From Mesostigma viride (taxonomy: Eukaryota > Streptophyta > Mesostigmatophyceae > Mesostigmatales > Mesostigmataceae): a DNA stretch of 64,000 nucleotides. The position numbers and the translations under genes are program-made. The stretch's first letter is position 1; every line of letters starts with the position of its first letter. The notes below the pieces were generated by a model. It saw only the letters and a program-made list of their open reading frames with translations. It was not told the DNA's origin and did no database searches. Shown here piece by piece: positions 1 through 64,000 of the stretch. The DNA lies in contig RPFO01000034.1 in NCBI GenBank assembly GCA_009746045.1, positions 1,334,286-1,398,285 on the forward strand, in the 5' to 3' direction.

Positions 1-330
1 GCGTTTTGATGAGTAGTGTAGTTAGGCTTTTCTAGATAGAGTTAGGATAGTTCGATCACGCGGCTTCCTCCACCCCATCCATCATGAAATATGTGCTACA
101 TGACCTCCCCACGGAGGCATGTTATAATTTAATTTAATTTTAATATCCCTGAGAAGGGGCATATGGCTTTTAATACATTCTAGGCTACTTCATGCAAGGG
201 TGGGAATGTAAGCTACCCCTGCTCTAGGTGCACCAGGGCACCTGCACCACCATGTCATATTACAACCAAAACTGGTCGTCATCATGCAAGCATCTGAAGC
301 ATGGTCGCAAAACTTCGTGTGCAAAATCTC
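1..330. repeat. Dispersed repeat A, copy 1 (no gene)
   Basis: I see no coding sequence here. The stretch at about 150-265, with its core around GGGGCATATGGCTTTTAATA, closely matches 56790-56905, including the following Cys/Pro-codon-like CACCTGCACC segment. It is therefore a dispersed repeat of unknown class. The match runs in the same orientation at both sites. No terminal repeats or target duplication could be defined. Confidence 0.55.
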
Positions 331-535
331 ATGTCATAAGGAGCCCAACATTATGACAATTGCCAGGCTTTGTAAAGATTTTTGATTTAACGATGACTAC
401 AGCACAAACAGTGAGCGAAACCCTGGTGCATGTGAATGCCTGAGTGGCGACTGTTCCTAACAGAATGCAAGATGTAAGGTAGACATTGCGAGTATGCCAC
501 AAATGTGTGATGTGCAGTGCACATGCATGTGAGCT

Positions 536-592
536 ACCATGGTCCGGATTCTCCCGATTTCTGGCCTGCGCTGGTTGTCTCCTTGATGTATA
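536..592 (-). repeat. Dispersed repeat B, short fragment
   Basis: A roughly 55-base piece whose reverse complement starts GGAGACAACCAGCGCAGGCC. The same sequence starts the longer copies at 36370 and 46092 and recurs at 57028-57085. The paralogous block at about 4140 lacks it, so it is an insertion into copy 1 of the C-rich block. Confidence 0.65.
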
Positions 593-1678
593 CCCCATGA
601 CACCATACTTCTAAACTACTTAAGAACCTTGGCACATTGCAAAATGGGAAAGAAAGCTGAACAATACATGCAACATCACTCACTAACACAGCCATGTGAT
701 TGCTACCAACACGTACCATGTACATCCTGTGTGAAATTATTGGCAACGACACGCCAAGCAAACGCCAAGGTATAGTATAACTGCGACAGGCTGGCACATG
801 TCACCTGGCATCCACGTATGCTCACCCCAAGGCATTGGCATATCCCCATGTCTATATCCGTTGCCCTTTGTGCGTACCGAGTCACCCATGCAGTCACCCA
901 CCCATGCATCCACCTGGCCCACCCACACAAGTACTCATACACTTGCGCACCTGAGTACCCAGCCACCCACTGGTCCACCCACCCGGTGACCCAGCCAGCC
1001 AGCCACGCACCTACTAAACCAACCTATCTAACCACTCGTGCACCCAGGCACCCAGCCACATACCCACCCACTGGGACATCCACCCACCCAGCTAGCCACA
1101 TATGCAATCTACCCACCTAGGCAATAAGGAGGCATTCACCCATCCTTTTATCCAGGCACCCATTACTAAAACCACGCAGCCACCTAACCACCCAGCCAGC
1201 TGGCCCCATGTGTGCCCACCAGGCCGCCCACCCCTGACCCACCCACGCCCCTTCCCACTCGACCACTCTTTCCCCCCATACCCTTATACCCACCGACCTG
1301 CACCCACTCACCCTCACACATCCACATCCTCTCAGCCAGTCACCCACCCATCTCACCCCTAACATGCACAGCCCTCCACCCGCGATAGGTGAGTCGATCC
1401 CAACTACAAAACCACCCACCCACCCATATCCGTGCACCCACCCACCCATCTACCTTCCCCATCGCTCACCCCACCCACTTCTAATCACAGCTACACATCC
1501 ACCCGCCACAAACCAACGGTGCAAATCCTCCAGCCCATGCAACAGTTTCACTCAGGCATCCAACAATGCACCCACCTAGGAGTTCCCAAACCCCGTCGAT
1601 CCCCCAGCCACCTGGCGATTCACTTATAAGCAACCACCCTTGCACCCATCCACCCACCATAACCACCCACCCACCCGC

Positions 1679-1834
1679 CCTCCCTCCCTCCCTCCCTCCC
1701 TCCCTCCCTCCCTCCCTCCCTCCCTCCCTCCCTCCCTCCCTCCCTCCCTCCCTCCCTCCCTCCCTCCCTCCCTCCCTCCCTCCTCCCTCCCTCCCTCCCT
1801 CCCTCCCTCCCTCCCTCCCTCCCTCCCTCCCTCC
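1679..1834. repeat. (TCCC)n microsatellite
   Basis: Nearly perfect TCCC tetranucleotide array with one phase slip near 1782. It produces open Leu-Pro-Pro-Ser frames on plus and Gly-Arg-Glu-Gly frames on minus, which are artefacts. The paralogous block at 5.3 kb has no such array, so this is a local expansion. Confidence 0.95.
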
Positions 1835-2049
1835 CGCCACCCCACCCACCCACCCTCTCCAACTGCATGTGGACTGCCTCTCCCAGCGACTCGGCCAGCC
1901 GTTTGAGTGTGTTTGGGACCATATGCTGATGCCCATGGATATTACGCGCGCCATCAACCAGGCAACACCAGTGACACTTGAGCTCCTTGTTATCCTTCTC
2001 ATCGGATGTACTGACGACACCCTGCACAATTACAGCTCACAAGGCAACT

Positions 2050-3985
2050 AACATGCTGGAGGAACGCATCCGCCGCAGTGGACGTCAGTAACGGATGTTG
2101 CAATGTTGCTGGAGGGAGGTCAATCGACCGCACCCGTACATACAAGGGGCAATTATTGATGCGTCATACCCAAAACAGGAAGAAAATGTGGCACAACTAA
2201 CCTTGCCATCAACATGGATGGACGGAGTTGGAGACCAACTGCAGCGCGGCATTCGCAAGGGCACAGGCTGTGTTGTTCAGCAGGTCCACCGCTGGACTGC
2301 CCGATGCCGAGTCCAGGTTCTTCCTTACACAAACTCTCCACAAGCGTGATTGTCGCGTCCTTGGCTGCCAACTGCGGAAAGGAGGCCAGTGCTCGCTTCA
2401 GCAGGAACTCGGCAATTGCAATCACGGTGGGCCCTGGCACGATTTGCAGGCCTACACATGCTTGCCCCGCATGTGCCTCCCCCACGTGTGCATCCACCGC
2501 AGTTGACGTGCTCGCTCGCAGCTCCCACTACCGCTGGCTTCGTTGCCATGTTCCTCCACCCGTTGCCTCTTGCATCTTAGCTGTTCCTCGCGCTTCTCCG
2601 CAGCCTCTCTTTCCCTCTCTTCCTCTCTCTTTTCTGCTGCCGTTCATGCCTTGCTCCAGATATAGATGTGGCTGCTTAGGCGTTCAATCTGCATCACAGA
2701 ATTGGACGATATGCACGTCAAAGGAAAGCCAACCAAGCAGCAACATTACCAACAATGTAGCGGGAGGGTCAGTGCAGAGGCCAGCAACATAACTGCCTTA
2801 GTCTTGTACTCCTACCATACACATTAGGGAAGACTGCTGGCATGGCAGCCTGCATCACAGCAATGAATTGCCGCCAACTAAAATAAGAGAGTGACTCACC
2901 GCTACTCTTCCCTGAAGCCGACTGGTCACACCTCCATTGTGGCGTTGTTTTACCACTTTAAGGCTCTTCCACAGCGTGCGATTTTGTTGATGCCATTTTC
3001 TCAATTCCTGTAGCATATATTTTGCCCCCGCCGCACGCTTCCATGGGTTGCCATGTACATCATACTTTGCTGATGCTGCAGAGAAGTCAAGCGGTTCTTT
3101 GCATTCCCTCACCTGTATTCAACGGCAACGCCAAAACGGAATGCCAACGAATGCGGAGCGGGGGAACAAGGCATAAATCAACGCATGGTGAACTGGCAGA
3201 TGCTGAGGCAGACACGACAATGCACTGGGTGCATGGCAACCATGTGAACACTGATGGTAGCATTCACATGCCTAACAAGCATTTTCTCTGTTTCCCCTGG
3301 GTTAGAGTGTAAGGCCTATGCAAACCCAGCTAAACAACAAAACAACACATCCTAAACTGCGCTAACTGACATGGGCAACAAACATGGCCAATGGACACAA
3401 CACCTTGAAATGGCCTTTTTTTTACATAAATTATGGCCCATGGCAAGTTTATTGTCCGATTGACCTAGGATTGGATCCCACCACTCCCCGGGATGTGTCT
3501 GGCTAGTGGTGGAGTAGTTGAGTCAAAATGTTAAGTTTACATGGTACTCCCTGCTTAAGTTAACTCCAGATCCAAGGCCAAAACTGGCCACCTAAACCAC
3601 TTGCACTTGCATAGAAACAATAGTTGATCTCAGATTATGCTGTAACTTTGCAGTGGTGATGAATAATAGTTGTTCTGACCTTGTACAAAGTTCTACGCCA
3701 TTTGGAGCCCTAGTTGGTGACAAATGCTAGCAAAATTTTGCTAGCATTTGTCATTAATGGCCATTTAAAATCAATATTTAACCCAAATAATGTCAGAATG
3801 CCACCAAAACTTATTGCCATCATGCCAGCACCTGAAGCAAGGTCTCAACAAGTCATGAGCAGAAATTCAGATCATGCAGAGCCCAAAATGGTGACATTTG
3901 CCAGCAATTGTCACCATTTTTTGCTTTTTTACCCACAATTTTAACAACATTACCCACCAAAACATTCTCCAAGCTGGGGCGCATC
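2050..3985. other. No recognisable gene
   Basis: Mixed-composition sequence. The longest frames (about 190 codons at 2214-2792 plus, 114 codons at 2153-2497 minus) overlap each other and show no family motif. The last 300 bases hold two hairpins: the perfect palindrome at 3718-3753 and a 12-bp stem (3885-3896 with 3909-3920). The sequence from about 3770 on resembles the start of copy 1 at 330. Confidence 0.5.
3718..3753. repeat. Perfect 36-bp palindrome
   Basis: Two 18-base arms with no spacer; each arm reads TGACAAATGCTAGCAAAA on its own strand. It lies in non-coding sequence next to a second hairpin at 3885-3920 whose arms read AAAATGGTGACA. It may be a foldback or MITE remnant; nothing else supports a function. 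Confidence 0.85.
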
Positions 3986-5560
3986 ATTTAAATCTTTGCA
4001 GGCAACTCAAGAATGACTAGTACAAACAGTGTGCAAAACCTTGGTGCATGTGAATGCCTGAGTGGTGACCATTGCTAGCAGAATCCATCATGTAAGGTAG
4101 GCATTGCCAGTATGCCACAAAGCTGTGATGTGCAGTGCATGTCCATATGTATACCCCATGACACCGTGCCTCTAAACTACTTGGCACATTGCAAAATGGG
4201 AAGGAAAGGTGAATAATACATGCCACATCACTAACACAGCCATTTGAATGCTACCAACACGCACCATGCATGATATACACTGCGTGTACAGTAATACATG
4301 TCGAGAATATGCCGAGCGAGCATATCAAGGTGCAGTGACCCCAACGCTGGCACATGTCACCTGGCATCCACGTATGCTCACATGATATGGCATTGGCATA
4401 TCCCATGTCTCCATCTCTTGCACTTTGTGCGCACCAAGCCACCCATGCAGTCGCCCACCCATGCAGCTACCTGGCCACCCACCCACACAACTGCTCACAC
4501 ACTCGCGCGCCCGTGCACCCAGACAGCCACCTGTCCTCCCACCCAGTGACCCACCCACCAAGCCAGCCGCGCACGTGCTTACCCAACTTATACAACCATG
4601 CGTGCACCTAGGCACCCAACCACCTACCAACCCACTTGGACATCCACCCACCCACCAAGGCACCTGCGCAACCCACACACCAACTAGGTAATAAGCAGGC
4701 ATTCCCCCATCCAATGAGCCAACCACCCAACCACCCAACCACCTAAACACCCAGCCAGCTGGCCCCATATGCACCCGTCCGGCCACCCACAGTTGACCCA
4801 CCCACGCACCTACCCACTCAACCATTCACTGCCCCCACACCCTTATACCCACTGACCCACCCACTGACCCACCCACACATGCATTTTCTCAGCCAGCACC
4901 CCGGCACCTACCTCACCCCAAACCTGCACAGCCCTTCACCCGTGATAGGTGAGTCGGTCCCAACCATAAACCCATCCACGCATCCATATCTGTGCGCCCA
5001 CCCGTCCATCTACCCGTCCCTTCGCCCACCCACCCACATCTAGTCATCTACACATCCACCAGCCACCAGCCACCAATGGCCCACCCACCAACCCACACAC
5101 ACACATACATCCCTAACCAACCAACCACCAACACACCACCCTCAAAAACGTGCAGTTGTTTCACTCATGCATCCAACAACCCACCCACTTCAAAGTCCCC
5201 AAAGCCTATCATCACCCAGCCACCTGGGCATCTGCCAATAACCGACCGCCCTTGCACTCATCCACCCACCATGACCAGCCAGCCAGCCACCCACCCTCTC
5301 CAACTGCCTGTGCTCCCACCTACGCAGCCAGCCATTTACCAAAGCATCCACCTATCAGCCACCCACCTGCCATTGAACCCACCCACGCCTAGGCATCCCT
5401 TGAAGCATCTATAGCCCAAGCCTCCCACCCAAGGCTCTCTGGGCAATCAAACAACCAAACAACCAATCACCCAGCTATACAACCACCTAACCACCTAACC
5501 ACTCAACAACACAATCACCGAACCACCTAACTACCCAACACCCAAACCAGCCAGGCATGT
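3985..5560. repeat. C-rich CCCA repeat block, copy 2
   Basis: Second copy of the block at 330-2050, same orientation. It shares the mixed-sequence head (3990-4380) and the CCCA-rich body, including matched segments around GTGATAGGTGAGTCG (1384 and 4940). Pro/Thr/His-rich frames on plus are compositional. After about 5560 the sequence returns to ordinary composition. Confidence 0.7.
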
Positions 5561-6490
5561 GCCCGCCTCGCATGCCCTCACCATTGCAACACCCCATACA
5601 CGCCCCGCTCACCTAGCCAGCCACACACCCAGCCAGTCTCCTGCTCAACTCACGCATGAAGGCAATATCAGCCATGCATGGCCTCACCTTGCATCACTTG
5701 CATTGCCTGGTTAATTTGCATGAGACAGCTTCCATCTCATTGTCAGCAACTGAAAAGGCTCTTTCTTCACAGTAATGAATAAGCTACAACGTTGGAAACG
5801 TTCTCCCATCCCTCTTTAAAACAGTCTTTAAATCAGAAAGACAAGGGCAAATCTCTGGACAAGGTGGCAATAACCACTGCACCATGCTCTTGAGAAAGTC
5901 TTAACAACCCAGCTTTCTACCCTTTTAGAAGCTGCCTTGCGTTAGCAACGATTCTGGGCCCTCTGGCTCGCTCACCTGGCTTAATCTGCGCTTCTTTATG
6001 GCTGCCGGGATATGCGAAGCTTGGGCCGAGGGTGTCGTGGCGAGGTCGTCTGCCCGACTCATCACTTCTCGAAACCGCACTGCCGACTAATAAAAACGAT
6101 GCCCCCCTTTGCCTTTTGTATCTGGCGTCAAAAGAACAATGAACTCGCTTGGAAACACTGTCGCAAAGAGCTTCCTACAGGCATTATAAGCAATTTTCGC
6201 AGCTTTTACCGCACTTACTGCACATCCGGAAGACCATTAGCGGCCTTCGCGCGGAATCTTGGGCACGCCATATCTTCTGCTGGCTCATTGCCGCAGGCTG
6301 GCAGTATAGGAAGGTCGGGCATAGCCTAAAGAGCTGATTATCTGACGACAAAGATATGCATTGCATGAAGCAAGAAACAGACGGATTTCGCACCCCCATA
6401 TTTATTCACGTCAATGCCGGACAATTAAAAGCGAAACTCAAAAAACGAAAACACTAACGTTTTCGGGAATATTATAACGAACAAGCTGAG
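5560..6490. other. No recognisable gene
   Basis: Mixed sequence. A plus-strand frame at 6012-6329 (105 codons) and overlapping frames show no recognisable domain. This stretch may be the interior of the CACTA element whose right end is at 6839. Confidence 0.35.
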
Positions 6491-6519
6491 CTGCCAGCTA
6501 TGTCGCGGTTTACGATCCA

Positions 6520-6839
6520 GTTAACGATAACGGCTCCGTAACCACCCCAGTGCCTAATATTGGGGCAGCTATGGCGCCGTAACCACTACCTGACCCGTCC
6601 CGTATACCCCAACGTAACCTGAACCGAAGCCGTTCACGCCCCCGTAAACATAACCGGCCCAGTTACTGGGCCGTACCGAATCTCGGGGCCAATATTCCGA
6701 ATGGTACCGTAACCGGTCCGGTAACCCAAACCGCCAACGAATACGGACCCGTAACCTGGCCCGTCGAAGTTACCGGGCAGGTTACGGGGGCGTCGAAGTT
6801 ACCGGACAGGTTACGGGGGCTTCAAATTAACTCCTAGTG
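6520..6839. mobile_element. Right end of a third CACTA-type transposon
   Basis: The stretch ends in AACTCCTAGTG (6829-6839). Its reverse complement CACTAGGAGTT closely resembles the CACTAGGAACTC termini of the two complete elements in this window. The 300 bases inside it are packed with GGTTACGG/CCGTAACC motifs in both orientations, which is the subterminal repeat pattern typical of CACTA (EnSpm) elements. No matching left end was found, so it lies outside the window or has been lost. Target duplication cannot be checked. Confidence 0.6.
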
Positions 6840-7000
6840 TAGGTTGTCCCTGCCCTGCTGTGTTTGTTCCGTATGTGTTCAGCCCCCTGACATTCCACGT
6901 TACTAGTGTGAGCTGGCTCATGGCTATGATATAGGGAAGAGGGGGGACAAGGGCGGGGGCAGGCGTACCTTGCTGGCGTCGGGGTGAGGGCGCTTGCCTT

Positions 7001-9480
7001 TCACTGCTGATGCCACGCCCACTGTCGCACAGGTGCCGAGTTCCGCATCAGTGAGGTCGAGGTCCGATGGCAGGCTGTCCGAGTCCTGGTCCGCTGCCCG
7101 CATGCCCCTGGGAGCGTGGTCGCTGGTGGGTGGGGCTGAGACTGAAGGCGTTGGCGCGCCCGTCGCGAGTGGCGGGTCAGGGACCTGAACTGGTCGATGT
7201 CGATGCCCGACACGGCCAGCGCTTTGGCCAGTTTCACCGGGGCCCAGCGGCAGCCGGTAAGGGGCAGCGCGTCACCCCTCGTGTGAGTGGTCGTGCAGGG
7301 GATAATGATCTGGATGGTGTGCCATCTGGTGGCGGCAGTGGGCTCGATGGCCCGCGTACGCAGGGACGTCGTGGTGCTGTCCACCGTCACGATCTCGCTC
7401 ATGCCCATGTCCCGCAGCTTCGTGGTGCAGGCGTTCGCAAACATGTCTAATGGCATGCATGACGGGGCCGCGTCTAACGACAGCCCCCGTGGGTGACCAC
7501 CTGGGAAGATATGGTTCCTGCGCCTCATTGAGAGGGCACAGGACGGTCCCCTGTTCCGCCGGGTAGGAAATCAGCATGATCATTTCTAAACCAAGCTGTG
7601 CGGTGCGCGGAATCTCCCATGCAGCGACCGCGTTCCATGGGGCCAGGGCGGTGAGAAGCCATGCCGTGATGGTCTTAGCGCGGTCGTTGACGGGGGTGCG
7701 ATTGTCGCCTAAGGAGGCGGTACCGGTGGCGGCTGCGTAACGCTTCTGTTTGGCGATGGCTGTGCGAGAGCGCTCCGGGCATTCTTTGCTGATGTGTTCC
7801 CTCGTGGCAAAGCAGCTAACGCAAACGGGATCCTCGTAATTCACTTGAGTGGTGATGAAGTTAATACCCCTGGCATTGGCGTACTTTTGAGGTACTGTGA
7901 TGATGTCGGGGATGCAGCGGCCCGTTGCCGGAGTAGCCGCCTGGCATGCCAATAATGTGGTCAGCACCCTTGTCCTCGACTCCCATGTCCGGGTCGAAGT
8001 GGGGGGTGTACATAACCCATGACAGCTGTCTGTACGCGCCGTGTGTCGCTGCCGTCAGTCCTCAGGGGTGTGTCGGTATCTTCTATGATTACGATGTTGG
8101 AAGCTGTCCCCCACGTCTCGACCACGAGTCGAAGCATGCATGTGCTCCTGCCTGTAGAGCGCTGAAACGTTGTATATGCTGCCGGTAGGTCTGCTGGCGT
8201 GAAGCGACGGAGTCGGAGTGCCTTGCCCGCCACCGTGCATGACGAACGCCTCTTGCTGCCCCGCTTCCGTGTGCTTGGTAAGTGCTGCTGTGGCATCCGC
8301 TGCTGTAGGAAATTTGACATGGATGTTGGGCTGGTTCTTTACCCCCCCACAGATGGCGCCCCCTATTTGGCTCATGGTCTGCTCGACGGCGCGCCGTTCA
8401 GGTCCGGACACGTCGCGGCCATGGATGAGGATGACCAGGAGTCTCTGCTGCATGGATTTTGCGAGTTCATCCATGGCCGGGCTCCATCTGACCCTGCCGG
8501 ATACTTTATCTGCAGTCGTAGGTTCCGTGTAGGTCCCCATGGCGAGGTGAGGTCGGACCTGCGAAAGGTGCAAGACACGGCGCAACATGAACAGGGCGTG
8601 GGCGTGAGATAGTCGTTAAAAGAGAGGCCTACTGTGCAGTGTGCTATGAGCAGAAACAAAGCGATTGGAAAGGCTGCATTACACCCACGTCTGGGTAATG
8701 GCAGCAGGTATTGAAAAAATTCGTTATGGGGGTATCTCGGTGATAACGGATCACCAGGTGTGGCGATAACTATTCCATAGTCATTGCGCCAGTGGAAGGG
8801 AAACCGAGGGTACAGGAGGTCACGCTCCGAGGAGACTACTCGCCCACCCAGGTGGAGGGGCCCAGGCCAAGTCCATCCTGCCAATGGGTTTTCGAATCCG
8901 AGCCGTGGCTCACTGACCGAATGCCATAATGGGGTAGCCGTCACTAGAAACAGTGAGGCGAAGGGCGGACTTACGATTTTCGTAAGGCCTGCTCCTTACA
9001 CCCACACGTTTCAAGTGACGGCTAGCTTTTCCGCCCCTCAAGAGAGGTGTCTAGACGTACCTTTTCGTGCTGAATCCGAATCTGCCCTTTGTTTCGCGTT
9101 TAGATTACTACGTAAGGTGCTATCCCGTCCGCCGTCAGGGCCACCATAGCCAGCAGTCCCGAGTTTAAAACTCACCCCCGGATCAGAATCAGACCGGGGT
9201 AATCGCCGCGCGCCTGGTTGCGAGCTACTCCAATCAAGGCCGTTGTTGTTGTTGTTGTGTCCCACGCCGCACATGGGCAGCAGAGAATCTATAGTGGCCG
9301 AGGGCCGGAAACAATCGAGGCCGTAGACTGCCCTAGCGGCGTATCCAGGAGGGAACTCAGGGAACGCGTTAAGGGGACGGTCCCGGCGCGAATATTTTGG
9401 CGCCAAAAAAATGCGCGGTACCCGTCCGTACCGTGAAAAAGTGGTGCACGGTGCGCGCACCCCTATACCGGAGCTGGCCA
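7001..9480 (-). pseudogene. Decayed LINE ORF1-like region
   Basis: Minus-strand coding remains spread over three frames. Reading 5' to 3' on minus: a leader-like stretch (9480-8600); a segment (8588-8055) with a fold-like pattern of LLVILIHGRDVSGPE then HVKFPTAADATAALT, reminiscent of an RRM-type ORF1 domain; then a zinc-knuckle-like CVSCFATREHISKEC (frame 7967-7272). The knuckle spacing is C-x2-C-x5-H-x4-C, one residue longer than the classical CCHC. Frames change at about 8300, 7960 and 7500, so the gene is broken. No reverse transcriptase follows downstream on minus; the CACTA end at 6839 lies there instead. A gag-like protein is an alternative. I infer a nucleic-acid-binding ORF1 from the knuckle and position only. 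Confidence 0.4.
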
Positions 9481-9489
9481 TGGCGACCT

Positions 9490-11270
9490 GCTTTCAGGCA
9501 GAGTAGAAAAAGATAGATCGCGGAATGCAGAGAAACTGAGCGAATCTTGAAGACGATGAGAACACGATCGTACCATTACCGGCATTGTCCTTCGCCCAGC
9601 GGCGCAAGAAAGAACAACCTTCCATGGAATAATAAGACGCGCATCCCGCGAGCCTGGAGAGTGTCTTACCGATCATGACGGAAATCTTGCGGAAACCCAG
9701 CAAATTTTTTAAAGCTTTACCAATAACAATTTAAACGCATCCTTGACGCTAGGCAAAGCCCATAAAACCTGACAATCACCGCCGCCAGCATGCATTCTAA
9801 TTTATTCCTCTCGACGAAAACATCAGATTGGACCCCCGTGGCGATGGTCATCATGCAATAAAATCATCGACACTGCAAAAAACGCGAACTCCGCTACGAA
9901 GTAGTATCATGTTCTCAGCGTGACCCTATGAATGTTTCGCTTCCTTTATGGGTTATCAACGCAAGTTTTCGGCTTCTTTCCGTGCAGTTAGCGCCAGGTA
10001 TAATGCCATTCCGTGCTGCGCATCAACAGATTCCTGGCACCTTAATTTCAGTGGTTTTTATGTACGTTGCATGGCTGGGACGTGTCAAAGCGTAACCGTG
10101 GCATATCGTCAAGTTGTCAGGGATTTGCTGGGTGGTTTCTTGGAAGGAGATTGCTAACAGCACTCAGTTTTGTGTGAATATTGACGCGGCCTTTCTTAGC
10201 AGAGGCTTCATTGTGGTTAGAGGCTCACAAGCTTGAGTTTGTTTCTAGGCAAACGATTGCGCTGGAAAGAAAGGTGGCAGTGGTTTTTCTGAGGGGCATA
10301 CTGCATGGGTGGAACTGCACGTAGGTAGGGGTTATCGTTGTCTTGTTGGCCTTTCTCCCACTAAAATGGGAGAGCCCTAATTCATATGCTAGCAAGGCAA
10401 GGTGACCATGGTAAGAAGCCGCTTGGCAAGCAGCATGTATGATAATTCTGCTTTCTCTGTGGACTGTCTGTTGTTACCCTTGTTGGGCAATTAGTGGATA
10501 TGGCTTTCTAGGGTGTGTTTGAATTTGGTCAGCTTGGTTTTGGGATGATGCCCACATCATAAACCTGGAATATGCTTTAGAAGTGTTGGCTAGGCGTGTA
10601 GAGCTACCTGCCTCATTGTTGTGCACACACGCAACAGGTTGCCCGTGTCGAGGTAAGGCAAGGGCACATGAAGTGCCCAGCCACCTCCTTGTACATTGTG
10701 GTCGAATTGGGCATGGTCAGGAGCCTTTTGGATGGCATAGGGAGTGTTAGTGTGCCTTAATACTCACTAATGCCTTCCTTAGCGTCTGCACAGGTGGCCA
10801 ACTGCCAAAATTAATAACTGCTACATCTGAGCTCAGAATGCCACCAAACTTTGACAGTGCCTTCTATGGTCACATGTGACAGAATTTGACTTGTGCTTTT
10901 CAGGCCTAATTGATGTGTTATGAATGTACACTCACATGTGTATGGGGACGCCCCCCTAAAAAAGCGTATTTTTTGGTCAAAAATTAATAACATGAAGGGA
11001 TGTGCTGATTTTGTTGATCCAATCAGGTAGAAACCATGTCCCATGAAATTTTCATATGGGTTGTACTTTTGGCATGCAACTGGTTCTCCCACTGTTCTCG
11101 GCAAGATGTGCCCCGGACAGCGTTTTTTTCTATTTTTAGCATTAGCCGGTGTATGGCTGCATGGGGGTAGTGACCCCCAACTAGTGGTGGTATGCATGCC
11201 CAAACATCATGTTTATGGTCCCCAAACATCATTCAGTGGTTGTCAGTTGCCGGCATTTCTGTAGTTATTA
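9490..11270. other. No recognisable gene
   Basis: AT-richer sequence than its flanks. The longest frame is 130 codons (10811-11203 minus) with no motif I recognise. TTAATAACT at 10811 and AGTTATTAA at 11263 could be short inverted ends of a 460-bp element, but the match does not extend. A few phrases near 10845-10885 resemble the 173-bp repeat seen at 30 kb. Confidence 0.4.
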
Positions 11271-11664
11271 AGCAGCTTCAGTTTTGATACAATTCCATGG
11301 GACCCTCCCCTTAAACCACCCGCTGAGCATCAACAGCTGTTGACACCTAGTCAACACCATGGCACCGCCGCTCTCCCCCGCCGGCACCCAGTTCTCCTTG
11401 TCTGACGCTGTCGCCGCCGGTGCTGCTGTCGCTGCCGCTGACAGTCGCTGGTATACTGTAAGCCTGGGCACACTGCTGCCTCTGCTCACTTCTGCGACCC
11501 CCTGCATGTTGGCTCGGCACCACGGCGTCATCTCCGGCCGTCAGCGTGGTACACCGGCGACAGACCGGCCGTCGTTAATTGCGCCTTCAGCACTGCCTGC
11601 ATGCTCAAGGCTGTAAACCGGTAGTGTGCACACCAAGCAGCCTCCACCTCCCCAGCCGCAACTC

Positions 11665-13335
11665 AGTGATGGCCATGATTCTTCGACACGCGGCGCCTCT
11701 TCAAGGAGATCATGCTCCTGCAGCCTGGTGAGCTTGAATCCTGCCATCCTGATCTTTGTCGACTTCATCAACTTAGGCTTTTGATTCTGTCCGCTGGGCC
11801 GCTCTATGGCCTGTCGATCCTTGCTCGCGCCCGCGTACCATGCACCCCCCTGATTCCTGTCATCCGCACACTGCCGGTATGAGGGGTCGACCACCTCAGT
11901 GCGCACTCACACGAAACTACCCCGCCATGTCCACTGCAGACCGGCGTCTGGCAAACGTTGCGTCCTGTCACCGTACCTTAGAGGTCAGTGTTAATTATCG
12001 AAGTGGATTATGTTCCGCGTCACTAGGCACTGCATGTCGATCAGTCTGCATGCTTTGCTAGGCTTGCTGGCCGCGGACCGGCTGCATGGCCGGCAGCTAT
12101 AGGCCTACTACATAGTGATTAATTATTGAGACTGGAGAGGGGGGGCCGACGAACCAGCTGACTGATTTACTTGCTGACCTCATGCATCTACGCCGACGAC
12201 ATCACGCTCATAATTGCGAAGCCGGAGTCTGCCCAACTCTGGCAAGCTGCCTAGCTCAGCCCATGGACTGTCTGGCGCTTGATGAGGCCCGTGCTGTCGG
12301 ACTAGAAATCAGCCCCAAAACGGAGGCCATGGCTGCTTGGCCTGGCCACCGCCCCCACTCCGCCTCTTAGACGACTCGGGTCCAGGTAAACTGGCTTAGT
12401 ACCCTACCTCTGCCGCTTCAAACTGCTCGATCGGCAGTTGGCTCCCCAACTGCGAGGATCGACGACACGACGAGTCCCTGGATCGGCATGGAGTCCGGAC
12501 GTCGCTGCCTTGCTGGTGGAGCAGCCCCGGCCTGCCCTGGATTGTCAAGCGCGACGTACCGTCGTCACAGTGACTCTGACGATCCTGACCTACGGCGCCG
12601 AGACGTGGACCGTCTGACGCAGGACGGCTGGAGAAACGACTCGACGGCACTGTTACCAAGATGCTGCGAAAGGCACTTCATGAAATTCCCTATGGTATGG
12701 ACATTCGCAATGAGGATTTGTACGCTGATTTATCATATGTTTCCCACATTCTTAGGCACATGCAGGCGCCTGGGCTGCCTTGCTGGGCACCTGGCCCGCA
12801 CAGATCAGGCCGGTAGCTAGATACATCAGACAGACAATCAGTAGCCGGCACCAAGCCCGGCGCTCAGCCCGGGCGATTTGTCCTCCTGTGGCATGCACTA
12901 GGCTGCGCGCGCCGGCCGGGCTGCCGTCCGTGGACTTTTCGCTATAGGCTAGGCATGGTCATGTGCTACCCTCGACGGGGCGGGCTCACGCCCGGGGAAC
13001 CCCTTGTTTTCATCTGTAATATTATGGAGGCAGTCACGTGTTATTAATTAATTATGGAGGCAGTCCCATCCCACTCGACAGTACTGAGGACTTATGCGCA
13101 CTGCATCACGTAACGCTGTTACGTTTTTTAAAATAAATTTTATAATAAATGGAGGCAGATGACGCGTAAAGATAGGTGGCAGACAGTAAGGAAGGACACC
13201 ACGTCCACTCCAGTCGACCGGTGGGGCCTCCGCGTGTGACCACGTTAACGTATACGCATGCATAGCATTTTGAATGTGGTGCCCGCAACCCTGTTTAACT
13301 AGGATCTAGATATAGCTCCATCCATCCACCCCAGT
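11665..13335 (+). pseudogene. LINE copy L1: RT to 3' end, broken
   Basis: A 5'-truncated non-LTR retrotransposon. It matches the reverse complement of the LINE at 43.1-45.3 kb: the RT segment for FVDFI(N)xAFDS lies near 11752-11785, the YADDI region near 12190-12215 and the YGAETW motif near 12588-12605. Many stops and frameshifts make it non-functional. The 3' untranslated part runs from about 12830 to 13335 and contains the phrase CCCTGTTTAACTAGG followed by CCATCCATCC, as in the other copies. Two tail insertions interrupt this 3' region (13034-13148). It lies directly upstream of copy L2 in the same orientation. Confidence 0.75.
13024..13158 (+). mobile_element. Two LINE-tail insertions sharing one target site
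   Basis: The 10-mer ATGGAGGCAG occurs three times (13024-13033, 13054-13063, 13149-13158). Between them lie a 20-bp and an 85-bp piece of the LINE 3' tail (TCACGTG...TTAATTAATT; and CCCATCCCACTCGAC...GAGGACTTATG...). The homologous LINE copies at 14262 and 45735 carry only one uninterrupted copy of this 10-mer, which is the empty site. The pieces are therefore extremely 5'-truncated insertions with a 10-bp target duplication. Confidence 0.75.
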
Positions 13336-13344
13336 GGATATTCC

Positions 13345-14486
13345 ATATTTTATGCGCCAGGCACGTGCCCGCTTGCTCTGCTGGCTGGCCGCACACCTGG
13401 CCTAGTGATCACGAACAAGCTTGGGGAAGGGGGGCCGACCAACCAGCAGAATAGTACAAGCTGACCTCATTTGAGCCGACGACATCACGCTCATAGAGAA
13501 GCCGGAGTCTGCGGCAACTTTGGCGGGTCGCCGACTGCCTGGCGCTCGAGGCTTGTGCTGTTGCCAGGCCTAGAAATCAGCCCAATAATGGAGCCCTGGC
13601 CCTAGGTCTGGCCGGGCCCCCGCCCCCACTCCGCCTCTTATAGACGACACCGAGGTCAATCACCCTACTTCAGGCCGCTTCAAGTTGCTAGGGAGTTGGC
13701 TTCCTGACTGCGAGGACGACAAGACGATCCGGATAGGCATGGCGTGGGCGCAACTCCGCATGACCACCGCCGCTCAGTGGTGGAGCAACGCCGCCCTACC
13801 CCGGATCATCAAGCGCTACCCATGTTCAAGGTCGTCATTCTGACGATCCTGACCTACGGCGCCGAGACGTGCCGTGGACGCTGACGCACGGCCGGAGGTG
13901 AAGAAATGACTCAAGGGTAACGTCACCAAGGTGCTGCGCAATTAGGATATTCCCTTTGGTTTCCACATTATCAATGATGATTTGTACGCTGATTCACCAT
14001 ATGCTTCCCATATTATTAGGCACTCCGCCCATGGGCCTAGCCGGGCACCTCGCACGCACAGATCAGGTAGACACTATGGATAGGTCAGCAGGCACGTACC
14101 AAGCCTGCCCAACCTGGGCGTTAGTTCTCACATGGCATCCCCCGGGGCTAGCGCGGCCGGGGCGCCACCCGTGGACTTTCCGGGAATGACTAGGGATCGA
14201 TATGTGTTACCCACGTCACATGCAATGGGCTCACTCCAGGGCAGCCCCCTGGCATGTCTGTAATCTGGAGGCAGATGGTTCGCAAGGATAGGACGTGGCA
14301 GGTAGTAATTAAGGAGACCACCCGGTCCAAGCCAGTGCCATGCAGGGGGCTCCGCGTGTGACCACGTATGGCATTCACAATATATGATTCGGGCCGGCCG
14401 TGGTGCCCACAACCCTGTAACTAGGAACTAGATCTTAGACAGCTAGGAACTAGGTCTTAGACAGCTAGCCCCATCCATCCCATCCC
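13345..14486 (+). pseudogene. LINE copy L2: RT C-terminus and 3' region
   Basis: It begins within the RT (ATGCGCCAGGCACGTGC, matching the MRQARA segment of the 43-45 kb copy), continues through the YADDI-like region (about 13470) and the YGAETW region (about 13855), and ends in the 3' untranslated part (14070-14486). Stops and small indels break every frame. The 3' part leads directly into the (CCCAT)n array at 14470. The tail phrase resumes after the array at 21970-22040, so the array is part of this copy. Confidence 0.75.
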
Positions 14487-14826
14487 AATGATCCCATCCC
14501 ATCCCATCCCATCCCATCCCATCCCATCCCATCCCATCCCATCCCATCCCATCCCATCCCATCCCATCCCATCCCATCCCATCCCATCCCATCCCATCCC
14601 ATCCCATCCCATCCCATCCCATCCCATCCCATCCCATCCCATCCCATCCCATCCCATCCCATCCCATCCCATCCCATCCCATGCATCCCATCCCATCCCA
14701 TCCCATCCCATCCCATCCCATCCCATCCCATCCCATCCCATCCCATCCCATCCCATCCCATCCCATCCCATCCCATCCCATCCCATCCCATCCCATCCCA
14801 TCCCATCCCATCCCATCCCATCCCAT
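14470..14826. repeat. (CCCAT)n satellite, left part
   Basis: Pentanucleotide array of about 340 bases with one GCAT interruption near 14684. It ends abruptly at the CACTA terminus. It gives open repetitive frames in all six phases, which are not genes. Confidence 0.98.
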
Positions 14827-15332
14827 CACTAGGAACTCAGATCTGAGATTTTTCTCAGTTTTTCTCAGTTTTCTCAGGAAGGCTGCCTGAGATTTCCTGA
14901 GATTTCCTGAGATGTCCTGAGATTTCCTGAGATTTCCTGAGATCAACTGAGAAAAATCTCAGTTTTCTCAGGAAAACTGAGAAAATCACCTGAGAAAACT
15001 GAGAAAACTGAGAAAAAACTGAGATCAGCCTGAGAAAGTCGCCTGGCCTGAGATTTTTTTTTCTCAGGAACGAAATTTCTCAGGCGCCCGGTTTTTTCTC
15101 AGGCTGCTGCCTGAGAAAATCTGAGACTGAGAATATCTGGGAAACTTAAGGCCTGAGAAAAACTGAGAAACCTCATGCACACAGAGAAATCGCATTCATA
15201 CCACGCAACCAGAAATCACTTTGATTACAAATTATAATAATTTCTTGTGCAGTTGGAGTACAGCTCTTCAAGTTTAATAAGAACATCAATTTCAGTCACT
15301 AGACGAGTTGCTACAATCTGCTTCAGCGTAGC

Positions 15333-15707
15333 TCACTTTTCCATACGCCCTTGCACTTCTCCTCGTTGGTGCAAGGTCGCCCCGGCTAGGTTCAGCCACA
15401 TTCTTGTGCTGCCTACCCCCTCTCCCCCTCTGCCCACGATTCCCCCGCGTAGGTTCAGCCGCATACTCGCGGCCATCGCCACCACGGGCAGAATCAGCAG
15501 CATTTTCTGCTGCAGGCTGCCTCCTTCCTCTCCCCCTCCGTCCACGCTTCCCCGTGCAGGTTCAGACGCATTGTAGCTGCATGGGTCATCACTGTCGCTG
15601 CTAGGTGGAGCCACATCCTCTTGGCTACCATTATCACTGCCGCTGCAGATGGAGGAATCAGTTTCTGCTGCAGGCTGCTTACCCCTCCTCTTCCTTGGTG
15701 CAGGCAT
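15333..15707 (-). pseudogene. Degenerate C-terminal exon remnant in CACTA 1
   Basis: A 124-codon minus-strand frame that starts with a basic stretch (PAPRKRRGKQP) followed by Ser/Asp-rich sequence (SICSGSDNGSQED) and tandem degenerate GGxxGG units. Its position just inside one end of the element and its basic-then-acidic composition recall the C-terminal tail of the protein in CACTA 2 (38460-38806), but the two sequences cannot be aligned by eye. Repeat expansion has scrambled the rest. It is a weak call: it could also be a chance frame in GC-rich repeats. Confidence 0.3.
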
Positions 15708-15721
15708 GCCATCCTCGCTGC

Positions 15722-15791
15722 CACACTAGGAACGGAGTGTTGACAAACTTTGACAATTGTTTGTCAAGAATTGTCAAATAGTTCTAGTGTG
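15722..15791. mobile_element. Miniature CACTA-like palindromic element (about 70 bp)
   Basis: It begins CACACTAGGAAC and ends GTTCTAGTGTG, near-perfect inverted ends with one base missing. Between them are TTGACAAA/TTTGTCAA units in both orientations. The ends match the CACTAGGAAC terminus of the larger elements. The same TTGACA units fill 16150-16480, so this may be an internally deleted copy or a terminus cut off from its body. Flanking dinucleotides (CA inside the left end, TG at the right) give no clear target duplication. Confidence 0.5.
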
Positions 15792-16149
15792 ACCCGCTGG
15801 CTTCACACAGCCAAAAAAAAAAAAAAATTAATCAATTTTTGGCGGTAGAGAGACCATGGAGGGACTGCCCGCTGCCCGCTGTAGACGCATACTGTAGTTC
15901 GTAGAAGCGTACTCCTTCGCTGCACTCCGGAGAGGAATCGTGACGGACTGACGGTCTCCTTCGCTGCCCTCCAGAGAGGAGGCCGCTAAAGCGGCCGCTC
16001 GCTTCGCTCGCTGGGAGCTTTGCGCGGATTGGTTGGCAGTTCTTCCGTGCGCTTGGCGCGGATTGGTGGTCAGTCAGTCCGCCCCTTCTGGATTGGCCGC
16101 GTACTCGGTGATGCCCTGAATAGTGTCGGATTACCTTACATTGCCAAAT

Positions 16150-16480
16150 TAGTAATATAGATTCTTGACATATCAACTGACATGACCTTGACAAACCTTG
16201 ACAGAACTTGACAAAAGCTTGACATGATAACATCAAAGGCTTGACAAACCTTGACAGAATGTTGAAAGGTTGACAAAACCTTGACAATCTTTGAAATATC
16301 AACATATCAACACGGAAAAAAATGTCAATACACTGACAAACCAAGGTGATGTGTCAAGAAATGTCAAGACGTTAACAAACGAAGGCCAAAAAAATTGTTA
16401 ACATGACAAAATGTCCACAAATGTTAACATGACAAACGTCAACATGACAACCAAAGGCGTAGCAAACTGACAAATCAACA
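16150..16480. repeat. TTGACA-rich subterminal-type repeats
   Basis: Dense, imperfect copies of CTTGACAAACCTTGACAGAA and related ACATGACAAA units. The pattern is that of a CACTA subterminal region and shares its motif with the miniature element at 15722-15791. No terminus follows within the next kilobase. It is probably debris of another element nested in CACTA 1. Confidence 0.5.
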
Positions 16481-17136
16481 CCACGCACAGGTAAACTTAT
16501 TTCATTAAAATCAACAAGTTCAAAAGACCACCTAAACCAAGTCATCATCATCATCATCATCATCATCAAAATCAACATGGCTGCTACCTTGCTGCCTGAA
16601 TTGCGGTTTTCTGCATTACATTAGCATGACAAACTGTACTGACAAAACACATGAAGGAGAAGTGCACTCAATCACAGTCCGAGGGTGGCGGGCAAGATGC
16701 ACAGCCACAAGCATCTTACAAATGCAGTATAACATCCGCGTAGGGCTGTCCCAGCGATCATTGCTGAAATTAATGGACGACTTTCTAGAAATTTACCGCA
16801 GGAGACTGTCCAGTGCTACAGCGATGTGATGAGGGCTCAGAGCCTACAAAATCTGTGTCCGCAGGTGCCCTCCCCGCCATGCTGGGCTGGCCGATGTGTG
16901 CGCCATGGTTGTGTTAGGTAGATTGCCTGCATGCAAGGGAAACATGCGTTATCCAGCAAAGCAGCAAAGGGAACACACAACGATCTTAAGTGAGATGAAT
17001 ACCCGACGCCTTGACGCGCCAACAACGTTGCATTACCTAAATCAGTTGTGTGTAATGAGACGGCGTGAGAGCACAGCAGTCGCGTGGCTGTTTGTGAGTG
17101 ATGGCTTGATTTTTGGACCGAGAAAGTGAGATAGTG

Positions 17137-17255
<119 letters not shown>

Positions 17256-17466
17256 CCTGGTATTCTCACCTAAACTGTCCCTATGTACCTCACAAGATGT
17301 AGGGAACTGCGAAACCACAGGAATACCTAGAGAAGAGCGCTTCCTGGCTCACGAAAAACTCGCCGATTGAGTGCTTGACGTTCACGTTTGATAATGCTGA
17401 ACTGCGTTATCAAATCATCTGCGTTATCAAATCATCATCTGGCAGAGTCACGTCACTTGGTTGGTG

Positions 17467-17499
17467 CCGGGCCCGCTACAAAAAACGTAGCGGGCCCGG
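17467..17499. repeat. GC-rich hairpin
   Basis: Perfect inverted repeat: CCGGGCCCGCTAC (17467-17479), loop of seven bases (AAAAAAC), then GTAGCGGGCCCGG (17487-17499). It would fold into a very stable 13-bp stem. It lies in CACTA 1 with no gene beside it, so I assign no regulatory role. Confidence 0.85.
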
Positions 17500-20146
17500 T
17501 GATGTCGCTATTACACCACCCGACTTTACATCGAGTCACTGTGAATGATATATATATGGCTGCCTACAGCACCGCGCATGGTGTCCAAGTAAAATTATGG
17601 CGCTGCCAAGGCTGCGTACCTGCCGTTATCGCCTTGGTCTTTGTCACGGTGGCGTTCTCCAATTCACGTGCAACGTCCACTTCCTGTGCCAGCTCTGGCG
17701 CGGCGCGTGCCCTTCGGGCTGAATTTCAAATTTCCGCGTGCAGTCCGTTGGAGAGGGGCGCTGCGTCCGGAGTCCGGACTTAGGGAATTCGGAGGCTGCT
17801 GGTCGCACAAAAGATCGTTGTTGGCTGTTGAGTGATGTCCGACTGGCACGATGGAGAGGGCTCCATCACATTGGCGACCTCACCAGTGGCCCACATGTAC
17901 CGACGAGACCTGCATCTCGAGCTTGTCGGCCCTCACGCTGCAGCTGTCGCCATGCGAGACGCCCTGAGACTCTCGGCATGATTTTTCCCGTGCAATATCA
18001 CGCCCTCGATTCGCAGCAAGGCCCGTCTGCTCCAATATGGCCGACTGCGGGCTGTGCCGTAACAGGAAATGTCCGGGTGATGGCAGGCAGTGCCTACCCA
18101 TCCCACCGCACGCACCGCGTCAAGCAATATTTCCACTTCCGCTGCTGCTGGGCACCGGGCTACTGCCTACATTTCTTCAATCGCTCCATCGCCTCCTCCA
18201 TGGTGCCTCGCTCCCTGCGGCCCCTCCGCCACGCCGGATATCCATGGCAATCAAGCCTACCGGCTACCACCATACCGGCCACGAGCCCTTGCTGCACCAA
18301 ACGAAGTGTGCGGCCCCGAATTAAGTGAAGTACACGGCAGGACTGGGAACCACCTGAAATTACATCGGGGTCTCCAGTGGACTTGGCGTCACATCTTGCT
18401 AACGTTGTCACTGTCGGCAGTTGTCAGTTGCTGTTGGTTGTTGCATGCTGAGGGTTGCAGATGTTCTAGGAACAGCTGGTCCAATGTTGCTATGCATGCA
18501 GTTACTCTTGCCATTACGTGTGTCCGTGTGCCTCCAACCATCCCGCCACAATGCCAGCACCCTCCACCCCGCTAACTCCCACTCGCCCCACTCCCCTGCC
18601 TGTTCCATACCCGCCCCACCCACAAATATACGTCACAGACATCCACATGCCGTTATCCATCCCCACCTGACTACGGACTACTCTCGCCCCCACGCTGAGG
18701 TCCCCCACAACACCGTAACACCGCCCTCCTCCCCCAAACCATCCGATGACCCACCCGACCATCCACCTTGAGTCCCCCCAAACCAACCTATCTGACTACC
18801 ACCCTTCCGTATTACATACACCACCTTCCACACCAACATAACAAACCACCTACTAAACAAACCTACCGCCCCACAACGAGGTTCCCCTACACCACTGCAC
18901 CCCGCCCACCCCGCCCCCCGCTGCCCCAACATACGATGACTCCACCCCACCATCCACGTGAAGCATAACCATCCACCCCGGCCTCCGGGGCAACCAATCA
19001 GCTGTCCACTCAACCATAACTGACACTGCTGCACCGACCACCGGCAAGCCCGCCTACGTACCATACCCAAGCCACCCACGCAACCCAAGCATCCCCAACC
19101 CTCACACGAACCTGTGACCTACGCACGAGCTACCTACAACTGCGACTCACAACTACTACATAATCAACCCATAACAATGTCCCCCATGACCCCCGCCAAA
19201 GGGGGGGGTCCCCCCAATAGTCCAACACACACACACACACACACTCTACAATACCCAGGACCACGAGTACCCACCCAATTCACCTCCCACAACGGTATCA
19301 CCCACGAGTCCAGTGCCCCACCCATGTCCACAGCGACACCCCGGAGACTTCACCACGCCCACCGACTGCACGCACGCACACCTAGCTGCACACTCCCACG
19401 CACCTACCCTCGCACGCACGCATGCACGCAGCCATCAACCCACCCACCAAGGCACGCCTGCACAAACGCGCACATGCACAAGTGCACGCACACGCACACA
19501 TAGCTGCACACTCTCACGCACCCACTCACGCACGCACGCCTGCACACAGCCATCAACCCACCCGCCAAGGCACGCCTGCACAAACGCACTCATGCACAAC
19601 TGCACGCACTCGCCCACGCACGCACACCTAGCTGCACGCCTGCACGCAGTCACGCAATGCATGGCAGCATGCCCGCCTTCTATATCATTCTTGGAATATC
19701 ATGTTGCATATGGCATTATTATCATGTTTGTAAATTTAACTCCTTGCTTTCTGTATGCTTTCTTTCTTTGGGGGATGACTTGATGCAGATCGTGGAGCAT
19801 ACAAGCTCGACGAGAAGACGTACACATCAATATTGAGTGAAACCACCGTTGCTGGGCTCTGGCATGCCAGCTGTTATATGGCCATGAGCCATCAGCTAGC
19901 AATCCAGAAATAGGATGAGAGCAGTTTTGAGTCGATGTTTTATATTTTGATGGTATTGAAATGATGAGTCACAGAATGCCACAATGAAACATAAGTTCAT
20001 TACTATCAAACAGCGTGATGCCATGAATGCCACGCCTAATACCACAAGATGTGCTAATAACGTATTTAATTCATTAATGAATTGTTGGATTTATTGCATG
20101 ATGGTGTTATGCTTGTTAGAATACACATTTAATTCTGGCAATGGCA
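17500..20146. other. CACTA 1 interior: low complexity, no clear gene
   Basis: Overlapping frames at 17738-18575 show no domain I recognise. From 18540 to 19140 the sequence is degenerate CCACCC/ACCC. A short (CA)n lies at 19216-19240. From 19340 to 19670 it is CACGCACGCACC-type repeat containing two copies of a roughly 120-base unit (around 19400-19500 and 19520-19620). From 19680 to 20146 it is AT-rich without a gene. Confidence 0.5.
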
Positions 20147-20502
20147 TGCCTGAGAAAATGCCCTGAGATTTTAAGCGCCTGAGAAAATGCCCTGAGATTT
20201 TCAGCGCCTGAGAAAATGCCCTGAGATTTTCAGCCTGAGAAAAAAAAATCTCAGTGTCCACGTAAAATCTCAGTTTCCACTTAGCCCTGAGATTTCCTGA
20301 GATTTCCTGAGAAAAAGCCAATTTTCTCAGGCCAATCTCAGAAAATCTCAGGTCACTTTCTCAGGAAATCTCAGGAAATCTCAGGAAAATCTCAGGAAAT
20401 CTCAGGAAATCTCAGGACATCTCAGGAAATCTCAGGAAATCTCAGTTTTTTTCTCAGGAAATCTCAGGAAATCTCAGTTTTCTCAGTAGCGAGTTCCTAG
20501 TG

Positions 20503-21969
20503 ATCCCATCCCATCCCATCCCATCCCATCCCATCCCATCCCATCCCATCCCATCCCATCCCATCCCATCCCATCCCATCCCATCCCATCCCATCCCATC
20601 CCATCCCATCCCATCCCATCCCATCCCATCCCATCCCATCCCATCCCATCCCATCCCATCCCATCCCATCCCATCCCATCCCATCCCATCCCATCCCATC
20701 CCATCCCATCCCATCCCATCCCATCCCATATCCCATCCCATCCCATCCCATCCCATCCCATCCCATCCCATCCCATCCCATCCCATCCCATCCCATCCCA
20801 TCCCATCCCATCCCATCCCATCCCATCCCATCCCATCCCATCCCATCCCATCCCATCCCATCCCATCCCATCCCATCCCATCCCATCCCATCCCATCCCC
20901 CATCCCATCCCATCCCATCCCATCCCATCCCATCCCATCCCATCCCATCCCATCCCATCCCATCCCATCCCATCCCATCCCATCCCATCCCATCCCATCC
21001 CATCCCATCCCATCCCATCCCATCCCATCCCATCCCATCCCATCCCATCCCATCCCATCCCATCCCATCCCATCCCATCCCATCCCATCCCATCCCATCC
21101 CATCCCATCCCATCCCATCCCATCCCATCCCATCCCATCCCATCCCATCCCATCCCATCCCATCCCATCCCATCCCATCCCATCCCATCCCATCCCATCC
21201 CATCCCATCCCATCCCATCCCATCCCATCCCATCCCATCCCATCCCATCCCATCCCATCCCATCCCATCCCATCCCATCCCATCCCATCCCATCCCATCC
21301 CATCCCATCCCATCCCATCCCATCCCATCCCATCCCATCCCATCCCATCCCATCCCATCCCATCCCATCCCATCCCATCCCATCCCATCCCATCCCATCC
21401 CATCCCATCCCATCCCATCCCATCCCATCCCATCCCATCCCATCCCATCCCATCCCATCCCATCCCATCCCATCCCATCCCGCCATCCCATCCCATCCCA
21501 TCCCATCCCATCCCATCCCATCCCGGCCCATCCCATCCCGGCCATCCCATCCCATCCCATCCCATCCCATCCCATCCCATCCCATCCCATCCCATCCCAT
21601 CCCATCCCATCCCATCCCATCCCATCCCATCCCATCCCATCCCATCCCATCCCATCCCATCCCATCCCATCCCATCCCATCCCATCCCATCCCATCCCAT
21701 CCCATCCCATCCCATCCCATCCCATCCCATCCCATCCCATCCCATCCCATCCCATCCCATCCCATCCCATCCCATCCCATCCCATCCCATCCCATCCCAT
21801 CCCATCCCATCCCATCCCATCCCATCCCATCCCATCCCATCCCATCCCATCCCATCCCATCCCATCCCATCCCATCCCATCCCATCCCATCCCATCCCAT
21901 CCCATCCCATCCCATCCCATCCCATCCCATCCCATCCCATCCCATCCCATCCCATCCCATCCCATCCCA
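20503..21969. repeat. (CCCAT)n satellite, right part
   Basis: About 1.47 kb of nearly pure CCCAT units, with rare variants at about 20730, 20899, 21481 and 21525-21541. Together with 14470-14826 it was one array of about 1.8 kb before CACTA 1 inserted. Open frames of 500 codons in several phases are artefacts of the five-base period. Confidence 0.98.
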
Positions 21970-22140
21970 ATGATCCCACTCGACTGTAAACTGAGGACAT
22001 TCGCTCACGTAACGCTGTTATGTGTTAATTGATCACTGAATTAACTAATCCATCCCATCCCATTCATTTCCCTGCGGACTTATGCTCACGTGACACAGTT
22101 ACGTGTAAATCCATTAATTAATTAACTCTTTTCAATCCCG
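21970..22140 (+). mobile_element. Two LINE 3' tails in tandem
   Basis: Two copies of the LINE tail phrase (GAGGACnTnnGCTCACGT..., then TAATTAATTAA-type ends) at 21985-22050 and 22075-22135, separated by a CCCATCCCATTC stretch. The first completes LINE copy L2; the second is a separate tail insertion. Confidence 0.6.
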
Positions 22141-22259
22141 TAAAACGTTTGAAGACCGCATGAAATCCAGTGCTAGCATGCCCGTCCGTGCTGATTTTTG
22201 CCGAAAACGGTACGACATAAATAAGACTGTCAACAAGGATACCCGTTCCTTTATCGTCG

Positions 22260-24065
22260 TATTTTTATATCAAATCCACTTCTCCCCTCATGCCAGGCTG
22301 ACAGCTAGCAGACCCACTGATGCCGGCTGGCTCTCTGAGGCCTCACGCGCCCTTTGGACCCCGTTCTGGCGCCGTGGCACTCGCCATGCTGCCAGGTGGC
22401 GCACCCCCCGCTATCCCCTGCCCCGCCACCAGCGCGGGCGTGAGCGCGCTCATGGCCTGCAGCTGCCGCGTGCATGAACCTCGATCTCGTCCAATGAGAA
22501 CGCAGAGCCGTCCACCAGGTCCAGGCTGAGGGAGGGCAGCGCCGCCGCCAGCACACCGCCACCCCAGCCCAAGGCGTCTCCTGCCTCTGCGCCAACACCT
22601 TCCGCGTCGCCCTCAACCAGGTTTCCATCCGCTGCGTCGCCATCCGCGGCCGAGGGTCCCCCCGCGGTCCCCTCTGCCACGTTGCCGACAGCCGGTCTGC
22701 CAGGGACCGCGGCTTCCTGCGGGAATGACGGATCGATGGGCTAGCTCTCCCGTTCCCAGGGTACGGCGCCCCGATCGCCACGGATATGCCGGCCGCCGCG
22801 CCCCTCAGTGTCCGCCTGTGGTACCACTCGGGGCAGTGTCACTCCGTTCCCTCGACGCACCGTGTGCCTGCACGCCTCGCCGGGGGTGTGCACACTGCAC
22901 AGTCCTCCTCGATCGCCCTCGTGGGGAACCCCTTAATTCTGGGCTGGGGGGGGTATCCTCCTCCCGGTATCCACCATAGTCCCCGAATCCCCCCCGCAGC
23001 GCCTCGTCCTCTTCCAGGCTCATATGTGGAGGTAGAAGCGTCATCATCATAGACCTCCTCCTTATCCGCATGTGGTTGCTGCCTCTTCTCATCTTCACCC
23101 TTGCCAAGCCTCCCAACCCCTGGTTGCTGCTCCCTCTGTTGCTGCTTCTGCTGCGACTGCAGCTGCCACTGCCCTTGTGCTTGCTGCGTCGACAGCGGCG
23201 TGAAAGCCGTGCCATCCGTACCCGCCCCGTTCTCCACATCTCTGCCCACTCGGCTGGCTCTCCCGCCCCCCCGCGCCGCCTCCCTCTCATTCTCCCCCTG
23301 CAGGATCGCCTCACGCAGCGCCAGCAACGAGCTCTGGTCTGCATCACCCGCCCGGACCGGTGCGGTAAATAGCTGCCCGGGGGGCGGGGCCCACTGTGCC
23401 TCGGACAGCCCCTGCCCCCGCCCCCGGCTCCCGGCCTGCCATCGCAACCATGCATGCCGCCAGACCCACTGGCCGCGGGGGGAGGCACGGCACGGAGCGG
23501 GGGGCTTCAATGGCTGTTCTTGGCTGGGACACCGCGCTAGCATCCCTGGCCCCCGGCGGCCCCCTACCATCGTCACCACCACCACCAGCACCAGTGCCAC
23601 CACCAGCACCACTTAGCGGCACCGCCGCCACCGGCAGCCACGTGTGACGGGTCCCACAGGGACACCGGTGGCACTGCGGGCGGCGCCGCGCCTCTTGGCT
23701 GGAAGCCCCCCGCCATCATCGCCGCGGTCATGCCCCGGAGCGAGGCCTCCGCGGCCCCATTACCGCCCCCACGTCCCTTCTCCGCCGCGCATGTGCTGGC
23801 ATCCACCGCGGCCGCAGCGAATATGCGCAGGTCGCTGATGCCTGCATCCGCGCGCGCCGCCGCGTCTGACAAGCTCCTGCCCAGCCGGCCGCCATAGTCA
23901 CTGCCATAGTGATCAGTATAGACACCACCAGGCGCGCCTGCCCCTGCCCCACCGCCGTCACGAAACAGTGCCTCCTTTGTCGACATGGACAGCCCCACCC
24001 GCTGCTGGCTACTGCGGGCGGCCTTGGCCTGGCGCCCCATCGGTAGTGCAGGCGAGCTCGAGCAA
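22260..24065 (-). other. GC-rich block with long minus-strand frames, unidentified
   Basis: High-GC sequence between LINE tails with minus-strand frames of 167 codons (24076-23573) and 257 codons (23612-22839). The second contains a Gln-rich stretch (QSQQKQQQREQQ) and a segment DADQSSLLALREAILQGENE that looks like ordinary protein. The first contains MSTKEALFRDGG and Ala-rich helices. Codon-like composition suggests a captured host gene or retrogene fragment, but I recognise no family and plus-strand frames are about as long. The minus-strand start merges with a LINE RT scrap at 24068-24110. It could equally be non-coding GC-rich repeat. Confidence 0.25.
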
Positions 24066-24067
24066 GG

Positions 24068-24915
24068 TCGGTCCATAGAGCGTGCCAGCGGACAGAGTCA
24101 AAAGCCTTGATGAATGAATGAATTAATTAATAGACACGTGACTGCGTCACGTGAGCATAAGTCCTCAGTGGGAGGGGAACATGGGATGGAATGGATGGTA
24201 TAAGCTATCTAGGTCCTAGTTACAGGGATGTGGGCACCGCGGCCCGAATCGCTATGAATGCCATACTTGGTCACACGCGGAGCCCCCACAGGCTTGGGGG
24301 TGGTCTCCTTCATTACTACTTGCCATGATTCTATCCTTGCGCACCATCTGCCTCCATATTACAGACAAACCAGGAGGCTGCCCGGGGGTGAGCCCGTCAC
24401 GTCTAGTGTAGCACATGTCCATGCCGAGTCTATCACGAAATGTCCACGGGTGGCGGCCCTGCCGGGGGCACGCCAGGTTAGGACATATCGCCCAGGCTGG
24501 GCGGGCTTGGTGCCAGCTATAGTCTATCTGATGTATCTACCTGATCTGTGCGGGCCAGGTGCCCGGCTAGGCCCAGGCGCCTGTGCCTAATAATGTGGGA
24601 AACATAGGGCAAATCAGCGTACAAATCCGCATTACTAATCATTGTGCAAACCAAAGGGGATGTTAAGGGCCTGGCGCAGCATCTTGGTGACGGCGCCGTC
24701 GAGTCGTTGCTCCAGCTCCTGCGTCAGTGCCCACGTCTCGGCGCCGTAGGTCAGGATCGTCAGAATGACGACCTTGAAGAGGTCACGCTTGACGATCCGG
24801 GGTAGGGCGGGGTTGCTCCACCAGCGGCGGTGGTCATGGAGGTGCGCCCACTCCATGCCGATCCGTGTCGTCATGTCGTCCTCGCAGTCGGGAAGCCAAC
24901 TTGTCACGGACGCGA
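24068..24915 (-). pseudogene. LINE copy L3 inserted in another LINE's RT
   Basis: On minus, 24907-24638 encodes the ORF2 C-terminus with TILTYGAETWALTQELEQRL and a following RLDGAVTKMLRQAL, a region typical of RTE/CR1-like LINEs. The 3' untranslated part follows (to about 24220), then the CCATCC and GAGGACTTATGCTCACGTGA tail phrases. Directly after the tail, the sequence TTCATCAAGGCTTTTGACTC (24111-24092) is the RT motif FIKAFDS of another LINE copy, which continues to 24068. L3 is therefore a 5'-truncated insertion into an RT gene of its own family. Confidence 0.7.
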
Positions 24916-25019
24916 GCTATGTCATCCGGACGCCCACTATGCACAAGACCAGTGACGTGCGCAAGGAATTTGTTTTCTGCGCATTTTCGACAAAGGCTAG
25001 TGACCGGGGGGGGGGACAC

Positions 25020-25265
25020 TAGCACTTGCAGCGTAGGGTCAGGGGCAGGCGCGCCGGGCCAGGCACAGTCGGGCGCGCAGCATAAGAGCGGACAAAAGTG
25101 TACGTGCGCGCGCGCCGGGCCAGGCACAGCTGGGCGCGCAGCACTGACGTACTTGAGCGGACGGCAGCACAAGTGCGCAGCGTCGAGAGGATCATACGCG
25201 AGTTAGTGGACAGCTGGAGCTGGAGCTGGAGCTGCATGGAGCTGGAGCTGGAGCTGCAGCTGGAC
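25020..25265. repeat. Short tandem duplications and (GAGCTG)n
   Basis: Two copies of a roughly 63-base GC-rich unit (GCGCGCCGGGCCAGGCACAG... at about 25047 and 25110), then a GAGCTG hexamer run (25209-25265). No gene is seen between 24915 and 25265. Confidence 0.7.
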
Positions 25266-25269
25266 TGCT

Positions 25270-26453
25270 GGACTTCAACAGCGCCCAGGCTATTGACAGG
25301 CCAGGTGTCTTTGTGGTGTAGAATAGCGGGTCAACGTTATGAGGACTGGACAGAAAATGGAAAAGGACAATTTGCGGTGCGGAGCCAGATCGCTGGAATG
25401 AATGCGAAATCGCTGGCAGCCCTACAAAGGGATTTCTTCTAGAAAGGAAAGATTAGAAGCAATGTTTGCTGGGCCACTCACACGCAAGGTGTGAGCGTGC
25501 AGATTGTTTGAAGGATATTATGCTTCGACCTTGGTGGTCGTGACTAAATGCCGGACATTCCCAGGGACAGAAATGCCGGAGCCTCTAGGAGATGAGATCG
25601 GCAACAGGGTAGCAATTTAGATTTGTCGGGATGCCTTCCTGTTTTTGTTGGCATGTGTGGTAGTAAGCCAGGACGGCAACTGGAATGCGGTTTCTGTTTG
25701 CATGGTTCAGGCAGCAAGATAGTTTTGGCATTCCTGGCTGGACTGACAAGTGTGGCGTGTGTCATGCGTGTGGCATGACGAATGGTTTGGTTCATAGTCG
25801 AAGAGGACTCTCACGTAGCGTGTAGTCTCTTCGAGTCTCTCGTTAGTGGCCTTCGTGTTTCTCCCTTTCCTTGGGAGCAAGGCCGGTAGCATGTCATGGA
25901 GCGCTGCCTAACTGCGGGCTCGTGAGCATGGAGTGCATCGATATTGAGACTATCAACGTGTTGTAATTGTATTAACTTTCTCAATAAATTCCGCATGTGC
26001 GGCTTCATCATCAGACTGTGCAAAGTGTGTGTTGTGAAAGCATTATTCTATAGCAGGGGAGGCAATAAGGTGGTCATCAGGCACGAGGGACAGTTCCTTG
26101 TCCTCGGCTGAGAGCCCTCCTTTCGTTACTCGAAGAGACTACCCGGTAGTCTGCTTCCTTCTGTTCGAAGCCAAGACGTTGGCTTTAGTGTTTATCAACC
26201 ATCAGCAGTACAGGGAACGGCCTGGCTGACAGTTTGTAAAGGAAGTGTCTTGAGACAGATTTTAAGAAAATAGAACTAGCCAGAATTTGCTGGCTCTTGT
26301 CTTTTTCTGGCAGGCTAGTCGAGTCGTTATCCTTGACGCCTGTTATAAAGCCTTTGGTTGTTGCTTCTTCTCAGCGAAACCTAGGCTTGTTGGTTCTTGT
26401 TTTGCCCATCGGTCAGCTGGTGCATGCCACTGACGCGAGCGCAGACTCGAGCC
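25270..26453 (+). other. Leader / probable 5' LTR region of the gypsy element
   Basis: No coding frame with recognisable content. It lies directly upstream of gag. It contains a TATA-like TTATAAAGCC at about 26342 and a TGGTGCATGCC at about 26419 that could be a primer-binding site, though I cannot match it to a tRNA. Because the 3' LTR is missing from the window, the LTR borders cannot be set by comparison. Confidence 0.35.
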
Positions 26454-28430
26454 ATGGCGGATGCAAATAGAGCAGATGCCGACACGTCCGCTCCGGGGTC
26501 GAATGGCGGGATTCCTCCCGCCGTACCCGCAGTGGGTGAGAGTCGCGACCAAGAAGCGCCGCTGAGTATGGTGGCGCTGTTCGCGCAGATGCAAGCGCAG
26601 ATGCAGCAACAGTCGCAACAGTTGCAGCAGCAACTGGCGCTGCAGATGCGGGAAGTGACCGACAGATTGGTGGCCGTAGAGGGTCGTCATCTGCAGTCCA
26701 CACCATGGGACGGGCAGGCATCGATGCCGGGCCCCAGTGGTGTTGCCGCGGAGCCGAGGGAGCGGGACCAGCCGCCAACCTCAGGTAATGCGGCGGGAAG
26801 GGCTCGATGGAACCGGGGGTTTTGGCTGGGTCGCTAACCCAACACGACTTGCTTGGTGAGGCGGATGGTCAGCCACGGGGCGAGTATACGCTGGCGCCCA
26901 GGCGCCTGCCTTTCGATCAAGCGCGAGACGGATTGCACGAGGAGAACGGGGCAGGGCTGGCGCGCGCGATGGACCCACGCAGGGGTGCACCAGGACGCAT
27001 GCTGCCAGGCGGGGTCTCAATTCCGTTTGGGCGAGGCGGTGGGGCGCTGACCGGCGGGTCGACTGCACGGTGGTCAAGTGTGCCAATCGGGCGCATTCCG
27101 CCCATGGAGGACATAACCACGCCGCTGGCTTTCCGAGTACGGGAGGCAGCACGCCCAAGCACGCTGGCGCAGGGACGCGCAGCTCAGCGACCGCCGGAGG
27201 ATGCCGATGGGGTGCAGTACCCGCAAAGGGTGCGCCTCATACCTGAAGGCGCGAAGATGCCCACCCTACCACGGGTGGACATGCGCGAGAAGTTCTCCAC
27301 AACCGGCAATCTGGCCACGCTGGCGCAGGCCTACAACGCGTACAAGTCATGGATTGATCTGCAATACATGACTACGCAAGGCGCTGTAATGCATGAGTTT
27401 GTGATGAACAACATGCATTTCTTCTTTCACGGCCTTACGCTGAGGCGAGTGGCTAGGCTGGTGGAGCAGTGGAGAGAGGTCTCGCTGTACACGCGTCACA
27501 CGGACGTGTGGTTCGGCTTCGACGGGCGTGGCCAGCCCGACTATGACAACATCATGTATGGTGTCGACCCTGCCGAGGAACTGTGGGGCCTCCTTCGCCA
27601 GGAATACCCGGTGGAGACCATCAAGGCAGAGCGTGAGTGGCGCAGTTTCAAGATAGCCGAGGGTGAAACCCCGGAGCAATCTTACGAGCGCCTCATGGAG
27701 TTCGCCGGCGAAGTGGAGGACTGGTCCGAAAAGCTGGCGTGTCAGAAATGGCTGCAAGCGCTAGGCTCCAAGGAGATGGAGCTGCCCACGCCGCCCAACG
27801 GCCAGCCGTGGCGATTGCGGTCACTGTGCATTGAGGTCAGGGCCATGATGCGACGACACGCGCAAGGCCGGATCTCGGTAAGCACGGTGGTGGCCGAGCT
27901 GCAGGCCAAGGTCGACGCGCTGACCAAGGCCAAGTCGGGTGAGTCGTCTGCCACAAGACAAGCGCGCCCGCAAGGCGGCCACGGTGCTAGCAGGAACCAA
28001 GGGGGGTCTCGCAACGCCTCATCGCATGATGCAACCCAGGGTAACGCCGCTGGCGGCAACAAGGACGCTGCCGCCCCGACGCGAGCTGGGGGGGCACGTC
28101 CTCACAGACGGGTAGGACGGATGCGCGCAAATCGGGCTGCTTCCTGTGCGGTCAGGATGGGCACATCAAACGTGATTGTCCCAAGGCGTGTAAGAAGTCA
28201 CACCCGGCAACGGTCCGCACCCATCTGGCGGGGCAGTGCCCAGCGCCGGGGGTGCACTTTGCGGACGTGGAGGACAAGAAGGTGGACGCGGGGGTGGTCA
28301 TCATTCAGCCGACGGGCGAGGCGGGGGGCGTGAAAGGGAGGATGGGGGATCGCAGGTTCAATACAGGGACGAGGACTTCTGGCGGCCAGCCGACGTGATG
28401 GCGTTGGACATCCACGCAGTTGGCGCGCGA
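26454..28430 (+). pseudogene. gag: gag polyprotein, frameshifted
   Basis: It starts MADANRADADTSAPG at 26454, chosen because the following frame is long and contains a Gln-rich coiled-coil-like stretch (MQAQMQQQSQQLQQQ). The frame shifts near 26815 (run CCGGGGGTTTTGG) and continues to about 28090 with a typical retrotransposon capsid pattern: FSTTGNLATLAQAYNAYKSW, then EWRSFKIAEGETPEQSYERL. Another shift in a GGGGGGG run near 28090 leads into the nucleocapsid zinc knuckle CFLCGQDGHIKRDC (28138-28179), a perfect C-x2-C-x4-H-x4-C. The product would form the virus-like particle and bind RNA. Two frameshifts make it non-functional as read. Confidence 0.75.
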
Positions 28431-28837
28431 GGGAAGCAAGCACGTGCACCACCGTCGTTTCAGGTGGGGCAGCCAAGTGAGACTGTGGGGCAGTTGCCTC
28501 AGTCCTTTCGCATGGCTCCCGCTCGGACCGGCTCCACCCTGGAACACGACAATCCTGCTGGGGCAGAGCAGCGGCGCAGGTTGTTGCCATTATACCCTAT
28601 GCCGTCAATCGTGGACACGCCGGCATACACTCCCCGGCAAGTGGTCGAGTGGTTCGGTCAGCGGGCCGTGGAGGTGCTCGGGTCGCATGCGTCAGAGATA
28701 CAGCGGTACGCTGACACAATGGATGCCCGTAGGTTGCACAACGCTGAGACAGCCACATTTGTTGGGCATCGCCCTGTATCGGCTTCGGTAGTCGTGGGTC
28801 ATGTCGCTCATGGTGTCTTGGACAACGCGCAGCGGGC

Positions 28838-29350
28838 GTGCGTATAGTGCCTAGGGCACCCACTGTCACCTCATATCCGGATGGTGAGCCAGCAATGGCG
28901 TTTCAGGCGCAGGGGCACGGGGAGCCCCTGAGCAACGTGGTCTACAGTACTGACCATGAATTGGTCGTGAAACTGGACAGCGGGGCCCAGCCACTCGTTA
29001 TCATGCAGTGCTCGGCTGGCCCAGTTGCTCAACCTAACCAGGGAGAATGGCGGGCTGCGGGACAGTCATGTGTCCGTGGCGGGCTGGCAGGGCCCTGCCG
29101 CTATAAACCCTTTGCCATGACTGCGGTCCAGGTAATGGTCATCCTCAACCCGCTCAGGCCATCCGACATGGCCTGCATCCCTGTGAATGCCCTTGTGACC
29201 GAGCAGTCATCGTATGACGTGCTGGTCGGCATGGAGGTCATGTTTCCCATGCGGCTCGAGGTACGCATGAGGGAGGGCCGCGCGGTGTACATCGTTGACA
29301 GAGACGGTGACGCCATGCGCCAAGCAAGCATCCCAGTGAGCTGCTACAGC
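28838..29350 (+). pseudogene. Retropepsin-like aspartic protease
   Basis: The frame contains ELVVKLDSGAQPLVI, with the catalytic D-S-G triad at 28976-28984. About 80 residues later comes a hydrophobic segment SSYDVLVGMEVMF, which matches the C-terminal hydrophobic-GM motif of retrotransposon proteases. The length (about 150 residues) is normal. It follows gag and precedes the methyltransferase. It would cleave the polyprotein. It sits in a frame that is open from 28838 to 29845, but the links to gag and the methyltransferase are frameshifted. Confidence 0.7.
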
Positions 29351-29969
29351 TCGGACACTGGGGCAGTGCGTGTCTCGACGGTCAACCGGGTCGAGGGCTC
29401 GAGGCTGGGTTGCGCGACGCGGTGGTGGAGGTACGGATGGGGGAGGTCACGGCAGCTGGGGGGGCTGTGCGTGATAAGCATCGGCCGTGCATCCCAACAG
29501 CGCTGGTGGGACGGGCCTCATTGCAGAGCACGTGGGCGGCGCGACAGCAGCCGCAAGCGCGGCAGGCCCTTTTGCGTCAGCACGTCACCAACGCGGTGCG
29601 GCAGCAACAACTCTCTCATCCCCCGGCCGCGGCAATCGCAGTCACAAGTGGCTGTCGCGACAACCGAAGGTAACTTCTGTGCCGATGTTGTGGCAGAGTC
29701 GCGGGTCTTGTCTGAAGGGGTTGTATTGCTAGAATTGTTTGCTGCATGGGATGGGAGGGGGGCTGGCTGGCTTTCTCGCTGCAGGCGGTACGTGCCACAC
29801 GTTGATCGCCGTAGAGCCGTCTCCTACCGCTCGGGCAGTGTATAGGCATCACTGTGCCCAGCTGTGAGGGGATTCATAAGTGTTTGCTCAATTTCATAAA
29901 TTTTACTCAATTTTTCCACATGTGATTAAACCCTTATATTTGTCAATAAAGCAGGAATCATCCAGCCTT

Positions 29970-30465
29970 CAGACCATGAAAATAGACCACCCACAAAAAT
30001 TGGGCTCATTCTGAGCTCAAATGGTGACATGTGACAGCATACATGTGCAGTTTTTCGTCATTTTCCCCCTTTTCTTACATGAAACAAATATGAACAGTGG
30101 ACAAATTAACTCATATCAGGCTGGATTCTTGCAGGCAGCATTTATACCATGAAAATAGACCACCCACAAAAAATTGGGCTCATTCTGAGCTCAAATGGTG
30201 ACATGTGACAGCATACATGTGCAGTTTTTCGTCATTTTCCCCCTTTTCTTACATGAAACAAATATGAACAGTGGACAAATGAACTCATATCAGGCTGGGT
30301 TCTTGCAGGCAGCATCTAGACCATAAAAATAGACCACCCACAAAAATTGGGCTCATTCTGAGCTCAAATGGTGACATGTGACAGCATACATGTGCAGTTT
30401 TTCGTCATTTTCACCCTTTTCTTACATGAAACAAATATGAACAGCACTTGAACAAATGAACGCTT
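29970..30465 (+). repeat. 173-bp tandem repeat, left arm (about 2.9 units)
   Basis: Units begin near ACCATGAAAATAGACCACCC at 29973, 30146 and 30320, spacing 173-174 bases. Each contains ATTGGGCTCATTCTGAGCTC and GTGACATGTGACAGCATACA. Units are very similar, so the array is young or homogenised. The right arm holds the same unit inverted. Confidence 0.95.
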
Positions 30466-30469
30466 ATTT

Positions 30470-31110
30470 AGAACGACGCGGTTGCGGATGACATCCGGAA
30501 CCTTGTTCTTGACGTGCGCCCAGGCCGCCAGCTGCGCGGAACAGCTCAAGAAATATATATTAAAGGACGGTGACGCCCGGGAAGCACCCAGCCTTGCGGC
30601 AAAAGTAAAATATGGCTCGCGCTCGCCGTGGTTTTCGCCAGGCGTGACTGCGATATCACGACGAAAAAATGGAGACTCTTTGACCCATCTAACTGCCCAG
30701 GTCCCTCTGTTGCCCGGGTCGCCCATTAGCCCAGAAGCGTACCATAACCCATACTCGCGATATCCGCAGCTACTGGGCGGAAAAAGAAATTGTAAAACCG
30801 AACAGCATACTGACCTATCATGCCATCTACGTAGCTTCCAGAATTTCTTCACCGTTGCCAAAATCCGTTCATGAACAATATTTTCGACGTACACAAAGCA
30901 CCTGCACGTCAATCTCCCCTGACATTGGTTATCTGCCCCATCTTCATGATCTAACACGCAAACACCTAAAGTATTTGCATAACACAGGCGTTTTGCCCTC
31001 TGGTTCTCAGTTTCACTCATTGCCATATCATATTATGCAGGCACGTTTTGGTAAACAATCGCCGGCGACGTTGGTTTTGTTCGTGCGCGCACAAAGTAAT
31101 TACCGGTAGT
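30470..31110 (-). other. Possible minus-strand coding frame, unidentified
   Basis: A 220-codon frame (31026 down to 30364) beginning MAMSETENQRAKRL with balanced composition. It includes ENIVHERILATVKKFWKLRR and SPFFRRDIAVTPGENHGE, which look like ordinary protein. Its 3' end runs into the satellite arm, so the C-terminus may be wrong. I recognise no family. It could be an exon of the element's second gene, or chance. Confidence 0.3.
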
Positions 31111-31266
31111 GCTTGGCAGGCTGTACGCACCTGCAGCCGCGCGCGCGCAAAGACGACGGTCACTGTGCTTTGTTCATTCAAATGCCATTTGCATGCGAGG
31201 CTCGGACAACACCGCGGACTGTTTGAATCAGAATTTTTTCACTTTTGGATGGTCCTTCGTTTCTCG

Positions 31267-32030
31267 CATGTTCAGCCCAGTTCAGGTTGTACGGTCAGTG
31301 TTGGGGGTCGGTGCATGGGTTCTCAATGGAATTCTCAATGGAATGCCGCAACAGCCCATTTTCATTGAGAATGCAAGTCCTTTTCGCATGTTCAGCCCAG
31401 TTCAGGCTGTACGGTCAGTGTTGGGGGTCGGTGAATGGGTTCTCAATGGAATTCTCAATGGAATGCCGCAACAGCCCATTTTCATTGAGAATGCAAGACC
31501 TTTTTGCATGTTCAGCCCAGTTCAGGCTGTACGGTCAGTGTTGGGGGTCGGTGAATGGGTTCTCAATGGAATTCTCAATGGAATGCCGCAACAGCCCATT
31601 TTCATTGAGAATGCAAGTCCTTTTCGCATGTTCAGCCCAGTTCAGGCTGTACGGTCAGTGTTGGGGGTCGTTGAATGAGTTCTCAATGGAATTCTCAATG
31701 GAATGCCGCAACAGCCCATTTTCATTGAGAATGCAAGTACTTTTCGCATGTTCAGCCCAGTTCAGGCTGTATGGTCAGTGTTGGGGGTCGGTGAATGAGT
31801 TCTCAATGGAATTCTCAATGGAATGCCGCAACAGCCCATTTTCATTGAGAATGCAAGTCCTTTTCGCATGTTCAGCCCAAGTCAGGCTGTACGGTCAGTG
31901 TTGGGGGTCGGTGAATGAGTTCTGAATGGAATTCTCAATGGAATGCCGTTACAGCCCATTTTCATTGAGAATGCAAGACCTTTTCGTATGTTCTGGCTGT
32001 ACGGTCAGTGTTGGGGGTCGGTGAATGAAT
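31267..32030 (+). repeat. 120-bp tandem repeat (about 6.3 units), open in two frames
   Basis: Units start with GCATGTTCAGCCCAG at 31267 and recur exactly every 120 bases until 31987, where a short deletion ends the array. Because 120 is divisible by three, each open frame stays open: two plus frames encode repeated 40-residue units (for example MFSPVQAVRSVLGV and FACSAQFRLYGQCWGS). Each unit has TTCTCAATG twice and the complementary CATTGAGAA once, so it can form a hairpin. It may code, but the array itself could produce the open frames. Confidence 0.9.
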
Positions 32031-32652
32031 TCTGCATGAATGGAACTTTCATACGCCGCGCTGAGTCGGTGGAAGATCGAGCCACAAAAGAGGCAGGAGA
32101 GGCATCATTGGGAGAGGCGTGCCAACCCCGAGCGAGACGATGGTGAGTTCGATCAAATTGGCTGATTGCAATAATTTTGCGGAGCTAGAATAATCGCTCG
32201 CGAGAGCTGCCATGGGCGGTCGTGAAGGTTCAGACTATTTGAGGCGCCGTGACGAATATGGTGGGGGGCGCTGGAATTGGATGTCGTTGGACATTGAAGA
32301 AGTCGACCCTTGACCCCTGGGCCCCCTGTTTTAGCCGCAGGGGATGAGGCAGCTTGCTGGCGAACGTTCGTCGGCGTTTTGGTGTTGCTGAGCCTCTTAC
32401 GTCCCGACCACCATGGGCCCGTGTCGTACAAGGGGACGGAATTTATGCCCAGGCAGTGTCGATTCCCCACGAGGCATACAAGGGCGTAGTAGACGGTGAT
32501 GACTTGCAGGTCGACCATCTCGATATCAGTGATGACGATGATGATCTAGATGGTGGGTGCCGTGAGGCTCGCACAACAGGATTAAAATCGTCTGCCTCGA
32601 CAGTACTTATTGAAATACGCTACAAATGCCGACGTGATCGCGGCAGTCGGAG

Positions 32653-33849
32653 TTGCAGCGCGGTCGGTGTTGTAAACGCCGATGCATCCAAGATCCCGAG
32701 AAAGCCCTGTCGTCGTTTGTAATCTGGGAGGCCGCCATTGCATTGGCGCAGCAAATATTGGGCCAACTACACTGTAGAGCGGAAATCCAGGCGCTGCGGC
32801 GACCCAATCAGAGCGGAGCAGGCCCGAGTGCCACCACTGACCTGGATGCGGAAACGCGTCTAGCATTGGAGGGTGCTCGTTGCTTCGTGCCGCTGGTTGA
32901 CCCCGTTGTCCACGCGGGGCGGCCCGCTAGCCCTGAGCACTGTGCGACGCGCAGAGGATGCAGCGGTCGCGCTAAAGCAAGCATCCGCTGCAGCATGGGA
33001 GGGCATCGAGGACGTGGGGAAGCCGATGATGTGTCAACATCCGGGGCTAAAGGATGCAGCTGCGATCTTCTGTGCAGCCCCCTAATGCCTTTCACTCCTT
33101 TGCTGTACGTGGTGGCCCGCAACATCACCGGCGACTTATCGCCAGACGCCGTGGTTGAACTTGAGTGCTACGGCTCGCACTCGTACACAACGCGGTTTTC
33201 GCCCTTCAGCCCGAGCTCGGCCCATTTCCCCCTGCCCGCCGCCACAAGGACAGGTACCCACACATTTTCAGTGAAGGCAAGCACAATCGTCTTGTCTTCG
33301 TGGCGTGCGGGGGGGGGCAAGGTGCGCCGGGTGGGCTTGACAAGCAGTGGCACATTGACGCAGCACACGAAGGATGCTGTTGTTGGGCTCTCGCTCGACT
33401 GGATTCAGTGGGATGGGTACGGAACCCCGGCGATGGCGGAGAAGACGGCGGTGGGACTTTTCAAATCGCGTGTCATGGACGTGCCAGAGCCGGAATGGTT
33501 GGTGGGGAGCCTGGTATGCAAGATATTTTCGGGCCCCAACTCGGGGGAGAAGCGGTATCATGGCCATGTGACGGCCTTTAGTAAGGAGCACGACATGGCC
33601 CATCTGCTATACTCCGATGGCGACGATGAAATAGTGGGATTTGATGAGGTGCAGGCTGCGCTTTGCGCATGCCCCGGTGTGCAGTTGCCAAATCTTCCAC
33701 CTGCGAGCATTGCGCGAGGGAAGGCGGACATTACTGAGTGCATTCGCAAGCAGGTCGCCCAGCGTTCCACGGCAATGAAGCAAGCCAAGGCCACCCCGCG
33801 CCACAAGCGCCGGCCTCCCATCATTCCTGATTCAGACTCTGATGACTAG
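32653..33849 (+). CDS. Transposon-encoded protein with C-terminal Tudor-like domain
   Basis: A 398-codon frame; the start is uncertain and upstream exons are likely (a frame at 32354-32722 has an acidic DISDDDDDLDGG stretch). The first 150 codons are Cys/Gly-rich and unconvincing. From about 33100 the protein looks real. Residues near 280-340 read LVGSLVCKIFSG, then RYHGHVTAFS, then HLLYSDGDDEIVGFDEV. This is the G-x-x-V-x-K-x-F, Y-x-G-x-V, Y-x-D-G-D-x-E pattern of Tudor-like chromatin readers in plants. The end is basic then acidic (RHKRRPPIIPDSDSDD). Such a domain could tether the element's machinery to chromatin; that is inference. No catalytic transposase motif was found. Confidence 0.5.
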   Translation: MQRGRCCKRRCIQDPEKALSSFVIWEAAIALAQQILGQLHCRAEIQALRRPNQSGAGPSATTDLDAETRLALEGARCFVPLVDPVVHAGRPASPEHCATRRGCSGRAKASIRCSMGGHRGRGEADDVSTSGAKGCSCDLLCSPLMPFTPLLYVVARNITGDLSPDAVVELECYGSHSYTTRFSPFSPSSAHFPLPAATRTGTHTFSVKASTIVLSSWRAGGGKVRRVGLTSSGTLTQHTKDAVVGLSLDWIQWDGYGTPAMAEKTAVGLFKSRVMDVPEPEWLVGSLVCKIFSGPNSGEKRYHGHVTAFSKEHDMAHLLYSDGDDEIVGFDEVQAALCACPGVQLPNLPPASIARGKADITECIRKQVAQRSTAMKQAKATPRHKRRPPIIPDSDSDD

Positions 33850-34079
33850 CCTTGCCGCATGTGGCTTTTAATTTTTCATGGCTGCCCTACCTTCTCGGTG
33901 CATGCTTTGCGGCTAGCAGCCTTGTGATCAACACATTCCGTGTCTTATGACCTTGGTTCATAGGTTTATTACATGTCCTTACAATTGGTAGAACATATAT
34001 CAAATGGGATAAAACCATATTTGGGTGAACAGGTTTCATGGCTCATGGCTCATCTATTTTTTTTCAATGGGATATGACG

Positions 34080-34892
34080 TAAAAGCTGGCAATGTGCATT
34101 TTCTAAATGCTGCCTGCAAGAATCCAACTTGATATGAGTTCATTTGTTCACTATTCATATTTGTTTCATGTAAGTTAACCGAGAAAATGACGAAAAACTG
34201 CACATGTATGCTGTCACATGTCACCATTTGAGCTCAGAATGAGCCCAATTTTTGTGGGTGGTCTATTTTCATGGTCTAGATGCTGCCTGCAAGAATCCAG
34301 CCTGAAATGAGTTCATTTGTTCACTATTCATATTTGTTTCATGTAAGAAAAGGGGGAAAATGACGAAAAACTGCACATGTATGCTGTCACATGTCACCAT
34401 TTGAGCTCAGAATGAGCCCAATTTTCGTGGGTGGTCTATTTTCATGGTATAAATGCTGCCTGCAAGAATCCAGCCTGATATGAGTTCATTTGTTCACTAT
34501 TCATATTTGTTTCATGTAAGAAAAGGGGGAAAATGACGAAAAACTGCACATGTATGCTGTCACATGTCACCATTTGAGCTCAGAATGAGCCCAATTTTCG
34601 TGGGTGGTCTATTTTCATGGTATAAATGCTGCCTGCAAGAATCCAGCCTGATATGAGTTCATTTGTCCACTATTCATATTTGTTTCATGTAAGAAAAGGG
34701 GGAAAATGACGAAAAACTGCACATGTATGCTGTCACATGTCACCATTTGAGCTCAGAATGAGCCCAATTTTTGTGGGTGGTCTATTTTCATGGTCTACAT
34801 GCTGCCTGCAACAGTCCAGCCTGAAATGAGTTCATTTGTCCACTATTCATATTTGTTTCATGTAAGAAAAGGGGGAAAATGACGAAAAACTG
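34080..34892 (-). repeat. 173-bp tandem repeat, right arm (about 4.7 units, inverted)
   Basis: The same unit as at 29970-30465 in reverse orientation. The phrase ATGCTGCCTGCAAGAATCCA recurs at about 34107, 34280, 34453, 34627 and 34800. The array is cut by CACTA 2 at 34893 and resumes at 39298-39405. Overall the arms make a long inverted repeat around the core. Confidence 0.95.
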
Positions 34893-36369
34893 CACTAGGA
34901 ACTCGGCTTTGAGAATGGGTGAGAAATTGTGAGAAAAAGGGTGAGAAAGGTGAGAAAAAGGGTGAGAAATGGGTGAGAATGGGTGAGAAAGGTGAGAAAA
35001 AAGGGTGAGAATGGGGTGAGAATGGGTGAGAAAACACGTTTCTCACCCGGGTGAGATTGCCCCAAAAAGGTGAAAAAAGGGGAAAAACGTGAGAAAAATC
35101 TCAAAAAACAGGACATGAGATAAGTGAGAAAAACGGGAGGTGTGAAACGTGAGAAAAGTGAGAAAATCAGGACGTGAGAAAAGTGAGAAAAGTGAGAAAA
35201 ACAGGACGTGAGAAAAGTGAGAAAAGTGAGAAAACACAGCGCTGAAAAACACACCCATAATGCAATATGCTGGCAGCAGACACATGCATGCAGTGCCAGT
35301 AACAACCGCTGTTCAAAACAGCACGAACAATAATGATTTTTTCATTAAATGTTTGAATAATTTTAATGTTTACAGCTGCAAGAACCCGTTGATTCAACTA
35401 TTCAACACTGTTATGGCGTTATGTACATCTTCGGCATTCAAATATGCCTTTTCAACACAGTCTGTTATGGCGTTATGACATCTTCGGCATTCAATGCCTG
35501 TTCAACACAGTCTGTTATGGCGTTATGACATCTTTCGCATTCAATGCCTATCATCAAATACTATATGGTAGCTAGCTAAAAAGCGGGCCGGTCGACAGGG
35601 CGTCACATGCTGACTTGAAAGTGGAACCGCTTGCATTTTACTCTCGTGGTCCCTGCAAGAAATAAAGCAAACCGACACAATATACGCAAGAGGAAAAGAA
35701 ATCAGATCCTTGACATAGATGTAAGCGTTCTACAAGGATCTTGAGCTCAGCACCACCTAAAAATCCATGCAGCAAATGTGTATGGCAAATCATAATTCCA
35801 TCAACATACAATTCTACACATCCATGCATGCAAGAGGCCGGGGGAAAAAAAACAGGCCCTTGCAGATAAACATCTATACCTTCAAATGCCAAAATAATGA
35901 CACCTATAATTCCCCCTAAAATGAAAGCAGTGCAAGAGACAAAAAAGACATCAGATCCTTGACATAGACATCACCATTCTACAAGGAAGAGCTCACCAGC
36001 ACCTAACGGTCCATGCAGCAAATGTGTAGAACCCAACACTCACTCTTATGGCAAAGCAGCCCCATGTGGCAAGGCAGCACCATACACATGAATCACACCA
36101 TGCGCCAGATGTCACACGAGCAAGGCACAACGTTGTCGTCGGATCAGAAAGCAACAAACGTGAAAACGCTAGCGGCCCAAATCTGAGATTCCGCGGAACA
36201 CAGAAAATAAGAAAGCTCAGAAGCTACCAGCAAGGGATCGAACATATGACCTTTGGCATGATTTCGCGGCTGTGTGAGTCTCCTGATCCGAAGGCATCTC
36301 ACTTAATTAACGTTTCGAAACAGCCAAACTGCGGAAAATCTCTTACCGGAGAGAGTTGCCAATATCAAG

Positions 36370-36600
36370 GAGACAACCAGCGCAGGCCAGAAATCGGGAG
36401 AATCCGGACCATGGTAGCTCGAGCCTGCCGTTATCTTGTCCGCGTTTTCGAGTCGTGCAGGATTATGAATATGAATGGAGATGGAAATGTGTAGCCTTGT
36501 GCATTGAAATTACGGCTGGCTGACGTGAAGAGCGACTACATGACCTACACGGTGGGGCCGGAAACGGCTTGCTTGATTGTGTTTCATCGTGGGCAACGAG
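36370..36600 (+). repeat. Dispersed repeat B, copy inside CACTA 2
   Basis: It begins GAGACAACCAGCGCAGGCCA and runs to CGGAAACGGCTTGCTTGAT. It matches 46092-46290 (same strand) and the reverse complements of 37250-37425 and 56495-57085. The family looks like a 300-bp SINE or MITE. The 148-codon plus frame over 36048-36494 is only partly this repeat and I do not call it a gene. Confidence 0.65.
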
Positions 36601-37249
36601 TCCAACAACTACTTTCTCTGGGCGGCAAACTGCGGCAAATTGAACGCAAACCTCATCATGAAATCTTGACCGTCGAAATGTAACAATCCGACGACTTATG
36701 CAGTATGCCGCGTAATTTTCTGTTGCGGGAGAGCCGTTGGGCCGGTTCCCGACGCGGGCGACCAGTGGTTTGCGTTAAGTTAACTTAGCTGAAGTTCCCC
36801 AAGCCGCATGATGGCTCTCATCGACGGCCTCAGTCTATTGACGCGTCGGCCCGATTTTGGCGGCACCCAATTTGACCCCAACGGCACCTACCGACAAAGG
36901 GCATACGTACGTTTCACGCGCACCACGACCTTCGAGCTCTGCTATGGCGGTGGTGCCGTGGGGCCCGCATCAGACTGCGGGCCCTTATCTGCTTTGGCGG
37001 TGCTGCCGTTGGGCCCGCATCAGAATTCAGGCCCTTTATGCATGCGGGCCATTAATGCATGTTACTTTTTTAGTCTTCTGCATACAAATATGAAGCAATG
37101 AGGTCGTGTCCTCTGGATTTTTGCACTGCAAATGGCATTTGCACCGTGTGCAGTTCCTGGACGTTTGGAAACATGCATGATGGCATGTGGCTAATGTAAT
37201 GACTGACTAGCTAGACCGTTTCAGTGGTTTTTCATTTGCGGGTATTTCC

Positions 37250-37425
37250 TCGTAAATGGTGGGAAAGCGATCGCAGCAATGGTTCTCACCACTAGACACT
37301 CCCGGCCAGTGAAGCTCGAAAAACACGCCCTGATCAAGCAAGCTGTTTCCGGCCCCACTGTATAGGTCATCTTACAGTCGCTCTTTGCGTAAGCCAGCCA
37401 TAATTTCAATGAACAAGGCTACACA
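37250..37425 (-). repeat. Dispersed repeat B, inverted copy
   Basis: The reverse complement matches the distal part of the repeat (AAATGTGTAGCCTTG through TCAAGCAAGC and beyond to GCGATCGC). With 36490-36600 it makes an inverted pair of about 100 bases roughly 750 bases apart, so both could be ends of one element. Confidence 0.6.
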
Positions 37426-37431
37426 TTTGCA

Positions 37432-37890
37432 TACTCTTTGCTTGGTTATCGGTGTGCCTTTGTTTGGATGCAGGGGGGATCGCTGTGCTGACACAACGCG
37501 GCAAGGGATTTGCTGGTAGAAGATGCCCTTCCCAAGGCTGATTACAGCGACCCTGCGAATGGCGACGAGGCCTACTGGTGAGCCTTGTTTTTTGCAAATG
37601 CTACTTACGCCGTCTGCTTTGGTTTTTTTAATTCAGTCCTATTGAAAGGCGCCTTGGGATTAGCCATGCAATCATGTTTTACTGTCACAAAGCCAGCCCT
37701 AGTAATTAATATCTAGTTTGTTTGGTTTTACCCATCCGGGTGCCATGATCTTGCCGCCAGTAAAAGCGTCCTGTGTTGTATCTGTTCTATTTTTTTTAAT
37801 AACCAATACTTGCAATAATAATACTCTTTGCTGGGTTATCGGTGTGCGTTTGTTTGAATGCAGGCGAGATCGCTGTGCTGACACAACGTT
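37432..37890 (+). repeat. Duplicated splice-acceptor region in CACTA 2
   Basis: The segment ATACTCTTTGCTNGGTTATC...ATGCAGG...GATCGCTGTGCTGACACAACG occurs at 37432-37499 and 37822-37890, 390 bases apart, about 93% alike. The second copy fronts the open exon. The first is followed by stops. Duplication of an acceptor inside an intron fits this pattern. Confidence 0.75.
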
Positions 37891-38806
37891 CAACGTGCTT
37901 GCATGGGCATCATTAAACCTGACGCCGCTTGTGCCGCAAGGCATTGTAGCGGCGTGTGGGGGCGTGAAGCGCTACGCGGATTCTTTCCACAAAGTCAGGA
38001 TACACGGGTTCAACTACCGCACGGAGGCTGCGGACCAATCCCAGGGAAAGCGGCACAAGAATGCGGGAGTTGCGGTGCATGGCCCGGGCGGTGTAGACTT
38101 TGGTTTCATTACACACATTCTGAAGGCCAGGTTAGAGTACCCACGAGGGGGCTGGGAATGGCAGCTGTTGTTGAAGGTGGAGCTTTTTGATCGCCTTCAT
38201 GTCGCTCACCTGCCCCACGAGAGGTTGGTGGTCATCAGCAGCGCACAGGCCCCCAGGTCGTCGTGCCTTGTGTTGCCAGGTGCAGTGAGCTCAGTTGGGT
38301 ATGTCGTCGATGAATGCTATGCTCCCGAAATGGTGGTAATCCCTGCCAAACTGCCATGGAGCATGGCACATCAGGCGCAATCTGCCCTCAGTAACCATGT
38401 GTATCACAGCGTGGCAGCAGATTTCCCCACCATGCCGCAGTTTGAAGTGATTGAGGAGGGTGAGCCGATGCCACCGCCACCGCCTAGTGGCAAGAAGAAA
38501 GGCAAGAAGAAGGGGTCCAAGAAGAAGAAGGTGGCAGCGGCAGACCTAGGTGATGGCGACGTGGTGCGCCGCGCTGGCAAGGCACCTGCTCGAGGGCGCA
38601 GCCGCAAGCGTGGTGCTCCCACAGATGCTGGACCTAGCCAGCCCACCGTTGTAATTGAGGAGGTCCCTATGGCAAAGAGGGCCAGTGGAAGGCAGCGTAA
38701 AGCTGTGAACTATTGCGACACTAGTGGGGATGACACTATGTCATCAGAAGATGATGTTGATGCAAGCAACCCCTCGGACAGCAGTTCTGAAGAAGATGAC
38801 TATTGA
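37864..38806 (+). CDS. CACTA protein, DUF4216-like domain with basic/acidic tail (last exon)
   Basis: The open frame extends back to 37718, but a strong splice acceptor (TTTGAATGCAG ending 37863) suggests the exon starts at 37864. The first 150 residues follow the pattern of DUF4216, a domain in plant En/Spm transposon proteins: VRIHGFNYRT, then KNAGVAV, then GFITHILKARLEYP, WQLLLKVELFD, and a final VSSVGYVVDECYAPEMVVIP. Then come Pro-rich and Lys-rich stretches (GKKKGKKKGSKKKK) and an acidic Ser/Asp/Glu tail, ending at TGA 38804-38806. The tail suggests nuclear localisation and chromatin contact. Family knowledge: this domain accompanies the CACTA transposase; its exact function is unknown. 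Upstream exons were not found. Confidence 0.6.
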
Positions 38807-40649
38807 TTTAATTTGGGCATGACAGCATTGTTTATGGAATGATGTGCTGTTTTATATTGTATGACAACCCTATATTAATTGCACCTTTGTGCACCCTATA
38901 ATGCATATCAAAGTGGTGTTGAGTTTTTTTTCACGTTCAGGACTTAATGAAATAAAGCTCATGATTTTTCTCGTGTTACACTCTTGGTGAGAAATTTCTC
39001 ACCACGTTGACTTGTGATTTTTCTCGTGTTGGTGAGAAACTTCTCAATTTTCTCAATTTTCTCAATTTTTCGGACTTTTTCTCACCCATTCTCACCTTTT
39101 TTCTCACTTTAGGGTTTTTTCTCACCCCAATCTCACCAAAACCCCCTTTTTCTCACCAAAATCTCACCCTGGTGAGATTTTTTGCCTAGCGTCTGCGGAA
39201 AAAAATTGAGATTTTTCTCAATTTTCTCAAAAAATTCTCACAAAAGGTGAGAAAATTGAGGGTTTTGAGAAAATTCTCAGAATCTGAGTTCCTAGTGTGC
39301 ACATGTATGCTGTCACATGTCACCATTTGAGCTCAGAATGAGCCCAATTTTCGTGGGTGGTCTATTTTCATGGTCTACATGCTGCCTGCAACAGTCCAGC
39401 TTTAGGTACCCTCAGATCTGAAAGATTTTATTTTTACTCATTTGAAGACTTGTGAAATTGAGCAAACACCTATGAATCCCCTCTGTCTGCCCTGTATCCA
39501 TCTCAGTTCCCTCCGTCTGCGTGGACAGATCCGTTTGGGGAATGCCCTCAGGATATCCGTGCTATTGGGGAGGTTCATGTGCGAGGCCTTTTGAGGCGGC
39601 ACAAGAGGATAGACCTCGTCCTCGCGGGCTGGGAATGTCAAGGGTTGAGTCAGGCCGGCGTAGGACGCGGGCTTGCGGATCCTAGGAGCGGGTTATTTTG
39701 GGATCTGCTTCGAGTTGTTGGACTCTTGCAGCAGTTGCAGGACCAGCCCCTAGCGTATCTTTTTGAGAACGTGGTGGCCGACGACAGCCCTCACGAGGTA
39801 GTGAGGAAGGACTGGGCCCAGATCGTGGACATCTTAGGGGCACCAGTCACGTGCGACAATGCAGGATTGGGCGGGCTCACCCACAGGTACCGCGCATTCT
39901 GGACCAACCTTGCACTCACCACCACCATCCAGGCAGTGGTAGATGCGATCACACGACAGCACGACGGCATGCCCGCGGAGGTGGCGCTGCCACCACATTT
40001 GGTCACGCAGCGGGTAGACGTCGCCGATCGGCACCCTTACGCGCCCGTCAATCACGTAGGTAAGCCTATGTGCGCTCTTCCCACCTTGCATGTTAGTTAC
40101 CAGGGGTCATCGGCCTACAGGGACCGCGGGGCAAGGGTTTGGTATGGGACACCGGTACGGGTTTGTTGGTGCAGCCGCCCGCTGAGTTTCGGGAGGTGAG
40201 CATGGGGTTCCATGTGGGGGCGTCCGCCGCTGAGGGGGTTTTAGAGGCCACTAGGTGGTCTCTCGTTGGGCAAGCCATGTCAGCCTTCCAGGTTGGGTAT
40301 GTTCTGCGGGCCGCAATGCAAGTGCGCCAGGGTGGGGGAGATATCCCCACACCGCCACCGCCTGTCAGTGCCCACGCGGCTGGTGTCCGGCCAACAGCGT
40401 CCGGCGGTACTGGGTCGCCATGGAGATCGCGGCTGCTTCAACTATGGAGCGTTATCCTCATGACGTCCTTGTTGTCCAGCACGGTGTTCGCTGGAGCGCC
40501 CACCCTGCAGCAATCGGTCGGTCGCGCAGTCCGTGCCATTCAGCAGGTGAGCATCACACCCGGTGTAGCCGCATTTTCCCTTTTCCACGATGCCGCTGTC
40601 CGGGGGCCTTGTCTCGACAGTAGGAGTGCCGCAGTCGCAGATCCTGCTG

Positions 40650-42140
40650 CCTCTCACATATGGGCCATAGGTGAGCAACTCACCGCCACGCAACGCAAGG
40701 CTATGGAGCACTGGTTGCATTCTGCACGCTCAGTTTTCGCTTTCAGCAGTGAAGAACTAGGGTGCTACAACGGGGGCTGCATGGGGGTCCCACTAGATAC
40801 GGATCAGCCCTTATTCAGGCGGCAGCATAGGCTGAGCTTGGCTGAGCTGGAATTCGTTGATGCTAACCGTCGAGAGCTAGAGGCAGCTGGGATCATCCGC
40901 GCTTCATCCTCCAGTTATGCAGCTGCCACGGTGGTCGCACCCAAGAAGGATACCATCACAGGCGAGTGGACAGGTATGCGCATGGCCACTGACCTGCGTC
41001 AGCTGAACGCGCACACTCCTGTTGATAGGTACCCCATGCCTCGGGTCGATGATGTTTTGGATAAAATATCTCCCCAGGTCAAGTATGTGTCGTCGCTAGA
41101 TTTGCGTAGCGGCTTCCATCAGATCAAGGTCGTAGAGGCAGATCAGCGCAAGCTGGCCTTTTGGGGTGCATGGGACCCGTCTGTACGAGTGGGTTCGCAT
41201 GCCATTCGGACATCGCAACGCTAGTGCGGTGTTCCAACGTGCCATGGACCAGGTGCTGGCAGGGTTGCCATTTGCAGCCTGCTACATAGACGATGTCATT
41301 GTCTTTAGCGAGACATTTGACCAGCACTTAGCTCACCTCGATCAGGTTCGGATCGCCCTAGATAAGGCCAACCTGCGGCTGCACCCTGAAAAGTGCAAGT
41401 TCGCCCAACAGACCATAGGGTTTCTTGGTCATCAGATTAATGTACCAGGTGGCCGGACCCCTGAGGCAGCCAAAGTGGAAGCCATCAGCAACGCCGCAGT
41501 GCCCATCGACATCTCGGGGGTGTGCGCGTATCTCGGGCTAGCTGGCTATTATCGAGGATATATTCAGAATTTCAGCACCAAAGTCAAACCCCTGACTGAG
41601 TTGTTGAAGAAGGGCAATGTCTGGGCGTGGGGTCCGGCTCAGCAGCGAGCCATCGATACCATCAAACAGGAACTGACTGCCGCTCCTATCCTACGCGCCC
41701 CCGACTATGCTCTGCCCTTCATTCTTTATACCGATTGGTCCAAGGTAGGCCTAGGGGCTGTGCTAGCACAAAAGGACGATGCGGGGCGCGAGCATGTTAT
41801 CGCGTACGCTATAGTCGGAGTAACAACTCTGCCGAGAGTCGGTATACTCTTCCTACGAGGGGGAAGCGTTAGCCGTTGTGTGGGCCATCAAGCACTTCAG
41901 GCCATATCTCTTTGGGCGGGTGTTCACACTTGTCACTGATCACCAGCCCTTATTGTGGTTGATGACCAGCGACAAACTCACGGGTAAGCTGGCCCGGTGG
42001 GCAATGATCATTCAGGAGTACCACCTGACAATCGTCCATCGGCCAGGTGTGGATCACTCCAACGCGGACGTCCTGTCCAGGTATGCTCTACCAACCACTG
42101 TTGACAACACTGGTGCGCGGGCCCTAGGGGCCGAGAGCTC
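40650..42140 (+). pseudogene. pol: Gypsy reverse transcriptase and RNase H
   Basis: RT: MATDLRQLNAHTPVDRYPMP (domain 2), SSLDLRSGFHQI (domain 3), MPFGHRNASAVFQRAMD (domain 4) and the catalytic YIDD (codons 41283-41294), then KCKFAQQTIGFLGH. A one-base frameshift in TTTTGGGG (about 41163) separates domains 3 and 4. RNase H starts ILYTDWSKVGLGAVL; another shift at about 41810 separates it from EGEALAVVWAIKHFRPYLFG-type sequence and TDHQPLLWLM. It ends with VDHSNADVLSR. The enzyme copies RNA to DNA inside the particle. Sequence order and motifs are typical of Ty3/gypsy. Frameshifts make it non-functional unless they are sequencing errors. Confidence 0.85.
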
Positions 42141-42479
42141 GCCTGGGTCTGTGGTTTTTGTTAATGCTGCAGGCTTCGCTGACGCCGACGCCGAGGCAGA
42201 CTGGCGCGCAGTCGAGTATACAGTCGCAGACTTTGCGGCAAGCTGCAATGCAGTTCACCCTTCTCCCTTCACCCCTGCCGCTGGCCTCCTCGCGTTGGAG
42301 GAAGGTAATTCTCCGTCCTTTGACATTGACAATACCTTGGCACGATACCTAGCACTCCAGGTGGTGTTGGTTGGCCATCTCACAGTGGAATGCAACATGG
42401 GTGATGTGTGGCTCGATGGGCGTGTGTTGGAGCAGGTCCAAGGGATAGCTCTCACCCCCACCCCGGTTGATTGGTCCTC

Positions 42480-43115
42480 AGCCCAGCGTGACGCTGAGTT
42501 GAATAGGGTGCAACATAGGGCGGTCACCTACTCGTGGGATGCCGGGGTCCTCCACAAAATGATCGGCAAGCGCAAAGTGGTGGTGCCGCCGCCTCACAAG
42601 CGGGTCGCCATCGTCCAGCAAGCCCATGAGCGGTATGGCCACCTGGGTGGTAACCGCACTTTGGCGCTAGTGCGCGCCTCTTATTGGTGGAACGGCATGC
42701 GTGCATGCCACAGTCGCGCAGGTCGTCGCTCGCTGCGCGCAGTGTGCCCGGGTGAAGGCCCGGTTCAATGTGGACCACGATGCGAAAGAATTGATGAGCC
42801 TACCCATCAGAGGGCTCTTCTACCGCTGGCACGTAGACCTGTGTGGGCCCTTTGATGAAAGTGCAGATGGCCACAAGTATGTCATGGTGTGTGTCGAAAG
42901 TTTTAGCAAGTGGGTCGAGCTCATCCCCATTGCTGACAAGCAGGCCGCCACCACCGCCAAGCACTTCGCCATCATGGGACAGGTCCTCGCCCACCCCACA
43001 GGGCATGCAGTTAAGGCAGGCACGTCAGCTCAGCTCATTTGGGTTTTACCAAAGCTGAGTGGCCAGCCGCCACATGTGGTGGCGCCGGAGATTGTGGCAC
43101 GCAGACGCGACAAAC
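42480..43115 (+). pseudogene. int: Gypsy integrase, truncated
   Basis: The zinc-binding HHCC part reads HERYGHLGGNRT and, after a frameshift near 42710, VARCAQCARVK. The catalytic core starts WHVDLCGPFDES with the first acidic residue, followed by YVMVCVESFSKWVELIPI. After about 42965 the expected second Asp and Glu are missing; the sequence passes to unrelated frame content and meets the LINE at about 43115. The integrase is thus cut after one third and the rest of the element, including the 3' LTR, is gone. Confidence 0.8.
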
Positions 43116-45340
43116 TGCCGAGCAGCTTGAAGCTGCCAGAAGGAGGGTAGTTGACCTCGGCATCGTCTAAGAGGCGGAGTGTGGGTGGGGGCCCTGCCAT
43201 GCCGAGGGCCAGGGCCTCCGTTTTGGGGCTGATTTCTCATTTCTAGACCAACCGCCCGAGCCTCGAGCGCCAGGCAGTCCAGCCAAAGTTGGGCAGACTC
43301 CGGCTTCTCGATGAGCGTGATGTCGTCGGCATAAATGAGGTCAGCTAGTAAGTTCTGCCCATTAGTCGGCCCCCCTTCCCCAAGCTCGTTCGTGATCGCT
43401 AGGCCAGGGGCACGGCCTGCAATGCTAGCAAAGCGAGCACGTGCCTGGCGCATAACATAATCCACTACAATAATAAACAGGTACGGCGACAGGACGCAAC
43501 CCTGCCAGACGCCGGTCTGCAGTGGGCATGGCGGGGTAATGCCGTGTTGAGTGCGCACCGAAGTGGTCGACCCCTCATACAGCGTGCGGATGACGGTAAT
43601 CAGGGGAGTGGGGACGCGAGCGCGAGCAAGTACAGCCCATAGAGCGTCCCAGAGGACAGAATCAAAAGCCTTGATGAAGTCGACGAAGATCAGGATGGCG
43701 GGAAACTCACCAGGTTGCAGGAGAGCGATTTCCTCGAAGAGGCGACGCGCGACGAAGATGGCCATGACGGTGTTGCGCCCAGCTAGGACGGAAGCCCATT
43801 TGACTTTCCCCAAGGTGACAGTCGAGAGCAGAACGGAGGCGGTTGAGGATCATGCGCATGAACAACTTGAGTGCGGCGCTCTGGATGCAGACTCCTCTGT
43901 AGTTGGCGGGGTCGTCAGGGGAACCTTTGTTTTTGTACAGCATAATACGGTAGCTGTGCTGCCACTCAGGAATCGGCGGCGCGTCGGCAAGCAGGATCCG
44001 GTTGCAGACGTCAAGCAGGAACCCCGTGAGCGCCGTCAGCTTAATCACCGGGGCTGGGAGCTGGTCAGGTCCAACGGCGGCATAGAAGCGGAGTTGCTTG
44101 GCGGCGGTGCTCAGCTCGAGCTCGGTGAACGGCGGGAGCTGGTTGGGGTCGGCCAGGGGTTCCGTCAGGGCTGGGTACGTGTAGTCCTGCTCAGCGGCGG
44201 GCGGCGTGGGCGGCGCAGGGACGTCCGCAGGCGCTACTGCCAGGCGTGCGGCCGCCAGTCTGAGGGCCAAGCGGCGGAGGCGGCGGGGGGGCGCCGAGCA
44301 GCCGGGACTGGGAGAAATACCACTGGTCGAGCTGCTGCTGCGGTGAGCCAGAGAGCGTCCGCGGCGCCGGCTGCGCGCCGCCGGCGGGCCGTTGGGCGTG
44401 ACGCAGGCGGGTCCAGGCGTACTTGCCGTGCTGGTCCTTGAGGTGGGCGAAGTACTCGCGGACATGAAGGTCCTCTTGCTCCTTGGTCGCCTGCCGGATG
44501 GCCGAGTGGTAATCGGCTTTGAGGCGGGCGTAGCGGGCGGGGTCGCTGTTGTCGCGCAGGGCTTGCCGGGCCTGGATGACGGCGGGGAGCCGGTGCAGGC
44601 TGGTGAAGCGGGGCGGGCGGCGGGGGGGCAGCAGGGCCCCGGCCGCGCCCGGGGCAGCTTGTCAGCGAGGTGCCGAAGGGCCGATGCCGGGCCGGCAGCG
44701 AACAGCTGGGCGTGGCTGGCTGGGATGTCCAGCGCGTCGACGAACGCCTCGGCCGCGCGCTTGTGGGCGCGTTTTTCAGGGAAGTCCTCCAGAGCGTCGT
44801 CAGATTTCTCAAGCAACTGAAGTGTGCGCAAATCAGGTGGTGCCACGTGCTTACGAAAGGGCGAGGGGAATCGCAGGCGGATGTGGGCGGTGACGATGCG
44901 GTGATCGGAGCGCTCCAGGGGGATCACATGCGAGCGAGCAGCTAGTACAGATCCTTGATGACGCTTGCGCATTACAACATAGTCAATGCAGCGTTCAGTG
45001 CCAGTTGGCGAGGTATGTGTGACCAAAGCATCTGGACTATGTGGAAAGCGGGTGTTGGCCAGCAGTGACCAAATCGCATGTCGTAAGCAAATCAGCAAAA
45101 AGTTCAGTGTTGGCATTGGAGACCGTACCGTTGGGGGCGTGCTGACATCCGCCAGTACCCGGTGGTAGCGTGGCGTTGGCGTCCAGCAGCAGAGCGAGGT
45201 AGTTGCGACCAGGGATACCGTTCGCCAGGTTCTCCAGCGCTGCAAAAAAGTCCTTGCGGTCTTGTTCTGGGTGGCCGGAGTGGGGTGCGTAACCAACGCC
45301 CACCGTCAGGGCGTAGGTCGAGTGGCCCTCCATCGAATGA
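43115..45340 (-). pseudogene. LINE copy L4: endonuclease and reverse transcriptase
   Basis: Minus-strand ORF2 of a non-LTR retrotransposon. The N-terminal end is cut within the endonuclease: LALLLDANATL, then IDYVVMRKRHQGSV and LERSDHRIVTAHI (the SDH end of the exonuclease-endonuclease-phosphatase fold). RT: YRGVCIQSAALKLFMRMILNRL, then after a frameshift near 43800 FVDFIKAFDSVLWDAL, VWQGCVLSPYLF and LIYADDITLIEKP (catalytic ADD). The long Pro/Arg/Ala stretch between domains (44250-44700) is GC-rich and partly scrambled. The copy stops at FKLLGS, before the YGAETW region, and lacks a 3' tail. Both ends are therefore truncated; the left border with gypsy integrase looks like a deletion rather than a clean insertion. 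Confidence 0.8.
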
Positions 45341-45660
45341 AACGCCCTTGATGAAGTCGACGAAGATCAAAATGGTGGGGAACTCACCAGGCTGCAGGAG
45401 CGTGATCTCTTCGATGAGGCATTGCGCGACGAAGATGGCCATGCATGACGGTGTTGCGCCCAGGCCGGAACCCCATTGGGCTCTCACCAAGGCGACGGTC
45501 AAGAGCAGCTAGAACCAAGGCAGCTGAGGATGATCCTCAACTCGCATGATATTCATGCGCATGAACAGAGCTCTTGAACGTGCAGACGCAGTCACGTGTC
45601 TATTAATTAATTAATTAATGAATACAGAGCTCTTGAGCGCGCCGCCGTAGACTGGGCATC
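45341..45660 (-). pseudogene. LINE RT fragment hosting L4
   Basis: On minus this reads from the MRMILNRL region back to VAQCLIEEITLLQPGEFPTI and FVDFIKG, matching 43670-43870 of L4. It breaks off exactly at TTCATCAAGG, where the L4 endonuclease sequence begins. L4 is therefore inserted into, or recombined with, the RT of another copy. A 46-bp tail insertion (45578-45623) lies in the same fragment. Confidence 0.7.
45565..45636 (+). mobile_element. 46-bp LINE tail insertion with 13-bp target duplication
   Basis: ACAGAGCTCTTGA occurs at 45565-45577 and again at 45624-45636. Between them are 46 bases of the LINE tail (GACGCAGTCACGTGTCTATT then TTAA units). Removing insert and one copy restores the LINE RT sequence. 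This shows the family makes 10-13 bp duplications and that the TTAA-type run is its 3' end. Confidence 0.85.
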
Positions 45661-45990
45661 GACATGCATGCGTTACCCTAGACCGGACGGGCTCACACCT
45701 GGGCAGCGCCTCCTGGTTTAATTGTCTGTAATGGTGGAGGCAGATGACTGGTGAAGATCGGTCGGGTGGCAGGTGGTAATGAAGGACACCGTCCCCAAGT
45801 CGGTAGGGGCTCCGCGTGTGACCCACTTTGACAACCGTAGTGATTTGGGCTGTGGTGACCGCAATAACCCTGTAAGTAGAAATTAGATAGCTAGATCCAT
45901 CCACCCCATCTCCTTACCCTCCCACTGAGGACTTCTGCTCACGTGCCACATGCAGTCGAATACGTGTAAATTCATCAAGGCCGCCCCGCT
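45660..45990 (+). mobile_element. LINE copy L5: 3' untranslated region
   Basis: Plus-oriented 3' region matching 12950-13330 and 14200-14480: CTGTAATGGTGGAGGCAGAT, GGGGCTCCGCGTGTGACC, CCCTGTAAGTAG, CCATCCACCCCATC and the tail TCACGTGCCACATGCAG...GTGTAAATTCAT. The tail is followed by CAAGG. No coding part is present, so it is a short 5'-truncated copy. Confidence 0.7.
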
Positions 45991-46091
45991 CAGCTTGGTA
46001 TGTGGCCCCAGTACTTACTGGGCCCCAGTACTGTGTAGAAGGGGTCCAACCCCCTCGTATAGGCCAGGAAGGTGACCTGAGCATTTAATTC

Positions 46092-46290
46092 AATGAGACA
46101 ACCAGCACAGGCCAGAAATCTGGAGTATCTGGACCATCGTAGCTCGAGCCTGCTGTAATTATCTTATCTGCGTTTTGTCGTACAGGATGATGGAAATGAT
46201 TGAAGCAGGAAATGGGTAGCCGTGTACGTTAATATTTATGGCTGGCTTATGTTCAGAGCGAGACCTAGCCGATGTAGCTAAAAAAACAAA
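46092..46290 (+). repeat. Dispersed repeat B, copy
   Basis: It begins GAGACAACCAGCACAGGCCA and ends near the GATGTAGCT phrase. It is more diverged than the copy at 36370, with several small gaps. It lies just downstream of the 3' end of the glycosyltransferase gene. Confidence 0.6.
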
Positions 46291-46558
46291 ATCGCATGAT
46301 CAGTGCTTTTGTTCCTAGCGGCAAACAGGGCACAGTACTCAGCACCATGCTGCTCAATCGCTGTCCTGCGATTCTGAGTAATCACCCTCAATTTGGAAAT
46401 AATATGTGTACGTACAGGGATGATCTTGAAGACTGAAGACGCTTTTCTGTGTAAAACTTGGCACATCAACTGGAGATGTGAGTCATGTGACCGACTTGCA
46501 ACGCGGTAGAACCATGCCCGGCCCATGAATCACTGCACAGCCAACCCATCTCACGGGC

Positions 46559-56149
<9,591 letters not shown>

Positions 56150-56159
56150 CTGTGGGGTG

Positions 56160-56494
56160 GGGTGGGGTGGGGAGTGAAATAAGGGGCCACACGTTGGTGG
56201 TGGTTTTGCCACGTGTTGATTGTGGGGGGTAAGGTTTATTAGGGGGCATATGTCACTTGATGGGGGGGCACAAGAAGTCACTGGCAAGCTGGAATGAGAT
56301 GGGGAAGCAAGTGGTTGTGCCGGGAAATAGATGGAAAGCGAGGCTTGGTGAGGGCCACCCCTCATAAGAGGGTTTTAACTAACTCATTCCAGGGTTCGCA
56401 TTCCATACAAAAGATACCCGAGACGTTTATAAAGCGCGCAAATAGAAGAGCGGGAAGCGTCAATCAGGTATTTGGTGAGGACTATATGTTGAGA
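56160..56494. other. Upstream of exon 1 found; no further exon seen
   Basis: On minus this is the C-rich acceptor tract of the first recognised exon and then ordinary sequence. I see no coding exon, though upstream exons must exist because the first recognised exon starts after an acceptor. Confidence 0.4.
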
Positions 56495-57085
56495 GAGCGA
56501 TCGCAGCAATGGTGCTCACCACTAGACACTACCGGCCAGTTAGGCTCGAAACACACGCCCTGATCAAGCAAGCTGTTTCCGGCCCCACCATCTAGGTCAT
56601 CTAGTCGCTCTACACGAAAGCCAGCCATAATTTCAATGCACAAGGCTACACATTTCCATCTCCATTCATATTCATCATCCTGAACGACTCGAACACGCGG
56701 AAAAGATAACGGCAGGCTCGAGCTACCATTAATTAATTAATTAATTAATTAGGAACATCACTCCGTTGGGAGTAAATGTAGCACATATCCCAGAGAAGGG
56801 GCATATGGCTTTTAATACATTCTAAGCTACTTCCTGCAAGGGTGGGAATGTAAACGACACTTGCTCGAGGTGCGGCAGGGCACCTGCACCCCCATGATCT
56901 ATCAAGCTATGCCCAGCTAAGGGGAAGCGTGTCATGGGGAGGGAAGATGAACATGGCTATACAAAAGCTAAGGCATGGCTTCTCAGCAGAGAGTGGCTCT
57001 CTGCGTAGTCACACCATAACTAAAGAGCTGGCATGGTCCGGACTATCCCGATTTCTGGGCTGCGTTGGTTGTCTCCTTGATATGT
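56495..57085 (-). repeat. Dispersed repeat B split by dispersed repeat A
   Basis: Minus-oriented repeat B runs from 57085 to 57028 (GGAGACAACCAACGCAGCCC to CCATG) and continues from 56728 to 56495. The 300 bases between (56729-57027) start with an (AATT)n run and contain repeat A (56790-56905), matching 150-265. Repeat A is thus inserted in repeat B. Confidence 0.65.
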
Positions 57086-57089
57086 TGGC

Positions 57090-59096
57090 ATGAAATAAGA
57101 ATAAAAAAATTGAAGGCAGAAGGAGGCTGAAGAACGGAAAGGCCTGACATGGCAAGTGTAGCACCCCAAGGAAGAGAACCATGGAGCCATCCTCTGCAGT
57201 CATCGTGTCACCAAGAGAAACTGCCTTCGTTTTTCGCAAGCCTCATGGGAAAGTGCGCGTGGGTAGCAATGGCGGGATTTCTTACTACTTTTCTTGCTTG
57301 CCACAAGTGCATCATCGTCACGGGAATGGCTGAAAAGGCGGTAACTCGGACCCAGAACTCACCATGTCGATGGGTGCTTTCGGGCTGATGTAAAAAAAAA
57401 ACAGGAAGCACCCCCCGATTTGAAGGCATGCCACCACAGCAAGCATGTACCGCCAGCTGAATACGGCGCGTCGAGCCATGATTGCTCCAACAGCAAACTA
57501 GTCCCAGCTAGTGGAGAGGGAGGGCGATGCGGGCATTAGGGGAAAGCATGTGCTAAGCCCTCGAACAGCTACAAGACAGTCCACAATACGGGAACCATAG
57601 GCTCTATTAACCGCAGGCCGTTACCCCGGCTGGCCTTTTCTAACATGAATTATTGTCGCGGACCAAGTGAAACTCTGCCGAGAACGGTAGCACAGCCAAT
57701 GCGCTTTGAGCCCTGTCACAATCGAAAAGAAGCCGTCTTGCCATTGCGTGGCCTTGCTCGGGAGATTTCTTAATAAGTGACCTGCCGGGAAAATAATAGG
57801 CCAAATTACATCCTAGCTGGATGGTTAAGCAAGGGTGAAGGTGGCAACCTTGCAGCCATCAATTGCAGAAATGGGGCCCAAGAAAGACAAGCCGCTGTCG
57901 ACGGTCACAAACTAGATAAAAATGCTGAATGCTTGAGAGTTTCTGGTGGTGGCGGTCGTCGTGCCGAAATAGGTGCCTAGTAATGGGCAAAACGCATTTG
58001 CATGAATTGCATCGCGTGAACAGCTTTATCAAGCCCTTGCCACTCGCCAGACGCCAAGTCGCCATGCGCAAGAAGTGCCTGCCGCTGTCGCCACGTGCCC
58101 CATGCTTTGAATGCTTGAAAAAGGGAAAGCAAACGAAGAACGTTCTACTGAAACACTTCAACAAGTAGAAAATATGAGAGCCGGGAGAAAAAGATTTTCC
58201 CAAACATTTACATAGTGGTGAATTCGCGTTGGTTTCCCCGAAAACCTTCAACCCTGTTATTGTCGTACCATCCTTGCCGCAGAGTCGGGTGTTTTGCGCC
58301 AAGATCTGCCTTCAAAGTAGTATAATCCAATGGAAATGCTCTAATTGCGTCCCCTCTTCACACGCTGTCCAAAAAATTGGCTTGGCAAATTCTTCGAAAT
58401 GTGAGCCGCCAGATCAATATCTGACCAATATCTGACATGACAGGTGCTCCCAATCTGTCGCGAGACTGACACGCGTTATTACTAGCACTGGCAGACATGT
58501 TGAGTGACTTGAGTTGAGTCCAGTACATGATTGTATTGCACGCACCAATGGACACAAGCTGTATCCACGACCGCGTCGACAATAATTAGCTACAGTAGTG
58601 TATCCAAGGTTGCCACTTGCCACTTGCCCCCCCGATGGAATTTACAGTAGTGGCGCGGCGCCGTACTAAGTTTGCCCAGGGACGCCTGGTGCGTGGCTAC
58701 GTTTCTTACCGGTTGTCGGGTCGCATACAGAAAATGAGCTCCCCCCTCCAACGGTACACATGTTGCCTGGGGCTTCCAGCCATGGCATTTCACGTCTCGT
58801 TCCCTGGAGCACGCTGGGCATCGGAACTTCCCTAGCTCCCCTAATATTTACCGGATGAAAACCCGACTTTTGAGCTTGTACATTGAACGAATGCAAAATA
58901 TTGTCATTTGCAAGCCAGTGTTTACAGGGGCTGAATTGCGTTCGGTTTAACTGCCGGCTCAGTAAGCAGGCCGCGGCTTGGCTGGAGCACGCAAGGAAGG
59001 ATGCGGGTTGCGAAAAGATTTAGGCGGTACTGAATAAACAGAATTCTGGGCTGATCAGTTTGCGGAGGTCTTTGAAGGTCAGCTGATCAAAATTTC
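57090..59096. other. Intergenic region between divergent genes; no firm gene
   Basis: It separates the minus-strand glycosyltransferase gene from the plus-strand membrane protein gene and should hold both promoters and missing 5' exons. Candidate pieces: a minus frame from ATG at 57203 with a strongly hydrophobic FPFFSLLLPSIFLFLFHAN, and a plus frame 57980-58168 (basic, starting MGKTHLHEL and ending at TAG). Neither has a usable splice donor or a family match. No TATA box could be tied to a start. Confidence 0.35.
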
Positions 59097-61419
59097 ATGT
59101 ACATGCGGTGCCACAGGCCGCTAGCTGCGGCTTTAGCGGTGATCTCGTTGCTCTCGTTGGCGCTGCCGTCACATGGTAAGCATGTGTATAAATATAAAAG
59201 ACATCTAACCGAGCATTGATCATTTTCTTCGGGACTCCGACAACCATTAAGCTTTTGTCCCTATTCACGCGGTTCCACAGAAAGACTTCAAAGCGGCTCT
59301 CCTTTAGCTTTATTCATGGCAGGAAGTATGGCAGGGTGCTTAGTCTGAATTTATTTCTAGGCATGCAGTAACTGGCAGTATTAGAAGCCTGAAAGCATGA
59401 GATGGTAGCCGATTCTTAGTGCCGCTGCTGGTTGGCTTTGCGGTCTCCAGACGGTGACAGTACGGGTTTCATACTGGCGCTGTGAGAATCTCACGTATTC
59501 AGCTTTTTTTTCTTTGATACCGAGTTTGGTTTCCTTTTCATACTAATCTTGAATTCCTTGGATCACCTTGCCTATTTAATTTTTCTCTTCCCTACTTGCC
59601 AGCCGATGTGGTCTACTTGGAATCGTTGGAGATATTCCAAACACATGAGATCCTGGCAGACCCAACCGTGTACCTGTAAGTTGTGCCAATGATTGCACAC
59701 CTGTTAATGATGAATGCAGCTGCCCGGTAAGCTGTCCCTTGTATGAGGGATTTGTGTCAGCATGGGCTGTTGTGCCTGGAAACACTGGGGTTGGGTTGTG
59801 TCCCTGCTATGTTGGCACTTTTTACTGGTTACATCATCGGTATCATGTTTGCAGCTTGCCAGTGACAGAGATGTTATCCTTAAGCACGGGATGTTATCCT
59901 GAGGCACGGTGGATTTAATCAGCAGACTGTGTCTTGCAGTGAAGGTTCCATCACACCATGGCAAGGTTAATCCTCTGGGGCACCTGCACTCCCTTGTGCA
60001 CTATGAACGCAATAGGCATGAGCAGCATGACCTGACTGCAATACTATCTTGGATAGGTCGAGGATGAAATGTCAGAAGGCATGGGAGAGAGAATGGCTGC
60101 GTTGGGAGCGATGCACTTACGTTTGAAATGTTCAGATTTTGGATTTGGGAATGCTAGGTCCATTCCCTTTTTCCATGGTTAGGGATGATTTTGGGGACCC
60201 TTGTAGCTTTTTCATTGATAGTGGGAAATGCCCGCGTTTGTTTAGTGTGTTTTATGGGGCTGGCGATAGCTGGAATTTTGGTGGTTGTGTGGAAGTTATA
60301 CATGTTTCTGGCATCGTATAGTACCAGGTTATCTGTGCTGGCTATTAGAGACGAGGTTGCTGCAAAATCTTTTTGCTGGTTGTTTTTTTTAGCCATCTTT
60401 TTGCGGTATGCATGATGGCCATGCGGGTTGCATGGGAAATGGCATCCCTTGTCGTGCACGAGTTGAGGATGGATTGAGGCCTTTATTTGGAGTATGATTG
60501 GCCTTGCGTCCTTGGGATTGTGAAGCGAGATGATCGGGTGGGATAATAAGAATACTGTCTCTGGGATGGTTCTCCAGTTGTCAGGGACATTTCCTTGGCC
60601 AGGAGACAACTTGAAGAGTCCTGTTGATTTTGGAAATCGTCTGGGTTGGTAGTTTAGGCTGGCGCCAGTGGTGGGAGAACTTTCAAAAGACTGCTACTGT
60701 TATGCTGTTGAAGGCACAAGGCTCTTGAAGGCACCAGCCTTGCCTTGTTTCCTTTGTCCACAAGGTCATGCTCTGTCTCCGGTCCGCCGTGCAAAAATGG
60801 GCTGTATGTTTGCCTGGAAGCCCTCACGTTGTGTAGGTGTTTGGAAAACGGCTTTTGGATGGACCTAGCTCCATCCTGACGCCTCATCGCAAACACGTTT
60901 CCGTTGCATCACCTTGCCTCACCTCGTCTCCTCTCTTTTCTCGCCTTGTCTCCCCTTGTCTCCCCATCTCGTCTTTTTCCTGCACCGCGTCCTCTTGTGG
61001 CCCCCCGGCAGCTTTTGCGATGGGGGCGACCGCATCTACTTCCCGCAGGTCAGGCTGGCCAATGTCACATACAGCTTTGCGCACAACGAGACGTGGCAGC
61101 CAGTGGCCAACCTAAGCGTGAACGCGCCATGCATCCACTGCGGCTTCCTCGAGGAGGATACCATCAAGACGGATGACGTGTTTGGGCACTTCCAGCTCTG
61201 CCGGTGAGCACCGATCCCTCTCCGCATGTCAGCCGCATCACACAGTCTTTGCAAGGAAATCACTGTTCAAAGGGAACAATATTTTCGTAAAGTGGTCGAC
61301 TGTCAAATTTATAGGTGCTGGCTCGGGCACACTGCAGTTTTGTGAGGATGTACTTGGAAGGAATATGGATGCTGAAGTGAAGGGGAAGGAAAGGGGAGGG
61401 GAAGGAAAGGGGAAGGAAA

Positions 61420-61460
<41 letters not shown>

Positions 61461-62944
61461 GGGGGAGGGGGGGGGGGGGGGAGGGGGGGGGGAGGGGAGG
61501 GGGAGGGGGAGGGGGAGGGGGGGGGGGAGGGGAGGGGGGAGGGGGAGGGGAGGGGAGGGGAGGGGGAGGGGGGGGAGGGGAGGGGAGGGGGGGAGGGGAG
61601 GGGAGGGGGAGGGGGAGGGGAGGGGGAGGGGGAGGGGAGGGGAGGGGGAGGGGGAGGGGGAGGGGGAGGGAGGGGGAGGGGGAGGGGAGGGGAGGAGGGG
61701 AGGGGAGGGGGAGGGGGAGGGGGAGGGGGAGGGGGAGGGGAGGGGGAGGGGAGGGGGAGGGGGAGGGGAGGGGGAGGGGGAGGGGAGGGGAGGGAGAGGG
61801 ACGGGGAGGGGAGGGGAGGGGATAGAAAGGGGTAAGAACAGGGTGGATAGGAAGCTGTATACAGACATGGATGCACAGGTGGATGCAAACGTGGGTAGGG
61901 GGGCATGCAAAGATCTGAATGCGTGAAAAGCCGGATGCTTGGGAGGATGGAACAGGCTAAGGGTCTAAATTACACCGCTCCAATGGAATTACGAGGGGGG
62001 CTTTGATGTGGGAGTGGCTGTAGCAGACATTGGCCTGTTTCTTTGCCCCCCTTGACCCTGGGTTGCCATACACTGCACTTCCTTTTTCCCCACACTTACA
62101 CCGTTGGCTCTCAACTGCTGCCATGACATGCGCCTTGGGGTGGGATAGCTGCTGTGCCATCCGCGCTCGCCATCCCCGCCTTGCGCGACCCTCACAGGCG
62201 CATGACAGCCTTGGCACTGAGCCGAACACGTGAATGAAATGAGTATTATCCCTAGCAACCGGCACAGTCTTTTGGTGTGCGTCGCCGCCTCGTTTCGCAA
62301 GAAGTACCTCCCATTATCCCTTTCATTTATGTGTCAACCCCCCACCCCCCACCCCCCACCTGTGGCTCCTCGGCCCCAATCATCCCGCCCCATCCCCTCC
62401 CCCCACCACCATTTTACCCCATGGCCCGCATGCGGCAGGCCGGACTTTAAGCGGGGCCTGGGCGGCCATGTGGAGAAGGGTTGGGCAATCCAATCGCGCG
62501 TGGATGAGTTCACCGCCTCCTTCAGCTGCATGGAGTGCGCCAGTAAGTGTGGCAGCTGTTATGGTTTTGGTGGCATGCGGGGTTGATTGTATACAGAGTG
62601 AGGGGCACGTTGTTGGGGGCGTGGGGCATGGTGCATTGGCCATGGTTTGTGCTGCATTGGATGTGCAGCATGGGGTGCCAGGCCTGGAGCTGTGGTTCCA
62701 GGCCTGTTCCCGCTTTCCAGGCATGGCGTTGTAACGGCTACGAGAGCACTGCCTGTTCTGGCTCTGTAGTGAATGATTCGTTTCCCATTTTCCCTAGATT
62801 TTGAAACCTTCTTTCTGGTAAGGATATGCTGCAGTACAGATATCTAAAACTCCCTCAGATTGTTACTGGTCCATAGTGTTCCACGTTGTGCCACCTTGCC
62901 GGTTCACCTCCTGCCTACTGACCCAGCTGCGGGTTACTTCTGGT

Positions 62945-62977
<33 letters not shown>

Positions 62978-63378
62978 TTGTTGTTGTGACACTTCCTTCA
63001 ATGCATCTCTCTCTCTCCCCCCCCCCCGCCCCCCCCGCATGCTTGATGCCCCACTGTCGCCCCCCCACCCACACACAACCCCCGCACCCTTTCAATGGAT
63101 ACCCACCAGATGCCACGGACATGGCTGACGACACCGAGAAGACTGAGGACACGAGCGCCGACGATGAGGATGGCGGCACGAGCAAGTTCATGATCGGCGT
63201 GTTCATCATCGCCGCGTGCGTGGGCGGCGTGTTCCTTGGTATCGCCATAATGAAGCTGGTGCGCATCATCCAGGAGAAGCGGCGCATGCGGCAGATGGCG
63301 CGGTTCGAGCTGCTGTACGTCGACGGCAGCTCGTTTGACATTGATGGGAGCGGCGTGGACCCCTATGGCGAGATCTGA
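59097..63378 (+). CDS. Type I membrane protein of a plant-conserved uncharacterised family, 5 exons
   Basis: Exons: 59097-59175, 59603-59675, 61012-61203, 62439-62542, 63110-63378 (TGA 63376-63378). All introns are GT-AG and phases match, giving 238 residues from ATG 59097. Residues 1-27 are a signal peptide (RPLAAALAVISLLSLALPSHA). The lumenal part has VVYLESLEIFQTHE, a YSFAHNETWQPV segment, Cys pairs C91/C94 and C145/C148 plus C53 and C114, and four N-glycosylation sequons (Asn68, 76, 84, 150). An acidic linker (153-170) precedes one membrane helix (FMIGVFIIAACVGGVFLGIA, 176-195), a basic stop-transfer segment (EKRRMRQ) and a short cytosolic tail ending VDPYGEI. The pattern SIxIFxTHE, WQPL, CxxCG, DDVF, FxCxxC is one I recall from a land-plant family of unknown function, which supports a green-lineage genome. 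Function unknown; location secretory pathway or plasma membrane. Confidence 0.85.
61378..61822. repeat. Poly-G and (GGGGA)n array in intron 3
   Basis: A G run of about 40 (61421-61459) followed by degenerate GGGGA/GGGGGA units. It lies in the intron between exons 61012-61203 and 62439-62542. Gly/Glu frames on plus and Pro/Ser frames on minus are artefacts. G-quadruplex formation is likely from the base pattern. Confidence 0.95.
62947..63040. repeat. (TG)n and C-runs in intron 4
   Basis: A short TG/CG array (62947-62973), then (CT)n and C runs to 63037. These form part of the pyrimidine-rich stretch before the last exon's acceptor at 63109. Confidence 0.9.
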
Positions 63379-64000
63379 GGGGTGGTCCCTGAAGGTGGAC
63401 TCCTATGGGGAGATAAGGGGGTGGAGCATTATGGGGAGATATGAGTGGTGGACCCAGTGTTATGGGGAGATATGAAGGGGGGAGCCTGATGGGTGGGTGG
63501 GGGGTGGGCGAGGGGTGGACTTTTGTGAGGGGATATAAGGAGCGGTCCGTTCTGGGGAGAACCAGGAGCGGGCTTGTGTGGTAAGACATGAGGCCCTCCC
63601 TCAGCCTGGTATGGCGATGTGAGGGGTACCAGGTTCTCCATTGTACCGTACCTGTGCGGTGGCTGGTGCGGGGAGGAGCATTTGGAGGAGGATTTGACAT
63701 GCGGCGGGCAAGCGGGAGCATGATGCGATCCGGTGGGTCCGATGGGGGGATCGGGGGCGTCGGGGTGGGTCAAGAGAAGATGTGAGAGGGTTCAACAAGG
63801 TCTGGCTGGTGAAGTGGGGCTGGAGTTGACTGCAACAGCGGGGGGGATGTTGAGCGCATGGCACAGTGAAGGGGTTCTTTAGCTGGATATGGGGTCGGTG
63901 CAGCCGCTCAATCGCGTGGCATCACCCGGGGTTGGCATCGGGTGCCACTTTCCCTTGGACTCATCGATTTCGATGCGGCGTTTCCGCATCCGTGAGGGTG
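63379..64000. other. Downstream of the membrane protein gene; degenerate copies of its coding end
   Basis: TATGGCGAGAT of the last codons (63364) recurs as TATGGGGAGAT at 63404, 63430 and 63461, each followed by a TGA/TAA-like and GGTGG context. The rest is G-rich with no gene. Minus-strand Pro/His frames are compositional. Confidence 0.6.

Follow-up and report, generated by a model that had tools for sequence, protein, structure and literature searches.

A decayed Ty3/gypsy retrotransposon of Mesostigma viride with a putative Dnmt3-type cytosine methyltransferase inside pol

Cytosine methylation is a usual weapon of a host against LTR retrotransposons, and the locus described here raises the question of whether such an element can itself own a cytosine-5 DNA methyltransferase (DNMT). 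The window, a stretch of 64,000 nucleotides from the streptophyte green alga Mesostigma viride (contig RPFO01000034.1), had been predicted from its letters to hold a Ty3/gypsy element with this enzyme. The prediction was borne out: Pfam DNA_methylase, RVT_1, RNase H and Integrase_H2C2 matches occur in this order, and a Mesostigma protein model, P0006, shares 74% identity with the methyltransferase. As judged from sequence, the window holds, from about 26.8 to 43.0 kb, what is almost certainly a decayed Ty3/gypsy element with a C5 DNMT inside pol. This copy is to all appearances a dead, truncated and interrupted LTR retrotransposon, and its predicted decay was evident in frame changes, a 9,618-bp insertion and a cut-off integrase. 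For the explanation as a whole, it is probable, though well short of certain, that a Dnmt3-type domain is a standing component of the polyprotein between protease and reverse transcriptase (RT), where it is predicted to methylate the cDNA of the element.

All coding features of the element lie on the forward strand, in the order gag with CCHC knuckle, protease (recognized through relatives), DNMT, RT, RNase H and truncated integrase. The gag-like open frame (26789..28333) matches no Pfam Gag family; residues 2-135 of P0006 match its positions 27530-27931 at 44% identity (E 4e-31). A CCHC zinc knuckle of the Gag nucleocapsid type follows at 28135..28185 (Pfam zf-CCHC, E 1.1e-6, residues 31-47 of the frame 28045-28395), and because this frame differs from the gag-like one, a frame change must precede the knuckle. 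The Gag tail and protease region (28362..29794) contains at least one more, P0006 matching 28362-29102 (44%) and 28847-29794 (35%) in different frames. The clear retropepsin originally predicted could not be upheld, in that no window frame gave a Pfam protease match; the assignment draws on similarity to P0006 and, weakly, to the protease region of P0011 (28967-29338, E 2.7e-4), a protein that matches gag-asp_proteas.

The methyltransferase is split. Its first segment, with the SAM-binding motif I, lies at 29739..29855 (P0006 residues 623-661, 69%, E 1e-10) and is followed by the 9,618-bp insertion (29866..39483, no strand assigned), which is not part of the retrotransposon. The insertion has terminal inverted repeats beginning GAGGGGATTCATA (32 of 35 positions matching), a TGT target duplication (29863-29865 and 39484-39486) and internal arrays of a 173-bp repeat. 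Its 25- and 30-nt flanks read YRHHCAQLSALYPSQFPP, and P0006 continues across the site from residue 661 to 664. The main segment (39483..40154) is supported by family alignments and by P0006 (74% identity, tblastn, E 9e-97). The profile check proposed for the 39.5-40.3 kb frame gave a match above the gathering score, the frame 39462-40196 reaching 34 bits against a cut-off of 22 with Pfam DNA_methylase (PF00145, E 2.8e-8). This segment carries motif IV as WECQ (39630-39641; Cys codon 39636-39638), motif VI as EN (39765-39770) and motif VIII as HRYRAFWTN (39882-39908). The C-terminal segment (40097..40447), with motif X as RWSLVGQAM (about 40253-40279), matches residues 145-278 of the Mesostigma model P0001 (50%, E 1e-27). 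Motifs IV, VI, VIII and X are present in the expected order, whereas motif I stands apart beyond the insertion and motif IV is not the PCQ of the usual form.

The RT (40640..41810) changes frame near 41.17 kb. It matches RVT_1 in two pieces, the second at E 4.6e-20 and the first at E 1.6e-4 (21.9 bits), which is under the cut-off and is backed by family similarity; identity to P0009, P0010, P0012 and P0013 is 32-43%. RNase H (41628..42144), with a frame change near 41.82 kb, matches Pfam RT_RNaseH_2 (7e-19) and RT_RNaseH (3e-20) as well as P0010 (60% over 41836-42120). The zinc-binding domain and the first part of the core of a truncated integrase occupy 42586..42994 (Integrase_H2C2, 5e-10; P0012, 50% over 42707-42994), the rve piece (20.7 bits, 5e-4) being below the Pfam cut-off and supported by family similarity. 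With the protease seen weakly and through relatives, and rve at this sub-threshold level, the Ty3/gypsy order protease-RT-RNase H-integrase, integrase last, is present. Similarity ends near 42,994, with a few weak alignments to 43,039, and the integrase remainder was not found downstream in the window. Comparison of 22.5-27.6 kb with 42.9-64 kb revealed no LTR pair, the matches there falling on LINE-like repeats, and no RNA family was found in the window. Nested and repeated elements are present in the window, and a Pfam search of ten more long frames (nine outside the element, one LINE-like beside it) gave weak RVT_1 and a sub-threshold DUF.

A Dnmt3-like sequence in such nested surroundings could also have arisen when a gypsy insertion struck a cellular Dnmt3-like gene, the fusion then being only apparent. 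This is highly improbable: the motif X frame stays open into RT (40097-41224), and the family rejects the host-gene reading, since relatives show this fusion again. Two M. viride protein models carry the DNMT (74% and 64% identity), one of them preceded by the same gag and protease; this is P0006, a model of 890 aa representing 4 clustered sequences, which has gag, protease and DNMT free of the insertion. Three DNMT-based similarity searches gave at least 126 related proteins (128 fetched, minus the phage-type P0004 and P0005); the largest scored the 7,994 candidates with the most words in common and listed the 120 best of 134 proteins, and some of the other 14 may be among those that the two further searches gave. 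Among the matches listed, gypsy pol domains stand beside the DNMT in 102 of the 125 proteins whose DNMT stretch spans at least 200 aa (RT/RNase H before and/or integrase after), and the protease precedes it in three of the 125, namely P0006 and the metagenomic P0011 and P0093. Only if these three were all mis-assembled could the host-gene reading be revived. Having been retrieved by way of the DNMT, these relatives necessarily contain it, and elements that lack it could not be picked up; the fixed place of the DNMT, by contrast, is not built into the search. The original prediction had also named chance capture in the window copy as a way in which it might fail. That is ruled out by the recurrence of the DNMT-gypsy fusion, relatives with long open frames carrying the DNMT in the same or in a second fixed place of pol.

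The relatives include clusters of near-identical members, up to 53 among the matches listed. P0029 has an open frame labelled complete, and its record is taken by us as a transcriptome one; GHRQ as a transcriptome prefix and the species behind Mesvir1 and Chrzof1 are likewise our readings of the labels. P0042, labelled as from a bacterial MAG, is most likely mis-binned algal DNA. The name Klebsormidium is absent among the family matches listed. A close giant-virus or phage origin was rejected, as an IMG/VR scan with 63 pattern matches yielded two weak loci, at 30% and 35% identity; the motif pattern finds an enzyme reading TPCQ in one (L002) and none in the other (L001). Scanning IMG/VR with P0012 gave no match, and of the 23 pattern matches in one scan of prokaryote genomes, 0 were confirmed as relatives.

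The family falls into two tree clades that differ in where the DNMT stands, A with protease-DNMT-RT (the window element and Mesostigma) and B with RNase H-DNMT-integrase. In an unrooted tree of five A rows and 48 type B rows drawn at random from those above 300 aa, a single branch parts them with support 100/97, the bootstrap not having settled; seven long-branch or near-identical rows had been set aside first. One A row, P0001, is a DNMT-only model labelled A by its kinship in a wider tree of 125 of the 126 proteins, the one left out having a DNMT stretch below 200 aa. The phage outgroup was too distant for rooting (branch 3.04). Among the matches listed, a PHD finger occurs in 74 of the 126 proteins, including many B members, and P0060 lists a chromodomain besides. 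A C-terminal profile termed Dam-like is matched by 33 of 126 (among the matches listed), its sole Pfam support being MethyltransfD12 in one fragment (E 0.022, below cut-off).

The coincidence of two positions with two clades on one well-supported branch would fit A and B elements that had each acquired a related DNMT gene from one donor lineage in separate events, instead of one capture being followed by a move inside pol. By domain profiles none of the 126 proteins has the DNMT in both places, many of them being partial and all from the matches listed. Two separate captures are nonetheless rather unlikely: the unusual xECQ motif occurs in both clades, a point in favour of a single ancestor already borne by an element. 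For this comparison the tree is unrooted, and RT of type A is represented by the window element.

The proline that normally precedes the catalytic Cys in motif IV of C5 methyltransferases is mostly replaced in this family. Among the matches listed, the preceding residue is Glu in 112 of 126 rows, the window element included, Pro in 12 and Ser in 2, and chemistry or substrate may therefore differ. The Cys itself is kept in all 126 rows with a letter there, and the Glu-Asn of motif VI and both Arg of motif VIII in 127 of 127, the window included each time (among the matches listed); these frequencies describe proteins picked by similarity to the family DNMT, not an unbiased sample. Among 250 pairs sampled from 40 complete elements, median pairwise identity was 0.43 for the DNMT, 0.40 for RT, 0.50 for RNase H and 0.48 for integrase, as compared to 0.31 and 0.28 for spacers and 0.20 for shuffled DNMT. 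By this measure the DNMT and RT are conserved to about the same degree, and are apparently under similar constraint. Mantel correlations were 0.66 for DNMT-RT (52 elements), 0.71 for DNMT-integrase (84) and 0.73 for RT-integrase (43), each with p 0.001; on this evidence the DNMT is co-inherited with RT and integrase.

Among solved structures, the enzyme appears closest to DNMT3, an argument from best matches to profile and predicted fold and not from a rooted tree. The family alignment profile gave DNMT3A as best PDB sequence (E 4e-16) and a tRNA methyltransferase as last and weakest (0.007), P0006 alone gave no PDB match (phmmer), and all 50 PDB matches listed for P0019, a relative whose fold was predicted at pLDDT 88, were DNMT3 proteins, DNMT3A/3B being best. 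In intact members, the DNMT would be made as part of Gag-Pol, could be packaged together with RT and integrase, and might methylate the new cDNA of the element before or at integration. New copies would then enter the genome already bearing 5-methylcytosine, as camouflage or as self-restraint. This mechanism is plausible, and we put it slightly short of an even chance.

The Glu of motif IV also accommodates an enzyme that is a fixed component of the element and yet acts on RNA (element RNA, primer tRNA or an RNA:DNA hybrid) or does no more than bind nucleic acid. According to the available text of de Mendoza et al. (PMC5890265), neither the KnitGypsy-Dnmt3 nor the SymbioLINE enzymes produced methylation in yeast, a result its authors call inconclusive, and RNA methylation was raised for SymbioLINE. 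We regard this alternative as improbable though deserving of weight. No row examined has another residue in place of the Cys, the motif VI Glu or the motif VIII Arg, an odd pattern for a dead enzyme; the Pro is kept in 12 relatives, and DNMT3, the best match, is a DNA enzyme. Returning to cDNA methylation, a bolder and distinctly doubtful extension is that a large, old green-lineage gypsy group made a Dnmt3 an integral pol enzyme, replaced Pro by Glu and uses it inside the particle, where nascent cDNA or an RNA:DNA hybrid would be the substrate. In the B branch this DNMT writer would be paired with a reader of histones, the PHD finger adjacent to integrase. By analogy, that branch would be a mobile counterpart of the writer-reader pairing in the animal DNMT3-ADD arrangement.

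The relatives from other algae suggest that the DNMT is a standing part of a whole algal element group. A clade that keeps its own DNMT about as well as its RT would point to self-methylation as a stable strategy and not a curiosity of two lineages, and xECQ offers a naturally occurring variation on a catalytic loop that is otherwise highly conserved. Because near-identical clusters, the complete frame of P0029 and bisulfite data for Mesostigma viride (PMC6947507, as excerpted) exist, any benefit to an element of methylating DNA is testable in culturable algae.

Elements of this kind are known but rare, the closest precedent being KnitGypsy-Dnmt3 of Klebsormidium nitens, also a streptophyte alga (de Mendoza et al. 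2018, PMC5890265). As described in the excerpted paper, it is gypsy-type, with an intronless Dnmt3-related domain in its Pol polyprotein that has conserved key residues and is under purifying selection (Ka/Ks under 0.2); by this description the window family is alike in having a Dnmt3-type domain inside gypsy Pol. KnitGypsy-Dnmt3 is described with DIRS-like repeats, and the excerpt makes no mention of xECQ, a PHD finger or chlorophyte members. For the xECQ motif, the two DNMT positions, the PHD branch and the chlorophyte members of the present family, no description was found in the open-licence papers searched, DNMT-bearing gypsy elements as such being already known. SymbioDIRS-Dnmt3 and SymbioLINE-Dnmt of Symbiodinium are also retrotransposons with a Dnmt3 (DIRS) or an orphan DNMT (LINE), and the SymbioDIRS enzymes are reported in the same excerpt to methylate CG in yeast (PMC5890265). 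They differ in class (DIRS with tyrosine recombinase, and LINE) and in their dinoflagellate hosts, whereas the window family is gypsy with an rve integrase. DIRS and other elements with a Dam-like adenine methyltransferase likewise carry a DNA methyltransferase (PMC5890265 and PMC6338049, both as excerpted), though one structurally unrelated to the C5 DNMT of the window family. Finally, the chromodomain gypsy elements, or chromoviruses, place a chromatin reader after integrase in pol, in the part of the source available (PMC10675990), as does the B branch; many B members have a PHD finger instead of the chromodomain, and the B branch adds the DNMT.

The domain list obtained by reading the sequence of the Ty3/gypsy copy was checked one frame at a time against Pfam. 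The original prediction of a C5 DNA methyltransferase (DNMT) at 39.5-40.3 kb was borne out by a DNA_methylase match in frame 39462-40196 (E 2.8e-8; 34 bits against a cut-off of 22). The reverse transcriptase (RT) profile RVT_1, also predicted, was matched in two pieces, the first below cut-off (frame 40097-41221) and the second in frame 41136-41936; the rve core of the integrase gave a partial match below cut-off (frame 42671-43147). RNase H was found across 41.6-42.0 kb, Integrase_H2C2 in frame 41824-42852 and a zinc knuckle in the frame starting at 28045 (E 1.1e-6). The retropepsin had been called clear; no Pfam match to a protease was found in the window frames, and a putative protease is suggested by similarity to the Mesostigma model P0006 and, weakly, to the related protein P0011, which matches gag-asp_proteas. 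The order in the window is protease-DNMT-RT. The copy is decayed, as had been proposed, with the parts of gag and protease, DNMT, RT, RNase H and integrase spread over different frames. Integrase similarity ends near 42,994, and downstream of it neither the remainder of the integrase nor an LTR pair was found. Minus-strand reverse transcriptase frames at 43049-45305 (RVT_1 E 3e-15 in 43049-43849), taken for a LINE, adjoin this end; stretches related to them occur upstream of the element with a piecewise identity of 75-94%, and LINE-like reverse transcriptase frames are also present at about 24.05-24.43 kb.

DNMT motif I lies at 29739-29855 and the remaining DNMT starts at 39483. The two are separated by a 9,618-bp insertion (29866-39483), probably a DNA transposon, which carries 35-base terminal inverted repeats (32/35 matching) and is flanked on either side by the target duplication TGT. 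The joined flanks (25 + 30 bases) read open as YRHHCAQLSALYPSQFPP, and P0006 is unbroken across the site (residues 661 to 664); hence, it was concluded that the DNMT was continuous there when the insertion arrived. Within the insertion, a 173/174-bp repeat is present at 29971-30444 (near the left end), 34102-34895 (mid-way) and 39298-39400 (right end); a 120-bp repeat of 6.5 copies, along which open frames run, occupies 31264-32033. Two long frames are also present, at 32638-33849 (a weak Tudor-like match, below cut-off) and 37706-38806. Elsewhere in the window, there are long CCCAT/ATCCC pentamer arrays at 14470-14827 (about 72 copies) and 20503-21969 (about 293 copies), with CCTGAGATTT repeats near them, and a G-rich tract of 400 bases on the + strand at 61420-61821.

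Relatives were sought by three protein searches, each starting from the DNMT or the family alignment. The DNMT segment alone retrieved the Mesostigma viride model P0001 (64%), two further proteins and two weak phage-type enzymes. When long proteins were admitted, the same segment found P0006 (4 clustered sequences), 74% identical across 91% of the query and with the order gag-protease-DNMT, and seven more proteins of 1,210-2,119 aa. At least 134 proteins reached E 1e-4 or better with the family alignment, for which 7,994 candidates were scored; the listing covers 120 of the 134. P0068 is labelled Haematococcus lacustris, and P0029 is an open frame marked complete in record GHRQ; the label Mesvir1 is taken by us to mean Mesostigma, and Chrzof1 (P0026) presumably Chromochloris. 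Judged by protein similarity, the host of the window is probably Mesostigma or a close relative.

Domains were placed in 126 proteins by custom profiles seeded with Pfam coordinates. The order RT-RNase H-DNMT-integrase-PHD was seen in 32/126, the same order with a further C-terminal domain (called Dam-like on weak evidence) in 22/126, protease-DNMT in 3/126 (P0006, P0011 and P0093) and DNMT alone in 21/126; the other 48 were partial or shorter versions of the RT-RNase H-DNMT-integrase order. No DNMT was found by tblastn between RNase H and integrase of the window. In a quick unrooted tree of 128 rows, the window, P0006, P0001, P0011 and P0093 formed one clade (SH-aLRT 98), and in a careful unrooted tree of 5 + 48 rows a single branch parted the two arrangements (100/97), P0001, a DNMT-only model, being counted among the five by kinship. 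A PHD finger is present in 74 of the 126 proteins. It follows the integrase in members with DNMT between RNase H and integrase, including P0010, P0012 and P0013, whereas chromoviruses have a chromodomain at that place. Single members carry other domains: G-patch (P0023, P0049), chromodomain (P0060) and a Tudor-type domain (P0031). The custom profile places the further C-terminal domain in 33/126, including P0007, P0008, P0009 and P0012, with a weak MethyltransfD12 match; if truly Dam-like, it would unite cytosine and adenine methyltransferases in one element.

Motif IV usually reads Pro-Cys. The catalytic Cys is kept in all 126 rows with a letter at the site, the window included, and is preceded mostly by Glu (112 rows), less often by Pro (12) or Ser (2). 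Motif VI Glu and Asn and both motif VIII Arg are kept in 127/127 rows, again with the window. Against PDB sequences, the family profile matched DNMT3A best (4e-16), DRM2 and bacterial enzymes more weakly and a tRNA enzyme most weakly (0.007). An AlphaFold2 model of the related protein P0019, built from a 40-row alignment (pLDDT 88.4, pTM 0.85), matched DNMT3B and DNMT3A structures first; all of the best 50 PDB matches listed were DNMT3 protein entries, and viral structures had weaker E-values.

As a protein-level stand-in for dN/dS, identities were compared in 250 random pairs from 40 elements having all four domains, these and the following comparisons concerning elements with DNMT between RNase H and integrase. 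The median was 0.43 for DNMT, 0.40 for RT, 0.50 for RNase H and 0.48 for integrase; the two spacers reached 0.31 and 0.28, and shuffled DNMT 0.20. DNMT exceeded RT in 179 pairs. With the window excluded, DNMT distances correlated with those of RT (r 0.66, 52 elements) and integrase (r 0.71, 84 elements) nearly as highly as RT with integrase (0.73, 43 elements).

In usual gypsy biology, Pol enzymes enter the particle and are freed by protease cutting. Since the open frame 40097-41224 contains motif X and the RT start, so that the DNMT end is in frame with RT, and P0006 combines gag, protease and DNMT in one model, the enzyme would be carried into the particle and released by protease cleavage, alongside RT. 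From its conservation we infer that its simplest use would be methylation of new cDNA before or at integration.

The same role was proposed for SymbioDIRS, the DNMT-bearing retrotransposon of Symbiodinium, of which two enzymes methylate CG in yeast (de Mendoza et al. 2018; PMC5890265). In that study, the enzyme of KnitGypsy-Dnmt3 from Klebsormidium nitens gave no methylation in yeast, a result that its authors call inconclusive (PMC5890265). A 2023 transcriptome survey records no DNMT3 in the green algae of its set (PMC9998398). In a 2015 paper, the very high-copy scaffolds of the prasinophyte Cymbomonas are noted to include a cytosine methyltransferase (PMC5741210), possibly a further trace of such elements. 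Within the open-licence literature searched, as far as its partial texts extend, no description was found of the xECQ motif (Glu directly before the catalytic Cys; WECQ in the window), the two pol positions, the branch that carries PHD, or members from Haematococcus, Chromochloris or Mesostigma. Given KnitGypsy-Dnmt3 as a precedent for gypsy with Dnmt3, the elements described here, with these features, are therefore not categorically new; this closest precedent likewise has Dnmt3 in the Pol of a gypsy element, and its host is a streptophyte alga.
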